DNA of 64,000 bases, from positions 310,001-374,000 of the forward strand of contig NZ_JAGSYG010000004.1 in assembly GCF_025685655.1 (NCBI RefSeq), written 5' to 3'. Origin of the DNA: Acidicapsa ligni (lineage in GTDB: Bacteria > Acidobacteriota > Terriglobia > Terriglobales > Acidobacteriaceae). The stretch's first letter is position 1; every line of letters begins with the position of its first letter. Shown here one piece after another: positions 1 to 64,000 of this stretch. A model generated the notes under the pieces. That model worked only from the letters and a program-made list of their open reading frames with translations, was not told the DNA's origin and made no database searches. A program made the translations under genes and the position numbers.

Positions 1-210
1 TACAAGGTGCAGGCGGAGATACTAAAACCCTTGGACCCCAGCACCCACGCGTCCATATGGGTTCCTATCTGGCAAACTCAAGTTACTACAACGATGAAGC
101 ATGACCAATGGTCGGGCGGCGGACAGTATCATTGGCGTGTCATCGCAATTGATGAGAAAGGCCGAACGAGTCAGCCTTCTGACTGGTGGACCTTCAGTTT
201 TCGAAGCTAA
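1..210 (+). CDS. C-terminal fragment of a protein ending in a fibronectin-III-like domain (5' partial)
   Basis: The frame is open from the first base of the window and stops at 208-210, so only about 69 C-terminal residues are visible. The end of the protein has the YHWRVIAIDEKGRTSQPSDW pattern typical of the last strands of fibronectin type III or similar beta-sandwich domains in secreted and surface proteins (W-R-V-x-A-x-D then a S-D-W-W-T-F strand). The body of the protein and any signal peptide are outside the window. What it binds cannot be told. It runs in the same direction as the large secreted protein downstream, which may belong to the same surface-associated locus; this is inference. 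Confidence 0.6.
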   Translation, partial: YKVQAEILKPLDPSTHASIWVPIWQTQVTTTMKHDQWSGGGQYHWRVIAIDEKGRTSQPSDWWTFSFRS

Positions 211-528
211 TTGAAATTCGCTTGACGGCACCCGATGGCCCGGGGAAGATCAAAACGAACTTTCCGTCTGGCGAGCAAGAGCGGATCAGTTGTCCGGGCG
301 CCTACTTGCCCGCCGGTGCAATCAAAGGATGGCAAACAAATGTATGGCACGAAAGTGGACCAGAATGTAGTTTTGGTTGCAAAGCCAACTAAGCTAGGGC
401 CGATCACTATCTAGCATTCACAACGGGGCAGAGATTGTCACCCGTGGAGTTGGACCGCTTTGATAAGAAACTGCTTGTGCTCCCAATTTACTTAGGCTAT
501 CGTCACTGTCACTACATCCAGAGCAATC
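211..528. other. Intergenic region, no gene supported
   Basis: About 320 bases between the partial gene and the 999-codon gene. Short open frames exist on both strands but none has a convincing ribosome site or protein-like composition. It probably holds the promoter of the downstream gene. Confidence 0.4.
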
Positions 529-3528
529 ATGAGCCCTTATATGCATAAGTTTGCGGTCTCCCTGCCTAGCCTTCGCCTCTTTACTCTTAGCTTTGCGCTT
601 CTGACATCCTTTCCTGCCTTATGTGCACCAACGGCGCCGACGAACTGCACCCCTCCGCGTGGGTACGGCCAAGCGGCTTGCACCGAGGTGACAGTCGGTG
701 TCCAGACGTGGACCTATCAACGCCTCTACCCTCTTCTCTCTTCCCTATACAACGACCTGATGAACAGCACGGCGGCCCTCAATCCGAATGCCGCCAATGG
801 TACGAGCACGGACGCGCTCATCCAGAGCCTCCAGGTTCAGTTCGGATATAGCCAATTGTCCGCAACACAGAATCAGGCAGCCGCTCAGATGCTGAGCGCA
901 AACACATCGTTCCAATCGCAACTCATTCAACAGCAGGCGAGCCTCCTGCAGTCTTCCCTAGCAGCACTGCAGCAGCAGAACCAGGATCAGAACACATTGA
1001 CGGCGGACACTAACGCAGCCAAACCGAGCGCTGTGCTCACGGCCGATCAAGCAGCATTAACAGCGGCGCAAGCTAACGTAAGCACCGTGGCCGCTCAGAT
1101 GGCTCAAGTCACAGCCCAACTGAAGGCACCTACCTACGCACCTGCTTTTGCTTCAGCCGCTCCCGTCACAGCCCTTACAAATCCCACTGCTCTTTCGTCC
1201 AGTGCTGGCGCACCGTCGTCAGGTACTCCTGCGCCCAACTTCCCGGCGACCAAGCAGATCCAGAACGACGTGCAATATTATTGGACCCGGCTGCTTACTC
1301 TCGTGGGGGTGATGGTGAAGCCGGATAACGCTGACCGTGACGACCAGATCTATATGCTCCAGTTCGATACCGGGATCTTTCCGGTCAAGCGAAAGCACCA
1401 ACTACTTGATGTGAGCTATTCGCTTCGATGCACCGACACGGGCAGGCCCGCTCCGACGGTGCTCGACGTCTTTCCGAGGATGGCGGCAGTCAACATCACC
1501 GATACTAAGTACCGCGATACTCAGACCGGCTTTGGAGCGCTCATCAGTTGGCTGGGCTTCGGCCTGAACGCCTCCTACAATCGAGAGCACCTCCGGATGT
1601 CGCAAGTTTTGGGACAGTCGTCCTACATCACAGGTTTTGGGGTTGGACAGAGCTTGTTCGGCTGGAAGTATGGGATCTCTCTGGGAGATGATGAACTCTC
1701 TTCAGATACCCGCACAACATTCGCTCTTGTGAGTGTCCCTAGAGGATGCGTGCCTCACGTGGATCGCCAGAGCACCACCTGGATCAGCAGTGATGGAAAG
1801 GAACAGAAACGTCAGGATGACCCTCCGAGCCAAGCCGAATTGAAGGCATGGGCAAATATCCCATCGTCTTCCATGACTGCGCCGACAGAGCTCGTCGCCT
1901 CGATTGAGTTCAATCGCCTGGAATTTGACCCATCAACGGTGACAGCAGCCTCCCCCGCCGTTGTCAGCGTCATTCTGACCCTTAACAAGGACATCGATCA
2001 ACAGTTGACGGTCACGGCAAATGGCACGCCGATCAAGCGAGTACGAGACACAGAAGGCGGCGCGACAGGTACGAGCACGGTGACAGGAGTGCTTGAGTCC
2101 GGAACGCTTGGCGATAATACATGGACGCCGATCAGTGCACGAACGCTCCTGTTGAACCTCGACGGCACCTTATTTGGTGCGAGATTCCCTGAGATCATTC
2201 TCGCCGCCCCGACCGTCACCGATGACTTGACAGGCCAAGTCGCTGCGTCGCAAACATGCCCCGCGATTCTGGTTTCCGGAAAAACGCTTCTCGGCGGAGC
2301 GAACTGCCTGAATCATCTACCGTCACTTGCGTATAAGAAATCAACCACACGGACCGTGACAGCCGCACGGATTCTGCAAGGGCTCGCCGACGGCAAGCCC
2401 CGCATCATGTTCACAGTGCTCAGCCCGAACAATCCTCTGGCAGCGTCAGCCTCGACGTCGAGTTCGAGCATTCAGGTCGCATCTGATGCAACCAGCAGTG
2501 AATGGGGAGGGGCGACGGAGGTCTATCAAACTTCCGATGCCTCCTCACAGAATATGACACGGCTGGACTGTGATAGACCGCAGGGCTCCAAGCTGCTGTG
2601 CAGCATGCCGGCGACGCAGGGGACAGTCGATATTTCTTCTGGAGCAAAGTATCAGATCCTGGATTTGAACCACCAGCTCGACAGCAGCACAACCGGTCCA
2701 TTAAGCGCCTGGGCCAGTCTGGATCCCTGCTACGACGCTAAAGCTAATGACACTCGGCCCGACACCTGCAAGATTCCGACCTACTGGAACATCATCGGTC
2801 CGCAACCCGTATCCAATGGTAGCGGCTGGGACCTGAAATTTGAGTTCGTGAATGTCGATACGTCGAACACTTTCCAGCCGAAGACTGCAACACTCGGGTC
2901 GCAGGCCCTATCGTTCGATTCAAATGGTGAGACACAGCCCGTCGCTCTCGATTTTGCGATTACACCGGCTTCGCTTGCCGCCCTTCAAGATGACATGACT
3001 CTCGTCTTGAGCGGCGCTCTAGTCAATCAGTCAGTCAGAATCACAAACCTTTGGTCGAAGTTAGCCCCAACAACAAACGCCCAAACGGATCTCACGAACT
3101 GGACGGGATCCAATCTCATCAGCGCCTATAACAGTGTGCAAATTGGCCTGAATGGTCCGCTCCACAAGATCGTGTGCACGAGAAATGTGTATTGTCAGCT
3201 TGACCCCTCAGAAACTGATGCGATGAAGAATGAGACGAAGTCTGGGCTGATTTACTTAGTAGCACACTCAACGATCCCAAACGCAAAAGATTCGCTTCCG
3301 GTGCCGCTCATGCTTAATGGAAGTGGAGCCATGTCGATCGCCACCTATACGCCGCCTCCAAAGCCGGGAGCAACCGGACCATCCGGTACGCCGGGAGCGC
3401 CTGGGAGCGCACCAATAACCAATCCCCAACCTACTGTCCCGCCTAGTAACAATCTGGGACCGGCCCCGCCCAATAATTCGAAGGTAGACGTCATTGGAAC
3501 CCAAACCTTGCAGGCTCCTCCACAGTGA
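529..3528 (+). CDS. Large secreted protein of unknown function with coiled-coil region and collagen-like tail
   Basis: Not recognised. The 999-residue product starts with a basic stretch and a hydrophobic core (residues about 10-30, ending near PALCAPT) that reads as a Sec signal peptide; the cysteine context does not fit a lipobox. Residues about 100-200 are rich in Gln, Ala and Leu (AALQQQNQDQNTL) and probably form a coiled coil. The middle and C-terminal parts look like beta-rich extracellular domains with scattered cysteines. The last 60 residues are Pro/Gly-rich with a collagen-like GATGPSGTPGAPG run. Presence on the conjugative element suggests a surface, attachment or toxin-like role, but nothing in the sequence proves it. 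The ATG at 529 is preferred; a second ATG four codons later would leave the signal intact. Confidence 0.75.
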   Translation: MSPYMHKFAVSLPSLRLFTLSFALLTSFPALCAPTAPTNCTPPRGYGQAACTEVTVGVQTWTYQRLYPLLSSLYNDLMNSTAALNPNAANGTSTDALIQSLQVQFGYSQLSATQNQAAAQMLSANTSFQSQLIQQQASLLQSSLAALQQQNQDQNTLTADTNAAKPSAVLTADQAALTAAQANVSTVAAQMAQVTAQLKAPTYAPAFASAAPVTALTNPTALSSSAGAPSSGTPAPNFPATKQIQNDVQYYWTRLLTLVGVMVKPDNADRDDQIYMLQFDTGIFPVKRKHQLLDVSYSLRCTDTGRPAPTVLDVFPRMAAVNITDTKYRDTQTGFGALISWLGFGLNASYNREHLRMSQVLGQSSYITGFGVGQSLFGWKYGISLGDDELSSDTRTTFALVSVPRGCVPHVDRQSTTWISSDGKEQKRQDDPPSQAELKAWANIPSSSMTAPTELVASIEFNRLEFDPSTVTAASPAVVSVILTLNKDIDQQLTVTANGTPIKRVRDTEGGATGTSTVTGVLESGTLGDNTWTPISARTLLLNLDGTLFGARFPEIILAAPTVTDDLTGQVAASQTCPAILVSGKTLLGGANCLNHLPSLAYKKSTTRTVTAARILQGLADGKPRIMFTVLSPNNPLAASASTSSSSIQVASDATSSEWGGATEVYQTSDASSQNMTRLDCDRPQGSKLLCSMPATQGTVDISSGAKYQILDLNHQLDSSTTGPLSAWASLDPCYDAKANDTRPDTCKIPTYWNIIGPQPVSNGSGWDLKFEFVNVDTSNTFQPKTATLGSQALSFDSNGETQPVALDFAITPASLAALQDDMTLVLSGALVNQSVRITNLWSKLAPTTNAQTDLTNWTGSNLISAYNSVQIGLNGPLHKIVCTRNVYCQLDPSETDAMKNETKSGLIYLVAHSTIPNAKDSLPVPLMLNGSGAMSIATYTPPPKPGATGPSGTPGAPGSAPITNPQPTVPPSNNLGPAPPNNSKVDVIGTQTLQAPPQ

Positions 3529-3764
3529 GCCTTCTGCTGGAACCGGCGTCTCGGGAGGCAAAGCCGGTAGCGAGCTGCACGGCGGGGATCGAGCAGGTGG
3601 CGAAAGACGCTCTGCGGCTGGAGACAGGGAGGAGCCATCCTCCCTCCACAGGAAGTCGGTCGTACTTACCAGCGATGCTGGAACCGAATAGGAGAGGCTA
3701 AAAAGATTACGTTCTGACTGCAGACGAGAATCGCGGTCAGGAAATCATTTCTACGGAGTTAAAT
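3529..3764. other. Intergenic region upstream of the protease remnant
   Basis: No gene or clear structure seen. It probably contains the promoter for the protease-like gene; a Shine-Dalgarno-like ACGGAG lies a few bases before the ATG at 3765. Confidence 0.35.
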
Positions 3765-4569
3765 ATGACGTTGGATGAACTCGAAGCCAAGACCCCTGGA
3801 GCAACGGAACAGTGGAATCGTATCGCTCGCGACTCGTGGATTTATACGGTTACGCTGTTTGCGCTGTCCACCCCTTCGACGGGTGATGTTCTGACGCTGG
3901 CAGGGACCGGCACTCTCATCGCGTACAAAGACGCCCACTACATCCTTACAGCGGCGCACGTATGGCACAACGTTCTCAAGAAGGTCGATCAAGTCGGGAT
4001 TACTCTCAGAGAAACATATGATCACACCTGCCTAATGGAACCAGCGACGATCGTCGCCTCCGGACCCGTTGTGCAGAACGATTGGACTGAGTGGGGGGCC
4101 GGATATCGTTTTTCTCCGCATTCCGGCTGTGCGCGTTGGCGAAATCAAGGCATTCCGGGTCTTCTATTCGTTGCCGTCTGAGGACAAATCACTCTTCAAG
4201 GATGAGCACGTCGAAGCGGGTCTACTGCTGGGTACACCGGAAGCGCTTGGTACCTACAAGAAGAACCATGCCAGTGTGCAAATGACGCCCTTTTGGGTCG
4301 CCCCGCCAATCTGCTATGTCGAGAATGGATTCGACTACCTCGACGTCAACGCGCGTCTGCCGCCTCCGAGCGATGTGAATAGCTTTGGTGGCGTGAGTGG
4401 TGGAGGCTTATGGAGAATAAAGGTCTACAGTGATCCGACCAATGGAGAGATTCATTCCGAAGCTATCCTCAATGGTGTGGCATTTTGGGCGTATGAGGTC
4501 AAAGGCGGCGCTGGCAGGGTTCGTTGTCATGGTTCAGAAAGTATCCGCGTTGCGCTAACTATGGTGTAG
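3765..4569 (+). pseudogene. Trypsin-like serine protease split by a +1 frameshift at a G6 run
   Basis: Two overlapping frames together encode one trypsin-fold protease of about 268 residues. The first part (from ATG 3765) holds GTGTLIAYKDAHYILTAAHV, with the catalytic His in TAAH. The second frame holds PDIVFLRIP, matching the catalytic Asp strand, and SFGGVSGGGLW, with the catalytic Ser in GVSGGG. The frames switch at the G6 run at 4093-4098: removing one G joins WTEWG directly to PDIVFLR. No signal peptide is visible, so it probably acts in the cytoplasm, as proteases in bacterial immunity modules often do. The shift may be true inactivation, slippage-based phase variation or a sequencing error. 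The next gene starts 14 bases after the stop, implying a shared transcript. Confidence 0.75.
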
Positions 4570-4583
4570 GAGATTGAAACGCT

Positions 4584-5363
4584 ATGGCAATCGATGATCC
4601 AGTTGGGACTGTGATCCAGCAAGCCAAGGAAGACAAGGAAGCCGAGTCCTACCTGCCCGACCGATTAGCCAGACTGGGATTGTCTGCTGCTGTCGCGGCG
4701 GCATTTGCACACATGCCATTTGTCGCCCAGATTTTAACTAGCCTCCTGAGTAACAGTCCCGCTCGTTTTGAGGAACACTTCCTTCAAGTGGCTACCGAAC
4801 TTCACGCGCAACAGAAGCGAATCGAGGACCGGATTTCCGATATGAATTATTACGAATCCGAAGAGTTTCATTCCCTGTTGACGCTGATTCTCGAAAGACT
4901 TCACGCGACTCATCAGAAAGAGAAATTGAAGATGTTTGGCGACGCTCTTGCCAATAGTGGGAGCAGCGATTTCAAGGGAGACGATACGGAGCAGTACATC
5001 AGGACGCTACGCGATCTGAGCCTGGAAGATTTGCAACTTCTTAAGGCGATCTGGGCGGCCAAAAAACTTCCTGAGCCTTATCGCAATCTTTCATTTAAAG
5101 AAAGCGCGAAGCCCAGCGTTGCTCGGTTGGTGGGTTTCGGCCTAATCAGTGAAGTGCATGGGCTTAAGAAATTCAATCTGACTGTTCCTGTTACCCCAAC
5201 GTCATCCCAGTCGCCGGAGCGTTATGCGCGGGGGCTTGCTGACGCGTTTTCAAAGTATTTTGAGCAAGCTCCATTCACGACACGGCGCATATCGGATTTT
5301 GGAGAACGATTCCTAGACTTTATCTCCGCTGACGAAAGTGGCGATATGGCGTCTAATTCGTAA
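4584..5363 (+). CDS. Unknown helical protein paired with the protease gene
   Basis: Not recognised. The 259-residue product has an amphipathic to hydrophobic segment at about residues 30-56 (LSAAVAAAFAHMPFVAQILT) that could insert in or associate with a membrane. A charged helical region follows (EEFHSLLTLILERLHATHQK), then a stretch around residues 120-195 with the look of a winged helix (LSLEDLQLLKAIWAAKK ... VARLVGFGLISEV). It lies 14 bases downstream of the split trypsin-like protease on the same strand, with GGAG at about 4569-4572 as ribosome site. A two-gene protease plus substrate or effector module is a reasonable hypothesis, unproven. Confidence 0.7.
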   Translation: MAIDDPVGTVIQQAKEDKEAESYLPDRLARLGLSAAVAAAFAHMPFVAQILTSLLSNSPARFEEHFLQVATELHAQQKRIEDRISDMNYYESEEFHSLLTLILERLHATHQKEKLKMFGDALANSGSSDFKGDDTEQYIRTLRDLSLEDLQLLKAIWAAKKLPEPYRNLSFKESAKPSVARLVGFGLISEVHGLKKFNLTVPVTPTSSQSPERYARGLADAFSKYFEQAPFTTRRISDFGERFLDFISADESGDMASNS

Positions 5364-5489
5364 CGCAATGGGATTAGCTGGAATGAGATTCAGTCGCCCG
5401 AAAATTTGCCTTGTTGGGATTTTCGCTACGCCGCCTGAACGCCGCCGTTCTGGCTCCGCTGTCCGGCACGTGCTTTAGGGTGCGCTGGT

Positions 5490-7244
5490 CTACAGCGGAG
5501 GCTTCCTCGTAGTCTCCCATTTTGCCTTTACAATTCGGAGATATTTCTCGAACTCCTCTCTGTCGTCGTACTTTTTTATAGCCCTCTGCGCTACTGACGG
5601 GAGCCCATCTAATGCAGTCACAACGAAGTCATCCGGGAGTTCGCCCCCGACAATGACTTCGACGAGCTTTCGGATGTTCCACGAGCCCAGGGACGATGGT
5701 TGTGCGAGGAAGTGACTGATTATTGCCTTCTTTCGCTCGATGTTGACGCGAGGGTAAATCTCTTTCAAAACCCTCCAAATGTAGAAATCCTTATTGTGCG
5801 ACATCTGCTCTTCGACGCGTGGCCACGCAGCGTTCTCGTCTACCGTTAGCAGCAGGCCAATAACAGACTCCGTATCGAAATCCGAAAAGAATCTGCCCGT
5901 GCTTTCGAGTGCTACGACTCGATTAAAGGCTTGTTTAGAATCGAGTCCCTCTATGATTTGCGATATGTCCTCAGGTCTTACGAGGTCCGAGATGGTGTCA
6001 AGCACGTTTAGTCGCACGTCAGGAGAGTATTTCCTAATGGCGAGTGCCGCTACTTTGCCGGTCGGGAAGCGTGGTTTGGATGATGTGCGACGCGGATACA
6101 GTCCCGAAACCAAGTATGGAATTGAGGACTCGTGGACGATCTCTCCCAATATTTCGTAAGCGGTTGAAGATACATCCAATCTTCTGCTGCCCAGTGCCTC
6201 ATGCAGGATTGGAAGTGCGCTTTGGCCGAGTCGAAGGGCTGGCTTGATGGCTTCCTCTTGATGGAGTCGGTTATTACTACCGAGCAGTTTCCGTAAAAGG
6301 GCTTCGTCTGTGTCTGAGGTTGAGGGCGCAGCATCCGGTACGTCGCCAATCTCCAATCGCGCCCAGAAGATCGCCTCGATTGCCTCGTCTAGATAGCGGT
6401 AGCGTTTCTGTGGATCATGCGCCATCATCCTGCTCAATATCTTGTCAAGCGGTTCCAGCCTTTTGTCTAGAACCGCTAATGGCGGTAGATTGGGTCGGGT
6501 TGGCGAGATTCCTGAGAGGAGCTCATAAAGAATGCAGCCGAGGGCATAGATGTCGGCACGAGCATTCACTTTCGTGGCGTCGCCATGACGTTGCTCAGGC
6601 GCATAGTAATCTTTGTTCATCAACCTCTCAGCCGGGAGTGTCAATAGACTATCGTCGGTAGACTCGGGCATGACATGCGCTATTCCAAGATCCGATACCT
6701 TGGGAATGCCATCAAAAATCAGCACATTCGGCGGCTTTAGGTCTCGATGAACAATTCCCTTGTGATGCAGGTAACTTACTCCCTGAGCTACTCGCAGGAA
6801 TGTTTTGAGTTCGCGCAGGTTACCTATGCCGAAGCCGTGCGGCAATAATTCTCTCCAGGTCTTGGACGCCCGGCGCATCAGGTAAAACGGTATCTTGTAA
6901 GCGCCGACAGTGGCCGTCCCGATGCCTTCGGAGGCAAGGACGTAAGGATGGTCCACCTTAGCCGTCAGGTCAGCCTCGCGTTGAAACCTCTTGAGGGCTG
7001 ATTCGTCTAGGTCACGCGCGTCGGGCGGGATATAGAATTTTGCCACCAGCTCTTTTGTTGCAGATTTGACGACGAAGGCCACTCCGTTACCGCCCCGCCC
7101 AAGCTCCTTCGAAACTTGATAGGTAGTCCGCTGCTTGTCCGCCTGAATTGTGGCCTTCGCAAGCTTGTTGATGATCCGGTTGCGATCCATTTGCCAAAGT
7201 CCTTCCTTCTCAGCCATTGTTCCGGGAGCGCCCTCCCGCGGCAT
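5490..7244 (-). CDS. Hanks-type Ser/Thr protein kinase with C-terminal HEAT-like repeats
   Basis: Residues about 40-300 are a eukaryotic-like protein kinase: glycine loop ELGRGGNGVAF, ATP-binding Lys near residue 69 (VAKFY), catalytic loop HRDLKPPN with Asp near 168, a DLG magnesium motif (VSDLGIAH), APEQ and DIYALGCILYELLSG. Residues about 320-560 are leucine-rich helical pairs (SALPILHEALGSRRLDVSST) resembling HEAT/armadillo repeats. No transmembrane segment is present, unlike PASTA or other receptor kinases, so it is cytoplasmic. Start is uncertain: ATG 7244 has GAGG ahead of it, but ATG 7190 is preceded by AAGGA and sits just before the kinase fold. Kinases in mobile-element islands often act in phage defence (for example Stk2), so a defence role is plausible but not shown. 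Confidence 0.85.
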   Translation of the reverse strand: MPREGAPGTMAEKEGLWQMDRNRIINKLAKATIQADKQRTTYQVSKELGRGGNGVAFVVKSATKELVAKFYIPPDARDLDESALKRFQREADLTAKVDHPYVLASEGIGTATVGAYKIPFYLMRRASKTWRELLPHGFGIGNLRELKTFLRVAQGVSYLHHKGIVHRDLKPPNVLIFDGIPKVSDLGIAHVMPESTDDSLLTLPAERLMNKDYYAPEQRHGDATKVNARADIYALGCILYELLSGISPTRPNLPPLAVLDKRLEPLDKILSRMMAHDPQKRYRYLDEAIEAIFWARLEIGDVPDAAPSTSDTDEALLRKLLGSNNRLHQEEAIKPALRLGQSALPILHEALGSRRLDVSSTAYEILGEIVHESSIPYLVSGLYPRRTSSKPRFPTGKVAALAIRKYSPDVRLNVLDTISDLVRPEDISQIIEGLDSKQAFNRVVALESTGRFFSDFDTESVIGLLLTVDENAAWPRVEEQMSHNKDFYIWRVLKEIYPRVNIERKKAIISHFLAQPSSLGSWNIRKLVEVIVGGELPDDFVVTALDGLPSVAQRAIKKYDDREEFEKYLRIVKAKWETTRKPPL

Positions 7245-7299
7245 GGCCTCTCTATCCGAGGGAGCTTGCGGAAAGTCTAAGAGGGCTGTGGGGCCGTGT

Positions 7300-7500
7300 A
7301 GAGATACCGTCTGATGGTATCTGATTTAGTGCTTTTTCCCCTGGCCACTACCTGTCGACACGCGGCCAGTCAGATTAAGGCCTGGGAAATACACCACCGA
7401 CCTCTAACCCACATCCCAGGATGTCACCTATCATGTACAGGCCGAGTCACTCATCCAGTCCGGTTTTATGACCGCAAATCGGTCAGATGCGGATGAGTGC
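7300..7500. other. Structured intergenic region with three successive inverted repeats
   Basis: Between the kinase (start 7244, minus) and the next minus-strand gene lie GATACC/GGTATC at 7303-7321, CCTGGGA/TCCCAGG at 7381-7420, and a nested pair with outer arms CACTCATCC (7448-7456) and GGATGAGTG (7491-7499) around inner arms GACCG/CGGTC (7470-7484, loop CAAAT). No protein-like frame covers it. It could be a small structured RNA, a kinase leader or a protein-binding DNA site. All structures are read from complementarity only. Confidence 0.4.
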
Positions 7501-7581
7501 CGAAAGGCATGCGTTTCTGAAGGAGATTGGGTCAGGACAACGTGATCCTTGGATTGCTGATGTTAACTTCCAATCGTGGCC

Positions 7582-7917
7582 TCAGTCCTCATAGCTTGAT
7601 TCAGCCGAACGCAGAGTGACGGGACCCTGCCTCAACTCAAGTCGCAGCTTGTTCATATCGGGCTGGGTCGAAAACGGATGCGATTGATCGTACCAATGCG
7701 TCCGAAGCCAGAGACTAAGATCACCGTCCATTCGCTCATAGATATATGTCGCCGAGGGGTGGCCGTCGCCTTGCTCCCTCAACCCGAAGGATTCCGCGGC
7801 TGTAACGGCAGGAGCGAAAGAGCATTCTTCAGCAGCCGTCGTTAGTGTCTTTGCGATGGCTTCGAATGCTTCCTCGAATTCTGTTCGTCGATCGTGGGAA
7901 GGATTTTCAAAAGTCAT
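7582..7917 (-). CDS. Small hypothetical protein
   Basis: Not recognised. About 111 residues, mixed alpha/beta in appearance, acidic, with no signal peptide or membrane segment. ATG 7917 is chosen because AGGA lies about eight bases upstream; in-frame ATG 7926 and GTG 7941 are alternatives that would add 3 or 8 residues. It stands alone on the minus strand between the kinase and the divergently transcribed Argonaute operon. It could be an orphan of the island or a regulator; nothing visible decides. Confidence 0.5.
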   Translation of the reverse strand: MTFENPSHDRRTEFEEAFEAIAKTLTTAAEECSFAPAVTAAESFGLREQGDGHPSATYIYERMDGDLSLWLRTHWYDQSHPFSTQPDMNKLRLELRQGPVTLRSAESSYED

Positions 7918-8125
7918 GCGAGCCATCCTAACAAAATGCACTCTCTTCGGCTCTCATTCTTTGCGGTACAGCATCATCTACATTTCGATAAGAATCTATC
8001 GGGCCACGAATGCTTTGAGCGGCAAGTATGCACTACACTGGGTGCAACGTCGTAAGTGATTGAATTTGTATTTAGATTCCTTTAACATGCGACGGCACTA
8101 CCAAACTTGCACGGGGTAGTACCTG

Positions 8126-9859
8126 ATGCCGTTGATGCCTCTCGATGAGTTTTTGCGGCTCTTTCCAATTCGCGCTTCGTCCCTGGCATGGTTCTTAGGT
8201 GCGGGCGCTTCTGCCTCAGCTCGATTGCCTACCGCGGGTGATCTAATTTGGCGGTTCAAGCGAACGCTGTACTGTACCAGCGCGAAGGTTGATCCAAGGA
8301 CCTGCGATGACCTCGGCAATGAGGTCGTCCGTGCGCGTTTACAGCGATACCTCGATGGTACGGGCAAATATCCTGCGTTGAATGCGCCTGAGGAATACGC
8401 CTCCTATTTCGAGCAGACCTATCCTGCTCCTGAAGATCGGCGACGCTTTATCGAAACGATGTTGCAGGGGGCAACACCCTCGTTTGGGCATCACATTCTC
8501 GCTGCGTTGATGAAGGCAGACAAGACAAGGCTGGTGTGGACGACAAACTTTGATCGGTTGGTGGAGGATGCCGCGGCGACAGCCTACGGTTCCACATCTG
8601 CATTGACTGTCTCCACGATTGACTCCAGCGCAGTCGCTATCCGTGCGCTCAACGATGGAAGTTGGCCATTGCTGGGAAAGCTCCACGGCGATTTTCAGTC
8701 TGTGGCTCTCAAAAATACGACCGATGAGCTGAAAAACCAAGAAAGTGCGCTACGGGCCGCGCTCATCGAATCATGCAAGCGGTTCGGTTTGATCGTCGCT
8801 GGTTACAGTGGGCGCGACGAGAGCGTGATGAATGCCCTCGAAGAAGCGGTCTCCTACCCTAATGCCTATCCAGGTGGACTGTTCTGGGTGTTGCGTTCCG
8901 GTTCACCCGTATACTCCCGCGTAGAGGCGCTTGTGGCTCACGCGCAAAGTGCCGGCATCCAAGCGGCCTTGATCGAAACAGAAACATTTGATGAGTTGAT
9001 GGGCGATTTGGCACAGCAGGTCGAAGACCTTCCGTCCGGCCTCTTGGAAACCCTTAATAAGATGCGGTCGAAGGTCAGCAATGTTTCGCTCCCGGCACCA
9101 GGAACTGGCTGGCCTGTAGTGAGAATGAATGCGGTCCCAATCTTAAGCTGGCCGAAGGAGTGCCGGAAATTTGATGCCAAGATCGGGGGAGCCAAGGAGC
9201 TACGCGAGCTACTTCGAGCGGAGACTGCAGAACTTGTTGCTGTGCGTTCTCAGCATGGCGTCCTAGCGTTTGGCGCCGATGCAGAAGTTCATCGCGTGTT
9301 TGCTGCCCACAAACCAGACAAGTTAGATCTGCATTCGATAGAAGCAAGCCGATTGTGGCGGGAGACAAATGAACTGAACCTCCTGCGGAATGCTTTGGTT
9401 CATGGATTGATTCAGAACATGCCTCTGATCGTCTGGGCAGGAAGGGGTGTTCACGAGATTCATATTGACCCTGCGTCTGCGAATGCGCCGCAGCTTGCGC
9501 CGCTTCGCACCGCACTCAAGGTGATTGCCGGAACGGTACCGGAGACGGACGTGAAGTGGTCTGAGGGTGTGTCGATCCGTATCGAATATCGGTTGGGGCG
9601 TTTATGGATGTTGCTGGAACCTACGGTTTGGTTCGAGAAGACCAAGAGCGACGACGAGCGATACATCTGCGGAGACTTCGTGAGGGAGCGGCAAGCGCGA
9701 AGATATAACCGGGTTGCAGACAGCATTCTCAATGCCTGGTTGCAGGTTTTGCTGCCCGGAACGCAGGATGCCGAGATTCGTGCCTTTTATGGTCAGGCGG
9801 GAATCGAGGCGCGCTTCGTGATTTCACGACGGACGGCATTTACGAGGAGGAGTTTATGA
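8126..9859 (+). CDS. SIR2-APAZ protein, NADase effector subunit of a short Argonaute (SPARSA) system
   Basis: The N-terminal half (residues about 15-280) is a SIR2 domain: GAGAS Rossmann motif at 25-29, TTNFD with Asn near 141, KLHGD with His near 187, and a VAGYSGRD motif. The C-terminal half (about 290-577) matches in position and size the APAZ region that holds the N/L1/L2-like part of split Argonautes. Its stop overlaps the start of the MID-PIWI gene (ATGA at 9856-9859), which is the diagnostic pairing. In characterised SPARSA systems the complex uses a guide RNA to sense invading plasmid or phage DNA and the SIR2 domain then depletes NAD+, killing or arresting the cell. Catalytic Asn and His appear intact. 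APAZ identity is inferred from context rather than read as a motif. Confidence 0.88.
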   Translation: MPLMPLDEFLRLFPIRASSLAWFLGAGASASARLPTAGDLIWRFKRTLYCTSAKVDPRTCDDLGNEVVRARLQRYLDGTGKYPALNAPEEYASYFEQTYPAPEDRRRFIETMLQGATPSFGHHILAALMKADKTRLVWTTNFDRLVEDAAATAYGSTSALTVSTIDSSAVAIRALNDGSWPLLGKLHGDFQSVALKNTTDELKNQESALRAALIESCKRFGLIVAGYSGRDESVMNALEEAVSYPNAYPGGLFWVLRSGSPVYSRVEALVAHAQSAGIQAALIETETFDELMGDLAQQVEDLPSGLLETLNKMRSKVSNVSLPAPGTGWPVVRMNAVPILSWPKECRKFDAKIGGAKELRELLRAETAELVAVRSQHGVLAFGADAEVHRVFAAHKPDKLDLHSIEASRLWRETNELNLLRNALVHGLIQNMPLIVWAGRGVHEIHIDPASANAPQLAPLRTALKVIAGTVPETDVKWSEGVSIRIEYRLGRLWMLLEPTVWFEKTKSDDERYICGDFVRERQARRYNRVADSILNAWLQVLLPGTQDAEIRAFYGQAGIEARFVISRRTAFTRRSL

Positions 9860-11277
9860 AGCAAGATCGTTCGGCGCTTCCAGGATATGGGAAATCTGCG
9901 GAACCCCTCTTGCTCTTCAGTCCAGAGCGTCCGGGGGATCGTGATGTGCATCCGTTGCGTGGGCTTGTCCAATACGGCCCGTACAGCAAGAACTTTATCA
10001 ATAGAGTTTTTGATCCAATCCGAGTAGCCACGATATTTCCCGACGGCATGAATGCACGCGTGAGAGCATTGTTCGATGAATTTGAACGCTCTCATAACCC
10101 ACAGGAGCGGAAGGACTATCTGATTCCGTTTCCGGGCTTCCGTACAGTCTTTGGCATCAATCTGAAGCCTGCTGCGGGTGGATTGCACGTTGTGATCCCA
10201 GAGAACGCCGATGAGATCATCCACAGTAGTTCCCATCCTCATATCGCACTTGCGCAACTAATCACGGATGCGATGACACGGTTAGACACCCGGCGCAATG
10301 AGTATGATGTGCTCCTGATTGTGTTGCCCGACCGATGGGAAGATGCCTTTGAGGGAGAAGACGATGGGTTTGACCTCCATGACCACATCAAGGCAATCAA
10401 TGCGTCTCGCGGAACGCCGACTCAATTCATCACCGAGAGCGGCGCATTGGATTACCGATGCCGTGCGAGTGTCATGTGGCGGTTGAGTATTGCACTGTAC
10501 TGTAAGGCGGGTGGCATACCGTGGAAGCTTGCCGATGCGGACCCTACGTCGGCGTTCATTGGGGTCAGCTACGCGCTCAAATTCGATCCGAGCGGGAAGG
10601 TGACTTTCGTGACGTGCTGCAGCCAGGTCTTCGATGCGGATGGAGCGGGACTCGAATTCGTTGCGCATGAAACCCGCGATGTACATCAGGACGGTGACAA
10701 TCCGTTCCTAAGCCGTAGCGAAATGAGGCGTATCATGGCCCGCAGTCTCAGTCTTTATCAGAGGCGGCATGGTGGCCAGTCTCCGCAGAAGATCAGTGTT
10801 CACAAGACGACGGAATTTAAGAAGGATGAAGTCGAAGGCTGTTTCGATGCCTTTGACTCGATTGCCGAAGTGGATCTCTACCAGATCAAGCAGGAGGTTC
10901 CGTGGCACGGCATTCTCTATGAGAACGCAACTTCACCTGCGATGTATCCCTGTGAACGCGGGCTCTATCTTCCTGTGGATGAGAGAGAACTATTGGTGTG
11001 GACACAGGGGGACGTTCCCCAGGCGTCCAGTGGAAAGCACTTCTACAAGGAAGGCAAAGGTATTCCGCATCCCATCGCCATCCGACGATTCGGCGGACAC
11101 GGGAGCTGGGATGCTCCGGTTCAGTCAATCCTCGGGCTGACCAAGATGAACTGGAACAATGACCAACTCTATGACAGAATGCCGATCACATTGCAGTATG
11201 CCAGCAAGCTCGCTGCGACTATGAAATCTATGCCGATTGTCTCCTCACGTCCTTATGAGCTTCGTCTGTTCATCTAA
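9856..11277 (+). CDS. Short prokaryotic Argonaute (MID-PIWI only, catalytically inactive)
   Basis: At 473 residues this has the length of short pAgos, which lack the N and PAZ domains. The MID/PIWI signature CKAGGIPW follows the segment RASVMWRLSIALY near residues 202-222. The PIWI strand that normally carries the first catalytic Asp reads FIGVSYA (about 234-240), with no Asp, and the protein ends with the conserved LTKMNWNND (about 428-436) and PITLQYASKLA region typical of PIWI C-termini. Loss of the slicer residues is normal for short pAgos: the protein binds guide and target and signals to the SIR2 partner encoded immediately upstream. AGGAGG at 9846-9851, inside the upstream gene, serves as ribosome site. 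Confidence 0.9.
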   Translation: MKQDRSALPGYGKSAEPLLLFSPERPGDRDVHPLRGLVQYGPYSKNFINRVFDPIRVATIFPDGMNARVRALFDEFERSHNPQERKDYLIPFPGFRTVFGINLKPAAGGLHVVIPENADEIIHSSSHPHIALAQLITDAMTRLDTRRNEYDVLLIVLPDRWEDAFEGEDDGFDLHDHIKAINASRGTPTQFITESGALDYRCRASVMWRLSIALYCKAGGIPWKLADADPTSAFIGVSYALKFDPSGKVTFVTCCSQVFDADGAGLEFVAHETRDVHQDGDNPFLSRSEMRRIMARSLSLYQRRHGGQSPQKISVHKTTEFKKDEVEGCFDAFDSIAEVDLYQIKQEVPWHGILYENATSPAMYPCERGLYLPVDERELLVWTQGDVPQASSGKHFYKEGKGIPHPIAIRRFGGHGSWDAPVQSILGLTKMNWNNDQLYDRMPITLQYASKLAATMKSMPIVSSRPYELRLFI

Positions 11278-11393
11278 AACAAAATTGCTGGATTGTGCGA
11301 CTTATTTGAGACCGATCTGAAATTGAATCCCTGAGTATGAGAATTCAACTCGGCTGACTTGTGATTGAGAGAAGAATGCAGTGATGGAGATAT

Positions 11394-11646
11394 ATGAAAG
11401 GACACTCGGGAGCGAGTGTTCCAACCCATCGGTTGGACGAAACCTGGCCTGCGGCAGCTCTAGAAGGGTGGAAACCGTCGGGCGAAATCTTCGACGCTTT
11501 ATGGGAGCGAGTTTTAGACTTTATCGGAGTGCGGCGCGCTTCATGTTCGTTTGGATTCCAAGCTCGAACTCATCGACGAGCTCTGTCACGATCTTCGTGA
11601 TTGTGCTGAAAAATTCGAGTCATCTGCTAGCATGGGCCTTCGATAG
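11394..11646 (+). pseudogene. Small gene of unknown function broken by one frameshift
   Basis: From ATG 11394 (GGAGA just upstream) about 48 protein-like residues run to GVRR near 11537 (WKPSGEIFDALWERVLDFIG). The +1 frame then continues as ALHVRLDSKLELIDELCHDL and on to a stop at 11644-11646. Skipping one base in the CGGCGCGC stretch around 11531-11540 joins them into a single acidic helical protein of about 84 residues. Its stop lies 17 bases before the SIR2 start at 11664, so it was probably the first gene of a two-gene unit. Function not recognised. The shift could be real decay or a sequencing error. Confidence 0.45.
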
Positions 11647-11663
11647 TTAAAGGATAGGTGTCT

Positions 11664-12671
11664 ATGGGAATTGCGCTGATCTTGGGCGCTGGCGCGAGTC
11701 GAGGTGTAAGTTACGCCAAGACCAGGGATGTTCCATCTCCATTGGATCGGGATTTCTTCGACCTCCTGCAACGATTGGAGCCCAACGGGAAGGACGAGCA
11801 ACAGATCGATAGAACGCTGCGGTGGGTGCAACAACTCCCGATAGAGTATTGGCGGTCCATGGAGAAGTCTTTTTACACGTTGCATCTCAGGGCGTATCTA
11901 AGGGACAAACTCAACCGGCCATCTCAGGGGAAGTTGATCCCGAAGGATGATGAAGACGTAGTCAGTACGTTCGTCATTGCGATTGGAGCGTTGCTTCGAG
12001 CCGCGCACGGCACCGAAACGTGCGACTTCCATAGGAAGTTGCTGTCAAAGCTCTACCTCAATGATGTCGTCGTTTCCTTTAACTATGATCTTGTAGTCGA
12101 GCGAGCGATGAAAGCGTTGCCGCGCTTCAGTTCGATCCCGTTTGGCAATTGGCTCTACGGGTTCTCGAACCGCCCGAAGAAGTGGTTAGGTCCGACCGTC
12201 TTCAAAATGCACGGGAGCTTCAACTGGACAATGCCGGAGACAACGGGTGGCAGCTTTGGGGTACGAACCCGAGGCTGGCCGGAGTTGGAGAGTGCTCCAG
12301 GCTTCACACGCTTCAAGCGGGAAGGAACTTCGTATCCGATTTTCTTGCCATTCTGGGACAAGCGGGTCGAGGCCGATCCCTGGAGAGAAGTGTGGGTAAA
12401 AGCCTTCGAGAATCTTGAAAAGATCGACAGCGTGATCGTGTGGGGCTATTCCTTGCCGCCTACCGACGTGAAAGCGCAACTTGTATTCCAACTCGCGCTT
12501 TCAGACCGAGTATTCAATCTTTGTGTGATCGATCCTTCAGGGCCTGTGAGGGATCGATGGAGAATGATGCTCCCTGATGCGAAATTCTGGGAGTTCGAGA
12601 CGGTTGAGAAGTTCTTCGATAACGTGCCGCGCTGGTGGCGAGACCATCCGGACGGCGATCCGGAGGACTAG
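11664..12671 (+). CDS. Stand-alone SIR2-like NAD-hydrolysing protein
   Basis: A 335-residue SIR2-fold protein with GAGAS at residues 8-12, SFNYD with Asn near 140, KMHGS with His near 183 and a VIVWGYSLPPTD strand near residue 260 corresponding to the late Rossmann motif. Such SIR2-like proteins are NADases in several phage-defence systems (Thoeris ThsA, DSR, SIR2-HerA and others), but the usual partners (TIR protein, HerA) are not next to it. ATG 11664 is preferred over GTG 11658 because AAAGGA sits about ten bases before it. It lies 386 bases after the Argonaute operon on the same strand and may be an independent module with the small broken gene before it. Confidence 0.82.
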   Translation: MGIALILGAGASRGVSYAKTRDVPSPLDRDFFDLLQRLEPNGKDEQQIDRTLRWVQQLPIEYWRSMEKSFYTLHLRAYLRDKLNRPSQGKLIPKDDEDVVSTFVIAIGALLRAAHGTETCDFHRKLLSKLYLNDVVVSFNYDLVVERAMKALPRFSSIPFGNWLYGFSNRPKKWLGPTVFKMHGSFNWTMPETTGGSFGVRTRGWPELESAPGFTRFKREGTSYPIFLPFWDKRVEADPWREVWVKAFENLEKIDSVIVWGYSLPPTDVKAQLVFQLALSDRVFNLCVIDPSGPVRDRWRMMLPDAKFWEFETVEKFFDNVPRWWRDHPDGDPED

Positions 12672-12673
12672 AT

Positions 12674-12701
12674 GAATCGGATGCATACCGTCATCCGATT
12701 C
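12674..12701. terminator. Hairpin between convergent genes
   Basis: Perfect 10-bp inverted repeat GAATCGGATG / CATCCGATTC with an 8-base loop, three bases after the SIR2 stop and before the end of the opposing gene. No T run follows, so intrinsic termination would be weak. Confidence 0.5.
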
Positions 12702-12716
12702 AGGTCCGTCCCGGAT

Positions 12717-13226
12717 TTACTGCCATTTGGTGGGATCATTCGCAATAGAAATGGCGGGAACGGTTTCCAGGTAGAGCCGTTTGTCAACGGAGTGTCCTTT
12801 TTCTTGAAGCTTCGCCACCAGAGAGTCGTAGTGCAAATACCCGCAAATCGCAATCGTCGTCCCAGAGGCGGATTGAATCAACTTCTCGACCCAGGCGTCC
12901 TCCCGGATGTCGTCTGAGGAAACCCTCACTGTGATTGCCTCTTCAAACATGCGGGGACGATTGCGCTGCTCTTCCAAGATTCCAGCACTCTGCTTCTCTT
13001 CGATTGTCATATCGAGGTTGTACCAGCGCAATCCATACTCTGCGGCGAGTCTCTGAGCGACTGAGGAGTAGCCGATAGCCTCGTGGTATTCCTCGGCAAT
13101 CGCCGTAAGCGGCTCAACATAGCGGACGCCAATCCAAGCTCGCAGAAGGCCCTCAAATCCTGCTTCTGAGTGTTGCATTCTGTGATCAGTGCCGATTACC
13201 ACAAAGTTCAACGCCTCGATCTCCAA
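12717..13226 (-). CDS. Hypothetical protein, possibly TraB/ChaN-like
   Basis: Not firmly recognised. The 169-residue cytoplasmic protein begins with a hydrophobic strand (LNFVVIGTDH). Near residue 122 it has TIAICGYLHYDSLVAKLQEK, which loosely resembles the G-x-x-H-x-x-x-L-x-x-x-L element of TraB/ChaN-like proteins. Conserved-looking His residues in GTDHRMQH and GYLHYD could bind a metal or substrate. It converges on the SIR2 gene and is read in the same direction as the winged-helix gene upstream, about 60 bases away. Role unknown. Confidence 0.55.
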   Translation of the reverse strand: MEIEALNFVVIGTDHRMQHSEAGFEGLLRAWIGVRYVEPLTAIAEEYHEAIGYSSVAQRLAAEYGLRWYNLDMTIEEKQSAGILEEQRNRPRMFEEAITVRVSSDDIREDAWVEKLIQSASGTTIAICGYLHYDSLVAKLQEKGHSVDKRLYLETVPAISIANDPTKWQ

Positions 13227-13286
13227 CGCTGCCTCTCATAGCTGATCGCTCCTTACGAAGGAAACGATCGCCGGTTTCGTATCCAC

Positions 13287-13868
13287 TCACTTTGTGGCTG
13301 ATTTCACCGGTATGACTTTTTTCCCGATTGCGGGCATCGAAACGACCTTTTGAGCGCCCGCCTTTTTCAATTCCCGTTGCTCGAACGTAGGCTCTTTGCT
13401 CTCCCGTTTATTTGCGAGATACGCATTCCACCAGTTCTCATCGACTTTCTTCTTGTTGCGAAGCTGTTGCACCGCAGTGGTTGGATGCACGATGGCCACG
13501 TACTTGTAACGCTGGTTGCCGACTTGCAGCGTCCGGATAAATCCGTTGTCCTCTAAAATCTTCATACGCTCCAGCCAGGTGCGGACTGCACGGCTGCCCA
13601 CATATCCCGACGCGAATGCGTGCTCCGTCTCATGCCCCATCTCGATGACGCCTTCGCCGCGTTGTCGGCTGAGCAATTCCAAATATACGGAGGAAGGATC
13701 ATGCTTCTTGCTAATCTCCTTCGAGGAAAGAAGCGCCAGTACAAGCGGAAGTGTACGAGGCACCGAGAACCAACCCTTCTCTCCTTCGCCGGTCCAAAGA
13801 TCTTCCTTGGCAAAGTGCTGTACCCGAATTTCCTCTCGACGTTTTGCTACTCCTGATTTGTCGGTCAT
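13287..13868 (-). CDS. Winged-helix DNA-binding protein, possible replication initiator or regulator
   Basis: 193 residues. Residues about 85-135 read as a winged helix: SRAVRTWLERMKILEDNGFI followed by a turn and the strand pair RTLQVGNQRYKYVAIVHP. Lys-rich ends fit DNA binding. The N-terminal part (WFSVPRTLPLVLALLSSKEI) resembles the start of plasmid Rep-type winged-helix proteins. Immediately upstream is an 11-bp inverted repeat and about 320 bases upstream an array with 9-bp periodicity, which is how iteron-controlled replication genes are organised. A role as a transcription factor of the element is equally possible. Confidence 0.6.
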   Translation of the reverse strand: MTDKSGVAKRREEIRVQHFAKEDLWTGEGEKGWFSVPRTLPLVLALLSSKEISKKHDPSSVYLELLSRQRGEGVIEMGHETEHAFASGYVGSRAVRTWLERMKILEDNGFIRTLQVGNQRYKYVAIVHPTTAVQQLRNKKKVDENWWNAYLANKRESKEPTFEQRELKKAGAQKVVSMPAIGKKVIPVKSATK

Positions 13869-13893
13869 AATCGTTCACTCCCTATCCATCGGC

Positions 13894-13922
13894 CATGCCA
13901 CGAAGCGCGCTTTCGTGGCATG
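13894..13922. promoter_or_regulatory. 11-bp inverted repeat upstream of the winged-helix gene
   Basis: CATGCCACGAA (13894-13904) and TTCGTGGCATG (13912-13922) form a perfect inverted repeat with a 7-base spacer, 25 bases upstream of the start at 13868. The position fits an autoregulatory operator or a leader hairpin. Confidence 0.5.
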
Positions 13923-14184
13923 AAACCTTCGCAGGACGGCAACCCTCACGATGGGAGAACGTCCTGTCGATGGTTCAAGTATCCTTTGTTGGGCGAGCCA
14001 TATCAACGACATAGGTTCGCACAATGGGAACGCAATACGCTGATGATAGCTCCGTCCGCTACGGAATCGGCTCTTTTCTGCACTTGGGCACACGCAGTTC
14101 GCGATTAATCGCGATCCTAGAGCCCTCAAAGCCCAAAAATGTCACTGAAAATGCGGCGGCGGAGTGCGAAGGAGCGGCGGATCG

Positions 14185-14247
14185 GTGTCCAACGTGTCTG
14201 GTGTGTCCAGCATGTCCATAGGTGTCCAGCGGTTCCTGGTGTCCACG
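14185..14247. repeat. Iteron-like array of GTGTCC units with 9-bp period
   Basis: GTGTCC or one-mismatch versions begin at 14185, 14194, 14203, 14212, 14222, 14231 and 14239, giving spacings of 9, 9, 9, 10, 9 and 8. The clearest units read GTGTCCAGC. The array lies in the 510-base gap between two minus-strand genes, upstream of the winged-helix gene. It could be a replication origin, an operator array or a degenerate tandem repeat. Confidence 0.5.
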
Positions 14248-14382
14248 TATGGGGTGACGAGGGGAAGCGGGTGGACCTTATCTCTCATGAACGAGGGGGT
14301 GAGCGTATCGGGCGAACCTATGCTGCGCTATCGGGCCGCCGTCCCAATTGATTGGCTGGCTCACGCCGATTAGCCCGACTCG

Positions 14383-15240
14383 CTATCGAATCAGTCGGTG
14401 CTCGAACGCGGCATCGCGGTGTTCCGCATCGCCAAGAATCCACTCCGTCTCGACCTTCCCGCTCGTCAGGGGCCAGTGCGTGAACTGGAGGTAAGGGACT
14501 TTGGGAAACCAGTTCGGATCGAAGGCAGTGGCGGGTTCAGGATGGAGCAGGCCGACGACTCTCGACTCATTGGGATGGATGGTGATCAACAGAATGGCGG
14601 AGATGCTCTGTCGGCGCGGGGTAATCATCTGGTTGCCGGAGGCATCTAGCAACCCCAGACTACAGAAGGCAGCGTGGGCGAAGTCCGTCGTCACGTACTC
14701 AGGCCGCCCATCCAGCGGAACATTGATCTGGGGGGCGGAGGTCATCAGGTATTGAGCGGCCATGCGATCCATGAGCAGACCAGCGAAATCGTAGTCCGAC
14801 GTAATGGCGAGGACTCCCGGTAGACTGCGGCCTCCGAGTTGCCGGGCCTTGTTCTTCGCCGAGGAGAGCAGCTTTTCGGTGATGAGGCCGAAGGCACCGC
14901 CGCCTGCGCCGGTCATCGTCCGCGGGAGGGCGGACTTCTTCGACATGGAGTCCGAGTCTAGCGAGGTGACTTCCACAAGAAACGAATCGGTGGACGATGG
15001 ATGGCAGAGGAAATCTGGCCCTCCGGTGCCGGGGTCCTCAAAGATGTCAGGATTCTGCTTTTCCGCCCGGAGAAGAGAAAAGACAACGGCCTCTGCCTCG
15101 GCGGCCTTTTGGTCCGACAGATATCGCTTCTTGTACTGCTCGAAGTGTTGGGCGTATTGCTTATTGCGGGACAGAAAGCGCCAGTAGATCTCGACGATCT
15201 CATTGACCGACACCCTCGGTGCTGTTACTGATTGCCGCAT
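14383..15240 (-). CDS. Hypothetical protein, possible PD-(D/E)XK-type nuclease
   Basis: 285 residues, no signal or membrane segment. Near residues 73-95 it has GGPDFLCHPSSTDSFLVEVT, which follows the spacing of PD-(D/E)XK nucleases (Asp in GGPDF, then hydrophobic strand ending E-V-T); the usual Lys of the ExK motif is replaced by Thr, so activity is uncertain. The preceding helix (EAEAVVFSLLRAEKQNPDIF) also fits that fold. No methylase or specificity subunit is adjacent. It lies between the repeat array and the two recombinases. Nuclease assignment is a fold-level guess. Confidence 0.5.
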   Translation of the reverse strand: MRQSVTAPRVSVNEIVEIYWRFLSRNKQYAQHFEQYKKRYLSDQKAAEAEAVVFSLLRAEKQNPDIFEDPGTGGPDFLCHPSSTDSFLVEVTSLDSDSMSKKSALPRTMTGAGGGAFGLITEKLLSSAKNKARQLGGRSLPGVLAITSDYDFAGLLMDRMAAQYLMTSAPQINVPLDGRPEYVTTDFAHAAFCSLGLLDASGNQMITPRRQSISAILLITIHPNESRVVGLLHPEPATAFDPNWFPKVPYLQFTHWPLTSGKVETEWILGDAEHRDAAFEHRLIR

Positions 15241-15300
15241 ACGCTTGACACCTGCTTTTATTGTAGTTGCCGCCCAAATGGGCAGACCGAGCGCAGCGTA

Positions 15301-16272
15301 TCAAAGTTTCGATAGAAACTCCATGAGTGCGGGATTGTCCCGCCAGCGACGCTTGCCGCGTTTCGGACTGAGCTTGTCGAGTTGGGGACGAAAACGGTCT
15401 GGTGTCAGCTTGAGGAAGCGGGAGGAGGCACTGAGATTCATGTAGCCCATATACACCGAGAGGGCCGGAATCATCCGGTTAAGGTCAGCACCATGGCGAT
15501 GCCAGGACGTGAGGCGGTGAACGGCAAATGTGTAGCGCAGGTCGTGCATACGAGGCGGCTGAGTGACGCCGTCGTTGCGGGTAATTCCCGCGCGGAGACG
15601 AAGCCGCTGAAAGGTGCAGTTCAGATAGTCTTCGGCTAAACGCTTGCCATCTTTGTGCAAAAAGAATTGCCTGCTTCCAGGGCTTTTTCCATGGTGGGAG
15701 TTGCAATAGCTTCTTAGGATTTCGTGCATATCTGAGCCAAGCGGGAGGGTCCGGGTAGGCTCCAAACGGTTGTTTCTGATGATAACCACCTTGCGTTTTA
15801 GGTCGATGTCGTCCCGTGTGAGTCTCACTGCCTCGCTCACGAGAGCCCCTGTGCCGTAAAGGAACAACAGGAAGGTGCGCAAGGTGCGCCCATCAATCCG
15901 ACAACTGGGGTTAGCTTGGGAGGTGCGTATGCTTTTGAGCAATCGGCGAATCTCTTCCTGCGAATAGATGTAGGTGATGTTGGGTCGTTTCGCAGGCCGG
16001 CGTGATGGCGGCATCGGAAGAGAGCACATCAGGTCGCGTGCTACCCAGAAAAGGAAAAATTGGCGAAGCAGGTTGTACTTGGCAACCCAGGTGAGGTCCG
16101 AGGTGCGTGGGCCATCGAGAAAGTTTCTGATCTGGTCGGGGCGAATCGTGTCCAGCGAAACATCGCCTATCTGACGGCAGAAGGAAAGGAGGCGGCTGCT
16201 TCCGGTGGTGAAGCTCATCCCCGCGGTCCGCTTCGCTTCCACGTACTGTTCGATGCTTTGATGGAGTTTCAT
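15301..16272 (-). CDS. Tyrosine recombinase family protein with degraded active site
   Basis: 323 residues with an N-terminal SAM-like core-binding domain and a C-terminal tyrosine-recombinase fold. The family normally has Y-G-T-G-L-R-x-S-E; here it is YGTGALVSE, with Leu144 where the catalytic Arg should be. The box containing HDLR is kept (near residue 241), but the last box reads YMGYMNLSASSRFLKLTP, with Tyr in place of the usual His and Phe286 in place of the nucleophilic Tyr. It therefore probably cannot cut DNA by itself. Its start overlaps the stop of the active recombinase gene by 4 bases, so the two proteins likely work as a heteromeric pair, as in Tn554-like or recombinase-in-trio elements. 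Confidence 0.8.
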   Translation of the reverse strand: MKLHQSIEQYVEAKRTAGMSFTTGSSRLLSFCRQIGDVSLDTIRPDQIRNFLDGPRTSDLTWVAKYNLLRQFFLFWVARDLMCSLPMPPSRRPAKRPNITYIYSQEEIRRLLKSIRTSQANPSCRIDGRTLRTFLLFLYGTGALVSEAVRLTRDDIDLKRKVVIIRNNRLEPTRTLPLGSDMHEILRSYCNSHHGKSPGSRQFFLHKDGKRLAEDYLNCTFQRLRLRAGITRNDGVTQPPRMHDLRYTFAVHRLTSWHRHGADLNRMIPALSVYMGYMNLSASSRFLKLTPDRFRPQLDKLSPKRGKRRWRDNPALMEFLSKL

Positions 16273-17528
16273 TGGACGCCTGCCAAGCTGAAGGCGGCAA
16301 CTTTACGAAGCGACCGCGTATCATAGCGGGCATAGATACTGACGGAATTGAGATCCCGGTGGCCCAGAAACTCCGCGATCTCCTGAAGTGACGAACCTTG
16401 ATGCAGGAGCCGCGTAGCGCAAGCGTGGCGAAGAGCATGGGGTCCAAACGTCACCGATTCGACACCGATACTCTTCATTTTGTCGCTGACAGCTCGCCAT
16501 AATCCCTGCAATCCAAACGGAAGATAGGGCGGGACTAACGAAACGAAGAGGTGCCGACAAGCGCATTTCGGACGACCGTGTTTCAGATAGTCGATGATGG
16601 TTTCGCCTACCTCATATTGAATGGGGTAATGCTGAAGTCCTCGATTCTTGGCTCGACGTACCAAGAAGGTCTCGCTGCGCCAATCGAAGTCGCTCAGTTG
16701 CAAGCGTGCCACTTCGCTTCGACGCAGTCCATAGACTGCCAGCAACAGGAGGATGGCGCGTGCGCGGAGTCCCTTGGTTCCGGCATCTCCTGTAGTTCTT
16801 ATCAGTCTTCGCACGTCTTTCCATGCCGGTCCCCGGGCAGGCCCGCGATACTGCGTAATTCTGGGACTGCGAATTCCGGCCGGAAGACCGAGAACGCACC
16901 AGCCCATGATTTCCGCGTGTGCGAAGAACGAGCGGAACGCCTGGCATAGAGCTGCAATGGTGTTGTTGACGAGGCCGGACGCGCGCTTTTCTGCCAGGTA
17001 TTCCAGCACATCGGGCAAGCGAACGGTTTCGAGTGTGCAGTGCCTGGGAGAAAGCCACCGTAAAAAGGCTGCCGTGATCCTGCTGTAGCCTTCAATCGTG
17101 GCCGCAGCAAGACCGTGAATTGAGCGCAAAGCATTGGTGTAGTGTTCGATCTCCGCAGCAAAGGGCCGAAGCGAAGTTAGCGCGAGACTGCCATTGAAGG
17201 TGAACCACTGTTTCGCAGCGCGGACGAAATACTCCGTGGTGCCTTGCATCTGACATCTTCTGTCTGGTCCGACGTAGGAAGCCCAAACCTGACCCGCTGC
17301 TGCTTCAATTTCTTCAAGAGAAAAACTGCGAAGCTCGGTGAGTTCCATGATGCGAACGATGTGCAGCAGATAGGCTGCCGTCATACGCATCGACACGCGG
17401 CACCGCCCGCCCGCTGAAAGGTATTTCAGAAATTGCTCTCGCTCTTTCAGCAAAGGAGCGCTGATATGACGTAGGCGAACACTTGGTAAGTGGGAGAGTC
17501 CGTCGATCATGGCCTTATCCTCCATCAA
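16269..17528 (-). CDS. Tyrosine recombinase (XerD-like), active-site intact
   Basis: 419 residues. The catalytic set is visible: Arg in YGLRRSEVARL (near 268), HALRHACATRLL (near 363), GHRDLNSVSIYARYD with His and the nucleophilic Tyr (near 399). The N-terminal part is a core-binding domain. It is first in a two-gene unit with the degenerate recombinase downstream (4-base overlap). Length and pairing resemble the recombinases of Tn554-type or recombinase-in-trio mobile units rather than the ICE integrase at the tRNA. It may mobilise the neighbouring cargo or resolve the element. The 95-base gap to the relaxase gene must carry its promoter. Confidence 0.85.
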   Translation of the reverse strand: MMEDKAMIDGLSHLPSVRLRHISAPLLKEREQFLKYLSAGGRCRVSMRMTAAYLLHIVRIMELTELRSFSLEEIEAAAGQVWASYVGPDRRCQMQGTTEYFVRAAKQWFTFNGSLALTSLRPFAAEIEHYTNALRSIHGLAAATIEGYSRITAAFLRWLSPRHCTLETVRLPDVLEYLAEKRASGLVNNTIAALCQAFRSFFAHAEIMGWCVLGLPAGIRSPRITQYRGPARGPAWKDVRRLIRTTGDAGTKGLRARAILLLLAVYGLRRSEVARLQLSDFDWRSETFLVRRAKNRGLQHYPIQYEVGETIIDYLKHGRPKCACRHLFVSLVPPYLPFGLQGLWRAVSDKMKSIGVESVTFGPHALRHACATRLLHQGSSLQEIAEFLGHRDLNSVSIYARYDTRSLRKVAAFSLAGVQ

Positions 17529-17623
17529 AAATCACATAGTACGTCCTACTTATTAACGGCAATACTTGACCGCATACCTAACCAATTGTGTTGACTCAAA
17601 TATTGGCAGTTGGAGAAATCAGG

Positions 17624-20335
17624 TTAGAGGGATGGGCCTGCTGCAACCATTTGCTCGACTGAGAGAGATGAAGATTTGGTAACGACATGGCTTAGATTCG
17701 ACGCAAGCGAAGCAGCGGAGTCCGTATACAGTTGGGCATCGTATGCGGCGCGAGAAATAGAAACATATGCAAACCTGTCGTTGACGAGGTTTGGATGAAC
17801 CTTGCTGTCGATGTTCACCAATACCCGGTCTGCGGTAAGTCCCTGGGAACTGTGGCTGGTGACAGCGTAGCCGTGGTCGAAGTGCCGCATTTGGTTGGCG
17901 TCGAAACTGACGGATTTACCGTTGTCCATCTTCACGGAGAGATGGCCGTCTTTGTCGATGCGCTGCACCGTTCCGAGGTCGCGGTTGGCAACACCTAACT
18001 CTTTGGACGGGGCAGTGAAACTTAGACGGTCGCCCACGGCAAACTCCCGTTCCAGCTCACGGTAGACGGTCACGCCGTATAACCTCGCGGGATTGTAGGT
18101 GACAGTTTTTCCGTCCTCTTTTTGAACGGTTAGCAGGTTGTGTTTGGGTTGGGTAGCAATGACCTTCGTATAGCTTTGCTTTTCAATGCCGATGTCCTGA
18201 CTGCCGCGCGGGTAGTGGAGTACGTCATTCACGGCATAGCGAGCGGCCCAGGTCCTGTCGGCGCCGGTCATGTCGGAACGGGGAGCAAGGACACGCATTG
18301 CGTGATCCTCCGAAGCGACCGTGCCGTGAGCTTGCAATTCGGAACGCACGGCCTGATTGATCTGACGGCGCGAGGCGTTGTCGGGCGAGACGACGATGGT
18401 GTTATCCGGGTTGGCAGCGTAGCTCCGCGCAATCGCCGCGATACGCTGCTGTGCATCGGCAATCTCCGTAACGCGCCCCTGTTGTTCCAACAGGGCGATG
18501 CCCTCGGCGACTTCGCCACGCGACAGATGCTCGACCGCTTTAAGCAGTTCCGGGGCATCTCGTTGACGCACGATCTGGTCAAGCTGGGTGGTCTTCATCC
18601 CGGCATTGACCAACTGCTCGAAAGGTTTGCCCGCTTCGACGCCCTGATGCTGGCGGGTGTCCCCGATGAGCAACACGCGGTCGTTGGATTCGAGTTTGGC
18701 GAGGAAGTCACGCACCTGTTTCGTACTGGCGAGACTGGATTCATCGACCAAGTAAAGGTGACCGTCGGAGCTTGGCTGGCGGGTACGGGCAAGGAAACCC
18801 TGTAGGGTGTCGGCAGAGATGCCAGCGTCGCGGAGCTGGTTGGCGGCGCGGGATGTCGGGGCGAAACCTTCGACGACATAGCCGCGTTTTTCGGCTGCTT
18901 CACGAACCGATTTCAACAGGGTCGTCTTTCCGACACCAGCCCGTCCCTCCAGCCCTTGCACGACATCGCGTGAGGTCAGAATATCCTCGGCGGCGGCCCG
19001 CTGTCCGACGTTCAAATGCTGCTGCTTTTGGGTATGGGCGACGGCAGCTTGTATGGACATGATCTGCTCGGCGCGACCCTGCCCCTGCTGCATCTTGCGT
19101 AGGATTTCTCTCTCGGCGCGGATCGTCTCTGCGGTCGTGAAGCTCCGGCCGGAGTCGTGCTTTTGTCCTGGCACAAGCTGGAACTCCCCTGCGGCAATGC
19201 GGGCCTCAAACCCGGCGCGAACTTCCGAGTACGTTGTTTCACTCATGCCGCGCCGCAACGCATCGCGGTAGAGGTCGCGTTCGTCGGTGACGGCCTCGCG
19301 TTCAAAGCTGCGATCGCGGGCATAGGTGACAGCCTGCCGTGCAACCTGTTGCGAACTCTCCCGGTCATGTTCGGGCGCGTATTCCTGGCCACGCCTCCGC
19401 GCTTCCGTGACAACTCCGTCGGCCTGGTTGCCGAACTCGGCGGCGATCTGCCGATGGGCGGCCAGTACGTCGGCGGGCGAGTGAATTTCCTTGCGGTCAC
19501 GGGTGGAGTGCGCGGCGATCTGCGCGGCCTCCGGCCCCTGATAGCCGGTCTTTTCCAGATGCTCGCGTATCTGCTGGCTGCGCGGGCTGGAAGCGTCTAG
19601 GTACTCCTGCGAGTAGCCTTTGATCTCTGGTGCGCCACTGCGCCCCGGTTCAATTTCATAACCGAGGCCACGCAGCCGGTAGGTCAATTCCGATTGATAC
19701 ACGGCGGTCGCAAACTGCTGGCTGTCGAATAATCCCTGGGGCTGAAGGGCGCGGGTGCTGCCGTCGCTGCGCTCGGTCACATTAAAGATGACGGCATGGG
19801 TATGGAGCTGCGGCGCGGCGTAGCCATCCACCGGACGGGCGGTATCATGTTCAAATTTGGCGGCGACAAATTCACCAGTCGTCTCGGCCGGACGATTGCC
19901 GCTGATGCGCGCCTGGGTGTATCGCTCCAGTTCACTCAGGGCGACGTTGACGGCTTGGCCGTGCGCTTCGCGGACACGGTGATCTCCGCCTACCAGTGCG
20001 GTGAGCGATACGGATTTGGGCGCTGAGAAAGTAGCGTCCCACCCGGCGCGATGCTCCACGGGGGCGACAGATTTCCCATCCGCCCCGGTGTATTCGTGAA
20101 CCGGGCGATGGATGACGAGCTGTTCGGCGGTGAGGGGATGCTGGCCGTTCGCCAGCAACGCGAAGTGTTCTTCGTGAACGCCTCCGGCGAGACCGAACCT
20201 TTCCGCCAGTCTGCCATGCCACTCGCCCTGTGTTCGGTCGTTATCCTTCCAATAGTTCTGTTCCGGCGACGTGAACTCTTTGGTGTGATACGTCTGCGCC
20301 TGCGATGCCGATAGTGGTTTGGATATGGTTAGCAT
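17624..20335 (-). CDS. MobF-family conjugative relaxase-helicase (TrwC/TraI-like)
   Basis: 903 residues. The N-terminal relaxase domain has Tyr16 and Tyr28 at positions matching the catalytic tyrosines of TrwC, and the metal-binding HTH motif LHTHAVIF near 173. The C-terminal part is a superfamily 1 helicase: Walker A EGRAGVGKTTLL near 461, LYLVDESSLAS as Walker B, and GYAVTSHSSQGLTADRVLV near the end. It nicks one strand at oriT, stays bound to it, and unwinds DNA for transfer through the type IV channel. It lies 2 bases after the coupling protein gene. The order accessory protein, coupling protein, relaxase is that of plasmid R388 trwA-trwB-trwC. Confidence 0.93.
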   Translation of the reverse strand: MLTISKPLSASQAQTYHTKEFTSPEQNYWKDNDRTQGEWHGRLAERFGLAGGVHEEHFALLANGQHPLTAEQLVIHRPVHEYTGADGKSVAPVEHRAGWDATFSAPKSVSLTALVGGDHRVREAHGQAVNVALSELERYTQARISGNRPAETTGEFVAAKFEHDTARPVDGYAAPQLHTHAVIFNVTERSDGSTRALQPQGLFDSQQFATAVYQSELTYRLRGLGYEIEPGRSGAPEIKGYSQEYLDASSPRSQQIREHLEKTGYQGPEAAQIAAHSTRDRKEIHSPADVLAAHRQIAAEFGNQADGVVTEARRRGQEYAPEHDRESSQQVARQAVTYARDRSFEREAVTDERDLYRDALRRGMSETTYSEVRAGFEARIAAGEFQLVPGQKHDSGRSFTTAETIRAEREILRKMQQGQGRAEQIMSIQAAVAHTQKQQHLNVGQRAAAEDILTSRDVVQGLEGRAGVGKTTLLKSVREAAEKRGYVVEGFAPTSRAANQLRDAGISADTLQGFLARTRQPSSDGHLYLVDESSLASTKQVRDFLAKLESNDRVLLIGDTRQHQGVEAGKPFEQLVNAGMKTTQLDQIVRQRDAPELLKAVEHLSRGEVAEGIALLEQQGRVTEIADAQQRIAAIARSYAANPDNTIVVSPDNASRRQINQAVRSELQAHGTVASEDHAMRVLAPRSDMTGADRTWAARYAVNDVLHYPRGSQDIGIEKQSYTKVIATQPKHNLLTVQKEDGKTVTYNPARLYGVTVYRELEREFAVGDRLSFTAPSKELGVANRDLGTVQRIDKDGHLSVKMDNGKSVSFDANQMRHFDHGYAVTSHSSQGLTADRVLVNIDSKVHPNLVNDRFAYVSISRAAYDAQLYTDSAASLASNLSHVVTKSSSLSVEQMVAAGPSL

Positions 20336-20337
20336 GG

Positions 20338-22272
20338 TCAGTCGCCCAGAGAGAATCCCGTTTCTATCGGTTCATCTTCGCTGGCATCGTCAACGCTGGG
20401 AGTCGCCATGTCCGCAGACTTCGACGGCTTCTTCGTCAGGGTCTTCGGCTCGAACGTCAGCTCGTCGTCCTCCAACGGGCGCGGCACGAAAGCAGGCTGG
20501 GTGGCAGGGATATTCCGGTACTCGAAGGAGAAGCGGGCAACATGGTTTCCCAACTTGAGGAAGGCGTGTTTGTCAGGGAGGCCGGAGACTTCGGAATCGA
20601 GGACCAGCGGTTCGACCTGGCGCTCTACCGTGAAATTGTTGCCTGCCCGCAATCCGGTGGAGTGCGTCTCCCGCAGCCGCTCGATCTCGATTTTGCCGAT
20701 GGCGTTCGACACCCATTCGGCGGCCTTCGGCTCCGTGGTTCGCAGGAAAATCTTGGTCGTCGGCTGTGACAGCATAACCTCGGCCAGATGTCCGTAGATC
20801 ATCTCAAGCTGGGCCTTGCCCTGAAAGCCGAGGACCAGCGGATTCTTTGACTTCCGGTTCTCCGTGATAGCGGTATGGAGTTGCGGTAGCCGCTGCAAGC
20901 TCGCCAGCTCGTCCAGCACAAACCACACGGGATGCTGGCTCTGCTTTGGCTCATTCAGGAGACGCAATACGAGCAAGTCGATCCATAAGCTGTGTAGCGG
21001 TCGCAGCGCTTCGCGCTCGCTGGGCTTGGACGTAATAAAGATCCATCCTTTACGATGCTCTGCCCATTCGGTGGCGCTCCAATGGCTCTCGGCGGTCTCC
21101 TTCTTCGGCAGCATTCGCAGGCTGTCCGCAATCAATCCAAGCGAGGCGAGGACGCCGTTCCGTTGTTGCTGCGCGCCCTTCGCAATCATCATCGCCATCT
21201 CTGTGTTCTGCACGCGACGGTCGATCTCATCGGGGTTCGCCATCCACTCGACCAACTCCTGCGGACTCGGCCCGAACGTCAGCAGGTGGGCAAAAATCTT
21301 CTGCGGGGTTTCGGTGAAAAACTCGCCCTTCTTGTCCGTGGTCGGCTGATAGAGTGACGCGGCGATGGCTTTGGCCTCGGCACGGCGGCGCAACTCCTCG
21401 GATGGCCCCCAATAAGGGCAGCGAGCATCCAGAGGATTCAGGATGGTGTCTGTACTCGGGTCGTAGAATCGCTGTACGAACTCGCACGCGGGGTCGTACA
21501 CGATGGCAGAGTGGCCCCTTTCTCTGATCTGGACAAGGAGCTGCATGATGAGCCTCGTTTTGCCTGTGCCGGTATCGCCCATCAGCTCGATGTGCTGGCC
21601 TTCGGCCCGCTGGGGAATACGCATGAGGTCTTTCGATTCGGTGGTTTGGAAGCCGACGCCATCGCCTTTGATGGCCCGGTTAAATCCCTTCGGCGATACC
21701 AGCACCGGCCCTTTCAGCAGGCGGCCATACTTCATCTCCTTAAGCCGTTGCACGTCCTTCCGCACGGCGAATGGGAGCTGGAAAAGAAAGGCTGCCAACC
21801 CGGACCACAGTGGCGCTCGGAAGATTTCAAGAAAGCTATTACCTTCATAAACGAAGAGACGCAGATACGCATGAAGCGGTCGATTCTGGTAGCTGACGCT
21901 TGCTCCCCGGTACAGGAGAACAACCCCCGACGCACGGGCTGATTCCGAGAGCGCGAGAGGAATCGGTTTGCCGATCGGCTGCGGCGTGGAGCCTGGTTGC
22001 ACGTCGGCCTCGATGACAGGACGGGTATGATGTTGGCGGTCAGCTACGGTGACGAGCTGATAATCGCTTGTCTGACGCATCGTGCTGAGGACGCCTGTTT
22101 CGAGATAGCAGGAGAGGTAATAGCGTTGCAGCGGCGTCATGGCAAAGGCAAGGTGGAGATACATGCAGAGGCCGGCGACGACGAGTGAAACGAAGACGGC
22201 TCCAAAGCTGTAAACGGGATAGTGGGGAGGGCGGACGATGGTTTCTTTTCGTCCCCATTGTGTGTCGGTCAT
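20338..22272 (-). CDS. virD4: Type IV coupling protein (VirD4/TraD/TrwB-like ATPase)
   Basis: 644 residues. Two N-terminal membrane segments (about 20-45 and 165-180, AAFLFQLPFAV) anchor it in the inner membrane. Walker A is GDTGTGKTRL near residue 230, Walker B is VWFVLDELASLQRLPQL near 445. The C-terminal tail is acidic and rich in Thr, Pro and Ser. It recruits the relaxase-DNA complex to the secretion channel and powers DNA export. The start codon overlaps the stop of the accessory protein by 4 bases and the relaxase follows after 2, so the three are translationally linked. Confidence 0.93.
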   Translation of the reverse strand: MTDTQWGRKETIVRPPHYPVYSFGAVFVSLVVAGLCMYLHLAFAMTPLQRYYLSCYLETGVLSTMRQTSDYQLVTVADRQHHTRPVIEADVQPGSTPQPIGKPIPLALSESARASGVVLLYRGASVSYQNRPLHAYLRLFVYEGNSFLEIFRAPLWSGLAAFLFQLPFAVRKDVQRLKEMKYGRLLKGPVLVSPKGFNRAIKGDGVGFQTTESKDLMRIPQRAEGQHIELMGDTGTGKTRLIMQLLVQIRERGHSAIVYDPACEFVQRFYDPSTDTILNPLDARCPYWGPSEELRRRAEAKAIAASLYQPTTDKKGEFFTETPQKIFAHLLTFGPSPQELVEWMANPDEIDRRVQNTEMAMMIAKGAQQQRNGVLASLGLIADSLRMLPKKETAESHWSATEWAEHRKGWIFITSKPSEREALRPLHSLWIDLLVLRLLNEPKQSQHPVWFVLDELASLQRLPQLHTAITENRKSKNPLVLGFQGKAQLEMIYGHLAEVMLSQPTTKIFLRTTEPKAAEWVSNAIGKIEIERLRETHSTGLRAGNNFTVERQVEPLVLDSEVSGLPDKHAFLKLGNHVARFSFEYRNIPATQPAFVPRPLEDDELTFEPKTLTKKPSKSADMATPSVDDASEDEPIETGFSLGD

Positions 22273-22598
22273 GGCTGTTCCGTAGTCCCTTCTGCGTAGC
22301 TGGCGAGCATGTCCGCCGCCGCTTTCCGCTTGTTAGTTTTCACGTACCGGAGCATTTCTTTGAACTGCTCCGGCGTCATCTTTTCGCCCCGCAACAGTGG
22401 CTCCAGCGTGTTGATTAGGAGCAGACGGAGTCCAGTGATCTCGCCGAAGAGTGGCGCTGTTCCCGTCCGGTTTTCTGATTCGCGCACCTCGCGTAAGACA
22501 ACCTCGCGCACCCACTCGCCAAAGCCCGCGTTGCGCGACTCGCAGAATCGTTCGACTTCAGCAAACTCCAGTTCTGTAAGTTTGGTGTTGAGCGTCAT
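22269..22598 (-). CDS. Relaxosome accessory protein, probable ribbon-helix-helix (TrwA/MobC-like)
   Basis: 109 residues from ATG 22598, which has GGGAG nine bases upstream; a longer frame to 22676 has a poor, Arg-rich leader. The N-terminus MTLNTKLTELEFAEVERFCE followed by GFGEWVREVVLREV is typical of small ribbon-helix-helix proteins in mobilisation loci. These bind oriT and help the relaxase nick, and often repress their own operon. Position immediately ahead of the coupling protein matches trwA of R388. The C-terminal helices (TPEQFKEMLRYVKTNKRKAA) may oligomerise. Confidence 0.7.
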   Translation of the reverse strand: MTLNTKLTELEFAEVERFCESRNAGFGEWVREVVLREVRESENRTGTAPLFGEITGLRLLLINTLEPLLRGEKMTPEQFKEMLRYVKTNKRKAAADMLASYAEGTTEQP

Positions 22599-22689
22599 GT
22601 TGCGTTTCTCCCGCCCTCTCACCTTGCGGTGCGGCTGCCGAGATTCAGTTGAAAGCAACGTCATAGCGATCACCATTTCTGTCTATCGG

Positions 22690-22770
22690 TCGGAAACTCT
22701 TGAGTTTCCGAAACCGTGCTATCTCGAATGAAGTCAGCGGGTAACTCCCGAGTTTCTTGGGAAACTCAGC
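22690..22770. other. Candidate oriT: paired inverted repeats upstream of the accessory protein
   Basis: CGGAAACTC / GAGTTTCCG (22691-22710, 2-base spacer) and GAGTTTC / GAAACTC (22750-22767, 4-base spacer) share the same arm sequence. They sit in the 250-base gap before the trwA-like gene, where MobF systems carry oriT. The nick site itself cannot be read from the sequence. Confidence 0.5.
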
Positions 22771-22851
22771 AGCTCCCTACGAGGGGTGGAGTGTCAATCT
22801 TCTTCCGGCGCAAAGCGCCGCTGTGGTCCTGCCACGGATTCCGATGGAGGA

Positions 22852-23178
22852 TCATGCCTTCGATCCCGCCACAACTGCCGGGGTTTGCACGGAGGACTGC
22901 ACCCCGATTGCAGGCTTCTTCGCAGGCGGTTCCGCTGCATCATTGGTCGCTGCTCTACGGACGCGCAAGGTGGGCGTGATGCGTTGCGCGTTCGGCGACT
23001 TCAGGAACTCCTGAAAGTCGCGGTCTTTGGAAAAGACATAAGCAAGCGCCTGCTCGACCACTTCATCGGCGGAAGCGTGGATGAAAGCGGCGTACTGATC
23101 GACCTGTGTAGCGGTCGTATCGGTCAGCCGAATCGAGGCGCTGAGGTGGCGGGTTTGGACGACTTCTAGTAGGGGCAT
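22852..23178 (-). CDS. Small conserved-looking protein of the conjugation region
   Basis: 108 residues from ATG 23178, preceded by AAAGGAG. The centre (SIRLTDTTATQVDQYAAFIH then ADEVVEQALAYVF) has the strand-helix-helix layout of ribbon-helix-helix or antitoxin-like DNA-binding proteins. The C-terminal 40 residues are Ala/Pro/Lys-rich and probably disordered. It lies 23 bases after the primase stop in the same operon and directly before the candidate oriT, so a second relaxosome component or operon regulator is plausible. Confidence 0.6.
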   Translation of the reverse strand: MPLLEVVQTRHLSASIRLTDTTATQVDQYAAFIHASADEVVEQALAYVFSKDRDFQEFLKSPNAQRITPTLRVRRAATNDAAEPPAKKPAIGVQSSVQTPAVVAGSKA

Positions 23179-23201
23179 TACGTTCTCCTTTGGGTGATGA
23201 A

Positions 23202-24149
23202 TCAGGCGGACATCTTGCGGACAATCATGCGTTGCGCGGTGGTGGCAATCTCCCGCGCACGAGCGGAACAAAGTGAAGCGGGAAGCTCAAAGCGACGACG
23301 GGATTCGAGCATCGTAATCACGTCGTCAATGCGGATGCCTTCGATGAGCCAGAGGCGGGCCGATGCAATATCGACTGTGCGCTGCGCGTAGTAAAGCGGG
23401 TTGGGCTTATCGGAGCGGCGTGATGCCAGCTCCCGCGTGAGCTTCACGGCATCTTTGCCGTGGGCAAGCTCATGGGAAACCCAAGCCCAATCGTTCTCCG
23501 AATTGCTGTGCTTTCCAGGCTGCTTCCGGGGCGGGATGGCAGGGTCGAAGAGCATGGCATCGACCGCCGCAGCATCAAGCCGGAAGTCGGCAGGAGTCCA
23601 GACGGAATCGCAGGGAAACTCGACCGTGACAAGATGCGCGGGAGAATACTTGCGATTGAGGAAACCGGGGATGCGAAGTACCCGGTTGCAGTCGGTGCAA
23701 GCGGGATCGCCACCAAAGGCGATGGCGAGCAGCTTGAGGGTCTGCTCCTGACGCGCAAAGTCGAAACCATCGACACGCCAAAGCACCTGATACTTGCCGG
23801 GTGACGTGCACAGGATCACGGTCGGCGTGGGCACTGCATCCGACGCCAGGAGCGCAGCGAGGCGGACATCTCCGTCCGTATCGATGTCTATATATAGATG
23901 GCGAACGGATGCGATGCTCTCTTTGGTGCGCTTGCGGCTGCCGTAGTGAAGCGGATTGGCAGCGACATAGACGTTTGCGCCACCGTGGTTTTCGTGGGCG
24001 AGCCAACGGAGATACGTCGGCGCAAGCGCCTGTTCCAGTCGAACGATCCGCTGGGCTGGACGTTCGGCGTTGTCCCTGCGGAGCAGGAGAGCAATGGTGT
24101 CGTCCATAGCGAAGGAACGGGTGAGGAAGTTAGCGGCGGTTTGGTTCAT
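23202..24149 (-). CDS. RepB-like DNA primase (archaeo-eukaryotic primase fold)
   Basis: 315 residues. The motif HLYIDIDTDGD near residue 87 gives the paired catalytic acids. PTPTVILCTSPGKYQVLW and CNRVLRIPGFLNRKY (near 167-181) are the signatures of RepB-family primases found on plasmids and ICEs. It would prime replacement-strand synthesis after conjugative entry or support element replication. GAGGTG ahead of ATG 24149 is the ribosome site. The SSB gene lies just upstream (71 bases), a functional pairing for handling single-stranded transfer DNA. Confidence 0.8.
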   Translation of the reverse strand: MNQTAANFLTRSFAMDDTIALLLRRDNAERPAQRIVRLEQALAPTYLRWLAHENHGGANVYVAANPLHYGSRKRTKESIASVRHLYIDIDTDGDVRLAALLASDAVPTPTVILCTSPGKYQVLWRVDGFDFARQEQTLKLLAIAFGGDPACTDCNRVLRIPGFLNRKYSPAHLVTVEFPCDSVWTPADFRLDAAAVDAMLFDPAIPPRKQPGKHSNSENDWAWVSHELAHGKDAVKLTRELASRRSDKPNPLYYAQRTVDIASARLWLIEGIRIDDVITMLESRRRFELPASLCSARAREIATTAQRMIVRKMSA

Positions 24150-24220
24150 CGTTGCACCTCAGAAAGAAAAGCGATGGAAGTCCGGCACTGGCAGGGCTTC
24201 CATCGCGGTTACGACAACCC

Positions 24221-24613
24221 CTAGAAGGGGATGTCGTCCGACGGCTCCGGCTCATTGTCGAGGTCTTCCGGGGCGGCCTTCTCCGCCCGGTCGAGTTTGA
24301 GGATGGAAGTGACCCGCACGCTGTCGGAGCGTACCGGCTTCTTGGCCTTCTTGGGCGTGTACTCGGTGTGGCGAATCTCACCCTCAACCTGGACGTGTGC
24401 GCCCTTGGTGAGCGTGGCCGCGAACTCACCGAACTTGCCGAAGACGATGCAGCGATGCCATTCGGTATGCGAGACGTACTCGCCGGACTCTTTGTTCTTG
24501 TAAGAGGACTTGGTAGCGAGGGAGAACGTGGTGAACTTCTGGTCGTTCTTGCCGGTGCGAACTTCTGCGTCGTTGCCGATGAAGCCCATGAGGATTGCTT
24601 TGTTCTGATACAT
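24221..24613 (-). CDS. ssb: Single-stranded DNA-binding protein
   Basis: 130 residues from ATG 24613 (GGAGA upstream; the frame extends to a GTG at 24655 but the OB fold starts at MYQNKAILMGFIGNDAEVR). The OB-fold contains FTTFSLATKSSYKN and HTEWHRCIVFGK. The tail is acidic and ends in DDIPF, the tip that binds partner proteins. This is an element-borne copy, expected to coat incoming transfer DNA and dampen host responses; the chromosomal ssb is not in the window. It is in the conjugation operon upstream of the primase. Confidence 0.93.
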   Translation of the reverse strand: MYQNKAILMGFIGNDAEVRTGKNDQKFTTFSLATKSSYKNKESGEYVSHTEWHRCIVFGKFGEFAATLTKGAHVQVEGEIRHTEYTPKKAKKPVRSDSVRVTSILKLDRAEKAAPEDLDNEPEPSDDIPF

Positions 24614-24651
24614 GATGTGTCTCCGTTTTTGAATTCCCGATCTTGCTCGGG

Positions 24652-25041
24652 TCACACCTGGCGAAGCCTAGCGAGTGGGGCCGACTCCCAAGTGCCAAGG
24701 GTGCATTTTCTGGAGCGGGGACCAAAGCGCATTCCAGCTTGGGGGAGGAGTCCAGAAAAAGCAGAACCCGCCGTGCCGCCGGGCGTCGGTTTGCCCCCGA
24801 AGCAGTGACCGAGTACAGAAGCGGGATTCGTAGTTGGAGACACACGGCTGAACAATGAACTCATCCGCTTCCCGCCGATGACGTATGCCTGCAATCCAGA
24901 TTCACTTTCCCCGTCCAGACCTCCGGCAAAGAGCCGCATATCGCAACCTGATTCGCGTGTCTTCTGTTCGGCGCGGCTACGCTCAAATGCACATCGTCTG
25001 CTTGAGGGCTTGTTCGTCACGTTGAGGCCAAGAATATCCAT
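24652..25041 (-). CDS. Possible small protein of unknown function
   Basis: 129 residues, rich in Gly, Arg, Ser and Pro, with no recognised domain. In favour: the start at 25041 has GGAG about nine bases upstream, lies 24 bases after the preceding gene and the stop lies 38 bases before ssb, all in the same direction, so it fits the operon. Against: composition is unusual for a globular protein, and open frames exist on the other strand. It may instead be a non-coding spacer. Confidence 0.35.
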   Translation of the reverse strand: MDILGLNVTNKPSSRRCAFERSRAEQKTRESGCDMRLFAGGLDGESESGLQAYVIGGKRMSSLFSRVSPTTNPASVLGHCFGGKPTPGGTAGSAFSGLLPQAGMRFGPRSRKCTLGTWESAPLARLRQV

Positions 25042-25065
25042 TGCATCGCTCCAATAGCGTTCGGT

Positions 25066-25350
25066 TCAATCCGCAATCTCTGGCCGCCAGCCGCGCACGA
25101 TGGACTGGAACTCAGCATTGAAGCCGAGAGTGTCGGGATAAGCATTGGTACGAGAGATGTAGCCGAAGACGATTACCATGTCATCGGCAATCGAGTCGTC
25201 AACGCCCCACAGGTTCGTAAGGTCAAAGCCGCCGCAACTGCCAGCGTTCCACCATGCCAGTAGAAAATCAGCGACTCGCCGTGCCTGCCCGGTATCGCTT
25301 TGTGCAATCGAAACCAGACGTTCGAGAGCTGCCCTTTGTTCTGTGCTCAT
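25066..25350 (-). CDS. Small DUF7673-like protein
   Basis: 94 residues from MSTEQRAALERL at 25350; a start six codons earlier (25368) overlaps the virB11 stop by 4 bases. The core DTGQARRVADFLLAWWNAG followed by GGFDLTNLWGVDDSIADDMV is a pattern known from small proteins in conjugative and plasmid regions (assigned from memory to DUF7673). No function is established. It follows virB11 and precedes the ssb-primase group. Confidence 0.65.
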   Translation of the reverse strand: MSTEQRAALERLVSIAQSDTGQARRVADFLLAWWNAGSCGGFDLTNLWGVDDSIADDMVIVFGYISRTNAYPDTLGFNAEFQSIVRGWRPEIAD

Positions 25351-25364
25351 CGTTGCTGCTCCTT

Positions 25365-26339
25365 TCAAGCGACACCAGCCGAAGCACGATAGATGTCTTC
25401 GGTCTCGAAGGACTGTTCGGCGTGGTTGTATCCGGTGACGTGAATCAGTTCACGGACGCGGCGTTTGCCAGTGTGATCGCGTTCGCAATACAGCACGAAG
25501 TCGATGGCTTCTGCCGTCTCCGAACGCACGAAGGCGTGATTGAGATTGGGCCTGGCACTCAGGGCCAAATCGGAGAGGCGATTCAAGGCGTCCCACGCGC
25601 TCTTCGCGTGGATCGTCGAGAGCGTTCCGCCGTGGCCTGTGTTCATGGCTTGCAAGAGGTCGTAGCCGCACTCGTCGCGTATCTCACCCATGACGATGCG
25701 GTCGGGACGGTGACGCAGCGCTGCGGATACGAGTTGACTCATCGTGATGGCAACCTGGCCGGGGATCGCTTCGACCGCTTCCCAACGGATAGCGTTGGGA
25801 TGTGCGACCTTTAGCTCTGCTGGTTGCTCAATGACGATCAACCGTTCACGCAATGGAACGTGGTCGAGCAAGGCTTTCATCAAGGTGGTCTTACCGCTGC
25901 TTGTCCCGCCGCTGATGATGCCGTTCTTTCTCTCTCCAACCAGTTGCACTACGGTATCCCGAACCTCCTCCGGCAAGCTGCCCGATGCAATCAATTCCTC
26001 GGACGTATACCAGCGGTTGAACTTTCGGATGGTCATGGTGATGCCGTTGACCGATGCGGGCGGTCCCACGACGGCAACGCGCGAACCGTCGGGGAGCCGG
26101 GTGTTGAGAATCGGGTTCTGATCGGAGAGGTTCTGGCCGAGCTTCCGGGCGATCTGTTGGGTCGCCGCGAGGAGCGTGTCAGTCGTCAGTGCAGAGGCAA
26201 GAGGGATGTGTTCTACCATCCCATTGCGATCGGCAAACACCCCCGTCGTTCCATTAACCATCAGGTCGGAGATGGTGTTGTCGAGGATAAGCCTCTGCAT
26301 CTCTTCGGGGAAGAAACCGAGTACCAGATCCCAGCTCAT
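25365..26339 (-). CDS. virB11: VirB11/TrbB traffic ATPase
   Basis: 324 residues. N-terminal domain with TISDLMVNGTTGVFADRNG; C-terminal RecA-like domain with Walker A GGTSSGKTTLMKALL (near 145), Asp box LIVIEQPAEL, Walker B-like RPDRIVMGEIR, and the His box TGHGGTLSTIHA. It is a hexameric cytoplasmic ATPase that drives pilus assembly and substrate transfer at the base of the secretion channel. Start overlaps the virB8 stop by 4 bases. Confidence 0.93.
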   Translation of the reverse strand: MSWDLVLGFFPEEMQRLILDNTISDLMVNGTTGVFADRNGMVEHIPLASALTTDTLLAATQQIARKLGQNLSDQNPILNTRLPDGSRVAVVGPPASVNGITMTIRKFNRWYTSEELIASGSLPEEVRDTVVQLVGERKNGIISGGTSSGKTTLMKALLDHVPLRERLIVIEQPAELKVAHPNAIRWEAVEAIPGQVAITMSQLVSAALRHRPDRIVMGEIRDECGYDLLQAMNTGHGGTLSTIHAKSAWDALNRLSDLALSARPNLNHAFVRSETAEAIDFVLYCERDHTGKRRVRELIHVTGYNHAEQSFETEDIYRASAGVA

Positions 26340-27145
26340 CGGACGGCCTCTGCCGGGCTTCCGCTGGCCGGTGCTCCGGGCACTATTGGGGGCGCTGTCG
26401 TCTGTTGAGGGGCCGCAGGATCAATCGGCTCGACCGACAACCTGTTTTCGTGGAACTCAGTGATGGTGAGACCGAGCGGATTGATGGTCTCGAACTGTGG
26501 AAAGGTCTGCGCGGCGAGACTCACTTGCGCCGGGTTAATGTAGTAGGTCACAGAGAGTACCCAATGCTCTTTACGCGGCTGTCTGGAGTTACGCGGGGAA
26601 TATATCTTGGTGATGTTGACGAGCGCCGTGCCGCGTGCAATCGTCGCGCCTTTGAAGGTCTCCTGCGACATGGAGGTGATGGTGACTCCATCTACTTCAA
26701 CATCACTCTGCTCGATCTGATTGGCGAGCACTTGCGAGACCAGATGCGCCGCGTTGTCCTCGCCCATGTACTGATTGGCGAGCTGGGTGGACAGAAAGTA
26801 GTAGTTCATCGGGTACTTCTTCGCGATGGTCTCCCGGTTGATGGTGTAGCGATAGTTGGCCCAATCGGTGAGGTAGGTCCGCACCTCACCCTCTCGCGGG
26901 CTGTAGTTGAGGTCGCTGTACTGGATGGCTTGGGCGCGGCCAATGTCTTCAATGCGGATGTAGCGATTCTGAACAGGCCGGTCGGCGAGCGAAACGATCA
27001 CTACAAACGAAGCGAGAAGAAGCAGGCTTTCGGTCGTGATGACCATTCGGCTCAGTCTGCGTTCGGCATAGAAGCCGACGTATTTTTCATGGGCAATCTC
27101 ATCGGTGAGGAACACCTGCTTGGGCGTAAGGGTTTCGGACATCAC
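26336..27145 (-). CDS. virB8: VirB8/TrbF inner-membrane assembly protein
   Basis: 269 residues: short cytoplasmic N-terminus, one membrane segment at about 35-55 (LLLLASFVVIVSLAD), then a periplasmic domain containing AKKYPMNYYFLSTQLANQ and a beta sheet (WVLSVTYYINPAQ). The tail is Pro/Ala-rich. VirB8 nucleates the inner-membrane complex and contacts VirB10 and VirB4. Its order before virB11 and overlap with both neighbours (4 bases each) show tight translational coupling. Confidence 0.85.
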   Translation of the reverse strand: MMSETLTPKQVFLTDEIAHEKYVGFYAERRLSRMVITTESLLLLASFVVIVSLADRPVQNRYIRIEDIGRAQAIQYSDLNYSPREGEVRTYLTDWANYRYTINRETIAKKYPMNYYFLSTQLANQYMGEDNAAHLVSQVLANQIEQSDVEVDGVTITSMSQETFKGATIARGTALVNITKIYSPRNSRQPRKEHWVLSVTYYINPAQVSLAAQTFPQFETINPLGLTITEFHENRLSVEPIDPAAPQQTTAPPIVPGAPASGSPAEAVR

Positions 27146-27384
27146 AGCATCTCCTTGGGGCGATAGGGCTGGTGCGCGTGGTCACAGATGAAGTCCGGCG
27201 ACAGCGGTTGATGTGGCCGGGGATGGAGAATCCATCCGTGATGCTTTGGCAGCGTCCCGAGGATGCGGCAGAAGAGTATGAGCACCAGCACCAGGACGGC
27301 GAGAAATAGACAGGCGGCGAGCCACCGAAAGATGAACCGAAGGCGGCGAGGGACGCAGAGATAGGCGTAAAGGAGGGCGAGCAT
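27142..27384 (-). CDS. Small membrane protein of the secretion operon
   Basis: 80 residues with one strong hydrophobic segment at about 18-43 (FRWLAACLFLAVLVLVLILF) and a His/Pro-rich tail (HHGWILHPRPHQPLSPDF). It overlaps both virB6 (1 base) and virB8 (4 bases), so it is a genuine operon member. Not recognised; it may be a small channel component or an entry-exclusion-type protein. Confidence 0.65.
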   Translation of the reverse strand: MLALLYAYLCVPRRLRFIFRWLAACLFLAVLVLVLILFCRILGTLPKHHGWILHPRPHQPLSPDFICDHAHQPYRPKEML

Positions 27385-28310
27385 CAGGCAGCCGCCGCCA
27401 CTGCTGCCGCCCGCATGAGTAGTGCCTCGGCTACCTGCATGACTCTTCCAGCGGCACCAGAGCCGCCGCCAAACAAAGTCTGCGTGATGGTTGGAACCAT
27501 CGCCATGTTAAGGACGAAGGCGATGAATACGGCGATAACCCCGTAGAAGTTGGCAATCCACATGGGGAGCGAGTAATCGCCGTTGAAGGTTTGCTGGAGG
27601 AAGGTGATGAGGAATCCCGACCACACGAAGATGAACGCGGAAGCCACGGCGCGAATCATCGCAAAACTCAAGAGAACATCGACGAAGTTGTAGAACTTAC
27701 CGCGAAATGTCCGGCTCATCAGAAGCGGAACGAAGAGCGGGCCAAAGAGGGCCGACACCCCGTAGAAGATGAACGAAGAGCAGTTGACCAGAAACAGAAC
27801 CGCACCAGCCAAGCCAACGACGATGTAGACGAGGAGATAGGTTCCGATCTCCAGCGGGGCAAGGTAGCTGGGTTGCGGGGTGCCATTCAGGGCCGTACTC
27901 AGGGCATTTTGCAGTTGCGTGAGCGAATTTTGGTCGAGCGCGGCAACGATGACCTGCGCGAAGTAGGAGAACAGGTGATTGAACCCGAAGCTCGCGCCTG
28001 GGATCGGCGTCACCCAATAGTTGATGATGAGCAGGCAGATGATGAGCTGCATCAAAAACTCCACGAGGTCGCCGATGCGAACCGGCTGGGCGCTGAGGCT
28101 GATCGTCATGGTCGAGATGTTCCAGTGGGCGACCATGCGGACAAGTTTGATGAGGCTGACGAAGGCTAAGAGCGTCATGCCGATGGACGAGAGCGCATCG
28201 CCGTTCGCGGTCGTGAGATTGGTCAGATTGTTGGTGAACTGATAGAGCCAATCGACACCGGGACCGGCTTGCAGGAAAAAAGCAAGGGAGGCCATAGGAT
28301 GAAGAATCAT
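27384..28310 (-). CDS. virB6: VirB6/TrbL polytopic channel protein
   Basis: 308 residues with about six membrane segments (for example LVEFLMQLIICLLIINYWV, LLVYIVVGLAGAVLFLVN and WIANFYGVIAVFIAFVLN) and a long periplasmic loop. The central SALFGPLFVPLLMSRTFRGK resembles the conserved core of VirB6/TrbL proteins. It forms the inner-membrane pore region of the DNA channel. The Ala-rich C-terminus ends in the cytoplasm or periplasm. Confidence 0.85.
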   Translation of the reverse strand: MILHPMASLAFFLQAGPGVDWLYQFTNNLTNLTTANGDALSSIGMTLLAFVSLIKLVRMVAHWNISTMTISLSAQPVRIGDLVEFLMQLIICLLIINYWVTPIPGASFGFNHLFSYFAQVIVAALDQNSLTQLQNALSTALNGTPQPSYLAPLEIGTYLLVYIVVGLAGAVLFLVNCSSFIFYGVSALFGPLFVPLLMSRTFRGKFYNFVDVLLSFAMIRAVASAFIFVWSGFLITFLQQTFNGDYSLPMWIANFYGVIAVFIAFVLNMAMVPTITQTLFGGGSGAAGRVMQVAEALLMRAAAVAAAA

Positions 28311-28352
28311 TGTGTGGGTACTCCCTTGTGTGGAAGTGAGTTGATGCTGCGG

Positions 28353-28583
28353 TTACTGTTTGGGCGCAGTGGCCGATTTCTGGGCGCTGCGTTCGCGGAT
28401 TTTCTGGACGGCTGCTTTGTCGTCACGGTCGATCTGCGCCGCCTTCTCTCGTTCGTCCGCGAGCTTGTGTACGTCTACGGCGGTCTGGTGGCTGGTGCGA
28501 AGCTGATGGGCGATAAGGACGCCAAGAGCAGCTACGGCGGCCAGAATCCCGACCAGGAGCTTCGTCCTGAGTGCTTGTTGCAT
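28353..28583 (-). CDS. Small membrane-anchored protein of the secretion operon
   Basis: 76 residues: N-terminal membrane anchor (LLVGILAAVAALGVLIAH) then a charged helix (VHKLADEREKAAQIDRDDKA). It sits 12 bases after virB5 with GGAGG at 28587-28591 as ribosome site. Small proteins at this position can be VirB7-like or entry-exclusion proteins, but there is no lipobox cysteine, so a VirB7 lipoprotein is unlikely. Confidence 0.6.
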   Translation of the reverse strand: MQQALRTKLLVGILAAVAALGVLIAHQLRTSHQTAVDVHKLADEREKAAQIDRDDKAAVQKIRERSAQKSATAPKQ

Positions 28584-28595
28584 GGTGCCTCCTCG

Positions 28596-29465
28596 TTATG
28601 GAAGGTAGGTCTGCCAGGTGCCGGAGCTGTTTGCAGGCGCGGAGGAGAAGGTCGCCCGTTGCTGCTGCACCAAGGCGGCGTTGTTGATCTCATCCGCAGC
28701 GGCGGTGCGCTGGGCCATGTTCTGCACGGCGGCCTGAGCCGCCTGGCACGCATGGAGTGCGCCCTGCGCCTGCGTCTCGTTCAGATGGTGAGCGTTGCCG
28801 ATATTGACGAGGTTGAGCTGTTCGAGTTCGGTAGAGGTAAAGGAACTGGTATCAAACTGTGATTGGGTAAGCGACCCTTGGGGCTGTAGATTATTGTTTC
28901 GTTGCCAGTTGTAATCCCCAACAGAGTTAAGGCATTGACTCGATACGCCGTCCATCGCTTCCATGCGCGTGAGCGTTGCGAGAGCGTGGCTGGTTCCGAG
29001 TACCTGGCTGCTTAGAAATGAAGATGAGGTTGAGTTGAGTCCGAGGTTCATCAGCTTCCAGACCATGCTCCCGGTGCCGGGTGCCTGACCGTTCATCGCC
29101 GACTGCAACCCGGTTGTCTCGCCGTATTGATTGGCGAAGCTCGCCATCGTGAGCTGCGACTGGATGGTTTGCCAGATGGATTTGCTGCTGAAGTTTTTCA
29201 GGTTGTTGGAGAGCATGTTGTAGGTGGTGATGGCCTGCTGGTAGTCCTTGTCCGCAGTTGCGAGCAACTGAATCGTATTGGCGAGTTGCTGCTGCCATGT
29301 CACGCTGTTCTGGATGTTCTGCTCGATCTGTTGGAGGGCGTGGGCTGATTGGGTAGGGTCGAAGACTATGCCCGATCCGAACTGTGCCTGACTGGGCAAC
29401 GCGGTGAGGAAGAGGAGCGCAGAGACGAACGCTCCTATGCGAAGTTTGCTGAGACTTAGCTGCAT
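28596..29465 (-). CDS. virB5: VirB5/TrbJ-like pilus-associated protein
   Basis: 289 residues with a signal peptide cleaved after LPSQAQ (residues about 10-28). The mature part is helical and Gln/Asn-rich: HALQQIEQNIQNSVTWQQQL, then TIQLLATADKDYQQAITTYN. The C-terminal half holds HACQAAQAAVQNMAQRTA. This matches VirB5/TrbJ minor pilins, which sit at the pilus tip and help contact recipients. Sixteen-base spacing from virB10 and 12 to the small gene downstream place it in the operon. Confidence 0.8.
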   Translation of the reverse strand: MQLSLSKLRIGAFVSALLFLTALPSQAQFGSGIVFDPTQSAHALQQIEQNIQNSVTWQQQLANTIQLLATADKDYQQAITTYNMLSNNLKNFSSKSIWQTIQSQLTMASFANQYGETTGLQSAMNGQAPGTGSMVWKLMNLGLNSTSSSFLSSQVLGTSHALATLTRMEAMDGVSSQCLNSVGDYNWQRNNNLQPQGSLTQSQFDTSSFTSTELEQLNLVNIGNAHHLNETQAQGALHACQAAQAAVQNMAQRTAAADEINNAALVQQQRATFSSAPANSSGTWQTYLP

Positions 29466-29480
29466 GAGTAGCTCCTGAAA

Positions 29481-30734
29481 TTACATTGCGGGTTCGACGC
29501 GATGCTCTGCGTAGGAAGGAATGAGAACGTCACGGCCTATGTAGACCCGTGCGCGAGAGCCTTCCTTGAGCGTGATGATCGGAAGGCGGTTGAGAAAGTG
29601 GTTGAGAATCTGCTCCCCCTCTTCACTGGTCTGGGACGTGACACCGTTGCGAATCTGAGCCGAGGGATCAAGGATGTTGTTATTTCCGATCTGTGCGAGA
29701 CCTCCTAACCCGCCAATCGCGGCAGCGACGGCGAACGTCTGGAAATAGCGGTTGTCTACCTTCGTGGCAAGCCCTGTCGTACCTAATGGATCAAGGCCGG
29801 CGAACTTGTCGAGATCGACGGAGAATCCATCCGGGCATATTGCACGGTGGAAAGAGACAACCATCTTGCGAGCCTGACTGGAGTTGACGGCCTGCACGCT
29901 TCCAATTAGCCGCGTACCCTGTGGCAGCAAGAGTTGCTGGTGGTCGTGCGAGTAGTAGTCCGTCGTAAGCATGATGAGGATAGGACCGGCGAGGCCGCCG
30001 TCGATATGGTTGGTCACGACTCCCTCAAAGACACTGCCCTCGAAGATCCGGTACAGCTTGCCGTCGTAGCTGTCGAAGTCGTATTTGTCGATGGCAGCGT
30101 CTTTCGGCTCTGGCTTCTCCGGGGTATCCGTAGCAGGCTTGGCGGTATGGTGATCCTCGCCAGCGATCGGCGCGGACGCCGCACCGGGGTGCGCTGACGT
30201 TGATGCAGTTTCAACTTGTGAGAAGTCCACTGCGACGGTATCGCTGTTGATGGCGTCCTGGCGTTGCTTCTCCCGTGCTAGTTGGGCTTGTTTTGCCTCG
30301 GCCTGCCGTTCGGACATCTGCGACGTTGCCTGCGGTGCGTTTGGATTGCCGGGGCCATACAGGGCAGCTCTCTGCGCGGGCGTCATCGGGGGAGCACCCG
30401 ATGCTTCGGGGCCGGGTGTATCAGCTCCTTGGATCGCCGCAAGCAAGGCAGCCGTCGCCGCTTGTTGCCGCTGCACTTCCTGATCCTTCTTGGCGACTTG
30501 CTCCTGTTGCGTCTCGAACGAATTGACCTGTTGTGGATTGGCCGTAGCGGGTCTCGCCGTCAACTGGCTCTTGAGCGGTGCGGTCTTCTTGGTGGCCGTC
30601 ACGACACTTGAGATCACGAAGACCAGCAGAATGATGAAAAGCAGGATGAGGAGCGGGCGCGTCTTATTGATCGGCGCGGACGCCTCCGGTTGCTCAGGGA
30701 CGGTTGCAGGAGGATTCTGATTTGTTTCCGGCAT
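29481..30734 (-). CDS. virB10: VirB10/TrbI channel scaffold protein
   Basis: 417 residues: cytoplasmic N-terminus, one membrane segment (PLLILLFIILLVFVISSVV, about 28-47), a Pro/Ala/Gln-rich periplasmic linker, and a C-terminal beta-barrel domain with KLYRIFEGSVFEGVVTNHID, LLLPQGTRLIGSVQAVNSSQ and FAVAAAIGGLGG, the last being the outer-membrane antenna region. VirB10 spans both membranes and opens the channel when the ATPases act. Starts 2 bases after virB9. Confidence 0.92.
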   Translation of the reverse strand: MPETNQNPPATVPEQPEASAPINKTRPLLILLFIILLVFVISSVVTATKKTAPLKSQLTARPATANPQQVNSFETQQEQVAKKDQEVQRQQAATAALLAAIQGADTPGPEASGAPPMTPAQRAALYGPGNPNAPQATSQMSERQAEAKQAQLAREKQRQDAINSDTVAVDFSQVETASTSAHPGAASAPIAGEDHHTAKPATDTPEKPEPKDAAIDKYDFDSYDGKLYRIFEGSVFEGVVTNHIDGGLAGPILIMLTTDYYSHDHQQLLLPQGTRLIGSVQAVNSSQARKMVVSFHRAICPDGFSVDLDKFAGLDPLGTTGLATKVDNRYFQTFAVAAAIGGLGGLAQIGNNNILDPSAQIRNGVTSQTSEEGEQILNHFLNRLPIITLKEGSRARVYIGRDVLIPSYAEHRVEPAM

Positions 30735-30736
30735 GG

Positions 30737-31573
30737 TTAGTTCCTTTCCCCTGTGCGATGGAACTCAACCTTCTGCTTGCCGATAGCGAGATAGCCGTTC
30801 TCCAACTCCTTTGGCACGGTGTACAGTCCGTTGTTGTAGTCGAAGTTGATGAGAGAGGGCTTCTTGTCTTTCACCTCATACAGAGCCGGGGTCTCCTGAA
30901 ATTGCCCACGCAGATAGGTGAACTTGTCATCGCGCCAAATCTGCTGAATGCCAAGCGCCGCGCCCTTTTTCTGATCCCAGGTGTAGTCAAAGTGCAGTGT
31001 GCCGGGATAGCTGGCTTTGAAGGTCTCGGCTGCGGAGGCAACCGCCTTGTGGTCTGCCTCCGCAGCCTTCTTCGCGTCGTCGGCCTCTTTCTTAAGCTGC
31101 GCCTCCTTCGCCTCTGCCTCCGCTGCCGGGATAAACGTCGGCGCCTTTGCGATGTTGTCCGCGGCCTTGGCATCGCTCGACGAGATGTAAATCTTTGAGT
31201 CGAAATGCGGATCGCCCTTGTCGCTTGAAATCTCACGCAACTCGATCGTGTACTCGTTGCCGTGATCGGAGACGATGTGAACGTCGGTCGTCTCATCGGC
31301 GATCTTTGGTTTGATGGACACGTACCGGGAGGCCACATGGCCTGCGTCAAATATCCAACTGTTCGTATCGCCGCCGAATACGGTTACAACCTTCTCCCCT
31401 GTGGACAGCTCAAACAGCGTCGATTGGAGCAGGCCGACGCGGACCACAGGTGGAGGTGCAGAGTCGGTGATGACGAGGGATCGAGGTGCGCTGGGCTGGA
31501 GATGCGGTGTCTGAGCGAAGCCCGCCGTGCTGATGGCTGCGGCGGCTATGGGCAAGAACAGGCGTGGCTTCAT
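30737..31573 (-). CDS. virB9: VirB9/TrbG outer-membrane channel protein
   Basis: 278 residues with a signal peptide ending in ISTAGFAQ. The N-terminal domain has GEKVVTVFGGDTNSWIFDAG; the C-terminal domain has DDKFTYLRGQFQETPALYEV and NGYLAIGKQKVEFHR, typical of VirB9. Between them is an Ala/Lys/Glu-rich coiled-coil insertion (residues about 145-185). VirB9 with VirB10, and usually the lipoprotein VirB7, forms the outer-membrane core; no VirB7 gene was found nearby. Confidence 0.9.
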   Translation of the reverse strand: MKPRLFLPIAAAAISTAGFAQTPHLQPSAPRSLVITDSAPPPVVRVGLLQSTLFELSTGEKVVTVFGGDTNSWIFDAGHVASRYVSIKPKIADETTDVHIVSDHGNEYTIELREISSDKGDPHFDSKIYISSSDAKAADNIAKAPTFIPAAEAEAKEAQLKKEADDAKKAAEADHKAVASAAETFKASYPGTLHFDYTWDQKKGAALGIQQIWRDDKFTYLRGQFQETPALYEVKDKKPSLINFDYNNGLYTVPKELENGYLAIGKQKVEFHRTGERN

Positions 31574-31611
31574 GGATGATCCTCTTTCCGTGGTTTGAGA
31601 GTGGGGTGCTG

Positions 31612-33966
31612 CTATGCCGTCTCGCCCTGGGCGAAACGCTCGATGCCTTCATGGAGTCCATACATCTCGACCAGCCTGGAACGTCGAACCTTGTCCTTCG
31701 GCTTGGTCGAAAACTTGGCGTAACTGCGGGAGTCGAGGTTAAGAGTGACAACCTTCGTGATTCCATCGCGCCTTACATATAGCCCCTCGCGTGGCCGCAG
31801 ACTCTCGAAGAGGTCTAGCTGCTCGTCACTCAGCTTGAATAACTCGCCATAGAACTTTCGGTTGAACGTCGCATCGGGAAGAAATAGAAACGACGTGCAG
31901 GAGTTCACAATCGAGTCGGCGTTTTCACCGAGGTCGTTTGCGGACTGGCCGATCATGGTGACGCCGCCGAGGTTCTTCCGTACCGTCTTGATCGAAGCCA
32001 AGGCACCTTCGAGGAGCTGCTTATTCTTCATGTTCGAGAAAATCTCTTCGATCAACACATGCTTGGGGACGCCAAGGTTCTTCTTGTCGTAGACAATCTC
32101 GTCGATGCGGCGCAGAATCCAGACCATGAGAGGTTCAATTAGGTCGGCATACTGCTTGTTGTTCACTCCCTGAAAGTCGAAGCATTGGAGCCTCGACATG
32201 GTAAGGCTGTCCTCGGCGTTATCGAAGATGGCATGATAGACGCCCTGGTCCTTCCACTTCGCCATGTAGCGGTCGAGGTGTTTGGGAAGCGTAAGGTTCC
32301 CAAGCCGCCGCATGGCTTGCGGCAGGTTATAGATACCCCTTACGGATTTGAAAACCTCGTCATCGTCCTCGGGACCGATGGTCGCGCCTGAGTTCGTGAG
32401 GAGTAACTTGACGAACGAATGAAGAAAGGCGATGTTGGTCTCGGTCGGCTCAAGCGCGAATGGATTGATGCGCGGCCCATCTTTGCCAACGCGATCTATC
32501 CGGCCACCATACAACTCGACGACGCTCTCGTAGCTGCCCCCGATGTCGAAGATGAAGGTGAAGCCGCCGTACTTCTGCTCAAGGCTTAACATCTGGTTCG
32601 CGTGAACACTTTTGCCCGTGCCCGTAGGACCGATGATGAGCTGCACCCGCACACCATTCACATAGGCATCCTGAAAGTAAGGCGTCCGCGTCCGTGTCTC
32701 GAAGATATTCAGGTACTCCGCATCCAAGTCCTCGGAATGTATGTGCCCGATGTGCGGCGCGAACACAGAGGACAGCCGGGCGTGATGATCCTCACGCAGC
32801 CACAAGGGATAAACGTTGAACTGCCTGTTGCCGGGGAACATCGCATAGAACGCAGAGAGATTGCCATAGGTCTCCTCGATGATGGGAGCCCTCGCATCCA
32901 CAAACAGGCGATGGACGCTGGGTATAGCGGAACGCAGCTCCGCGGCGGTGCTGGCAGACAGCAGTAACCGCAAGGCATAGTCGCCCTGGGCCAGTTTGTC
33001 GAGCGATGAGACCACTTCCGTCAGGCTCTCTACGTTGCCCGCGACGGCTTTGGCGGTTGCTGTGGTTTCAAGTGGTGCCGTGTTCCTGCCGCTCATCAGG
33101 CGTTGGAAGGGAGATAGCTTGAAAAACTCCAGAAACTTCTCTTGATTTGTTACCTCTTTCCGGGTGGCGCTGTCGGGCCGGGGTCTCCAGACGGAACAGA
33201 GGACACTATTGCAATCAAGGTCCATCAGGTTCGTGAACAGGCATGGACGGGAAATCTCCGGCGTATTGATAAGAGGAAACATCTGCACATAGCGGCGTCC
33301 GATGCGGAGGTAGTCGCTATGCCACTCGACCGGGGCGGTGACGAGCTGCCGGTCAACCCCGGCATCGGAACGTAGATGGGCTTCCGACGCCCACTCCTCC
33401 AGATTGAACAAGTAGCTGAAAAATTGGAACGTCTGCCTTTTGTCGAGCAGCTTCAGGCCGATGGAATCGCTCATGTGCGCTTCGAGGATGGTCGCGGCTT
33501 TTTCCAACTCGAAGAGCTGGCGGTCGGTGGAGCCTTTATGTTCCTTCGGCTTTTGGCTGAATAGACGGCCAGCGTCAGGCTCGATGGTCAGACACCAATG
33601 CAGGTCGATTCGGCGAAATCGGGCTGTCTTTTCAAGAAACTCGATCCTATCTTTTGCGAAGGATGCAGTAACCGGGTCCGCATATTGCGCCTGCCGGGGT
33701 AGATCGAAACCAGCTAGTACGCGGGTGTATTGATAGAGGCACGAGTCCTGCGGTAGTCCGCGCAAGGCGGCCTCCACGCCGCGCACGCGCACATCAAGAT
33801 CCTCATCAGTACGGCTCTCAGGGTCGATGCCGTCCAGACTGAACAGGCACCCGTAGCCTCCACCCTTGAGCGCGAAGATATGAGGGCCAACGAAGTGCGA
33901 GAGGGGCATGATGCCGCTCGCGGCTCCTGCTTTGGTAAACCACGGTGCGTTATTTGCGAGGGTCAT
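31612..33966 (-). CDS. virB4: VirB4/TrbE secretion ATPase
   Basis: 784 residues. Walker A IIGPTGTGKSVHANQML lies near residue 442; downstream HVLIEEIFSNMKNKQLLEG corresponds to Walker B (Ile-Glu-Glu) and GVTMIGQSANDLG to the following motif. The N-terminal half is the CagE/TrbE/VirB domain. It powers pilus biogenesis and substrate transport at the inner membrane. The start overlaps the virB3 stop by 17 bases. The gap to virB9 is 38 bases. Confidence 0.95.
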   Translation of the reverse strand: MTLANNAPWFTKAGAASGIMPLSHFVGPHIFALKGGGYGCLFSLDGIDPESRTDEDLDVRVRGVEAALRGLPQDSCLYQYTRVLAGFDLPRQAQYADPVTASFAKDRIEFLEKTARFRRIDLHWCLTIEPDAGRLFSQKPKEHKGSTDRQLFELEKAATILEAHMSDSIGLKLLDKRQTFQFFSYLFNLEEWASEAHLRSDAGVDRQLVTAPVEWHSDYLRIGRRYVQMFPLINTPEISRPCLFTNLMDLDCNSVLCSVWRPRPDSATRKEVTNQEKFLEFFKLSPFQRLMSGRNTAPLETTATAKAVAGNVESLTEVVSSLDKLAQGDYALRLLLSASTAAELRSAIPSVHRLFVDARAPIIEETYGNLSAFYAMFPGNRQFNVYPLWLREDHHARLSSVFAPHIGHIHSEDLDAEYLNIFETRTRTPYFQDAYVNGVRVQLIIGPTGTGKSVHANQMLSLEQKYGGFTFIFDIGGSYESVVELYGGRIDRVGKDGPRINPFALEPTETNIAFLHSFVKLLLTNSGATIGPEDDDEVFKSVRGIYNLPQAMRRLGNLTLPKHLDRYMAKWKDQGVYHAIFDNAEDSLTMSRLQCFDFQGVNNKQYADLIEPLMVWILRRIDEIVYDKKNLGVPKHVLIEEIFSNMKNKQLLEGALASIKTVRKNLGGVTMIGQSANDLGENADSIVNSCTSFLFLPDATFNRKFYGELFKLSDEQLDLFESLRPREGLYVRRDGITKVVTLNLDSRSYAKFSTKPKDKVRRSRLVEMYGLHEGIERFAQGETA

Positions 33967-34210
33967 AGTAGCTCTTCTGTTTCAGGCTCAACGCCCACAG
34001 TTGAAACATCTTAGGGTGTTTGCGAACGACCAGCCATGCGCCGATCATCAGTGCGGGAAAGGTGAAGATGGCGAGCCATTTGAAACCGGCAAGGAAAACC
34101 GTTACCGTGACGAACACAATGGACATCCACGCTGACAGTTCGAGACCTAATTTGGTCCTGGGTCTGTTCAGTGCGCCATTGATCGGTAACGGTTCTCCCC
34201 GCTTCGTCAT
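33950..34210 (-). CDS. virB3: VirB3/TrbD inner-membrane protein
   Basis: 86 residues from ATG 34210 (GGAGG eight bases before it); an upstream extension of the frame to 34564 is out-of-frame reading of virB2 and is rejected. Pro-rich N-terminus GEPLPINGALNRP, two membrane segments (WMSIVFVTVTVFLAGF and LAIFTFPALMIGAWLVV), and a C-terminus that includes SLKQKSYYDP. This is the VirB3/TrbD layout. VirB3 works with VirB4 in pilus assembly. Confidence 0.85.
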   Translation of the reverse strand: MTKRGEPLPINGALNRPRTKLGLELSAWMSIVFVTVTVFLAGFKWLAIFTFPALMIGAWLVVRKHPKMFQLWALSLKQKSYYDPRK

Positions 34211-34221
34211 CGATGCACCTC

Positions 34222-34626
34222 CTACATCGATTGACCTGTTAAACTGCCTATCCAGCCCGCTCCCCAGCCGAGCACTCCGGCACCGAACAGCGCACCGAAG
34301 AGTCCTGGGATCGCATCCTGAAATCTCCCGCTCATCATGCGAATTCCAGCGAAAATCAAGCCGCCGAAGCAGATGATCGCGCCAGCATAGATGGCAAAAG
34401 TTTTGAAGGTTGTCATAAGCGTTTGCGCCCCAGAGAAGTCCATCGTTCCCTGGGCATGAGCAACGCCTGCGAACGTGAGCGCGACAAGTGTCGGCCCCAT
34501 CACACGCGCTGCGTGAAGTAGTTTTCGGGAAATGAGCTGCACTCGCCGCCTGCGAGACGAGCAATGAGAGTGGGCTGTACTGCGGGGATTAACAACACTG
34601 CATACTGAAGACATCGGCACCTCCAT
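34222..34626 (-). CDS. virB2: VirB2/TrbC major pilin
   Basis: 134 residues with an unusually long Arg-rich leader, then a signal peptide core (MGPTLVALTFAGVAHAQ) and two hydrophobic helices (FKTFAIYAGAIICFGGLIF and AIPGLFGALFGAGVLGWGAG) separated by a short basic loop (RMMSGRFQ). This is the standard cyclised or linear VirB2-type pilin. The start may be ATG 34626 or 34614; both give the same mature protein. It is the first gene of the secretion operon, whose promoter should lie at 34,627-34,727. Confidence 0.85.
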   Translation of the reverse strand: MEVPMSSVCSVVNPRSTAHSHCSSRRRRVQLISRKLLHAARVMGPTLVALTFAGVAHAQGTMDFSGAQTLMTTFKTFAIYAGAIICFGGLIFAGIRMMSGRFQDAIPGLFGALFGAGVLGWGAGWIGSLTGQSM

Positions 34627-34727
34627 CGACTGGTCTCAGTCGGGAATATGCCGGAGCTTAGTGTCGATGGTTTCTACTCGTCCAATACTTGTTTGTTATA
34701 AGCCCATCTCTTTTCGAGATGGGGACG

Positions 34728-35744
34728 CTATTTGCGTTTATCCACGACCGCAAAGAGGTCTATCTGATCGCCGTCTTTCTCGGCGGATGTCTTCCGCCCC
34801 TGTGTCCGAACACGAATCGACGCGACTGGCTTCTTCTCGGGTATCTGCGTGGATTGCCGGAAGTGATTCAGCAACTCTTCCATGAACAAGTACAGCGCTG
34901 GATTCTCATTGTCTGCCCGCACGACAAGCGCTGTGTCGATGGTCCAATCCACGCCTGCAATCGGTCTGGTTACGAGTCCATTCATCAGCGTGCGTCTGGC
35001 TCGCATGAGCGAATAGCAGTGGCCTTCTCTCACCATCCATTGAACGTGCTCAATGTTCTGCGTCGGTTCGCAGGGACGTGTCGTAATCCCAATCTCAGCG
35101 AACATTTCCAAGAGTCGGTCATAGGCAGCCGGATGATGTTTTTGATAGGTAAAGATGCTGATCTTGTTATTGAGGGATGATGGAGGCACAGCCTCGTAGT
35201 CCACAAGAGGATCTGTGTTCCTCATGCAGACCACCAGGGGTTCGCGTTCGAGAACGTGTACCTCCAGATCATCTCCAACAACCGGCAAAGTGATGATTGC
35301 CGTGTCGAGTTTGCTATTCCGAATGCGTTCTATAACCTGACCGGTATCGCCGCTCTCAGGAGCCATCTCACAATCGGGCAGCACCTCTTTATAGACCGCT
35401 GAAACAGAGTGCAGCAAACCCTTTTGAACGAAGGGAGAGAAGCCCAGTCGTAACGGCTGAAGAGTTGCCGAATGGATGGCTTGTAACGTTTGGATGAATC
35501 GTGTGCGTGTCTTCAGGCTCGACTTCGCATAACGATACATGAGTCGGCCTTCTGTGGTCAGAGTGTTGCTGTGTTCGCGGTCGAAGAGTTGGACATTCAG
35601 AATGTCCTCAAGCGCCCGAATCTGCGTGCTGACGGCAGATTGCGCAACATGAAGACGCGCGGCTGCCGCCGTGAAAGTACCGACCTCCACAACGGCTACA
35701 AAATATTTGAGAAGACGGAATTCGAGATGATCGTCGATGCTCAT
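34728..35744 (-). CDS. LysR-family transcription regulator
   Basis: 338 residues. N-terminal winged helix-turn-helix: FRLLKYFVAVVEVGTFTAAA, ARLHVAQSAVSTQIRALEDI and LNVQLFDRE. The C-terminal part is a periplasmic-binding-like effector domain. It has GGAGG before ATG 35744. It is read toward the virB operon, ending about 100 bases before virB2, and is divergent from the excisionase-like gene, so it is well placed to control conjugation genes. The last 35 residues are an unusual basic extension (RVRTQGRKTSAEK). Effector unknown. Confidence 0.92.
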   Translation of the reverse strand: MSIDDHLEFRLLKYFVAVVEVGTFTAAAARLHVAQSAVSTQIRALEDILNVQLFDREHSNTLTTEGRLMYRYAKSSLKTRTRFIQTLQAIHSATLQPLRLGFSPFVQKGLLHSVSAVYKEVLPDCEMAPESGDTGQVIERIRNSKLDTAIITLPVVGDDLEVHVLEREPLVVCMRNTDPLVDYEAVPPSSLNNKISIFTYQKHHPAAYDRLLEMFAEIGITTRPCEPTQNIEHVQWMVREGHCYSLMRARRTLMNGLVTRPIAGVDWTIDTALVVRADNENPALYLFMEELLNHFRQSTQIPEKKPVASIRVRTQGRKTSAEKDGDQIDLFAVVDKRK

Positions 35745-35826
35745 GCGGACCTCCGATGCTCGTCGGTGCGGACTACCGCTTACCGGCTATGAGCGAGGAA
35801 GGCACGCAGACATGCCGGGAATAAAA

Positions 35827-35870
35827 TTGTCAATCATCGCCAACCAAAAGGTCAACTATCGCTTTGACAA
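35827..35870. promoter_or_regulatory. Direct and inverted repeats in the LysR/excisionase divergent promoter
   Basis: GTCAATCATCGC (35829) and GTCAACTATCGC (35851) are 10/12 identical and start 22 bases apart, about two helical turns. They are enclosed by TTGTCAA (35827) and TTGACAA (35864), an inverted pair that could also supply a -35 box. A probable operator for the LysR or excisionase protein. Confidence 0.45.
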
Positions 35871-35968
35871 ATACCCCATAAGCAAAACAGATGGCCTCAT
35901 CTCCTAGAAGTATTGGACAATTCATCGCTCCGGTAGGAAGGTGATAGGAAAGCTCGTCTGGGGGCTGA

Positions 35969-36274
35969 ATGGAAAACACCGTCGAGAAGCTGCTGTACTC
36001 CCGCCGCGACGCTGCAGAAGCGCTGAGCTTAAGCGTTCGGTCGGTCGATTATCTCATCACTACGGGACGTCTTACCTGTAGGAAGGTTGGTGGGAAGATC
36101 TTGATTCCCGCAGGGGCTCTGCGGCGGTTTGCAAGAGAAGATCACCCCGAACACCTGCGCTCCGCGCAATTGAGAGTTGGTGATGTTCCGAAGAAGCCGC
36201 CCATGTCGGTATCGACGAAACGAAGTTCTCAGATGCAGATTGGTTTACGTTCACTAGTAGAGCCGAGCGCTTGA
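35969..36274 (+). CDS. Excisionase-like helix-turn-helix protein (MerR/AlpA type)
   Basis: 101 residues. The N-terminal 55 residues are a DNA-binding domain of the excisionase/AlpA type: YSRRDAAEALSLSVRSVDYL, then ITTGRLTCRKVGGKILIPAG. The C-terminal half looks disordered. Such proteins bend DNA at attachment sites and favour excision over integration. It is convergent with the integrase: its stop (36272-36274) abuts the integrase stop (from 36275) with no gap, so antisense or read-through effects between the two are likely. Confidence 0.8.
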   Translation: MENTVEKLLYSRRDAAEALSLSVRSVDYLITTGRLTCRKVGGKILIPAGALRRFAREDHPEHLRSAQLRVGDVPKKPPMSVSTKRSSQMQIGLRSLVEPSA

Positions 36275-37309
36275 TTACACAACTGGATCAAGCTTCTCAA
36301 TCGCAGCTTGATTGTGCTCGGGAGCGAGATGAGCATAGCGCACAGTCATTGAGATAGTCTTGTGGCCGGCAAGCTCTTGCACAGTCCTCAAATCCACTCC
36401 GGCCATCACTAATCGGCTGATGAACGTGTGTCGTAGGCAGTGCCAAGTGAAGTTTGAAATCTTCGCGTCCTGAATGCAACGATCGAACCATGCGCGAGAA
36501 TCGTTAAGGTCCTTGCTGTACTTCGACTGACAGACTCGGCCATCGTGCTCTCGCCTTTGGTGCAACAACTCCATTGCTGCGATGCAGCTCCTGTTCATCG
36601 GAACTTCGCGACTGCTTCCGTTCTTCGTTTCTTCGAGAAGAATGCGTTTACGGCGGAAGGATACTTGCGGCCACTCCAAGCTGTATTGCTCGCCCTTTCT
36701 CATTCCGGTGTGAAGAGCGATGTCCAGTTCGGGCATGTGATGAGGGCAACGCTTCTCGATAGCTTCCCGCAGTTTCTTCTCCTCCTCGACTGACAGAAAG
36801 CGCTTCCGACCATTCTTCTCGGGACGCTGCTCCACTAGACGAGCGGGATTGCCACTGACCTTGCCGTCCGCAAGTGCCAACTTGAACGCCTTGCTGAAGA
36901 CGCTCTTGTACCGATTCTTCGTTGCCGGTGCCCAATCGTGACTCCCGAGCCATGTGTCGATATCGGATGGCTTGATCTCTTCGACGAGTCGATCGGCGAA
37001 GTCTCTGAGGATCATGTCCATCCTTAGCTTGAATGTGCGGAGGTCCTTCTGTCCGTGATTTTCATACCAGGCCACAGCCTCGTCCCCGATTACGCGGAAA
37101 CGGATTCCTCTTTGTTTGAGGTTGACCGGAAGTTTGACACCTCGGAGAGCGTCGGTCTTGCGAACTTTGTAGAGCTTGATGGCATCTCCACGCCGACCAA
37201 CTTTCTCACGGTGTAACGTGCCGTCGACTTTATACCGAATCCACCAGATGTCAGAACCTGGTTCTTTCTCATAGACTCCGCGTTCTCGCTTCTCAATTCG
37301 TCTGGGCAC
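36275..37309 (-). CDS. int: ICE integrase (phage-type tyrosine recombinase)
   Basis: 344 residues from GTG 37309, chosen because GGAGGT (37318-37323 on the other strand) lies at ideal distance; the frame continues to a TTG at 37372 without a ribosome site. Domains: an AP2-like arm-binding start (SDIWWIRYKVDGTLHREKVG), a core-binding domain (residues about 90-165) and a catalytic domain with Arg in HTGMRKGE, WHCLRHTF, and GHKTISMTVRYAHL containing the last His and the nucleophilic Tyr. All catalytic residues are present. It is transcribed away from the tRNA-Leu it presumably targets. Confidence 0.92.
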   Translation of the reverse strand: MPRRIEKRERGVYEKEPGSDIWWIRYKVDGTLHREKVGRRGDAIKLYKVRKTDALRGVKLPVNLKQRGIRFRVIGDEAVAWYENHGQKDLRTFKLRMDMILRDFADRLVEEIKPSDIDTWLGSHDWAPATKNRYKSVFSKAFKLALADGKVSGNPARLVEQRPEKNGRKRFLSVEEEKKLREAIEKRCPHHMPELDIALHTGMRKGEQYSLEWPQVSFRRKRILLEETKNGSSREVPMNRSCIAAMELLHQRREHDGRVCQSKYSKDLNDSRAWFDRCIQDAKISNFTWHCLRHTFISRLVMAGVDLRTVQELAGHKTISMTVRYAHLAPEHNQAAIEKLDPVV

Positions 37310-37411
37310 CGGCCTGCACCTCCATAAGTCGACAATAGCAAACGGAGAATCGCAATTTGAAGCTTGGAACAAAGTGACACCAGAAGTGACACCAGCCGAT
37401 TTTGAGCATGA

Positions 37412-37438
37412 AAAAGCCTCTCGGACTGAGAGGCTTTT
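37412..37438. terminator. Bidirectional hairpin between integrase and tRNA-Leu
   Basis: AAAAGCCTCTC and GAGAGGCTTTT form an 11-bp stem around GGACT, with A and T runs on the two sides. Lying 35 bases past the 3' end of the tRNA on its own strand, it most likely terminates the tRNA transcript. Confidence 0.75.
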
Positions 37439-37473
37439 GTCTTTGTAAACTATTCATTTTGTGAAGCTTATCT

Positions 37474-37560
37474 TGGTGCCGGGAGGGGGGGTCGAACCCC
37501 CACGAGGTTGCCCTCGGCGGATTTTGAGTCCGCTGCGTCTGCCAGTTCCGCCATCCCGGC
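37474..37560 (-). tRNA. tRNA-Leu (anticodon CAA), integration target
   Basis: On the minus strand the 87-base gene begins GCCGGGATGGCGGAACTGG and ends with the complementary acceptor TCCCGGC, discriminator A and encoded CCA. The anticodon stem GCGGA/TCCGC encloses loop CTCAAAA, giving anticodon CAA for codon UUG. A long variable arm (GAGGGCAACCTC) confirms a class II tRNA-Leu. The integrase gene is downstream of its 3' end, so the ICE regenerates a complete tRNA upon insertion. Confidence 0.95.
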
Positions 37561-37708
37561 TTGGGGTGGGCCAGACAAAAGTATCGCACACGAAATGCCT
37601 GTCAGGCCAGCTTCGTGTCGAGTTCATCGCTTGGTTTGGGATACAGGCAAAACGGAGCGAATGCGTGTTTTTAACGTTACAGCCATGCGACAATAAGACG
37701 TGACCGTG

Positions 37709-40093
37709 ATGACAACGTCTTCTTCCCCTGGGCACACGCCTGAAGCGGATTCGTCTCAGATTCCTGAGCCGACAATCGTTACTCCGGAGCTGCTGGTACG
37801 GCACAGCATCACTCCTGATGAGTATGCGCGCATCCAATCTGCGCTGGGCCGTGTTCCTTCCCTCACCGAGTTGGGTATTTACTCGGTCATGTGGAGCGAG
37901 CACTGCTCTTACAAATCTTCTAAAGTTCACCTCAAGCGGCTGCCTACCAAGAGTGAGCGCGTCGTGCAGGGACCGGGCGAAAATGCTGGCATCATTGATG
38001 TTGGCGACGGCTGGGCCTGCGCCTTCAAGATCGAGAGCCACAATCACCCCAGCTATATCGAGCCGCATCAAGGCGCCGCAACCGGTGTCGGCGGCATTCT
38101 GCGAGACATCTTTACGATGGGTGCGCGGCCCCTGGCGGTTATGGATTCGCTCCGTTTTGGCCCGATTACAGCCGGGGCAGAAGAGCCGGAGCTTGTCCGC
38201 AAGAATCATGCGATCGTTGAGGGCGTGGTCAGCGGTGTGGCCAGCTACGGCAATTGCTTTGGTGTGCCTAATCTTGGCGGCGAGACAAAGTTTGAGGCCT
38301 GTTATAGCGGCAACCCGCTGGTGAATGCTTTTGCGCTCGGGCTGGTCAAAATCGACGAGATTTTCTATGGCAAGGCCAGCGGCATCGGCAATCCCGTTAT
38401 CTATGTTGGAGCCAAGACTGGCCGTGACGGCATTCACGGCGCCACGATGGCTTCGGAAGAGTTTCACGAAGGAACGGAAGAGAAGCGGCCCAATGTACAG
38501 GTCGGCGATCCGTTCATGGAAAAGCTGCTGCTTGAGGCCTGTCTTGAAGCGATGAAGACCGGTGCGATTGTCGGTATTCAGGATATGGGTGCGGCTGGTC
38601 TGACCTGCTCCACCTGCGAGATGGGTGCTCGCGGCGGGGTTGGTCTGGATGTCGAGCTCGACAACGTTCCTCAGCGCGAGACCGGCATGAATTCTTACGA
38701 AATCATGCTTTCCGAAAGTCAGGAACGCATGTTGCTTGTAGCCGAGGCTGGCCGCGAGCATGAGGTTCTGGATGTATTCAGCAAGTGGGGACTGGACGCG
38801 GTCATCGTTGGTACGGTCAAGCCCGAGCCGCGGCTGCGTATTCGTCATCATGGCGTGCTGGTTGCCGATATTCCTAACGAATCGCTGACGGACGATGCGC
38901 CGCTTTATCATCGTCCCGTTGGTACATGGAAGGCCCCTGTACCCTCGGAGCCGTCGCAGGAAGCGCTCAGTGAACTGGCCAAGACTCGCGACTACACTGC
39001 CGATTTGAAGAAGCTGCTTGCCAGCTCAAACATTTGCAGCAAGCGATGGGTGCATGAGCAGTACGACACCATGGTCCAGACCAACACGGTTCAGGGGCCA
39101 GGCGGCGAAGCTGGCGTAATGCGTATCAAGGGAACAGGCACACCGGGCCACGAACGTGGTCTGGCGATGGCTCTCGACGGCAATGGCCGCTGGGCTTATC
39201 TCGACCCCAGGCTGGGCGCTATGCATGCCGTGGCGGAGGCCTGTCGCAAGGTAGCCTGTACCGGAGCTGTCCCGGTAGCAGCAACGAACTGTCTTAATTT
39301 TGGAAACCCGCAAAAGCCGGAGATCATGGCTCAGCTTTCCGCTGCCATCGACGGCATCGCAGAGGCCTGCACTGCATTGGGTACGCCAATCACGGGCGGC
39401 AATGTTTCCCTCTACAACGAGACAAAGGGCGAGGGAATTTATCCTACCCCGGTTATTGGTATCGTCGGGATTCTCGACGATGTGACCAAGGCGGTCCCTG
39501 CTCATTTCCAGAAGACGGGCGATCTGGTGCTGCTGATTGGCGAGGGTATGGGCGCAAACGTTCCTGAAATTGCCCTGACCGAATTTGGATCTTCAGAGTA
39601 TGCGAAGGAAGTCCTCGGCGAGCTTTGGGGAGAACCAACCTATCTGAATCTCGAGGCAGAGTGGCAACTGCACAAGTGCCTGCGTGAACTGGCTGAGCAG
39701 GGTTTGATTCACTCGGCATCTGATATCTCGGATGGCGGCATTGCAACAGCATTGGTTCAGGCGTCTTTGCCTAACTCAATTGGAGCGAGCATCGGGGTGA
39801 TTCCGGTAGCGGAAGCGCCAACCGCGCTTGCACTTTTTGGAGAACAGGCTACACAGGTAATTTTGACCTGCTCGCCTGCGGACAAGGAAAAGATTGAGGA
39901 ACTGGTCTTCGACTTCCCCGAACTGTCCTGTTGGCTCATTGGCGAAACAGTGGCCGATAAAGTTGAGATCAGTATTTCTTCTGAGACATCTAATACTGAG
40001 TTGGATGTTTTAATTGATTGTCCAATCTCTGAACTCCGCAAACCATGGGCCACTGCTCTGGAATCTGCTCTCTACGAAGAGGTGACGGTGTGA
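37709..40093 (+). CDS. purL: Phosphoribosylformylglycinamidine synthase II
   Basis: About 794 residues, the size of the small-type PurL that works with separate PurS and PurQ. Motifs include [39 protein letters not shown] and [14 protein letters not shown] (nucleotide binding), and a second half with [18 protein letters not shown]. It converts FGAR to FGAM in purine synthesis using ATP and ammonia. ATG 37709 is preferred to GTG 37700; neither has a strong ribosome site. purF overlaps its stop by 4 bases, so purL-purF is one operon. It is the first chromosomal gene beyond the ICE. Confidence 0.96.
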
Positions 40094-41658
40094 GCACTCT
40101 CGCTGCAGAAACCATCCTGTACCAGGGTGTTGAAGGCGTAGTTGACCAGTCTGAAGCAATCAAAGCAGCCTCTGCAGGCAATCAAGCTGTAATCGGCCGG
40201 GAAAGCAATGAAGACGACAAGCTCCGTGAAGAGTGCGGCGTCATGGCTGTCTGTGGACATCCCGATGCAGCGCGGCAAGTCTATCTAGGCCTCTACGCCC
40301 TGCAGCACCGCGGCCAGGAGTCGGGTGGCATCGCCACGGCGAATGGACAGAATCTCTCCAATATCAAGGGCATGGGCCTGATCTCCGAAATATTCACGGA
40401 AGACGTGCTTGCCAAGCTGCCCGGCGAACTGGCCATCGGCCATACTCGCTACTCCACTACCGGAGACTCGGCGCTGCTCAATGCGCAGCCCATCCGCGTG
40501 GACTCGACCAAGGGCCTTATCGCTATTGCGCATAATGGCAACCTGGTGAACCTCGGTAATCTGCGTGCGAAGCTTGAGCGCGCAGGCGCATATTTTCAGA
40601 CCACTTCCGATTCTGAAATCATTGTTCAACTCATCGCGCACTCCAAGGCTACTTCGCTGGTGGATGCCATCGCCGACTCGCTGGGTCAGGTTGAGGGTGC
40701 ATTCTCCATCGTGATGATGACGCGTGACCGCATCTTTGCTGCCCGCGATCCACGCGGCTTTCGTCCGCTTTCCATGGGCCGCATCAAGAACGCCGATGGC
40801 CCGGATACGATCGTGTTTGCTTCCGAGACCTGTGCCTTTGACCTGCTGCGTGCGGAGTATGAGCGTGATGTACAGCCCGGCGAACTGGTCATGGTTTCAG
40901 CAGACGGAGTCACTTCGCGTCAGTATTCAACCGGCACGCCGCAGACGAGCTGCATCTTTGAGCATGTCTACTTCGCTCGCCCGGACAGCCGTATCTATGG
41001 TCGCTGGGTGCAGGAGAGTCGCGAAGAGATGGGTCGCCAGCTTGCGCGTGAGTCGCATGTTCCAACGGATCTCGTTGTTCCTGTGCCTGACTCTGGCGTT
41101 ACCGCGGCCATTGGATATGCAGCGGAAGCCGGACTGCCGTTTCGCTTCGGCCTGATTCGTAATCATTATGTCGGGCGTACCTTCATTGAGCCGGAGCAGC
41201 GTGTGCGTGATTTCGGCGTCAAGCTCAAGCTCAATCCTGTGCGCAATCTGCTTGAGGGCAAGCGCGTCATGCTCATCGACGATTCCATTATTCGCGGAAC
41301 GACGAGCCGTAAGATTGTGCGCATGGTGCGCGGCGCGGGAGCCAAGGAAGTGCATCTTCGCATTACCTGTCCTCCAACCATCTCGCCCTGTTTCTACGGT
41401 GTGGATACGCCCAGCAAGCGCGACCTGATTGCAGCTAACAAATCGGTCGAAGAGATTCGCCAGTTTATCGAGGCGGACACCCTTGCTTATCTTTCGATGG
41501 ATGGCCTGTTGCATAGCTGCGATGACGGGAAGGGAACTGGCTACTGCACCGCCTGCTATACCGGCAACTATCCTACGCAGTGGGTGGATGTAGATGAGAT
41601 TCTGCCGGCCTCGGCAGATCGCTACGAAGTCCAACTCAAGCTGACAGAAGTGAACTAG
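40090..41658 (+). CDS. purF: Amidophosphoribosyltransferase with long N-terminal propeptide
   Basis: 522 residues from GTG 40090, which overlaps the purL stop (GTGA). The glutaminase domain starts at [20 protein letters not shown] with nucleophile Cys49, so about 48 residues must be removed to expose the Cys; the B. subtilis type has about 11. The phosphoribosyltransferase domain has the PRPP loop [18 protein letters not shown]. Cysteines in the C-terminal part ([19 protein letters not shown]) fit the iron-sulfur-binding class. It performs the first committed step of purine synthesis. Confidence 0.95.
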
Positions 41659-41700
41659 AGTATTTTCCCTATCGATATATTCTCTGCAGCGGCTGATTGC

Positions 41701-41725
41701 GTGGCTTTTCACCAGGAAAAGCCAC
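41701..41725. terminator. Hairpin after purF
   Basis: GTGGCTTTTC / GAAAAGCCAC, a perfect 10-bp stem with loop ACCAG, between the convergent purF and pirin genes. It lacks a clear T run. Confidence 0.6.
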
Positions 41726-41750
41726 ACTCTACTATCAGCGCAGTTTTCTG

Positions 41751-42449
41751 TTAGCTCAATTCAAAGAACAACACTTCCGTGCCACTCTGTCCTGCAACGA
41801 TGGAGACCGAGACTTCCTCTGAAATCGCCAATCCGTCGCCCTGCGACAGCTCTTCGCCGTTCACAATAGCTGAACCGCGCGCCACCTGCACCCAGCCATG
41901 CTTGCGCGTGAATGCATGTTCGACGCGATCATTTGCGTCTATCTTCGTGGCATATAACTCCGCGTCCGTGTTCCAGGCCAGCGAGCCATCGTGTCCATCC
42001 GGAGAGACCAGCAAATGCAGCAGATTGTGCTCCGCATCGATAGGGAACTTCTGCTGGCTGTAGACGGGTGCAACACCGGCTTTGCTGGGCAGGAGCCAGA
42101 TCTGCAGCATGTGCGCCGGATCGGTCTTTGAAGCGTTGTACTCCGAGTGGCGAATGCCCGTTCCTGCCGACATGTGCTGCAACTCCCCAGGCACAATCAC
42201 GCTGCCCGAACCGAGCGAATCCTGGTGAGCCACGCCACCGTCGAGCACGTAGGTGACGATTTCCATCTCCTTGTGGCCGTGCGTGCCAAAACCTCCGCCA
42301 CCCGAGATGACATCTTCATTGATCACTCGCAGGGCGCGAAAGCCCATCGACTTCGGATCATAGTAATCGGCGAAGGAGAAGGAGAATTTAGAGTCAAGCC
42401 AGCCGTGGTTGGCATGGCCGCGATCCTTGGATTTACGAACTGTAAGCAT
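41751..42449 (-). CDS. Pirin-family protein (YhhW-like)
   Basis: 232 residues, double cupin. The N-terminal cupin has the metal site GFGTHGHKEMEIVTYVLDG and later GELQHMSAGTGIRHSEYN, giving the His, His, His and Glu ligands of pirins. YhhW-type members have quercetin 2,3-dioxygenase activity and respond to stress in some bacteria; the substrate here is unknown. It stands alone, convergent with purF. Confidence 0.9.
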   Translation of the reverse strand: MLTVRKSKDRGHANHGWLDSKFSFSFADYYDPKSMGFRALRVINEDVISGGGGFGTHGHKEMEIVTYVLDGGVAHQDSLGSGSVIVPGELQHMSAGTGIRHSEYNASKTDPAHMLQIWLLPSKAGVAPVYSQQKFPIDAEHNLLHLLVSPDGHDGSLAWNTDAELYATKIDANDRVEHAFTRKHGWVQVARGSAIVNGEELSQGDGLAISEEVSVSIVAGQSGTEVLFFELS

Positions 42450-42642
42450 CTGAGTTACCCGTCTTTCCTGGATTATCTTCCAGCCATTTTCAATTGTTGG
42501 CCTGGCACAACATTCATGATTGAGTAGTTATTAAGTGGTAACTGCCAACCCGTGAATGTAATTGTCTGGTTAATAGAAAACAGCGTTCAGGCAATGGATG
42601 CGATTACCTTGAAAAGGGTTCAGATGGGCAATTCTACAGGAC

Positions 42643-42993
42643 TTATGTCGAGGAAGACGGGGTGGTGCTGGCAGGAGCCGCCGCGGGCGCAGCCGGAGCT
42701 GCCGGTGCTGCGGATGTCGTGTTTTCCGCTGCTGCCGGCTTGGTTTCTGTACTCGGTTTTGCATCGGAACCAGCGGCATTTGCTGCCTCTGCCGTTTTCG
42801 ATCCGCCCTTACCTGCATAGTCGTTTACGTACCAGCCGGCGCCCTCGAAGCGAAGCGCGGGGGCAGTCACCGGACGGATCAACTCGCCTCCGCATTTGGG
42901 GCAATCCTTCTCTGGCTCGGCGCTGAATTTCTGGATCTTTTCAAAACTGTAGCCGCACGCGGTGCAGCGATATTCATAGAGTGGCACTTGCAT
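42643..42993 (-). CDS. FmdB-type zinc-ribbon protein
   Basis: 116 residues. The N-terminal 60 match the FmdB/CxxC-CxxC regulatory protein family: MPLYEYRC-like start (VPLYEYRCTACGYSFEKIQ), CPKCGG and ALRFEGAGWYVNDYA. Two CxxC pairs would bind one zinc. The second half is a low-complexity Ala/Pro/Thr tail (AAPAAPAAPAAAPAS). GGAGGG precedes the start. Function in the family is poorly known. Confidence 0.88.
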   Translation of the reverse strand: MQVPLYEYRCTACGYSFEKIQKFSAEPEKDCPKCGGELIRPVTAPALRFEGAGWYVNDYAGKGGSKTAEAANAAGSDAKPSTETKPAAAENTTSAAPAAPAAPAAAPASTTPSSST

Positions 42994-43128
42994 CCCTCCA
43001 GGGAAATCCTTCTACAGTACGATTCTATCGGCTTCTGTGGACTGGCAGGCATTCCTCGCCAGGCGTCCTCAAACCTTCCCGGAATTTTGTACAAAAAAAG
43101 TGCTTGCGTGCTCACCTCCTACATGTGT

Positions 43129-43139
43129 TACAGTCTGTA
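43129..43139. promoter_or_regulatory. Probable BlaI-type operator
   Basis: TACAGTCTGTA is a perfect inverted repeat (TACAG T CTGTA) six bases before the repressor ATG. It resembles the TACA-n-TGTA core recognised by BlaI/MecI repressors, and TACATGTG just before it may be a second half-site. Autorepression is expected. Confidence 0.6.
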
Positions 43140-43144
43140 GCATT

Positions 43145-43609
43145 ATGGCGAGTAACGTTACAGTCGGTCACGATATCTTGGAATCGGCAGAGCACGATCC
43201 AGCCGAATTAGGAGAGCTTGAGCGCAGCATTCTCCAGCTCATGTGGCAGCACGGCACTATGACGGCGGAACGTGTTCGCGAGGAGCTCGATCAGCAGGAT
43301 CGCTCACTCAAAGACTCCACCGTGCGCACCGTTCTGCGGCGGCTTGAAGAAAAAGGCTACGTAACGCATGTGGTGGAGAACCGCACCTTCCTCTACTCCT
43401 CGGCCGCACCGGCGGAGATGGTGGCAGGGCGAGCGGTGAAGCGCATTCTGGAGTGGTTTTGCGAGGGCTCGGTCGAGCAGTTGCTGGTTGGCATGGTCGA
43501 CTCGTCCGTGCTGGATCGCAAGGAACTGCAAAGATTGGCCGAACGAATCGCCTCGGCAAAGACGGAGAAAAATCCAGTGAGCACTGGCGGTAAAGGAGCA
43601 AAGGGATGA
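43145..43609 (+). CDS. BlaI/MecI/CopY-family repressor
   Basis: 154 residues from ATG 43145; an upstream extension to 43037 covers the promoter and is rejected. The winged helix is clear: ELGELERSILQLMWQHGTMT, DSTVRTVLRRLEEKGYVTHV and ENRTFLYSSAAPAEM, followed by a dimerisation helix region (ILEWFCEGSVEQLLVGMVDS). In the family, cleavage by a partner M56 protease relieves repression; that partner starts 4 bases inside its stop. Targets may include this operon and others. Confidence 0.93.
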   Translation: MASNVTVGHDILESAEHDPAELGELERSILQLMWQHGTMTAERVREELDQQDRSLKDSTVRTVLRRLEEKGYVTHVVENRTFLYSSAAPAEMVAGRAVKRILEWFCEGSVEQLLVGMVDSSVLDRKELQRLAERIASAKTEKNPVSTGGKGAKG

Positions 43610-45843
43610 TGACTCTCATTCTCGAAGCCGGTTTTCGTTCTCTCTTGATGGCGCTCGCCGTGTGGGGTGGCATTCGTTTGTTGCGGGTGCAGGCCGTGAT
43701 TGCGCAAAAGATAGCGTGGGTGCTGGTCCTTGTTGCTGCGGGAGCAATGCCGCTGGTGATGCACGCTCCATTTCTGGCTGTGAATCGAGCGCTCAATATC
43801 CCGGTGTTTGGTTTGTTCGCTCATAAACAGGTGCCATCTGCGCCGTCAAAATTGATAACTGCTCCATTGACGGCTGCCCCATCTACCGCCGCTTCCACTA
43901 TCGCCCTGAACATGGATGCGACAGGCACACCGCAGAGACAGACCTACAAACCGTCACGAATTGAGAAGAGCGTCAGCCCCTCAGCAGAGCGCCCTTCGCG
44001 TGCAACACAACATGTCGCGAGTGACGCATCCCCAAGCGCATCCAGCCTGAGAACGGAGCCAATCATGCAGGCATTGGCTGCATCGCCCGTCTTGACGTCG
44101 ATGCAATCAGCTATGGGTTCCGTCTTAATGCAGATCTGGAGCTGGAGCAAAGTTCACGCCGGGCTGTTGCTGGCAATTGCCTACGGCATGGTCGGCGGAG
44201 TTCTTCTGCTTCGCACACTGATGGGGCTGTGTATTGCCCTGCGGATTGCGTTGAGGGCAAAGCCGGTTGCCGAGCCGCTGTCTGAATTCATTGCCGATGA
44301 AGATTCGCCACTGAGAGTGCGTGTAAGCGCAGATATTGCAACGCCGGTCACGATCGGCTCCAGCGTAATTTTGCCCGCGAACTACCAGACCTGGGATGAG
44401 GCCAAACTGCGCATCGTGTTGGCGCATGAGCAATCTCATGTGCGCCAGAAGGATTTCTATTTGCAATTACTGGCAGCCGTTCACGCGGCGATCTTCTGGT
44501 TCAGTCCGCTGGGGTGGTGGTTGCAGCGCAAATTGTCTGAGCTCGGAGAAGCTCTGAGCGACCGCGCCGGTCTGGCGCAGGCCTCCGACCCTGCCTCTTA
44601 CGCCCAGGTACTTCTTGAATTCGCGGCCATACCGCGCACAACCCCGCTCGCAGGAGTAGCCATGGCACGTACCAGCAATCTTTCCAGCCGCATTGATCGC
44701 ATTCTGAATGATCGCCGCTTCCGTCTTGATTTCCTCGGCGGACGCCGCCATGTCGCGCTCGCCGCTCTCCTGGTGCCCGCCGCATTGATCGCCGCTGTAG
44801 CGCTGATCCGAATCGGACCGGCAGTCGAGGCCGCCCAGTCGCAGAGCAGAACTGTTGCAAGTGCATCGATGGCAGCCTCCGCTGCTCCTCAAACTCAATC
44901 TCAAACTATTGCCCAGCCTGCGAATCAGGAGTCGGGACAGGTTACAGGGCCGGATCAGGTCACCACTATTGATTCAGCACTAACACCAGTTCCAGCGCTG
45001 ACACCAACGCCCGCACCAGCACCGGCTCCAGTCCCTGCCGTTTCTGCTGTCGCCGAGCTGGAACCAGACGCGGAACCGGAAGAGGCTACGCCAGATGTTG
45101 AAGCTCCCGAGCCTCCCGATGATTCTGAGCTGCAAGCCCCCGTGGCGCCAGAGCCACCCAAGCATGGTCATGGCTTTGCCGCCAGCTATTCCATGGGCGA
45201 AGACGGACGGGACTCGTTCGCGATCCTGAGCGGAAACGGCGATACCGTGACCATGTCCGGCAGGCACGGCAGCGAGTTGGAGAAGGCACGCCAGAAATAT
45301 CACACCGACTTCATCTGGTTTGAACGCGATGGCAAATCCTACGTCATCACCGATCCGGCAGTGGTTGCCCAAAGTCGCGAACTCTTCAAAGGCGATCCAT
45401 CGCTCGGCATTCGGCAGGAGCAGTTGCAGAAGATGCAGGCAGAACTCGATAAGAAAATGCAGAATCTGAAGCCGGAGCTGATCAATTTGAACTCGCCCCA
45501 GTTCAAAGCCCAGATGACCAAGCTGAATGCGGAGATTGCCGAGCTACAGAAGGTGCAGATCAAGGAAATCAGCGACAAGGTAAATGCCGAAGTGCTCTCC
45601 AATCTGCAGGAAAAAATGGGTGACCTCCAGGGGCAGATTGGCGAAATTCAAGGCAAGATCGGCGAACAGCAGGGGCTGATTGGCGAACAGCAGGGCAAAC
45701 TCGGTGAACAAATGGGTAAGCTCGGCGAAGAGATGGGTAAAATCGGCGAGCAGCAGGGCAAGAACGCCGAAGCCGCCAGCCGCAAAATGAAGTCGGTTAT
45801 CGATCAGGCCGTGAAAGACGGGAAAGCAAAGCCCGTCGAGTAG
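43606..45843 (+). CDS. M56-family (BlaR1-like) membrane metalloprotease with heptad-repeat tail
   Basis: 745 residues. Several N-terminal membrane segments surround the zinc motif AHEQSHVRQKDFYLQLL (HExxH) and a downstream LSELGEALSDRAGL element. There is no C-terminal penicillin-binding sensor domain as in BlaR1. Instead the protein has a Pro/Ala/Glu linker (PTPAPAPAPVPAV) and, near residues 672-725, six to seven copies of a seven-residue unit of the type IGEQQGK. It should cleave the BlaI-like repressor; the signal it senses is unknown and not necessarily a beta-lactam. Start overlaps the repressor stop by 4 bases. Confidence 0.88.
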   Translation: MMTLILEAGFRSLLMALAVWGGIRLLRVQAVIAQKIAWVLVLVAAGAMPLVMHAPFLAVNRALNIPVFGLFAHKQVPSAPSKLITAPLTAAPSTAASTIALNMDATGTPQRQTYKPSRIEKSVSPSAERPSRATQHVASDASPSASSLRTEPIMQALAASPVLTSMQSAMGSVLMQIWSWSKVHAGLLLAIAYGMVGGVLLLRTLMGLCIALRIALRAKPVAEPLSEFIADEDSPLRVRVSADIATPVTIGSSVILPANYQTWDEAKLRIVLAHEQSHVRQKDFYLQLLAAVHAAIFWFSPLGWWLQRKLSELGEALSDRAGLAQASDPASYAQVLLEFAAIPRTTPLAGVAMARTSNLSSRIDRILNDRRFRLDFLGGRRHVALAALLVPAALIAAVALIRIGPAVEAAQSQSRTVASASMAASAAPQTQSQTIAQPANQESGQVTGPDQVTTIDSALTPVPALTPTPAPAPAPVPAVSAVAELEPDAEPEEATPDVEAPEPPDDSELQAPVAPEPPKHGHGFAASYSMGEDGRDSFAILSGNGDTVTMSGRHGSELEKARQKYHTDFIWFERDGKSYVITDPAVVAQSRELFKGDPSLGIRQEQLQKMQAELDKKMQNLKPELINLNSPQFKAQMTKLNAEIAELQKVQIKEISDKVNAEVLSNLQEKMGDLQGQIGEIQGKIGEQQGLIGEQQGKLGEQMGKLGEEMGKIGEQQGKNAEAASRKMKSVIDQAVKDGKAKPVE

Positions 45844-45868
45844 CCCTGTCGAACCATTCCATGCGCAA

Positions 45869-45903
45869 CACCGCCGGCGATTTTGCCCCAAGCCCCGGCG
45901 GTG
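45869..45903. terminator. Hairpin after the M56 protease gene
   Basis: CACCGCCGG / CCGGCGGTG, 9-bp GC-rich stem with a 17-base loop, starting 26 bases after the stop. No T run. Confidence 0.5.
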
Positions 45904-46006
45904 CCTGCCAGGGAACATCCCTGTCGACGGATGATTTATGGCTCCGAATCAACGTCGTAGAGTAACTCCTGCCCAAAACCTGTGTCTAAGGCTATAGGGG
46001 TTACTT

Positions 46007-46612
46007 ATGAAGTTGCGTCTAAAGGTTTCCTTCTGCGTTCTTGCCCTTGCGATTTTGATGAGCGCCGAACGGTCTGTCTATGGCCAATCTGCTCAATCCG
46101 CTCAGATCGTTCCAGAAACGAGCGAAGCACTCAGCAAGCTGGCAGACGAGCCCGCTGCCCATACCGGATTTGTCTTCGATCGTTCCATGTTGCAAGCCGC
46201 ACGCTTTCTTCTGCAAGCTCAGGGAATGGCTCCCGAACGTGCATCAGCCGCATTGTCCAGCATCAGCTATGACAATTACCGCTACGCCCAGCCAGCCAAT
46301 TATGCGCCGCAGACCATGGCCTCGATCATCGCCGCCTACCGGGCTGCTGGATGGAAGCATCTCGTCGATGCCCATGGCAGTATTCACGACGATGGTGGTC
46401 AACGCCGTGGCTCCATCACGGATCTATGGCTGCACTTTACCGGGTCGGACATCGACGGCATCACCGTTCTGGCGCGAGGAGTACGCGATATGAATCTAGT
46501 CCAGGTCACGTGCGATCTTCGCCCGCTTGATTTAGTCCACTTCAGCGGCCACTTCGGAATCCCCAAAGTCGATCCCAACGCCCTCATGGTTCCAGACCCC
46601 AAAGAGCATTAA
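46007..46612 (+). CDS. Secreted hypothetical protein
   Basis: 201 residues with a signal peptide (KLRLKVSFCVLALAILMSA, cleavage near YGQ). The mature part has FDRSMLQAARFLLQAQGMAP and AAYRAAGWKHLVDAHG and no recognised domain. It follows the M56 gene by 160 bases on the same strand and could depend on the same regulator. Not recognised. Confidence 0.75.
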   Translation: MKLRLKVSFCVLALAILMSAERSVYGQSAQSAQIVPETSEALSKLADEPAAHTGFVFDRSMLQAARFLLQAQGMAPERASAALSSISYDNYRYAQPANYAPQTMASIIAAYRAAGWKHLVDAHGSIHDDGGQRRGSITDLWLHFTGSDIDGITVLARGVRDMNLVQVTCDLRPLDLVHFSGHFGIPKVDPNALMVPDPKEH

Positions 46613-46674
46613 TATTGCCCATTAATATTGCCCACTGATTCTGGTATCAGGCACGGCGTTTGCCGCAAAAAAAC

Positions 46675-46702
46675 AAAAGCCCCGGAGCGATCCGGGGCTT
46701 TT
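46675..46702. terminator. Strong bidirectional intrinsic terminator
   Basis: AAAAGCCCCGGA and TCCGGGGCTTTT form a perfect 12-bp stem closed by GCGA (a GNRA tetraloop), with A and T tracts on both sides. It serves both the secreted protein gene and ahcY, which converge on it. Confidence 0.9.
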
Positions 46703-46724
46703 ATGGTGAGACTTTGATGACTGT

Positions 46725-48155
46725 TTAGTAGCGATAGTGATCCGACTTATACGGCCCATCGACGGATACACCAAGATACTCCGCCTGCTTCGGCGTGAGC
46801 GTGGTCAACTTGACGCCGATCTTCTGCAGATGCAGACGAGCAACTTCTTCGTCGAGCTTCTTGGGCAGCACGTAGACGCCGATTTTGTAGGTGTCCTTAT
46901 TGGCCCATAGATCGAGCTGTGCCAGCGTCTGGTTGGCAAAGCTGTTGCTCATTACAAAGCTCGGATGGCCTGTCGCGCAACCCAGGTTCACCAGGCGCCC
47001 CTCTGCCAGCACGAAGATGCTGTTGCCGGTCGGGAACGTGTACTGATCGACCTGGGGCTTGATGTTGAGCTTGACTACGCCGGGAGCTTCGTTCAGTAAG
47101 TCGATCTGGATCTCATTGTCGAAGTGGCCAATGTTGCAGACGATCGCCTGATCCTTCATCCGCTTCATGTCCTCAAGCGTGATGATGTCCAGGTTGCCGG
47201 TGCAGGTGACGTAGATGTCGCCGCGGCCCAGTGTCTCTTCAAGCGTGGTAACTTCGTATCCTTCCATCGCCGCCTGCAAAGCATTGATGGGGTCAACTTC
47301 GGTCACAATGACGCGTGCGCCAAGGCCGCGGAGCGAAGCCGCAGAGCCCTTGCCCACATCGCCGTAGCCGCAAACAACGGCGACTTTGCCTGCAACCATG
47401 ACATCGGTAGCGCGCTTGATACCGTCCACCAGCGATTCGCGGCAACCGTAAAGATTGTCGAACTTGGACTTGGTGACCGAGTCATTGACATTGATAGCCG
47501 GGATAAGCAGCTTGCCTTCTTCCAGCATCTTGTAAAGCCGGTGCACGCCCGTCGTTGTCTCTTCTGAAACGCCGCGCCACGCCTTGACGACATTGTGCCA
47601 GTGCTGTGGATCCTCGGCAAAAACCTTCTTCAGCAAATCCTTGATGACCTGCTCTTCATGGCTTGACGAAGGACCATCGACCCATTTGTCGCCATTCTCA
47701 AGCTCATAGCCCTTGTGGATCAGCAGTGTGACATCGCCGCCGTCGTCCACGACGAGCTCCGGGCCTTTGCCGCCCTTGTGATTCAGTGCCTGGTAGGTGC
47801 ACCACCAGTATTCTTCAAGGCTCTCGCCCTTCCATGCAAAGACCGGAACGCCGGTAGCAGCAATGGCTGCGGCTGCGTGATCCTGTGTGGAGAAGATGTT
47901 GCAGCTTGCCCAGCGGACATCCGCACCCAGGCTGGTCAACGTCTCGATCAGCACCGCGGTCTGGATGGTCATGTGCAGCGACCCGGTGATACGCACGCCA
48001 GCCAGCGGCTTCTGCGCGGAATACTTGTTGCGAATCGACATCAGGCCCGGCATCTCATGCTCGGCGATGTTTAGTTCTTTGCGGCCCCAATCGGCCAGGG
48101 ACATATCGGCTACCTTGTAGTCCGTGCCCGCGATTTCGAGCGTTGACGTTGCCAT
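46725..48155 (-). CDS. ahcY: Adenosylhomocysteinase
   Basis: 476 residues, the usual length. Signatures include [33 protein letters not shown], and the NAD-binding Rossmann loop [18 protein letters not shown], ending in SDHYRY. It hydrolyses S-adenosylhomocysteine to adenosine and homocysteine, clearing the inhibitory product of methylation. AAGGAG lies just before the start. It is divergent from an ArsR-type regulator with a methyltransferase domain, whose probable binding sites lie between them. Confidence 0.97.
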
Positions 48156-48175
48156 TCAAATCTCCTTATCACTCT

Positions 48176-48210
48176 GACATATATCGCCGCATCGTGATAT
48201 GTTGATATGT
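48176..48210. promoter_or_regulatory. Probable SahR-like operator region between ahcY and its divergent regulator
   Basis: CATATATCG (48178-48186) faces CGTGATATG (48193-48201) as an imperfect inverted repeat, and TGATATG repeats directly at 48195 and 48203. The AT-rich repeats stand in the 51-base divergent promoter. Confidence 0.5.
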
Positions 48211-49148
48211 ATCAGATTTCAGCTATGGCGTCAATTGTCAAAATCCTCCGCGTTGTAGCCGACCCCAATCGGCTGCGCATCCTCCTGCTCCTGCGCGGCG
48301 AGGAGCTTTCCGTAGCCGAGTTGCAGGAGGTTTTGGCTATGGGCCAGAGCACCATCTCCACTCACCTATCGCAGTTGAAACAGGCGGGTCTGGTTGAGGA
48401 CAGGCGCACCGGCAAGAGCAATCTCTATCGGGTAAAAAGCAACGGCGCCGAGAATATTCTCACAGGCCTCCTGAAGATGGCGCAGCAGGAAATTCCCGAG
48501 TCTGGAAAAGATCAGGAAGCCATGCGGCGCGTCGTGAAAAAACGACAGGATAAGATGCGCAGCTTCTTCGACAGCGTGGCCGGGCGCATGGGCCGGGATT
48601 ACGTTCCCGGCAAGTCATGGAAAGGCGTTGCCGAAGCGCTCCTGCGATTGATACCTCCCATGGTCATCGCAGACATCGGAGCAGGCGAAGGAGCATTCGC
48701 GCTTTTACTGGCCCAGCGAGCCACAAAAGTTATTGCCGTCGATACTTCGGCGAAGATGATTGAGGTCGGCAGCGATAAGGTCTTGCGTCACGGCGTAAAA
48801 AATGTGGAGTATCTCCTGGGAGATATGGAAGAGCTTCCAATCGAGGACGCGATCGTAGACCTGGTCTTCTTTTCGCAATCGTTGCATCATGCCCTGCATC
48901 CTGAGCGAGCCATCGATGAAGCATGGCGAATACTCAAACCAGGAGGCCGCATCGTGATCCTCGATCTCGTACAGCATCGCTTTGAAGAAGCGCGCGAAAT
49001 ATACGCAGACGAGTGGCTGGGCTTCGGCGAATCGGAACTCGAATCCATGCTGGAAAAGTCAGGTTTTAAAGGCGTGCAAACATCCGTGGTTCACAAAGAA
49101 CCGGAGCCGCCGCAGTTCCAGACACTGCTTGCAGTCGGCGACAGATAA
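48207..49148 (+). CDS. ArsR-type regulator fused to a SAM-methyltransferase fold (SahR-like)
   Basis: 313 residues. N-terminal ArsR winged helix: VVADPNRLRILLLLRGEELS and MGQSTISTHLSQLKQAGLVE. From residue about 110, a class I methyltransferase fold: MVIADIGAGEGAFALLLAQ, VIAVDTSAKMIEV, DMEELPIEDAIVDLVFFSQS and ILKPGGRIVILDL. This architecture, divergent from ahcY, is that described for SahR, which senses S-adenosylhomocysteine and controls methionine-cycle genes in Proteobacteria; here it is inferred. ATG 48225 is an alternative start that leaves the repeats outside the gene. Confidence 0.88.
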   Translation: MYQISAMASIVKILRVVADPNRLRILLLLRGEELSVAELQEVLAMGQSTISTHLSQLKQAGLVEDRRTGKSNLYRVKSNGAENILTGLLKMAQQEIPESGKDQEAMRRVVKKRQDKMRSFFDSVAGRMGRDYVPGKSWKGVAEALLRLIPPMVIADIGAGEGAFALLLAQRATKVIAVDTSAKMIEVGSDKVLRHGVKNVEYLLGDMEELPIEDAIVDLVFFSQSLHHALHPERAIDEAWRILKPGGRIVILDLVQHRFEEAREIYADEWLGFGESELESMLEKSGFKGVQTSVVHKEPEPPQFQTLLAVGDR

Positions 49149-49209
49149 CTCCCATTCGGCCAGGCATCAATAAAAATCTGTGCAATTCGTAAATCGCCTG
49201 GCCGAAGCT

Positions 49210-50688
49210 TTAAGCGTCGAGTTTCTTGGTCACCAGTTCATTCAGCAGTGCTGGATTTGCCTGACCCTTTGATGCGCGCATCACCTGGCCGACAAAGAAC
49301 GCGGCGACCGTCTTTTTACCGCCACGATACTGCTCCAACTGCTTGGGATTGGCAGCAATCACTTCGTCAATCATGGCCTCGATGGCGCTTGAATCCGTGA
49401 TCTGCTGCGGTTTTTCGCGCTCATAGACTGCCGCGAAATCCTCATTCTTTTCAAAGCAGATGTCGAAGAGCTGCTTGAGCTGCTTGGAGCTGATCTTTCC
49501 CTCTTCGAGCAGCTCCGCTGCCAGCACTACTCCTCGCAGCGAAACAGGGGATTTGTCCAGCTCGATTCCTGCAGCTTTGAGACGTCCGCCCAGCTCGCTG
49601 AGCAGTACATTCGCAACGCGGCGTGGACTCTTCGCCGTGCGTGCCACTGCCTCGAACTGATCGGCAAACGAGCGCTCCGCTGTGAGTGTATGCGCATCCT
49701 GCGAAGTCAGTTCATACTCGGCAATCATGCGTTTGCGGCGTGCTTCGGGCAACTCCGGCATTGTCGCGGCAATCTCTGCCTTCCATGCATCGGAGACGAC
49801 CAACGGAGGCAGATCCGGCTCGGGAAAATAACGATAGTCGTGCGCCTGTTCCTTCGAACGCATGGAATACGTGCGTCCCTCGGCTGCATTCCACAGGCGC
49901 GTCTCCTGCGCAACCCGGCCACCGGATTCGATGACCTCGATCTGGCGCTCGATCTCATACTCCAGCGCCGCGCGGATGTAGCGGAAGCTGTTGACATTCT
50001 TGACTTCAGCCTTGGTGCCAAACTTGGGCGCGCCCTTGAGACGCACACTCACATTCGCATCGCAGCGCAGCGAACCCTCTTCCATGTTGCAGTCGGAGAC
50101 ACCCGTATACAGCAGAATTTCCTTGAGCCTGGTCAGATACTCGAAGGCCTCATCCGGCGTACGCAGATCAGGCTCGGAGACAATCTCCACCAGCGGCGTT
50201 CCACAGCGATTGAGGTCAACATAAGTCCGAGTTGCGGAGTCGGCAAAGCCATCATGAATGCTCTTGCCCGCATCCTCTTCCATGTGCGCGCGCGTCACGC
50301 CAATACGCTTAATGCTGCCGTCAGCAGTAGGCACATCGATCCAGCCATTCTCCGCGATAGGCTTGTCGAACTGGGAGATCTGATAACCCTTGGGCGAGTC
50401 GGGATAGAAGTAGTTCTTACGCGCAAATATCGATCGCTCGCGAATCTCACAGTTGATAGCCAGGCCGGCAAGCGTGGCAAACTCAACCGCTCGGCGGTTC
50501 AACACCGGTAACGCGCCCGGCAAGCCAAGGCAGACAGGGCAGACATTGGTGTTTGGGGCCGAACCATAATGGTTGGCGCAGCCGCAAAAGGCCTTGGTTT
50601 CCGTGAGCAGTTGCACATGGACTTCAAGGCCGATGACGGGCTCGTATTTGGCTAAAATTTCCGGGCTCAATGCCGCGATCGCGCTCAT
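49210..50688 (-). CDS. gatB: Aspartyl/glutamyl-tRNA amidotransferase subunit B
   Basis: 492 residues. Starts YEPVIGLEVHVQLLTETKAF, with CGCANHYGSAPNTNVCPVCLG providing zinc cysteines, DLNRCGTPLVEIVSEPD, and a C-terminal YqeY-like tail region ending in RASKGQANPALLNELV. It works with GatA and GatC to convert mischarged Glu-tRNA-Gln or Asp-tRNA-Asn. gatA and gatC are not adjacent, as is common in genomes where gatB stands alone. Confidence 0.97.
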   Translation of the reverse strand: MSAIAALSPEILAKYEPVIGLEVHVQLLTETKAFCGCANHYGSAPNTNVCPVCLGLPGALPVLNRRAVEFATLAGLAINCEIRERSIFARKNYFYPDSPKGYQISQFDKPIAENGWIDVPTADGSIKRIGVTRAHMEEDAGKSIHDGFADSATRTYVDLNRCGTPLVEIVSEPDLRTPDEAFEYLTRLKEILLYTGVSDCNMEEGSLRCDANVSVRLKGAPKFGTKAEVKNVNSFRYIRAALEYEIERQIEVIESGGRVAQETRLWNAAEGRTYSMRSKEQAHDYRYFPEPDLPPLVVSDAWKAEIAATMPELPEARRKRMIAEYELTSQDAHTLTAERSFADQFEAVARTAKSPRRVANVLLSELGGRLKAAGIELDKSPVSLRGVVLAAELLEEGKISSKQLKQLFDICFEKNEDFAAVYEREKPQQITDSSAIEAMIDEVIAANPKQLEQYRGGKKTVAAFFVGQVMRASKGQANPALLNELVTKKLDA

Positions 50689-50737
50689 GGTTGACTTTAA
50701 TTTTAGCAGCGCAGATCGAGTTAAGCGGCCGGTCGAA

Positions 50738-51706
50738 CTACTCCGGCCTGGGGTCTTCCGCCGTGAACTCAGAGCAGCATGGCTTTTCGACTGCCTTGAA
50801 CTCCATCAACTCCAGCCGAATGCCATCCGGATCGTAGAGATTGAACTGGTACTTGCCGTCTCTGCCAATCTGCGGATGCTTATCCGTGCGCCCAGTCAGG
50901 CGATTCTCTGCCGTGAGCTTCTTATAGCTTTCCGGGACCGAGACCACGCCAATCGAGAGATGATCCAGCACGCCCAGCGTCTGCAGAGACATACCGGCAG
51001 GGATACCGCTGTCGGAGGCTGAACCAGTCAGCATGTACTCCAGCCAGTCATGGCTATCCGGTGTCTGCTGCGAAACCCAATCGAGCTTATCCTGCTGCAT
51101 ACCGCCATACCAGTAGGGACGGAAGCCGAGCAGGCCCTTGTAGAACTTGTCTTCCGCCTCTCTCGAATGCACCATGATGCCGAGATGAATGATGTGATGG
51201 CCGATCACATGCACCGCCTCTGGCGACTTAGCCGCAGGTGAAAGCTGCACGAACTCCACCACGTTACCCTCCGGGTCCTGCACGCGAAACGCCTTGCTGC
51301 CATCGGAGAAGTGTTTTACAGACGGCGGCGTCTGCCAGCCATTGTCCTTGAGATAAAGCCGCAGCCCCTCGGCATTTTCCGTATTGTAGGCGGTGTGGTC
51401 GAGACGATTCACGCCCACGTTTGCAGGTAGCGGAAGCACCTCGACAAACTGTGTTGCATTAATTGCGTATCTCACTCCATGCGGATTTTCAGGATCAGGC
51501 TCGCGAACCGCGCCAATAATCTCGGCATAATAATGATCCGTGGCCTTCATGTCCGAGGCGTAAACCGACAGATGTGAGATGCCCGTGATCTTCGGGCGAG
51601 GATGGGCTCCGCTTTTCGCAGAGGTCTGGGCCACGCACGAGATGGTCATGAGTACACCGCAACCAAAAGCAGCAATGGACACCGAGGCAGCAAGCTTTAA
51701 ACGCAT
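50738..51706 (-). CDS. Secreted VOC-superfamily (glyoxalase/dioxygenase-like) protein
   Basis: 322 residues from ATG 51706, with AAAGGAG upstream; further upstream the frame is only the reverse of the peptidase gene. The signal peptide is LAASVSIAAFGCGVLMTISC. Two VOC modules follow: ITGISHLSVYASDMKATDHY and HHIIHLGIMVHSREAEDKFY, with His in SHLSV, HLGIM and DHLSI and Glu residues near module ends as likely metal ligands. Substrate unknown. It is divergent from the secreted M20 peptidase. Confidence 0.82.
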   Translation of the reverse strand: MRLKLAASVSIAAFGCGVLMTISCVAQTSAKSGAHPRPKITGISHLSVYASDMKATDHYYAEIIGAVREPDPENPHGVRYAINATQFVEVLPLPANVGVNRLDHTAYNTENAEGLRLYLKDNGWQTPPSVKHFSDGSKAFRVQDPEGNVVEFVQLSPAAKSPEAVHVIGHHIIHLGIMVHSREAEDKFYKGLLGFRPYWYGGMQQDKLDWVSQQTPDSHDWLEYMLTGSASDSGIPAGMSLQTLGVLDHLSIGVVSVPESYKKLTAENRLTGRTDKHPQIGRDGKYQFNLYDPDGIRLELMEFKAVEKPCCSEFTAEDPRPE

Positions 51707-51871
51707 GAAAAACTCCTTTAGAAATCCGCAGATACCATAGGTTCTTTGACCCAACGGTTGCAACTGATTTCTCAAAACATAATACGCCTCTTCGATTGAA
51801 GTAAAAGCCTTTACCTTCGCGCCTGTATTATTCGTCGACGCCTGTTCCCCCACGGGAAGTACAATCCCTCC

Positions 51872-53359
51872 ATGCAGATTCAAAGCCTCCGCAAACTCGT
51901 TGCGCTTGTAGCAATCACCGTTGTGGGAGCTGCTCAGGCTGTCCGTGCGCAGGCTCCTGCAATCGCACCGTCTTCTCCAGCAGATGCAGATCATGCCCAG
52001 GCCCAAACCCAGACCCAGGCATTGGCCAAAGAAATCTTCAAGCAGCTCATCGAGATCAATACCACTGACACGCCACTCGGCAACGTCACCACCGGTACAA
52101 CTGCGATGCAAAAGCGATTTCTGGATGCAGGCTTTTCTCCGGAAGACGTACACCTGCTTGGGCCGAACGAGCGTAAACAAAATCTCGTCGTTCGCATTCG
52201 AGGAACAGGCAAAGAAAAGCCCGTGCTTTTTCTTTGCCACATGGATGTAGTCGAGGCATTGCCCTCCGACTGGCACACCGATCCCTTCAAATTTGTCGAG
52301 AAAGACGGCTACTACTACGGCCGCGGCACGCAGGACATGAAAGAGTCGGACGCCGCCCTGGTGGCGACATTTCTACGCCTGCATCATGAAGGTTACAAGC
52401 CGCAGCGTGACCTCATTCTGGCGCTCACAGCAGATGAAGAGAGTGGTCGCTCCAATGGCGCAAGCTGGCTCGTGCAAAATCATCGCGACCTCGTGGATGC
52501 CGCCTTCGTAATCAATCCCGATTCAGGCGGCATCGAACTCGATCACGGCAAGCCTGTGACGGCGGATGTTGAGGCGACAGAAAAGGTCTATGCCGACTTC
52601 CAGGTGACCGCTACCAACCCTGGCGGACACAGCTCGCGCCCGCGTCCCGACAACGCCATCTACGAATTGACGGCCGCTCTCAACAAGCTTGCCGCCTACA
52701 GTTTTCCATTTGAATTGAACGGCGTAACGCGCGCTTACTTCGACGCATTGACGAAGAAAGAAAGTGGCGAAACGACAGCCGATATTCGTGCGATCCTCGC
52801 CACTCCACCGGACATGGCTGCTGTCGCCCGCCTATCGACAGAGCCAGATTTCAACTCCAACTTTCGCACCACCTGCGTCGCCACTCGGCTTGCGGCAGGT
52901 CACGCAAACAACGCACTCCCGCAAACCGCACAAGCTAACGTGAACTGCCGCATCTTCCCCGGGCACTCGCCGGAGCAGATTCGCCAGCAGCTAGTCCAGC
53001 TTTTTGACGATTCGAAACTGAGCGTCAAATATATCTCCGATGTTACCGACATGCCGATGGATACCGCTCCCGAGCGTAAAGCCATCGTTCCTCCTCCACC
53101 ATTGCCGGAAGTCTTCGGTCCACTTACCGCATTGGTTCAGCAGATATGGCCAGGTACGCCCGTGACGGCCGTCATGGAAAACGGCGCCTCGGACAGCATT
53201 TATTTTGCCCAGGCAGGTATCCCCAGCTATGGCTTTTCCGCGATAGCTCTTGAACGTGGCGACGATCGCGCTCACGGACAGGATGAGCGTCTTCCCATCG
53301 ATTCGTACATCAAGTCCGTTGATTTCTTTTATGCCTACACAAAGGCACTCGGGAAATAG
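51872..53359 (+). CDS. Secreted M20-family metallopeptidase
   Basis: 495 residues with a signal peptide (LVALVAITVVGAAQAVRAQ). The di-zinc site is visible: His in VLFLCHMDVVEA, bridging Asp in YGRGTQDMKESDA, the Glu pair in LTADEESGRSNG, and a lid domain with ATNPGGHSSRPRPDNAIYEL. It would cleave peptides or acyl-amino acids in the periplasm. Substrate cannot be predicted. Transcribed alone, ending at a strong hairpin. Confidence 0.92.
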   Translation: MQIQSLRKLVALVAITVVGAAQAVRAQAPAIAPSSPADADHAQAQTQTQALAKEIFKQLIEINTTDTPLGNVTTGTTAMQKRFLDAGFSPEDVHLLGPNERKQNLVVRIRGTGKEKPVLFLCHMDVVEALPSDWHTDPFKFVEKDGYYYGRGTQDMKESDAALVATFLRLHHEGYKPQRDLILALTADEESGRSNGASWLVQNHRDLVDAAFVINPDSGGIELDHGKPVTADVEATEKVYADFQVTATNPGGHSSRPRPDNAIYELTAALNKLAAYSFPFELNGVTRAYFDALTKKESGETTADIRAILATPPDMAAVARLSTEPDFNSNFRTTCVATRLAAGHANNALPQTAQANVNCRIFPGHSPEQIRQQLVQLFDDSKLSVKYISDVTDMPMDTAPERKAIVPPPPLPEVFGPLTALVQQIWPGTPVTAVMENGASDSIYFAQAGIPSYGFSAIALERGDDRAHGQDERLPIDSYIKSVDFFYAYTKALGK

Positions 53360-53371
53360 CCGACGCAAAAA

Positions 53372-53422
53372 TATGAGGCGAACTCCTGATCGGAAAAATT
53401 CGATCCGAAGAGTTCGCCTCAT
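53372..53422. terminator. Bidirectional hairpin between the M20 peptidase and kbl
   Basis: ATGAGGCGAACTC and GAGTTCGCCTCAT form a 13-bp perfect stem, with an inner GATCG/CGATC pair. A T-rich stretch follows on the plus side. Confidence 0.8.
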
Positions 53423-53449
53423 GTTGTATTTCTATTCTTGTTGTACGAG

Positions 53450-54634
53450 CTAAATGCCCAGCTCCTGCTTGGCTTCCGCAAAAGATTTGACTGCAAACTC
53501 TAGCTCGGCCCGTGTATGCGCTGCGGAGATTTGTGTACGAATGCGAGCCTTGCCCATCGGCACAACCGGATACGAAAACGCGACGACATAGACGCCCTTT
53601 GTCAGCAGCAACTCCGCCATGCGAGCAGCAATAATAGCGTCGCCGAACATGACCGGCACAATCGGATGCTCGCCCGCAAGAATCGTAAAGCCAGCAGCAA
53701 TCATTGCCTCGCGGAAGTAAGTAGTGTTCGCGCGCAATTGTTCACGCAACTCTGTCGATTCGCTTACCAGATCCAGAACCTTCAGCGATGCTGCCACAAT
53801 GGGCGGCGCAACCGAATTAGAAAACAAGTATGGCCGCGACCGCTGCCGCAGTAGCTGAATGATTTCTTTGCGGCCACTCGTGTAGCCACCGCTGGCTCCG
53901 CCAAGCGCTTTGCCCAGCGTTCCGGTAAGAATGTCGATACGGCCTTCAACCCCGCAGAGTTCAGGCGTTCCGCGGCCATTTTTACCGGTGAATCCCACTG
54001 CATGCGAATCATCCACCATCACCAGCGCATCGTACTTGTCTGCAAGATCGCAGATCTGCTGCAGCTTGGCAATATATCCATCCATGGAGAAAACGCCATC
54101 CGTAGCGATCAGCCGATGCCGTGCGCCACTCGCCTCTTTTAGCTTGGCTTCGAGGTCTTCCATATCGCCGTTGCGATAGCGAAACTTCGTTGCCTTGCAT
54201 AAGCGAATACCGTCGATGATGCTCGCGTGATTCAACTCATCCGAGATAATCGCATCCTGCGCATCGAAGAGTGTTTCAAACAGCCCGCCATTGGCATCGA
54301 AACACGATCCATAAAGGATCGTGTCGTCCATGCCGAGAAAGCTGCTCAGGCGATCTTCGAGATGCTTGTGAATTGACTGCGTACCGCAGATAAACCGCAC
54401 GCTGGCCAGCCCATAACCCCAGTCGTCCAACGCTTCGTGCGCCGCCGCGATGATGGAAGGATTATTCGCAAGACCGAGATAGTTATTCGCGCAGAGATTC
54501 AGCACCGAGCTACCGTTGGCAACAGTAATCTCTGCCTGCTGCGGTCCGGAGATGATGCGTTCCCGTTTGAACAGACCTGCGGATTCAATCTCGCTCAATC
54601 GTGTCTGTAGATGCTTCTCAAAACTTCCGTACAT
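53450..54634 (-). CDS. kbl: Glycine C-acetyltransferase (2-amino-3-ketobutyrate CoA ligase)
   Basis: 394 residues, alpha-oxoamine synthase family of PLP enzymes. Motifs: [55 protein letters not shown] and the PLP-Lys stretch [16 protein letters not shown]. It cleaves 2-amino-3-ketobutyrate with CoA to glycine and acetyl-CoA. tdh lies 24 bases upstream, so the pair forms the threonine-to-glycine operon. Confidence 0.95.
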
Positions 54635-54658
54635 ACGTTCTCCTGTTTGGCCGATAGA

Positions 54659-55690
54659 TCAAAGATTCGTGAGATCCAGCACAACCTTGCCCGTCTGACC
54701 TGAAATCATCGCAGCGAAGCCCTTTTCATAATCCTCGAACGCATATCGATGCGTAATCACAGGAGAAATGTCCAGCCCTGACTCAATCATCACCGACATC
54801 TTGTACCACGTGTCATACATCTCACGGCCATAGATTCCCTTGATGGTGATCATGTTAAAGATCACCTGACGCCAATCCATCGGCAGTTCCTTAGCTGGTA
54901 TGCCGAGGATCGCAATCTTGCCGCCGTGGCTCATATTCGCGATCATGTCTTCAAGCGCCAGTCCGTTGCCAGACATCTCAAGGCCTACATCAAAGCCCTC
55001 AAGCATTCCAAGCTGCTGCTGCACATCCTTGAGCGAAGTCTCACTCGGATTGATCGCCAGCGTTGCGCCCATTTTGCGAGCCAGGTCAAGTCGGTAAGGA
55101 TTCATATCGGTAACCACAATATGCCGCGCGCCCGCATGACGAACGACAGGAATCGCCATGATTCCAATCGGCCCAGCACCGGTGATCAGCACATCTTCGC
55201 CAAGCACAGGGAAAGAAAGCGCCGTGTGAACCGCATTGCCAAACGGATCGAAGATCGCCGCAATCTCCTGGCTGATGCCCGGATGATGCCGCCAGATATT
55301 GGTCATCGGTAAAGAAATATATTTGGCAAATGCGCCGGGGCGATTGACACCCACGCCCTGCGTATTCGCGCAGAGATGCCTGCGTCCAGCCATGCAATTA
55401 CGGCAGCGTCCGCAGACGACATGACCCTCACCGCTCACGATGTCGCCAGGGTAGAAGTCGTTCACGTTCGCCCCGACCTCAACCACCTCGCCGACAAATT
55501 CATGACCGATAGCCATCGGCACATTGATGGTTTTCTGCGCCCAGTCATCCCACTGATAAATATGTACGTCCGTGCCGCAGATGCCCGCATAGCGCACGCG
55601 AATCAGCACATCGTTAATCCCAATACTTGGCTCCGGAATATCTTCCAGCCATAATCCCTGCGCTGCCTGGCTCTTTACCAGTGCCTTCAT
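54659..55690 (-). CDS. tdh: L-threonine 3-dehydrogenase
   Basis: 343 residues from ATG 55690, with GGAGG eight bases before it; a longer frame to 55747 has no ribosome site. Zinc-dependent medium-chain dehydrogenase: catalytic Cys in [29 protein letters not shown], structural Cys cluster [15 protein letters not shown], and Rossmann loop [13 protein letters not shown]. It oxidises threonine to 2-amino-3-ketobutyrate, which Kbl then cleaves. Confidence 0.96.
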
Positions 55691-55817
55691 AACCAGCCTC
55701 CATTGACTGAACTGCCAACTTTTCAACTTTAAGGCATTGGGCAACACTCGTCGAATTCGCGCCCCTTATGCGCCGTTTATCTAACATTCTTAATAGGCTG
55801 TTAAACTTGAAAATAAG

Positions 55818-58800
55818 ATGATCCTCCCGTTCGTCCGCGAAATCCTCGCGGAGCTGGAGAAAACCACCGCTTTCGATCGCGTACGCAGGCACCTCAGCCT
55901 TGCTACGGGGCGCAGACGTGTCTCTGGACTAACCGCTACCGCTAGAGCCTTGTATATCCCGCTCTTCGCGCGCGTTGCCAAAGAGCCGGTGATTGTCGTC
56001 GTGCCGGATAACAAGGCCGCAGAGGCTCTGCAACTTGCCTTGCGCTCTGGCTGCGAACTCACCGGAGCCATCGACCCCAAGCGCGTACTTCGCCTGCCTG
56101 CACACGATGTCTTGCCGTTTGAAAATCTGTCGCCTCACCCCGACATCCAGGAGCAGCGCGCGGCCGTCTTGTGGAAGTTTGTCACCGGAGCTGCTTCCAT
56201 CGTCGTCGTACCTGTAGAGGCGCTCGCCATGCGCCTATTTCCTCGCAGCTACTACACCGGCCTGGCCCTTAAGCTAGAGCGCGGGGAAGAGGTCGACATC
56301 GACATGTTGATTGATCACCTGGCGAGCGTCGGCTATTCGCAGGTGGACCTCGTAGAGATGCCCGGTCAGTTCGCACGTCGCGGTGGTATTTTGGACGTGT
56401 ACTCCCCCGAGGCGGACCGTCCCATTCGCGTAGATTTCTTCGGCGATGAGATCGAGTCGATTCGCAAATTTGATCCGGAAACACAACGCTCCGCCTCCTC
56501 GCTGGAAGACGCGCTTCTGCTTCCGTTAACAGAGACGCCAGCAACGGAAAAGCTCCTCTCCGCCGTTCACGCGCGTCTCAGCCGACAGCGGGTAAGCGAT
56601 CAGGATGCAACAGACGACTCCGGCTTTGGCGAAGATTCAGTAGGCCAACTGATCGCCGCCCAGGGAGTGACGATCTTCCCCGGCTGGGAGTTCTTCGCCG
56701 TCGTCGATGGAGCCGACACACACCTGCTGAAACTGTTGCCTCGTTGCTCGCTCTTTGTCGAAGAGCCAGCGATGGTGCGCAACCAGATAGATCGTTGGTG
56801 GAACAAGGTCGAGCAGCGCCATGATCGATCCGGCATTGGATCTCTGATTCGGCCTGAAGATATCTATCTGAGGCCGGAGATTCTTCAGGCCATGCTTGCC
56901 TCGCACCCTGGTTTGGATCTCGATCAACTTGGTGCCGTCGATATTCTTGATGAAGACACAACGCTGGGTGAGGTTGAATTTGCGACACGCCCAACGCTTC
57001 GCTTTCATGGATCGATTCCCGCTTTCGTTGAGCAGGTACGCACGCTCGTTGCGCAGGAGCAGCGTATCCTGCTGGCCGCGCCCAATCAGCCGGAGGTCGA
57101 ACGGCTCGCAACTGTTCTTCGCGAGTATCAACTGCCCTATCGGCTGGGCAGCCGCAATCCGCATGTAGGCAGCGAAAATTTGTATGACGAAACAAGTCAT
57201 CTCGCCGGGGACATGCGCGTACCCGTTATCGTCCGTGCACAATTTGCTGCAGGAGTCAGTTGCCCTGGCGAAAACTTCATTCTCTTCGGAGCAAATGATC
57301 TATCCGACGATGCCGATGTGACTGCGCGCACCGAGCCGCGCAAATCAAAGACTGCTGCCTTCGTTTCGGATTTTCGCGATCTTACTATCGGCGATTATGT
57401 CGTGCATGTCGAGCATGGCATTGGCCGTTACATGGGCCTCAAAGAGATCGAGCAGGACGGTCTGACAGTTGAATTCATGATTCTTGAATTCGCCGACCAG
57501 GCACGCCTGTATGTCCCGTTGACGCGACTCGATCTCATTCAAAAGTATCGTTCGACCGACGCCGGACCAGCGCCGGTACTGAACAAACTTGGCTCGCAGC
57601 AATGGACCAAGACCAAAGCACGCGTTAAGAAAGCCATGGCCGATATGGCCGATGAGCTGCTTAAGCTATACGCCGAGCGCGAGGCTGCCAAGGGTCATGC
57701 ATTCAATGTTGATAACGAGTTTCAACTCGAATTTGAAGAAGCCTTCGACTACACCGAGACGGATGATCAGTTAAACGCAATTGCAGATATCAAGCGCGAC
57801 ATGGAATCTACGCGTCCCATGGATCGCCTGCTCTGCGGCGACGTCGGTTACGGCAAAACAGAAGTGGCGATGCGCGCCGCATTCAAGGCTGTGCAGGATG
57901 GCAAACAAGTCGCCGTGCTGACGCCCACAACCATCCTCGCCTTTCAGCATTTCGAGACATTCAAGAAGCGCTTCTCGCAGTTCCCAATCAACGTCGAAAT
58001 GATCTCCCGCTTCCGCACTCCCAAAGAGCAGAAGATTATTCTGGAGCGCGCTGAAAACGGAAAAGTAGACATACTTGTTGGCACACATAGACTGCTTTCA
58101 AAAGACATCAAGTTTCAGGATTTAGGTTTGCTGATCGTCGACGAAGAGCAACGCTTCGGTGTACGCCACAAAGAGCGGTTGAAGCAGATGCGCAGAGCGA
58201 TCGACGTGCTTGCCATGAGCGCCACGCCCATTCCGCGTACATTGCACATGTCCCTCATTGGGCTACGCGATATGAGCGTGATTGAGACTCCGCCAAAAGA
58301 CCGTATGGCGATCCAGACTGTCGTTGCGAAGTTCGACGAAAAGCTGGTACGCGCAGCCATTGAGTTGGAGTTGGAGCGTGGTGGCCAGGTCTACTTCGTC
58401 CACAATCGCGTTGAAAGCATCTATGAAATCGCCGCCAAAATTCATGAGCTTGTGCCTGCCGCAAAAGTAACTGTAGGTCATGGCCAGATGAGTGAAGGCG
58501 AGCTGGAAAAAGTCATGCTCGCTTTTGTGCATCACCAATATGACGTTCTCGTTGCAACGTCAATCATTGAGAATGGCCTCGACATTTCGCTTGCCAATAC
58601 GATCCTTATCAATCGCGCGGACAGGCACGGTCTAAGTGAGTTGTATCAACTACGCGGACGCGTCGGTCGCTCCAATCGCCGTGCGTATGCCTACTTGCTG
58701 ATTCCTCCAGAGCAAGAGCTCACCGAGATTGCGCGACGCAGACTCGCCGCACTCAAGGAGTTCAGTGACCTTGGCGCAGGCTTCAAAATCGCCGCACTCG

Positions 58801-59411
58801 ATCTCGAACTACGCGGTGCCGGCAACATGCTCGGCGGGGAACAGAGCGGTCATATCGAGGCCATTGGCTTCGAGCTTTACACCACGATGCTTGAGCAGGC
58901 AGTGAAGGAACTCAAGGGTGAAGGCGATGACGCACGCGCCGCTACGCAACTCAATCTCGGCATCGCCCTCCGCATTGAAGAGAACTACGTGCCTGAAGAA
59001 AATCAACGCCTGCGTCTCTACAAGAAGATTGCCGGTGCTGCAACGGATGAGGCTCTCGAAGATGTCCGCGCTGAGCTGCTCGATCGCTACGGAGTGCTTC
59101 CAGATCACACTGCCCATCTGCTCGCTGCCGCAAGTCTGCGCATTGCCTGCGAACGCATCGGCGTCGCGCAACTTGATCGTAAGCGCGATCTGCTGCACCT
59201 CCGGTTTACAGAAAAGGCAGCCGTTGATCCGGCGCGGCTGATGCGTCTCGTTGCGAAAAACGCCCGCAAGGGCGCACAATTCACGCCACAAGGAATATTG
59301 AAGTATCCTTTGTCTGCAACGACAGCTATGATTGCCCACGACCCAATGGAACTCATGCTTGAAGCGCGAGTATTGCTCGACAATATTCAGCTTGAGGCAG
59401 TTTCAGCCTGA
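55818..59411 (+). CDS. mfd: Transcription-repair coupling factor
   Basis: 1197 residues, typical length. The N-terminal UvrB-like part has MPGQFARRGGILDVYSPEAD; the RNA-polymerase-interacting module has GDYVVHVEHGIGRYMGL; the helicase has Walker A LLCGDVGYGKTEVAMRAAFK, DEEQRFGV, ATSIIENGLD and the QLRGRVGRSNRRAYAYLL motif. It removes stalled RNA polymerase at lesions and recruits UvrA. It is divergent from tdh, with 127 bases between. Confidence 0.97.
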   Translation: MILPFVREILAELEKTTAFDRVRRHLSLATGRRRVSGLTATARALYIPLFARVAKEPVIVVVPDNKAAEALQLALRSGCELTGAIDPKRVLRLPAHDVLPFENLSPHPDIQEQRAAVLWKFVTGAASIVVVPVEALAMRLFPRSYYTGLALKLERGEEVDIDMLIDHLASVGYSQVDLVEMPGQFARRGGILDVYSPEADRPIRVDFFGDEIESIRKFDPETQRSASSLEDALLLPLTETPATEKLLSAVHARLSRQRVSDQDATDDSGFGEDSVGQLIAAQGVTIFPGWEFFAVVDGADTHLLKLLPRCSLFVEEPAMVRNQIDRWWNKVEQRHDRSGIGSLIRPEDIYLRPEILQAMLASHPGLDLDQLGAVDILDEDTTLGEVEFATRPTLRFHGSIPAFVEQVRTLVAQEQRILLAAPNQPEVERLATVLREYQLPYRLGSRNPHVGSENLYDETSHLAGDMRVPVIVRAQFAAGVSCPGENFILFGANDLSDDADVTARTEPRKSKTAAFVSDFRDLTIGDYVVHVEHGIGRYMGLKEIEQDGLTVEFMILEFADQARLYVPLTRLDLIQKYRSTDAGPAPVLNKLGSQQWTKTKARVKKAMADMADELLKLYAEREAAKGHAFNVDNEFQLEFEEAFDYTETDDQLNAIADIKRDMESTRPMDRLLCGDVGYGKTEVAMRAAFKAVQDGKQVAVLTPTTILAFQHFETFKKRFSQFPINVEMISRFRTPKEQKIILERAENGKVDILVGTHRLLSKDIKFQDLGLLIVDEEQRFGVRHKERLKQMRRAIDVLAMSATPIPRTLHMSLIGLRDMSVIETPPKDRMAIQTVVAKFDEKLVRAAIELELERGGQVYFVHNRVESIYEIAAKIHELVPAAKVTVGHGQMSEGELEKVMLAFVHHQYDVLVATSIIENGLDISLANTILINRADRHGLSELYQLRGRVGRSNRRAYAYLLIPPEQELTEIARRRLAALKEFSDLGAGFKIAALDLELRGAGNMLGGEQSGHIEAIGFELYTTMLEQAVKELKGEGDDARAATQLNLGIALRIEENYVPEENQRLRLYKKIAGAATDEALEDVRAELLDRYGVLPDHTAHLLAAASLRIACERIGVAQLDRKRDLLHLRFTEKAAVDPARLMRLVAKNARKGAQFTPQGILKYPLSATTAMIAHDPMELMLEARVLLDNIQLEAVSA

Positions 59412-59438
59412 TTGAATGCTGCATCCAGAGAGAGATCC

Positions 59439-61193
59439 ATGAAGACAGCCATCGCACTCTGCATTCTCGGAGCATCGACCTTGCAACCTATCTCAAGCCT
59501 CGCCGCGACGCATGACTGGAAGCAGACGTTTGTGAAGACTTCCGATGCCTACTTCGATGAACTCTACTTTCCCTACCAGCCAACGTTCGGCACGCTCAGC
59601 GGTTATCACCAATACGATACAAAGCTCGAAGACTATTCTCGCAAAAGTATCGATGCGGAGATTGCGGCCCTGCACGGTTTCGAGCAGCGTGTAGCGGCTA
59701 TTCCCTCAGACACCTTAGATCAGACCACGCGCGCAGATCGCGAACTGGTGCTCTCCTCCATCCATTCCGAATTGCTGATGCTTGAGGTTGTTCGCCCATG
59801 GGAGAAAAATCCCGACAACTATTCCAGCTCTATCTCCAACGCAGCTTTTTCGCTGATGGAACGCAAATTCGCTTCACCAGAAGACAGGCTTCGTTCACTC
59901 ATAGCGCGTGAAAAGCAAATGCCCAGAACCTTGGCCGATGCCCGCGTAAACCTGAAGAATCCGCCACGCATCTATACCGAGATCGCGGTTGAACAACTCC
60001 CGGGGATCGTTAGCTTCTTCCAGCATGACGTGCCTACTGCGTTTACGGATGTGAAGGATGCGGCACTCAATGCCGAGTTCGCCACAACCAACGCCGCTGT
60101 TATCTCCGCGCTCAACGAGTATCTCGGCTGGTTGAAGACCGATCTGCTTCCCCGCTCCAATGGCGACTTTCGTATCGGTGCGGAGACCTTCCAGAAAAAA
60201 CTCGCGTACGACGAAATGGTCGATACACCGCTCGATAAACTGCTTGCGATTGGGAATGCGGACCTGCACAAAAACAAGGCAGAATTCAATCGCATCGCCA
60301 AAGAGCTGGAGCCCGACAAGGATCCACGCGCAGTGCTTGAAGAGTTAGGGCAAAATCATCCCGCTCCGGATAAATTGCTGCAGAGTTTCCGTGACACATT
60401 TGGCGAGCTGATTCACTTCATCAAGCAAAACAACATCGTTACGATCCCATCCGATGTACGCCCGATTCTCGAAGAAACGCCGCCATTTATGCGGGCGACA
60501 ACGTTTGCCTCGATGGATACGCCGGGCCCATTTGAGCAACACGCAACGGAAGCTTATTTCAACGTAACGTTGCCCGACCCTTCCATGACCCCGGCGGAGG
60601 TCGAGGGTTATATGCATGCGTTCAACGTTGGAACCGTCATCAGCACGGCAGTGCATGAGGCATACCCTGGCCACTATGTGCAGTTCCTCTGGGTACCCAC
60701 TGCGCCGAGTCGCGTACGCAAGTTACTGGGCGCAAATTCCAATGCAGAGGGATGGGCTCATTACTGCGAACAAATGATGCTCGATGAAGGTTACGGTCAG
60801 CCCGGTGCCGGTGCGAAGACGGAGCGTGAAGCAAAGTTCCTGCGGCTGGGACAATTGCAGGATGCACTGCTGCGCGATTCGCGTTTTGTTGTAGGGATCC
60901 AGATGCACACCGGCTCAATGAGCTTCGATCAGGCAGTCGACTTCTTTGTCAACGAAGGCTATCAATCGCACGAAACAGGCGTTGTGGAGACCAAGCGCGG
61001 AACCTCCGATCCGACTTATCTTTACTACACCCTGGGCAAGCTGGAAATACTCAAGCTGAGGGAGGATATGCGCAAGAAGCAAGGCACTTCCTTTTCTCTG
61101 CAAAAGTTCCACGACGCATTTCTCGGCCAGGGATTTCCACCGATCAAGATCGTTCGTCAAGCCATGCTCGGAGACGATTCTCCTACGCTTTAA
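59439..61193 (+). CDS. DUF885-family secreted protein, putative metallopeptidase
   Basis: 584 residues from ATG 59439 (AGAGAG upstream) with a signal peptide (IALCILGASTLQPISSLAA). The family motif VHEAYPGHYVQFLW lies near 405 and a further Glu/His-containing segment is NAEGWAHYCEQMMLDEGYG; together these resemble a zinc peptidase site, and DUF885 proteins are believed to be carboxypeptidase-like. It begins 27 bases after mfd, possibly co-transcribed. Substrate unknown. Confidence 0.88.
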   Translation: MKTAIALCILGASTLQPISSLAATHDWKQTFVKTSDAYFDELYFPYQPTFGTLSGYHQYDTKLEDYSRKSIDAEIAALHGFEQRVAAIPSDTLDQTTRADRELVLSSIHSELLMLEVVRPWEKNPDNYSSSISNAAFSLMERKFASPEDRLRSLIAREKQMPRTLADARVNLKNPPRIYTEIAVEQLPGIVSFFQHDVPTAFTDVKDAALNAEFATTNAAVISALNEYLGWLKTDLLPRSNGDFRIGAETFQKKLAYDEMVDTPLDKLLAIGNADLHKNKAEFNRIAKELEPDKDPRAVLEELGQNHPAPDKLLQSFRDTFGELIHFIKQNNIVTIPSDVRPILEETPPFMRATTFASMDTPGPFEQHATEAYFNVTLPDPSMTPAEVEGYMHAFNVGTVISTAVHEAYPGHYVQFLWVPTAPSRVRKLLGANSNAEGWAHYCEQMMLDEGYGQPGAGAKTEREAKFLRLGQLQDALLRDSRFVVGIQMHTGSMSFDQAVDFFVNEGYQSHETGVVETKRGTSDPTYLYYTLGKLEILKLREDMRKKQGTSFSLQKFHDAFLGQGFPPIKIVRQAMLGDDSPTL

Positions 61194-61332
61194 TCCGAGA
61201 TTCAAATGCGCTATATCATCGGGCAAAAAATATGTCTGTAAATGCGATGCAGTACAATCTGTTTGACTTACTGTTGTAAATGGGTTCGGGAGTTTTCCCC
61301 TCGCTATCCAACCTACTAAGAAGGAAACTTGC

Positions 61333-62208
61333 ATGAGCAAACGAGTTCGTACCGCTGTCTTCCCCGCAGGCGGCCTGGGCACACGCTTTCTGCCAGCCAC
61401 CAAAGTAATTCCAAAAGAGATGCTGGCGCTGGTCGATAAACCCATCATCCAGTACGGTGTGGAAGAGGCCATCGCTTCCGGTATCGAGCACATCATTTTC
61501 ATAACTGGGCGCGGCAAAGGCGCCATGGAAGATCACTTCGACATCAGTTATGAACTGGATGCGACGTTAGAGCGAAAAGGTAAAAAAGAGTTACTGGAGA
61601 TATCGCGCAAGATATCTTCACTTGCACGCATATCGTATGTTCGCCAGAAGGAACCTCTCGGGCTCGGCCATGCTGTGCTATGTGCCAAGGAACTTGTCGG
61701 CGATGAGCCATTCGCGGTTATTCTGCCAGACGATGTAATCGACGCCACTGTGCCATGCATCAAGCAGATGATTGATGTGTATGAGGAGCGGCAGGGATCA
61801 GTGCTCGCGACCATGACCATTGAAGGGCCAGGGATCAGCGCATACGGAGTGTTGGCCGGTTCGCAGGACTCGTCCAATAACCGTATTTATAACTGCACTG
61901 GCATGGTTGAAAAGCCGAAGTTCGAAGAAGCCCCGTCCAAACAGGCAATCATCGGCCGTTATGTGCTGACACCGAAAGTCTTTGAATTGCTTGAAAAGAC
62001 AGGCTTCGGCGCAGGAGGCGAACTGCAACTTACCGATGGGATTCTAGGCTTGCTTAGTCACGAAAAAGTGTATGGCTACACTTTTGAGGGCAAGCGGTTC
62101 GATGCCGGAGATAAGTTCGGAATGTTACAGGCGACCGTTGAGTTTGCATTGAATCGCGCTGATCTTGGTCCCAAATTCCGCGAGTATCTCAAGACTCTAT
62201 CTCTCTAA
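61333..62208 (+). CDS. galU: UTP-glucose-1-phosphate uridylyltransferase
   Basis: 291 residues. Nucleotidyltransferase signature PAGGLGTRFLPATKVIPKEM, VDKPIIQYGVEEAIASG, LGLGHAVLCAKELVGDEPF and LPDDVI; later TGMVEKPKFEEAPS. It makes UDP-glucose for cell-envelope polysaccharides and trehalose. AAGAAGGAAAC precedes ATG 61333. Monocistronic, with a terminator 23 bases downstream. Confidence 0.96.
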   Translation: MSKRVRTAVFPAGGLGTRFLPATKVIPKEMLALVDKPIIQYGVEEAIASGIEHIIFITGRGKGAMEDHFDISYELDATLERKGKKELLEISRKISSLARISYVRQKEPLGLGHAVLCAKELVGDEPFAVILPDDVIDATVPCIKQMIDVYEERQGSVLATMTIEGPGISAYGVLAGSQDSSNNRIYNCTGMVEKPKFEEAPSKQAIIGRYVLTPKVFELLEKTGFGAGGELQLTDGILGLLSHEKVYGYTFEGKRFDAGDKFGMLQATVEFALNRADLGPKFREYLKTLSL

Positions 62209-62230
62209 CTGCTCCCTGATTTATAGATCA

Positions 62231-62267
62231 AAAGTAAGGCCGGGAAGTTTATTCCCGGCCTTACTTT
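62231..62267. terminator. Strong bidirectional intrinsic terminator after galU
   Basis: AAAGTAAGGCCGGGAA / TTCCCGGCCTTACTTT, a perfect 16-bp stem with loop GTTTA. Its last base is the first base of the stop codon of the opposing thioredoxin-like gene. Confidence 0.9.
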
Positions 62268-62824
62268 CATGCCTTCCATTTTATGTTGCAACCCAGGCTG
62301 GCGCGTTGGTCCGTCAGTATTGGCGCACCCGCAAGTACCGCATCCAGTGCAGCTCGCAGGTCTTCGCCAGTAACTGGAATATCTGTCCGCGGGCGACTTG
62401 AATCGAACTGGCCGCGATACACAAGTTCAAACTTGTCATCGAAAAGAAAGAAGTCTGGAGTGCATGCAGCCTGATAGGCTTTGGCAATTTCCTGTGTCTC
62501 GTCCAGCAGATAAGGAAAACGAAAACCAAAGCTCTCAGCCTGCTGCTTCATGCCTTCAGGGCCATCTTGCGGATAGGCAACGATATCGTTACTGCTAATG
62601 GCAACAATGCCCAGCGGCTTTTGCGCATAGTCCGCACCTAGTCTGCCGAGTGCTGACTCAATGTGTTTAACGTAAGGACAATGCGCACAGATGAACATAA
62701 CCAGGAGTGCCTTGTGTCCGCGGAAATCATCGCGGCGAACAACCTTGCCGCTGACTACATCTGTAAGTTCAAAATCAGGTGCTGGACTACCCAGCGCTAA
62801 CATCGTTGATTCAGTTCGTGACAT
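62267..62824 (-). CDS. Thioredoxin-like (AhpC/TSA-type) redox protein
   Basis: 185 residues. LGSPAPDFELTDVVSGKVV, then LLVMFICAHCPYVKHIESAL with a CxxC active site (CAHC), and later YQAACTPDFFLFDDKFELVY, the thioredoxin cis-Pro segment. No signal peptide, so it is cytoplasmic. It resembles the peroxiredoxin-like thioredoxin family common near housekeeping genes. It lies 12 bases after ruvB on the same strand and may be co-transcribed. Confidence 0.9.
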   Translation of the reverse strand: MSRTESTMLALGSPAPDFELTDVVSGKVVRRDDFRGHKALLVMFICAHCPYVKHIESALGRLGADYAQKPLGIVAISSNDIVAYPQDGPEGMKQQAESFGFRFPYLLDETQEIAKAYQAACTPDFFLFDDKFELVYRGQFDSSRPRTDIPVTGEDLRAALDAVLAGAPILTDQRASLGCNIKWKA

Positions 62825-62836
62825 GATCGGCTACCT

Positions 62837-63877
62837 TTAAAATAAGAGTGGAGATTGTTTGTTGGGCATATCTATCCCAAAGTGTTGATAAGCCAGCCTG
62901 GTCGCGATACGCCCGCGCGGGGTGCGATCGAGAAAGCCAATCTGGATCAGGAATGGCTCATACACTTCTTCAAGCGCATCCTCATCCTCAGCTAGAATTG
63001 CCGCCAGTGTACCCAGTCCAACCGGGCCTCCATCGTACTTCTGAATGATGGTCATCAGCAGCTTACGATCGATTTCATCAAATCCATGCGCGTCTACTTC
63101 CAACATCTTTAACGCAGCGTGAGCCGTCTTGCGATCGATCTCGCCATTACCGCGTACCTGCGCATAATCGCGCACACGGCGCAGCAAGCGGTTCGCGATG
63201 CGTGGAGTGCCGCGTGAGCGCAGCGCAATCTCCGCGGCGCCATCGGCATCGATAGGGACCTGCATCACCTCGGCAGAGCGTTCGACAATGATGCGAAGCT
63301 CTTCTTCCGTATAAAACTCAAGCCGCAGTAAAATCCCAAATCGCGAGCGCAGCGGCGACGAAAGCATTCCTGGTCGCGTCGTCGCTGCGACAAAAGTAAA
63401 CGGGCGGATCTCCATTACATGCGTACGCGCCGCCGGGCCCTGGCCGATGATGATGTCCAGCTTGTAATCTTCGAGCGCGGTGTACAGCTTTTCTTCAAGC
63501 ACTGACTGCAGACGATGAATTTCATCCAGAAAGAGCACTTGCCGCTCGCGTAGATTGGTCAAAATGGCGGTCAGATCGCCCTGAATCTGCAGCGTCGGTC
63601 CTGATGTCTGCTGAAATCCCACATCCATCTCGTTGGCGATAATCGTTGCCAGCGTTGTTTTACCTAGTCCCGGCGGCCCAAAGAGCAACACATGATCCAG
63701 CGCCTCGCCACGCGACTTGGCAGCTTGTAGCGCGATCGCCAATTGCTCCTTGGCCTTAGCCTGCCCGATGAACTCGCCCAGCCAGCGCGGACGCAGCTTG
63801 AGTTCAAAGCTTTCCTCTTCGCCAGCGCGCGCGGCGCTTACCAGCCGTTCCGGATCGTCCTGCCTGTCTTTCGCCAT
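62837..63877 (-). CDS. ruvB: Holliday junction branch-migration helicase RuvB
   Basis: 346 residues. [19 protein letters not shown], Walker [21 protein letters not shown], Walker [11 protein letters not shown], sensor 1 [20 protein letters not shown], and the C-terminal winged helix [18 protein letters not shown]. It forms the hexameric motor that drives branch migration with RuvA. ruvA and ruvC are not in the window. The last 120 bases of the window (63,878-64,000) upstream show no gene. Confidence 0.97.
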
Positions 63878-64000
63878 TTTGTCCCGTGCCGTACTTCTCG
63901 CAGTCTATCGGGTGCTGGCCCGACGGGCAAACTCCACCTGTTGGCTCGTCAGATGCCCTTGTTTGAAGCACTGCCTGCTCAATTCTGCTTTACGCAAATT

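Follow-up and report, generated by a model that had tools for sequence, protein, structure and literature searches.

The window analysed here is a 64-kb stretch of DNA (contig C4:310001-374000), and positions are window coordinates unless C4 or C7 is stated. Regarding its gene content, the relaxase operon, the predicted leading region, the type IV secretion system (T4SS) and the integrase gene are laid out as follows:

17624..20335, minus strand: MobF relaxase-helicase (PF08751, E 2.8e-87; MobF NF041492 above cut-off)
20338..22272, minus strand: TrwB/TraD-type coupling protein (PF10412, E 3.4e-84)
22269..22676, minus strand: gene of an RHH accessory protein of 135 aa, TrwA-like by position
22852..24655, minus strand: predicted leading-region genes (PF16793, PF00436), with a RepB-type primase (23202-24149), an SSB (24221-24655) and a 139-aa ORF
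25365..34564, minus strand: type IV secretion genes (VirB11, 8, 6, 10, 9, 4 and 3-like)
36275-37372, minus strand: integrase gene (the entry 36275..37531 includes the tRNA-Leu repeat)
37472-37531: putative attachment repeat overlapping tRNA-Leu, 60 bp identical to C4:290835-290894

A residue check and an alignment with TraI locate Tyr16, Tyr28 and His163/178/180 in the MobF protein, which thus has the two tyrosines of a TrwC-family HUH relaxase; its named relatives come from Granulicella, Edaphobacter and unclassified Acidobacteria (12 loci). As for the element as a whole, it looks like an integrative conjugative element, with an integrase, flanking direct repeats, a T4SS and a relaxase, and the identical 60-bp repeats at tRNA-Leu and at C4:290835-290894 would give it a size of about 56.7 kb. 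Two adjoining tyrosine-recombinase genes (PF00589) are present just downstream of the relaxase (window 15301-17528), besides the integrase at 36275-37372. When the 1.2 kb around the site was compared with a plasmid collection in a "distant" DNA search, nothing matched.

The RHH protein of the window had no significant Pfam match; within its family, 29 of the 34 members match the Pfam entry NikA-like (RHH) PF21983 at E <= 1 (best 1.9e-7), and 9/34 match PF01402 at the same threshold. The top profile match, PDB 2BA3, is weak (E 0.014), and the AF2 model of the window protein is poor (mean pLDDT 55.6, pTM 0.27); the predicted RHH domain is assigned by the family profiles, and not by the window protein alone or by the model.

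Upstream of this gene, the intergenic region and the start of the predicted leading side contain a series of short features:

22690..22711, no strand: gene-proximal inverted repeat (distal from the nic), predicted operator, TCGGAAACTC-TT-GAGTTTCCGA, with perfect 10-bp arms
22743..22767, no strand: nic-proximal predicted operator array, made of the next two repeats
22750-22767, no strand: second, nic-proximal inverted repeat, GAGTTTC-TTGG-GAAACTC, with 7-bp arms and polarity opposite to the first
22743-22754, no strand: third inverted repeat, AACTC-CC-GAGTT, overlapping the second
22775..22785, plus strand: predicted relaxase hairpin CCCT-ACG-AGGG, with a loop that is free among relatives (78 loci)
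22786..22795, plus strand: GTGGAGTGT^C, predicted single-strand (U-turn) region and nic, by the layout in PMC4176350 and a rule calibrated on R388 and F
22806..22820, no strand: a further inverted repeat on what would be the leading side, CGGCGC-TTT-GCGCCG when read on the minus strand; its pairs covary

The preliminary description of this DNA had flagged two inverted repeats with a common arm GAAACTC, and these are real: the window has 47 perfect inverted repeats (arm >=7, loop <=8), and the flagged ones are its sole non-overlapping pair at most 110 nt apart with a common 7-mer arm, a kind of pair that occurs in none of five mononucleotide-shuffled windows. Their place directly upstream of the RHH, TrwB-like and MobF genes is confirmed by the ORF positions and the Pfam matches, the repeat at 22690-22711 having its end 14 nt away from the first start codon listed for ORF 22269-22676 (minus strand); the eighth base pair claimed for the second repeat is not formed, and its arms are of 7 bp.

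For the comparison with related elements, 398 genomes of the family were searched and 194 had a relaxase-domain match; 80 loci were fetched, among the matches listed, picked for contig room and spread, and with the window they make 81. A core with the consensus CCT-NNN-AGGG-R-TGGAGTGTC (window plus strand) lies upstream of 78/81 related relaxases, between the RHH gene and the gene preceding it; the three others (L074, L124 and L129), which lack the core and whose fetched DNA has no match to RHH, were left out of all spacer analyses. Such a comparison had been proposed as a check on the flagged region, and it finds the nic core at 22775-22795 kept, while the flagged repeats differ between elements. 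An RHH homologue stands next to the core in 78/78 core loci, that of L143 being only a partial match. In L149 the RHH match is within an 822-aa open frame, a length that would allow for a fusion to the next gene.

Across the 78 loci, the information is 2 bits or close to it at each position of the arms and the U-region, except R with 1.1, a level that is partly by construction, the sites having been located via the core motif with at most 3-4 mismatches; two further traits are not produced by this way of finding sites, namely the low information of the 3-nt loop (0.02-0.35 bits) and the drop from 1.9 to 0.75 bits after 22795. This profile of a conserved arm and U-region, a free loop and a free 3' side agrees with the mutagenesis of R388 TrwC, for which passages of PMC4176350 describe nt 12-25 as essential, while both the loop and nt 27-32 are free. 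The same passages place GTGT at nt 22-25 in most MOBF plasmids, and the GTGT at 22791-22794 fits this layout; they also state that R388 TrwC requires a purine just 3' of the nic, which is not found here, as 77 of the 78 loci have C. The 4-bp hairpin at 22775-22785 is no more stable than its shuffled versions (-2.3 kcal/mol, z 0.08), and its base pairs show almost no variation across loci, so that covariation lends it no support.

A nic rule was drawn from R388 and F (a hairpin of 4-8 bp, a loop of 3-6, then NTNNNGT[GC]T), the window site being already known when it was written. It has one match in each 700-nt stretch around the known nic sites (R388 16173; F record 66157) and one in 9 kb around the mobF operon of B. 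glumae (GCAAC-gga-GTTGC-GTGGTGTGT), the MobF relaxase of which is 33% identical to that of the window. In the window it has four matches, one of them at 22794, and 20 shuffled windows have 0-9 (mean 4.4), so a match to the rule means little alone; what counts for the site is where it lies, 118 nt from the RHH start, together with the strand it is on and how well it is conserved. Like those of R388 and F, the hairpin is on the accessory-gene side, and the predicted T-strand points away from the accessory, coupling and relaxase genes. The nic is predicted at 22794^22795 on the plus strand, and the exact cut could be one base off. Of the earlier proposal that 22680-22790 is a candidate oriT, the intergenic region stands as very probably an oriT with the R388 order, and the interval itself falls short, the predicted nic lying 4 nt outside it; the oriT elsewhere that had been considered, for example in 24,614-25,065, finds no backing, the core motif being absent there and present once in the window. 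The TTGACA beside the nic was considered as a -35 promoter element, but this reading was given up, since the elements differ in its first two bases and a simple promoter scan had no hit. On the B. glumae plasmid plas1 (L220:6183-6213), a candidate nic is found upstream of an accessory gene, a coupling protein gene and mobF; B. glumae, F and the window together suggest GTGGNGTGT as a wider form of the MOBF nic.

Of the 398 family genomes, 128 have the exact core (111 together with a related relaxase and 17 without), whereas 83 have only the relaxase and 187 have neither; in a class-wide sample it is in 32/74 genomes of the family versus 2/225 others of the class, and none of the matches listed there was to the reversed control pattern. 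In the window's genome it occurs without mismatch at two places, the second beside another MobF operon on contig C7 (L115, G000:C7:114600-119300), which has the same nic core and AGCTCC-type repeats; two elements with operators of different type are co-resident in this genome. In the Granulicella tundricola plasmid pACIX903 the core (149604-149623) lies between two hypothetical genes, upstream of the coupling protein and mobF.

Twenty exact-core places were chosen for the absence of a listed nearby relaxase, and 12 of them (L189-L193, L198, L202, L204-L208) had no relaxase match in the fetched 9-19 kb by tblastn with the window protein (E <= 1e-4), a share that is no rate given how the places were chosen. 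An RHH match and an integrase are present at L204, and an RHH_1 protein and a primase at L206; Fic/DOC-domain genes (L204:10204-11274 and L206:7063-8472) are near these two cores. L189 is without the second hairpin and may be a chance match. These relaxase-free loci are possible mobilisable islands with the same nic.

As for the flagged repeats, the spacers of the related elements are likewise rich in inverted repeats, with a mean score of 14.1 against 1.5 in mononucleotide shuffles (78 loci); with 40 shuffles per locus, the observed score was reached by none in 55/78 loci and by at most 2/40 in 72/78, and by up to 12/40 in the weakest. The arms differ by element: GGAACC, GGCTAC, AGCTCC, GGTGCAC, GGTATAC, GAGCGC, GAATCC and AGATACC, with GGAAACTC in the window; in some loci just one of the two sites is above the inverted-repeat threshold. 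When the two blocks of one element are compared, at least 7/8 bases agree in 35/35 usable RHH clusters, a loose threshold with a permuted expectation of 18.4/35 and with 22/35 and 15/35 against flanking coding DNA; the mean number of shared bases is 7.83/8 versus 6.61 permuted, and none of 10,000 permutations reached it. Two separate sites that change together need a common reader.

The reader is pointed to by correlation, with half-sites compared across blocks, so as to keep positional homology out, and L143 (partial RHH match, short spacer) left out. Over 77 loci, half-site similarity follows RHH identity given TrwB (partial r 0.417, 0/2,000) and does not follow TrwB identity given RHH (-0.195), statistics that ignore the relatedness of the loci, as do those on spacing. 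RHH proteins read DNA via the beta-strand. Among 35 representatives, half-site similarity follows this strand (partial r 0.407, 0/2,000) and the helices (0.248, 0/2,000), and shows no relation to the C-terminal part (-0.13). Strand and half-site pair as TQSIATRF with GGAACC, NQTL[NTS]TK with AGCTCC, NVSSKL with GAATCC, NLSTKL with AGATACC and PVT.KL with GGTGCAC; the exceptions are L133 (NRSLNTKL), which has GGAACC, and TAGTKL, found with GAGCGC when TASTKL is found with GGCTAC. L085, L086 and L120 had no clear common 6-mer by the automatic rule. Operators of a TrwA/SmpO-like accessory protein are the best reading of the flagged repeats.

The spacing of the sites is stepwise: for the 28 values taken from clusters with both sites above threshold, the distance between centres is 45-48 bp in 7, 56.5-58 bp in 11 and 66-68.5 bp in 6, so that 24/28 fall in three classes of about 4.5, 5.5 and 6.5 helical turns, the other four being 52, 62, 71 and 89 bp. 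Circular R is 0.71 at 10.5 bp, with a phase of about half a turn, and the best period, scanned from 7 to 16, is 10.6-10.7; the simple Rayleigh value of about 1e-6 ignores relatedness and overstates the strength. The pooled histogram of inverted-pair distances was uninformative, and the period fit of direct pairs peaked at 9.5 bp and not at 10.5. One site is nearly fixed near the nic core in most clusters, its centre 18.5-19.5 or 28.5-30.5 bp away; these proximal centres cluster at a single position that is probably ancestral, and for this reason their phasing was not used. The distances between sites point to a complex in which the two must keep a rotational relation.

From the anatomy, conservation, co-variation with the RHH protein and spacing of these sites we infer a course of nicking, binding, bending, repression and transfer which, taken whole, is in our judgement very likely: 22690-22820 would be the oriT of an integrative conjugative element, with a predicted MobF nic and RHH operator sites. 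The MobF relaxase would recognise the hairpin at 22775-22785 and the adjoining GTGGAGTGT and nick the plus strand at 22794^22795; the departing strand would carry the primase/SSB side first and the RHH-TrwB-relaxase operon last. The RHH protein encoded next door would bind both flagged repeats, probably bending or wrapping the ~120 bp between nic and gene; it would help the relaxase to open the nic, and it probably represses the RHH-TrwB-relaxase operon.

Other readings of the same features have to be weighed against this oriT. The preliminary description took the GGAAACTC repeats for the hairpin of the relaxase, which would read one of them and cut next to it, within 22680-22770. Although the repeats are strong and the 116-nt stretch 22680-22795 folds well as a single strand (z -3.14), they vary among elements with similar relaxases, in which the other hairpin (22775-22785) is conserved, and both copies track the RHH protein, behaving as binding sites for it; moreover, the nic rule is without a match in 22680-22770, and we hold such a hairpin to be very improbable. 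The repeats could also be operators only, which would autoregulate the RHH-TrwB-relaxase operon and not be involved in DNA processing, a reading compatible with the oriT set out above. The 14 nt between the distal repeat and the RHH start would suit it, and the MobC of IncU, an accessory protein, reportedly autoregulates its own operon; a simple scan found no sigma-70-like promoter, however, and a mere operator would not need the nearly fixed place of one site near the nic core. As a full account, autoregulation is quite unlikely.

The third reading turns on the hairpin at 22806-22820, which starts 12 nt beyond the predicted nic, shows pairing in 95% of cells, the pairs being of several types (15-52% when slid by 1-3) and folds better than shuffles (z -2.99). 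With these traits it could be what the relaxase reads, with a cut of the minus strand in or before GACACTCCA and the relaxase operon entering first; but a variable stretch separates it from the conserved block, no N-T-NNN-GT[GC]T is found 9 nt after it, and transfer would run opposite to that of R388 and F, so that we think a minus-strand nic quite unlikely. For an oriT with the nic at 22794^22795, a role of this hairpin in transfer termination or as a single-strand signal can be guessed.

The site gives a base-level nic prediction for conjugative elements of the Acidobacteriaceae, a family for which our literature searches found no oriT study. The 36 RHH clusters (70% identity), with about a dozen half-site types, form a natural data set on how the DNA specificity of RHH proteins changes and on how a relaxosome distinguishes its own oriT from the oriT of another element in the cell. 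From the stepwise spacing one would expect the accessory protein to take up a defined three-dimensional arrangement at oriT. A broader idea, which we hold tentatively and lean slightly against, is that a nearly fixed MOBF nic is common to the elements of Acidobacteria and that their identity lies in the rapidly changing RHH operator pair, a natural and decodable address code read by the beta-strand at half-integer helical spacings and insulating co-resident elements; relaxase-free islands may copy this code for mobilisation.

In comparison with known systems, the locus is very probably a MOBF-type oriT, as most of the testable features were found; the purine after the nic is absent, and the stability of the nic hairpin does not stand out from that of shuffles. 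With R388 (IncW, MOBF; TrwA-TrwB-TrwC) it shares the gene order and the accessory-side hairpin with the nic 9 nt after it; in R388 the nic is 156 nt from the accessory gene, compared with 118 nt here, the U-region is GTATTGTCT instead of GTGGAGTGT, the nic is followed by a purine instead of C, and TrwA is likened to the window RHH protein by position, not by sequence. The F plasmid (TraI, MOBF) is alike in its U-region (GTGGGGTGT versus GTGGAGTGT), in a hairpin that abuts it and in orientation; it differs in its hairpin arms, of 7 bp rather than 4, and in its accessory genes, traM/traY, where the window has one RHH gene before the coupling protein. NikA (R64) is the nearest RHH family, a weak likeness for the window protein itself and one that covers just the N-terminal RHH part; NikA works with another relaxase family.

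Finally, the staphylococcal SmpO/pWBG749 family has a host of another phylum and a relaxase of a family different from MobF, and its likeness, the paired operators for an RHH accessory protein, is one of principle only. According to passages of PMC8136818, SmpO is an RHH protein that binds two subtype-specific oriT sites, sites and specificity changing together; the sites, 65-67 bp apart, decide which plasmids move, one residue change switches specificity, site orientation is not critical, and relaxase-free elements carry copies of oriT. Those passages describe one spacing and five subtypes, and the elements compared here, which have a MOBF relaxase, show three classes of spacing and 36 RHH clusters. 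The principle is thus known from SmpO, and the MOBF setting, the stepwise spacing and the breadth of natural variants look new.
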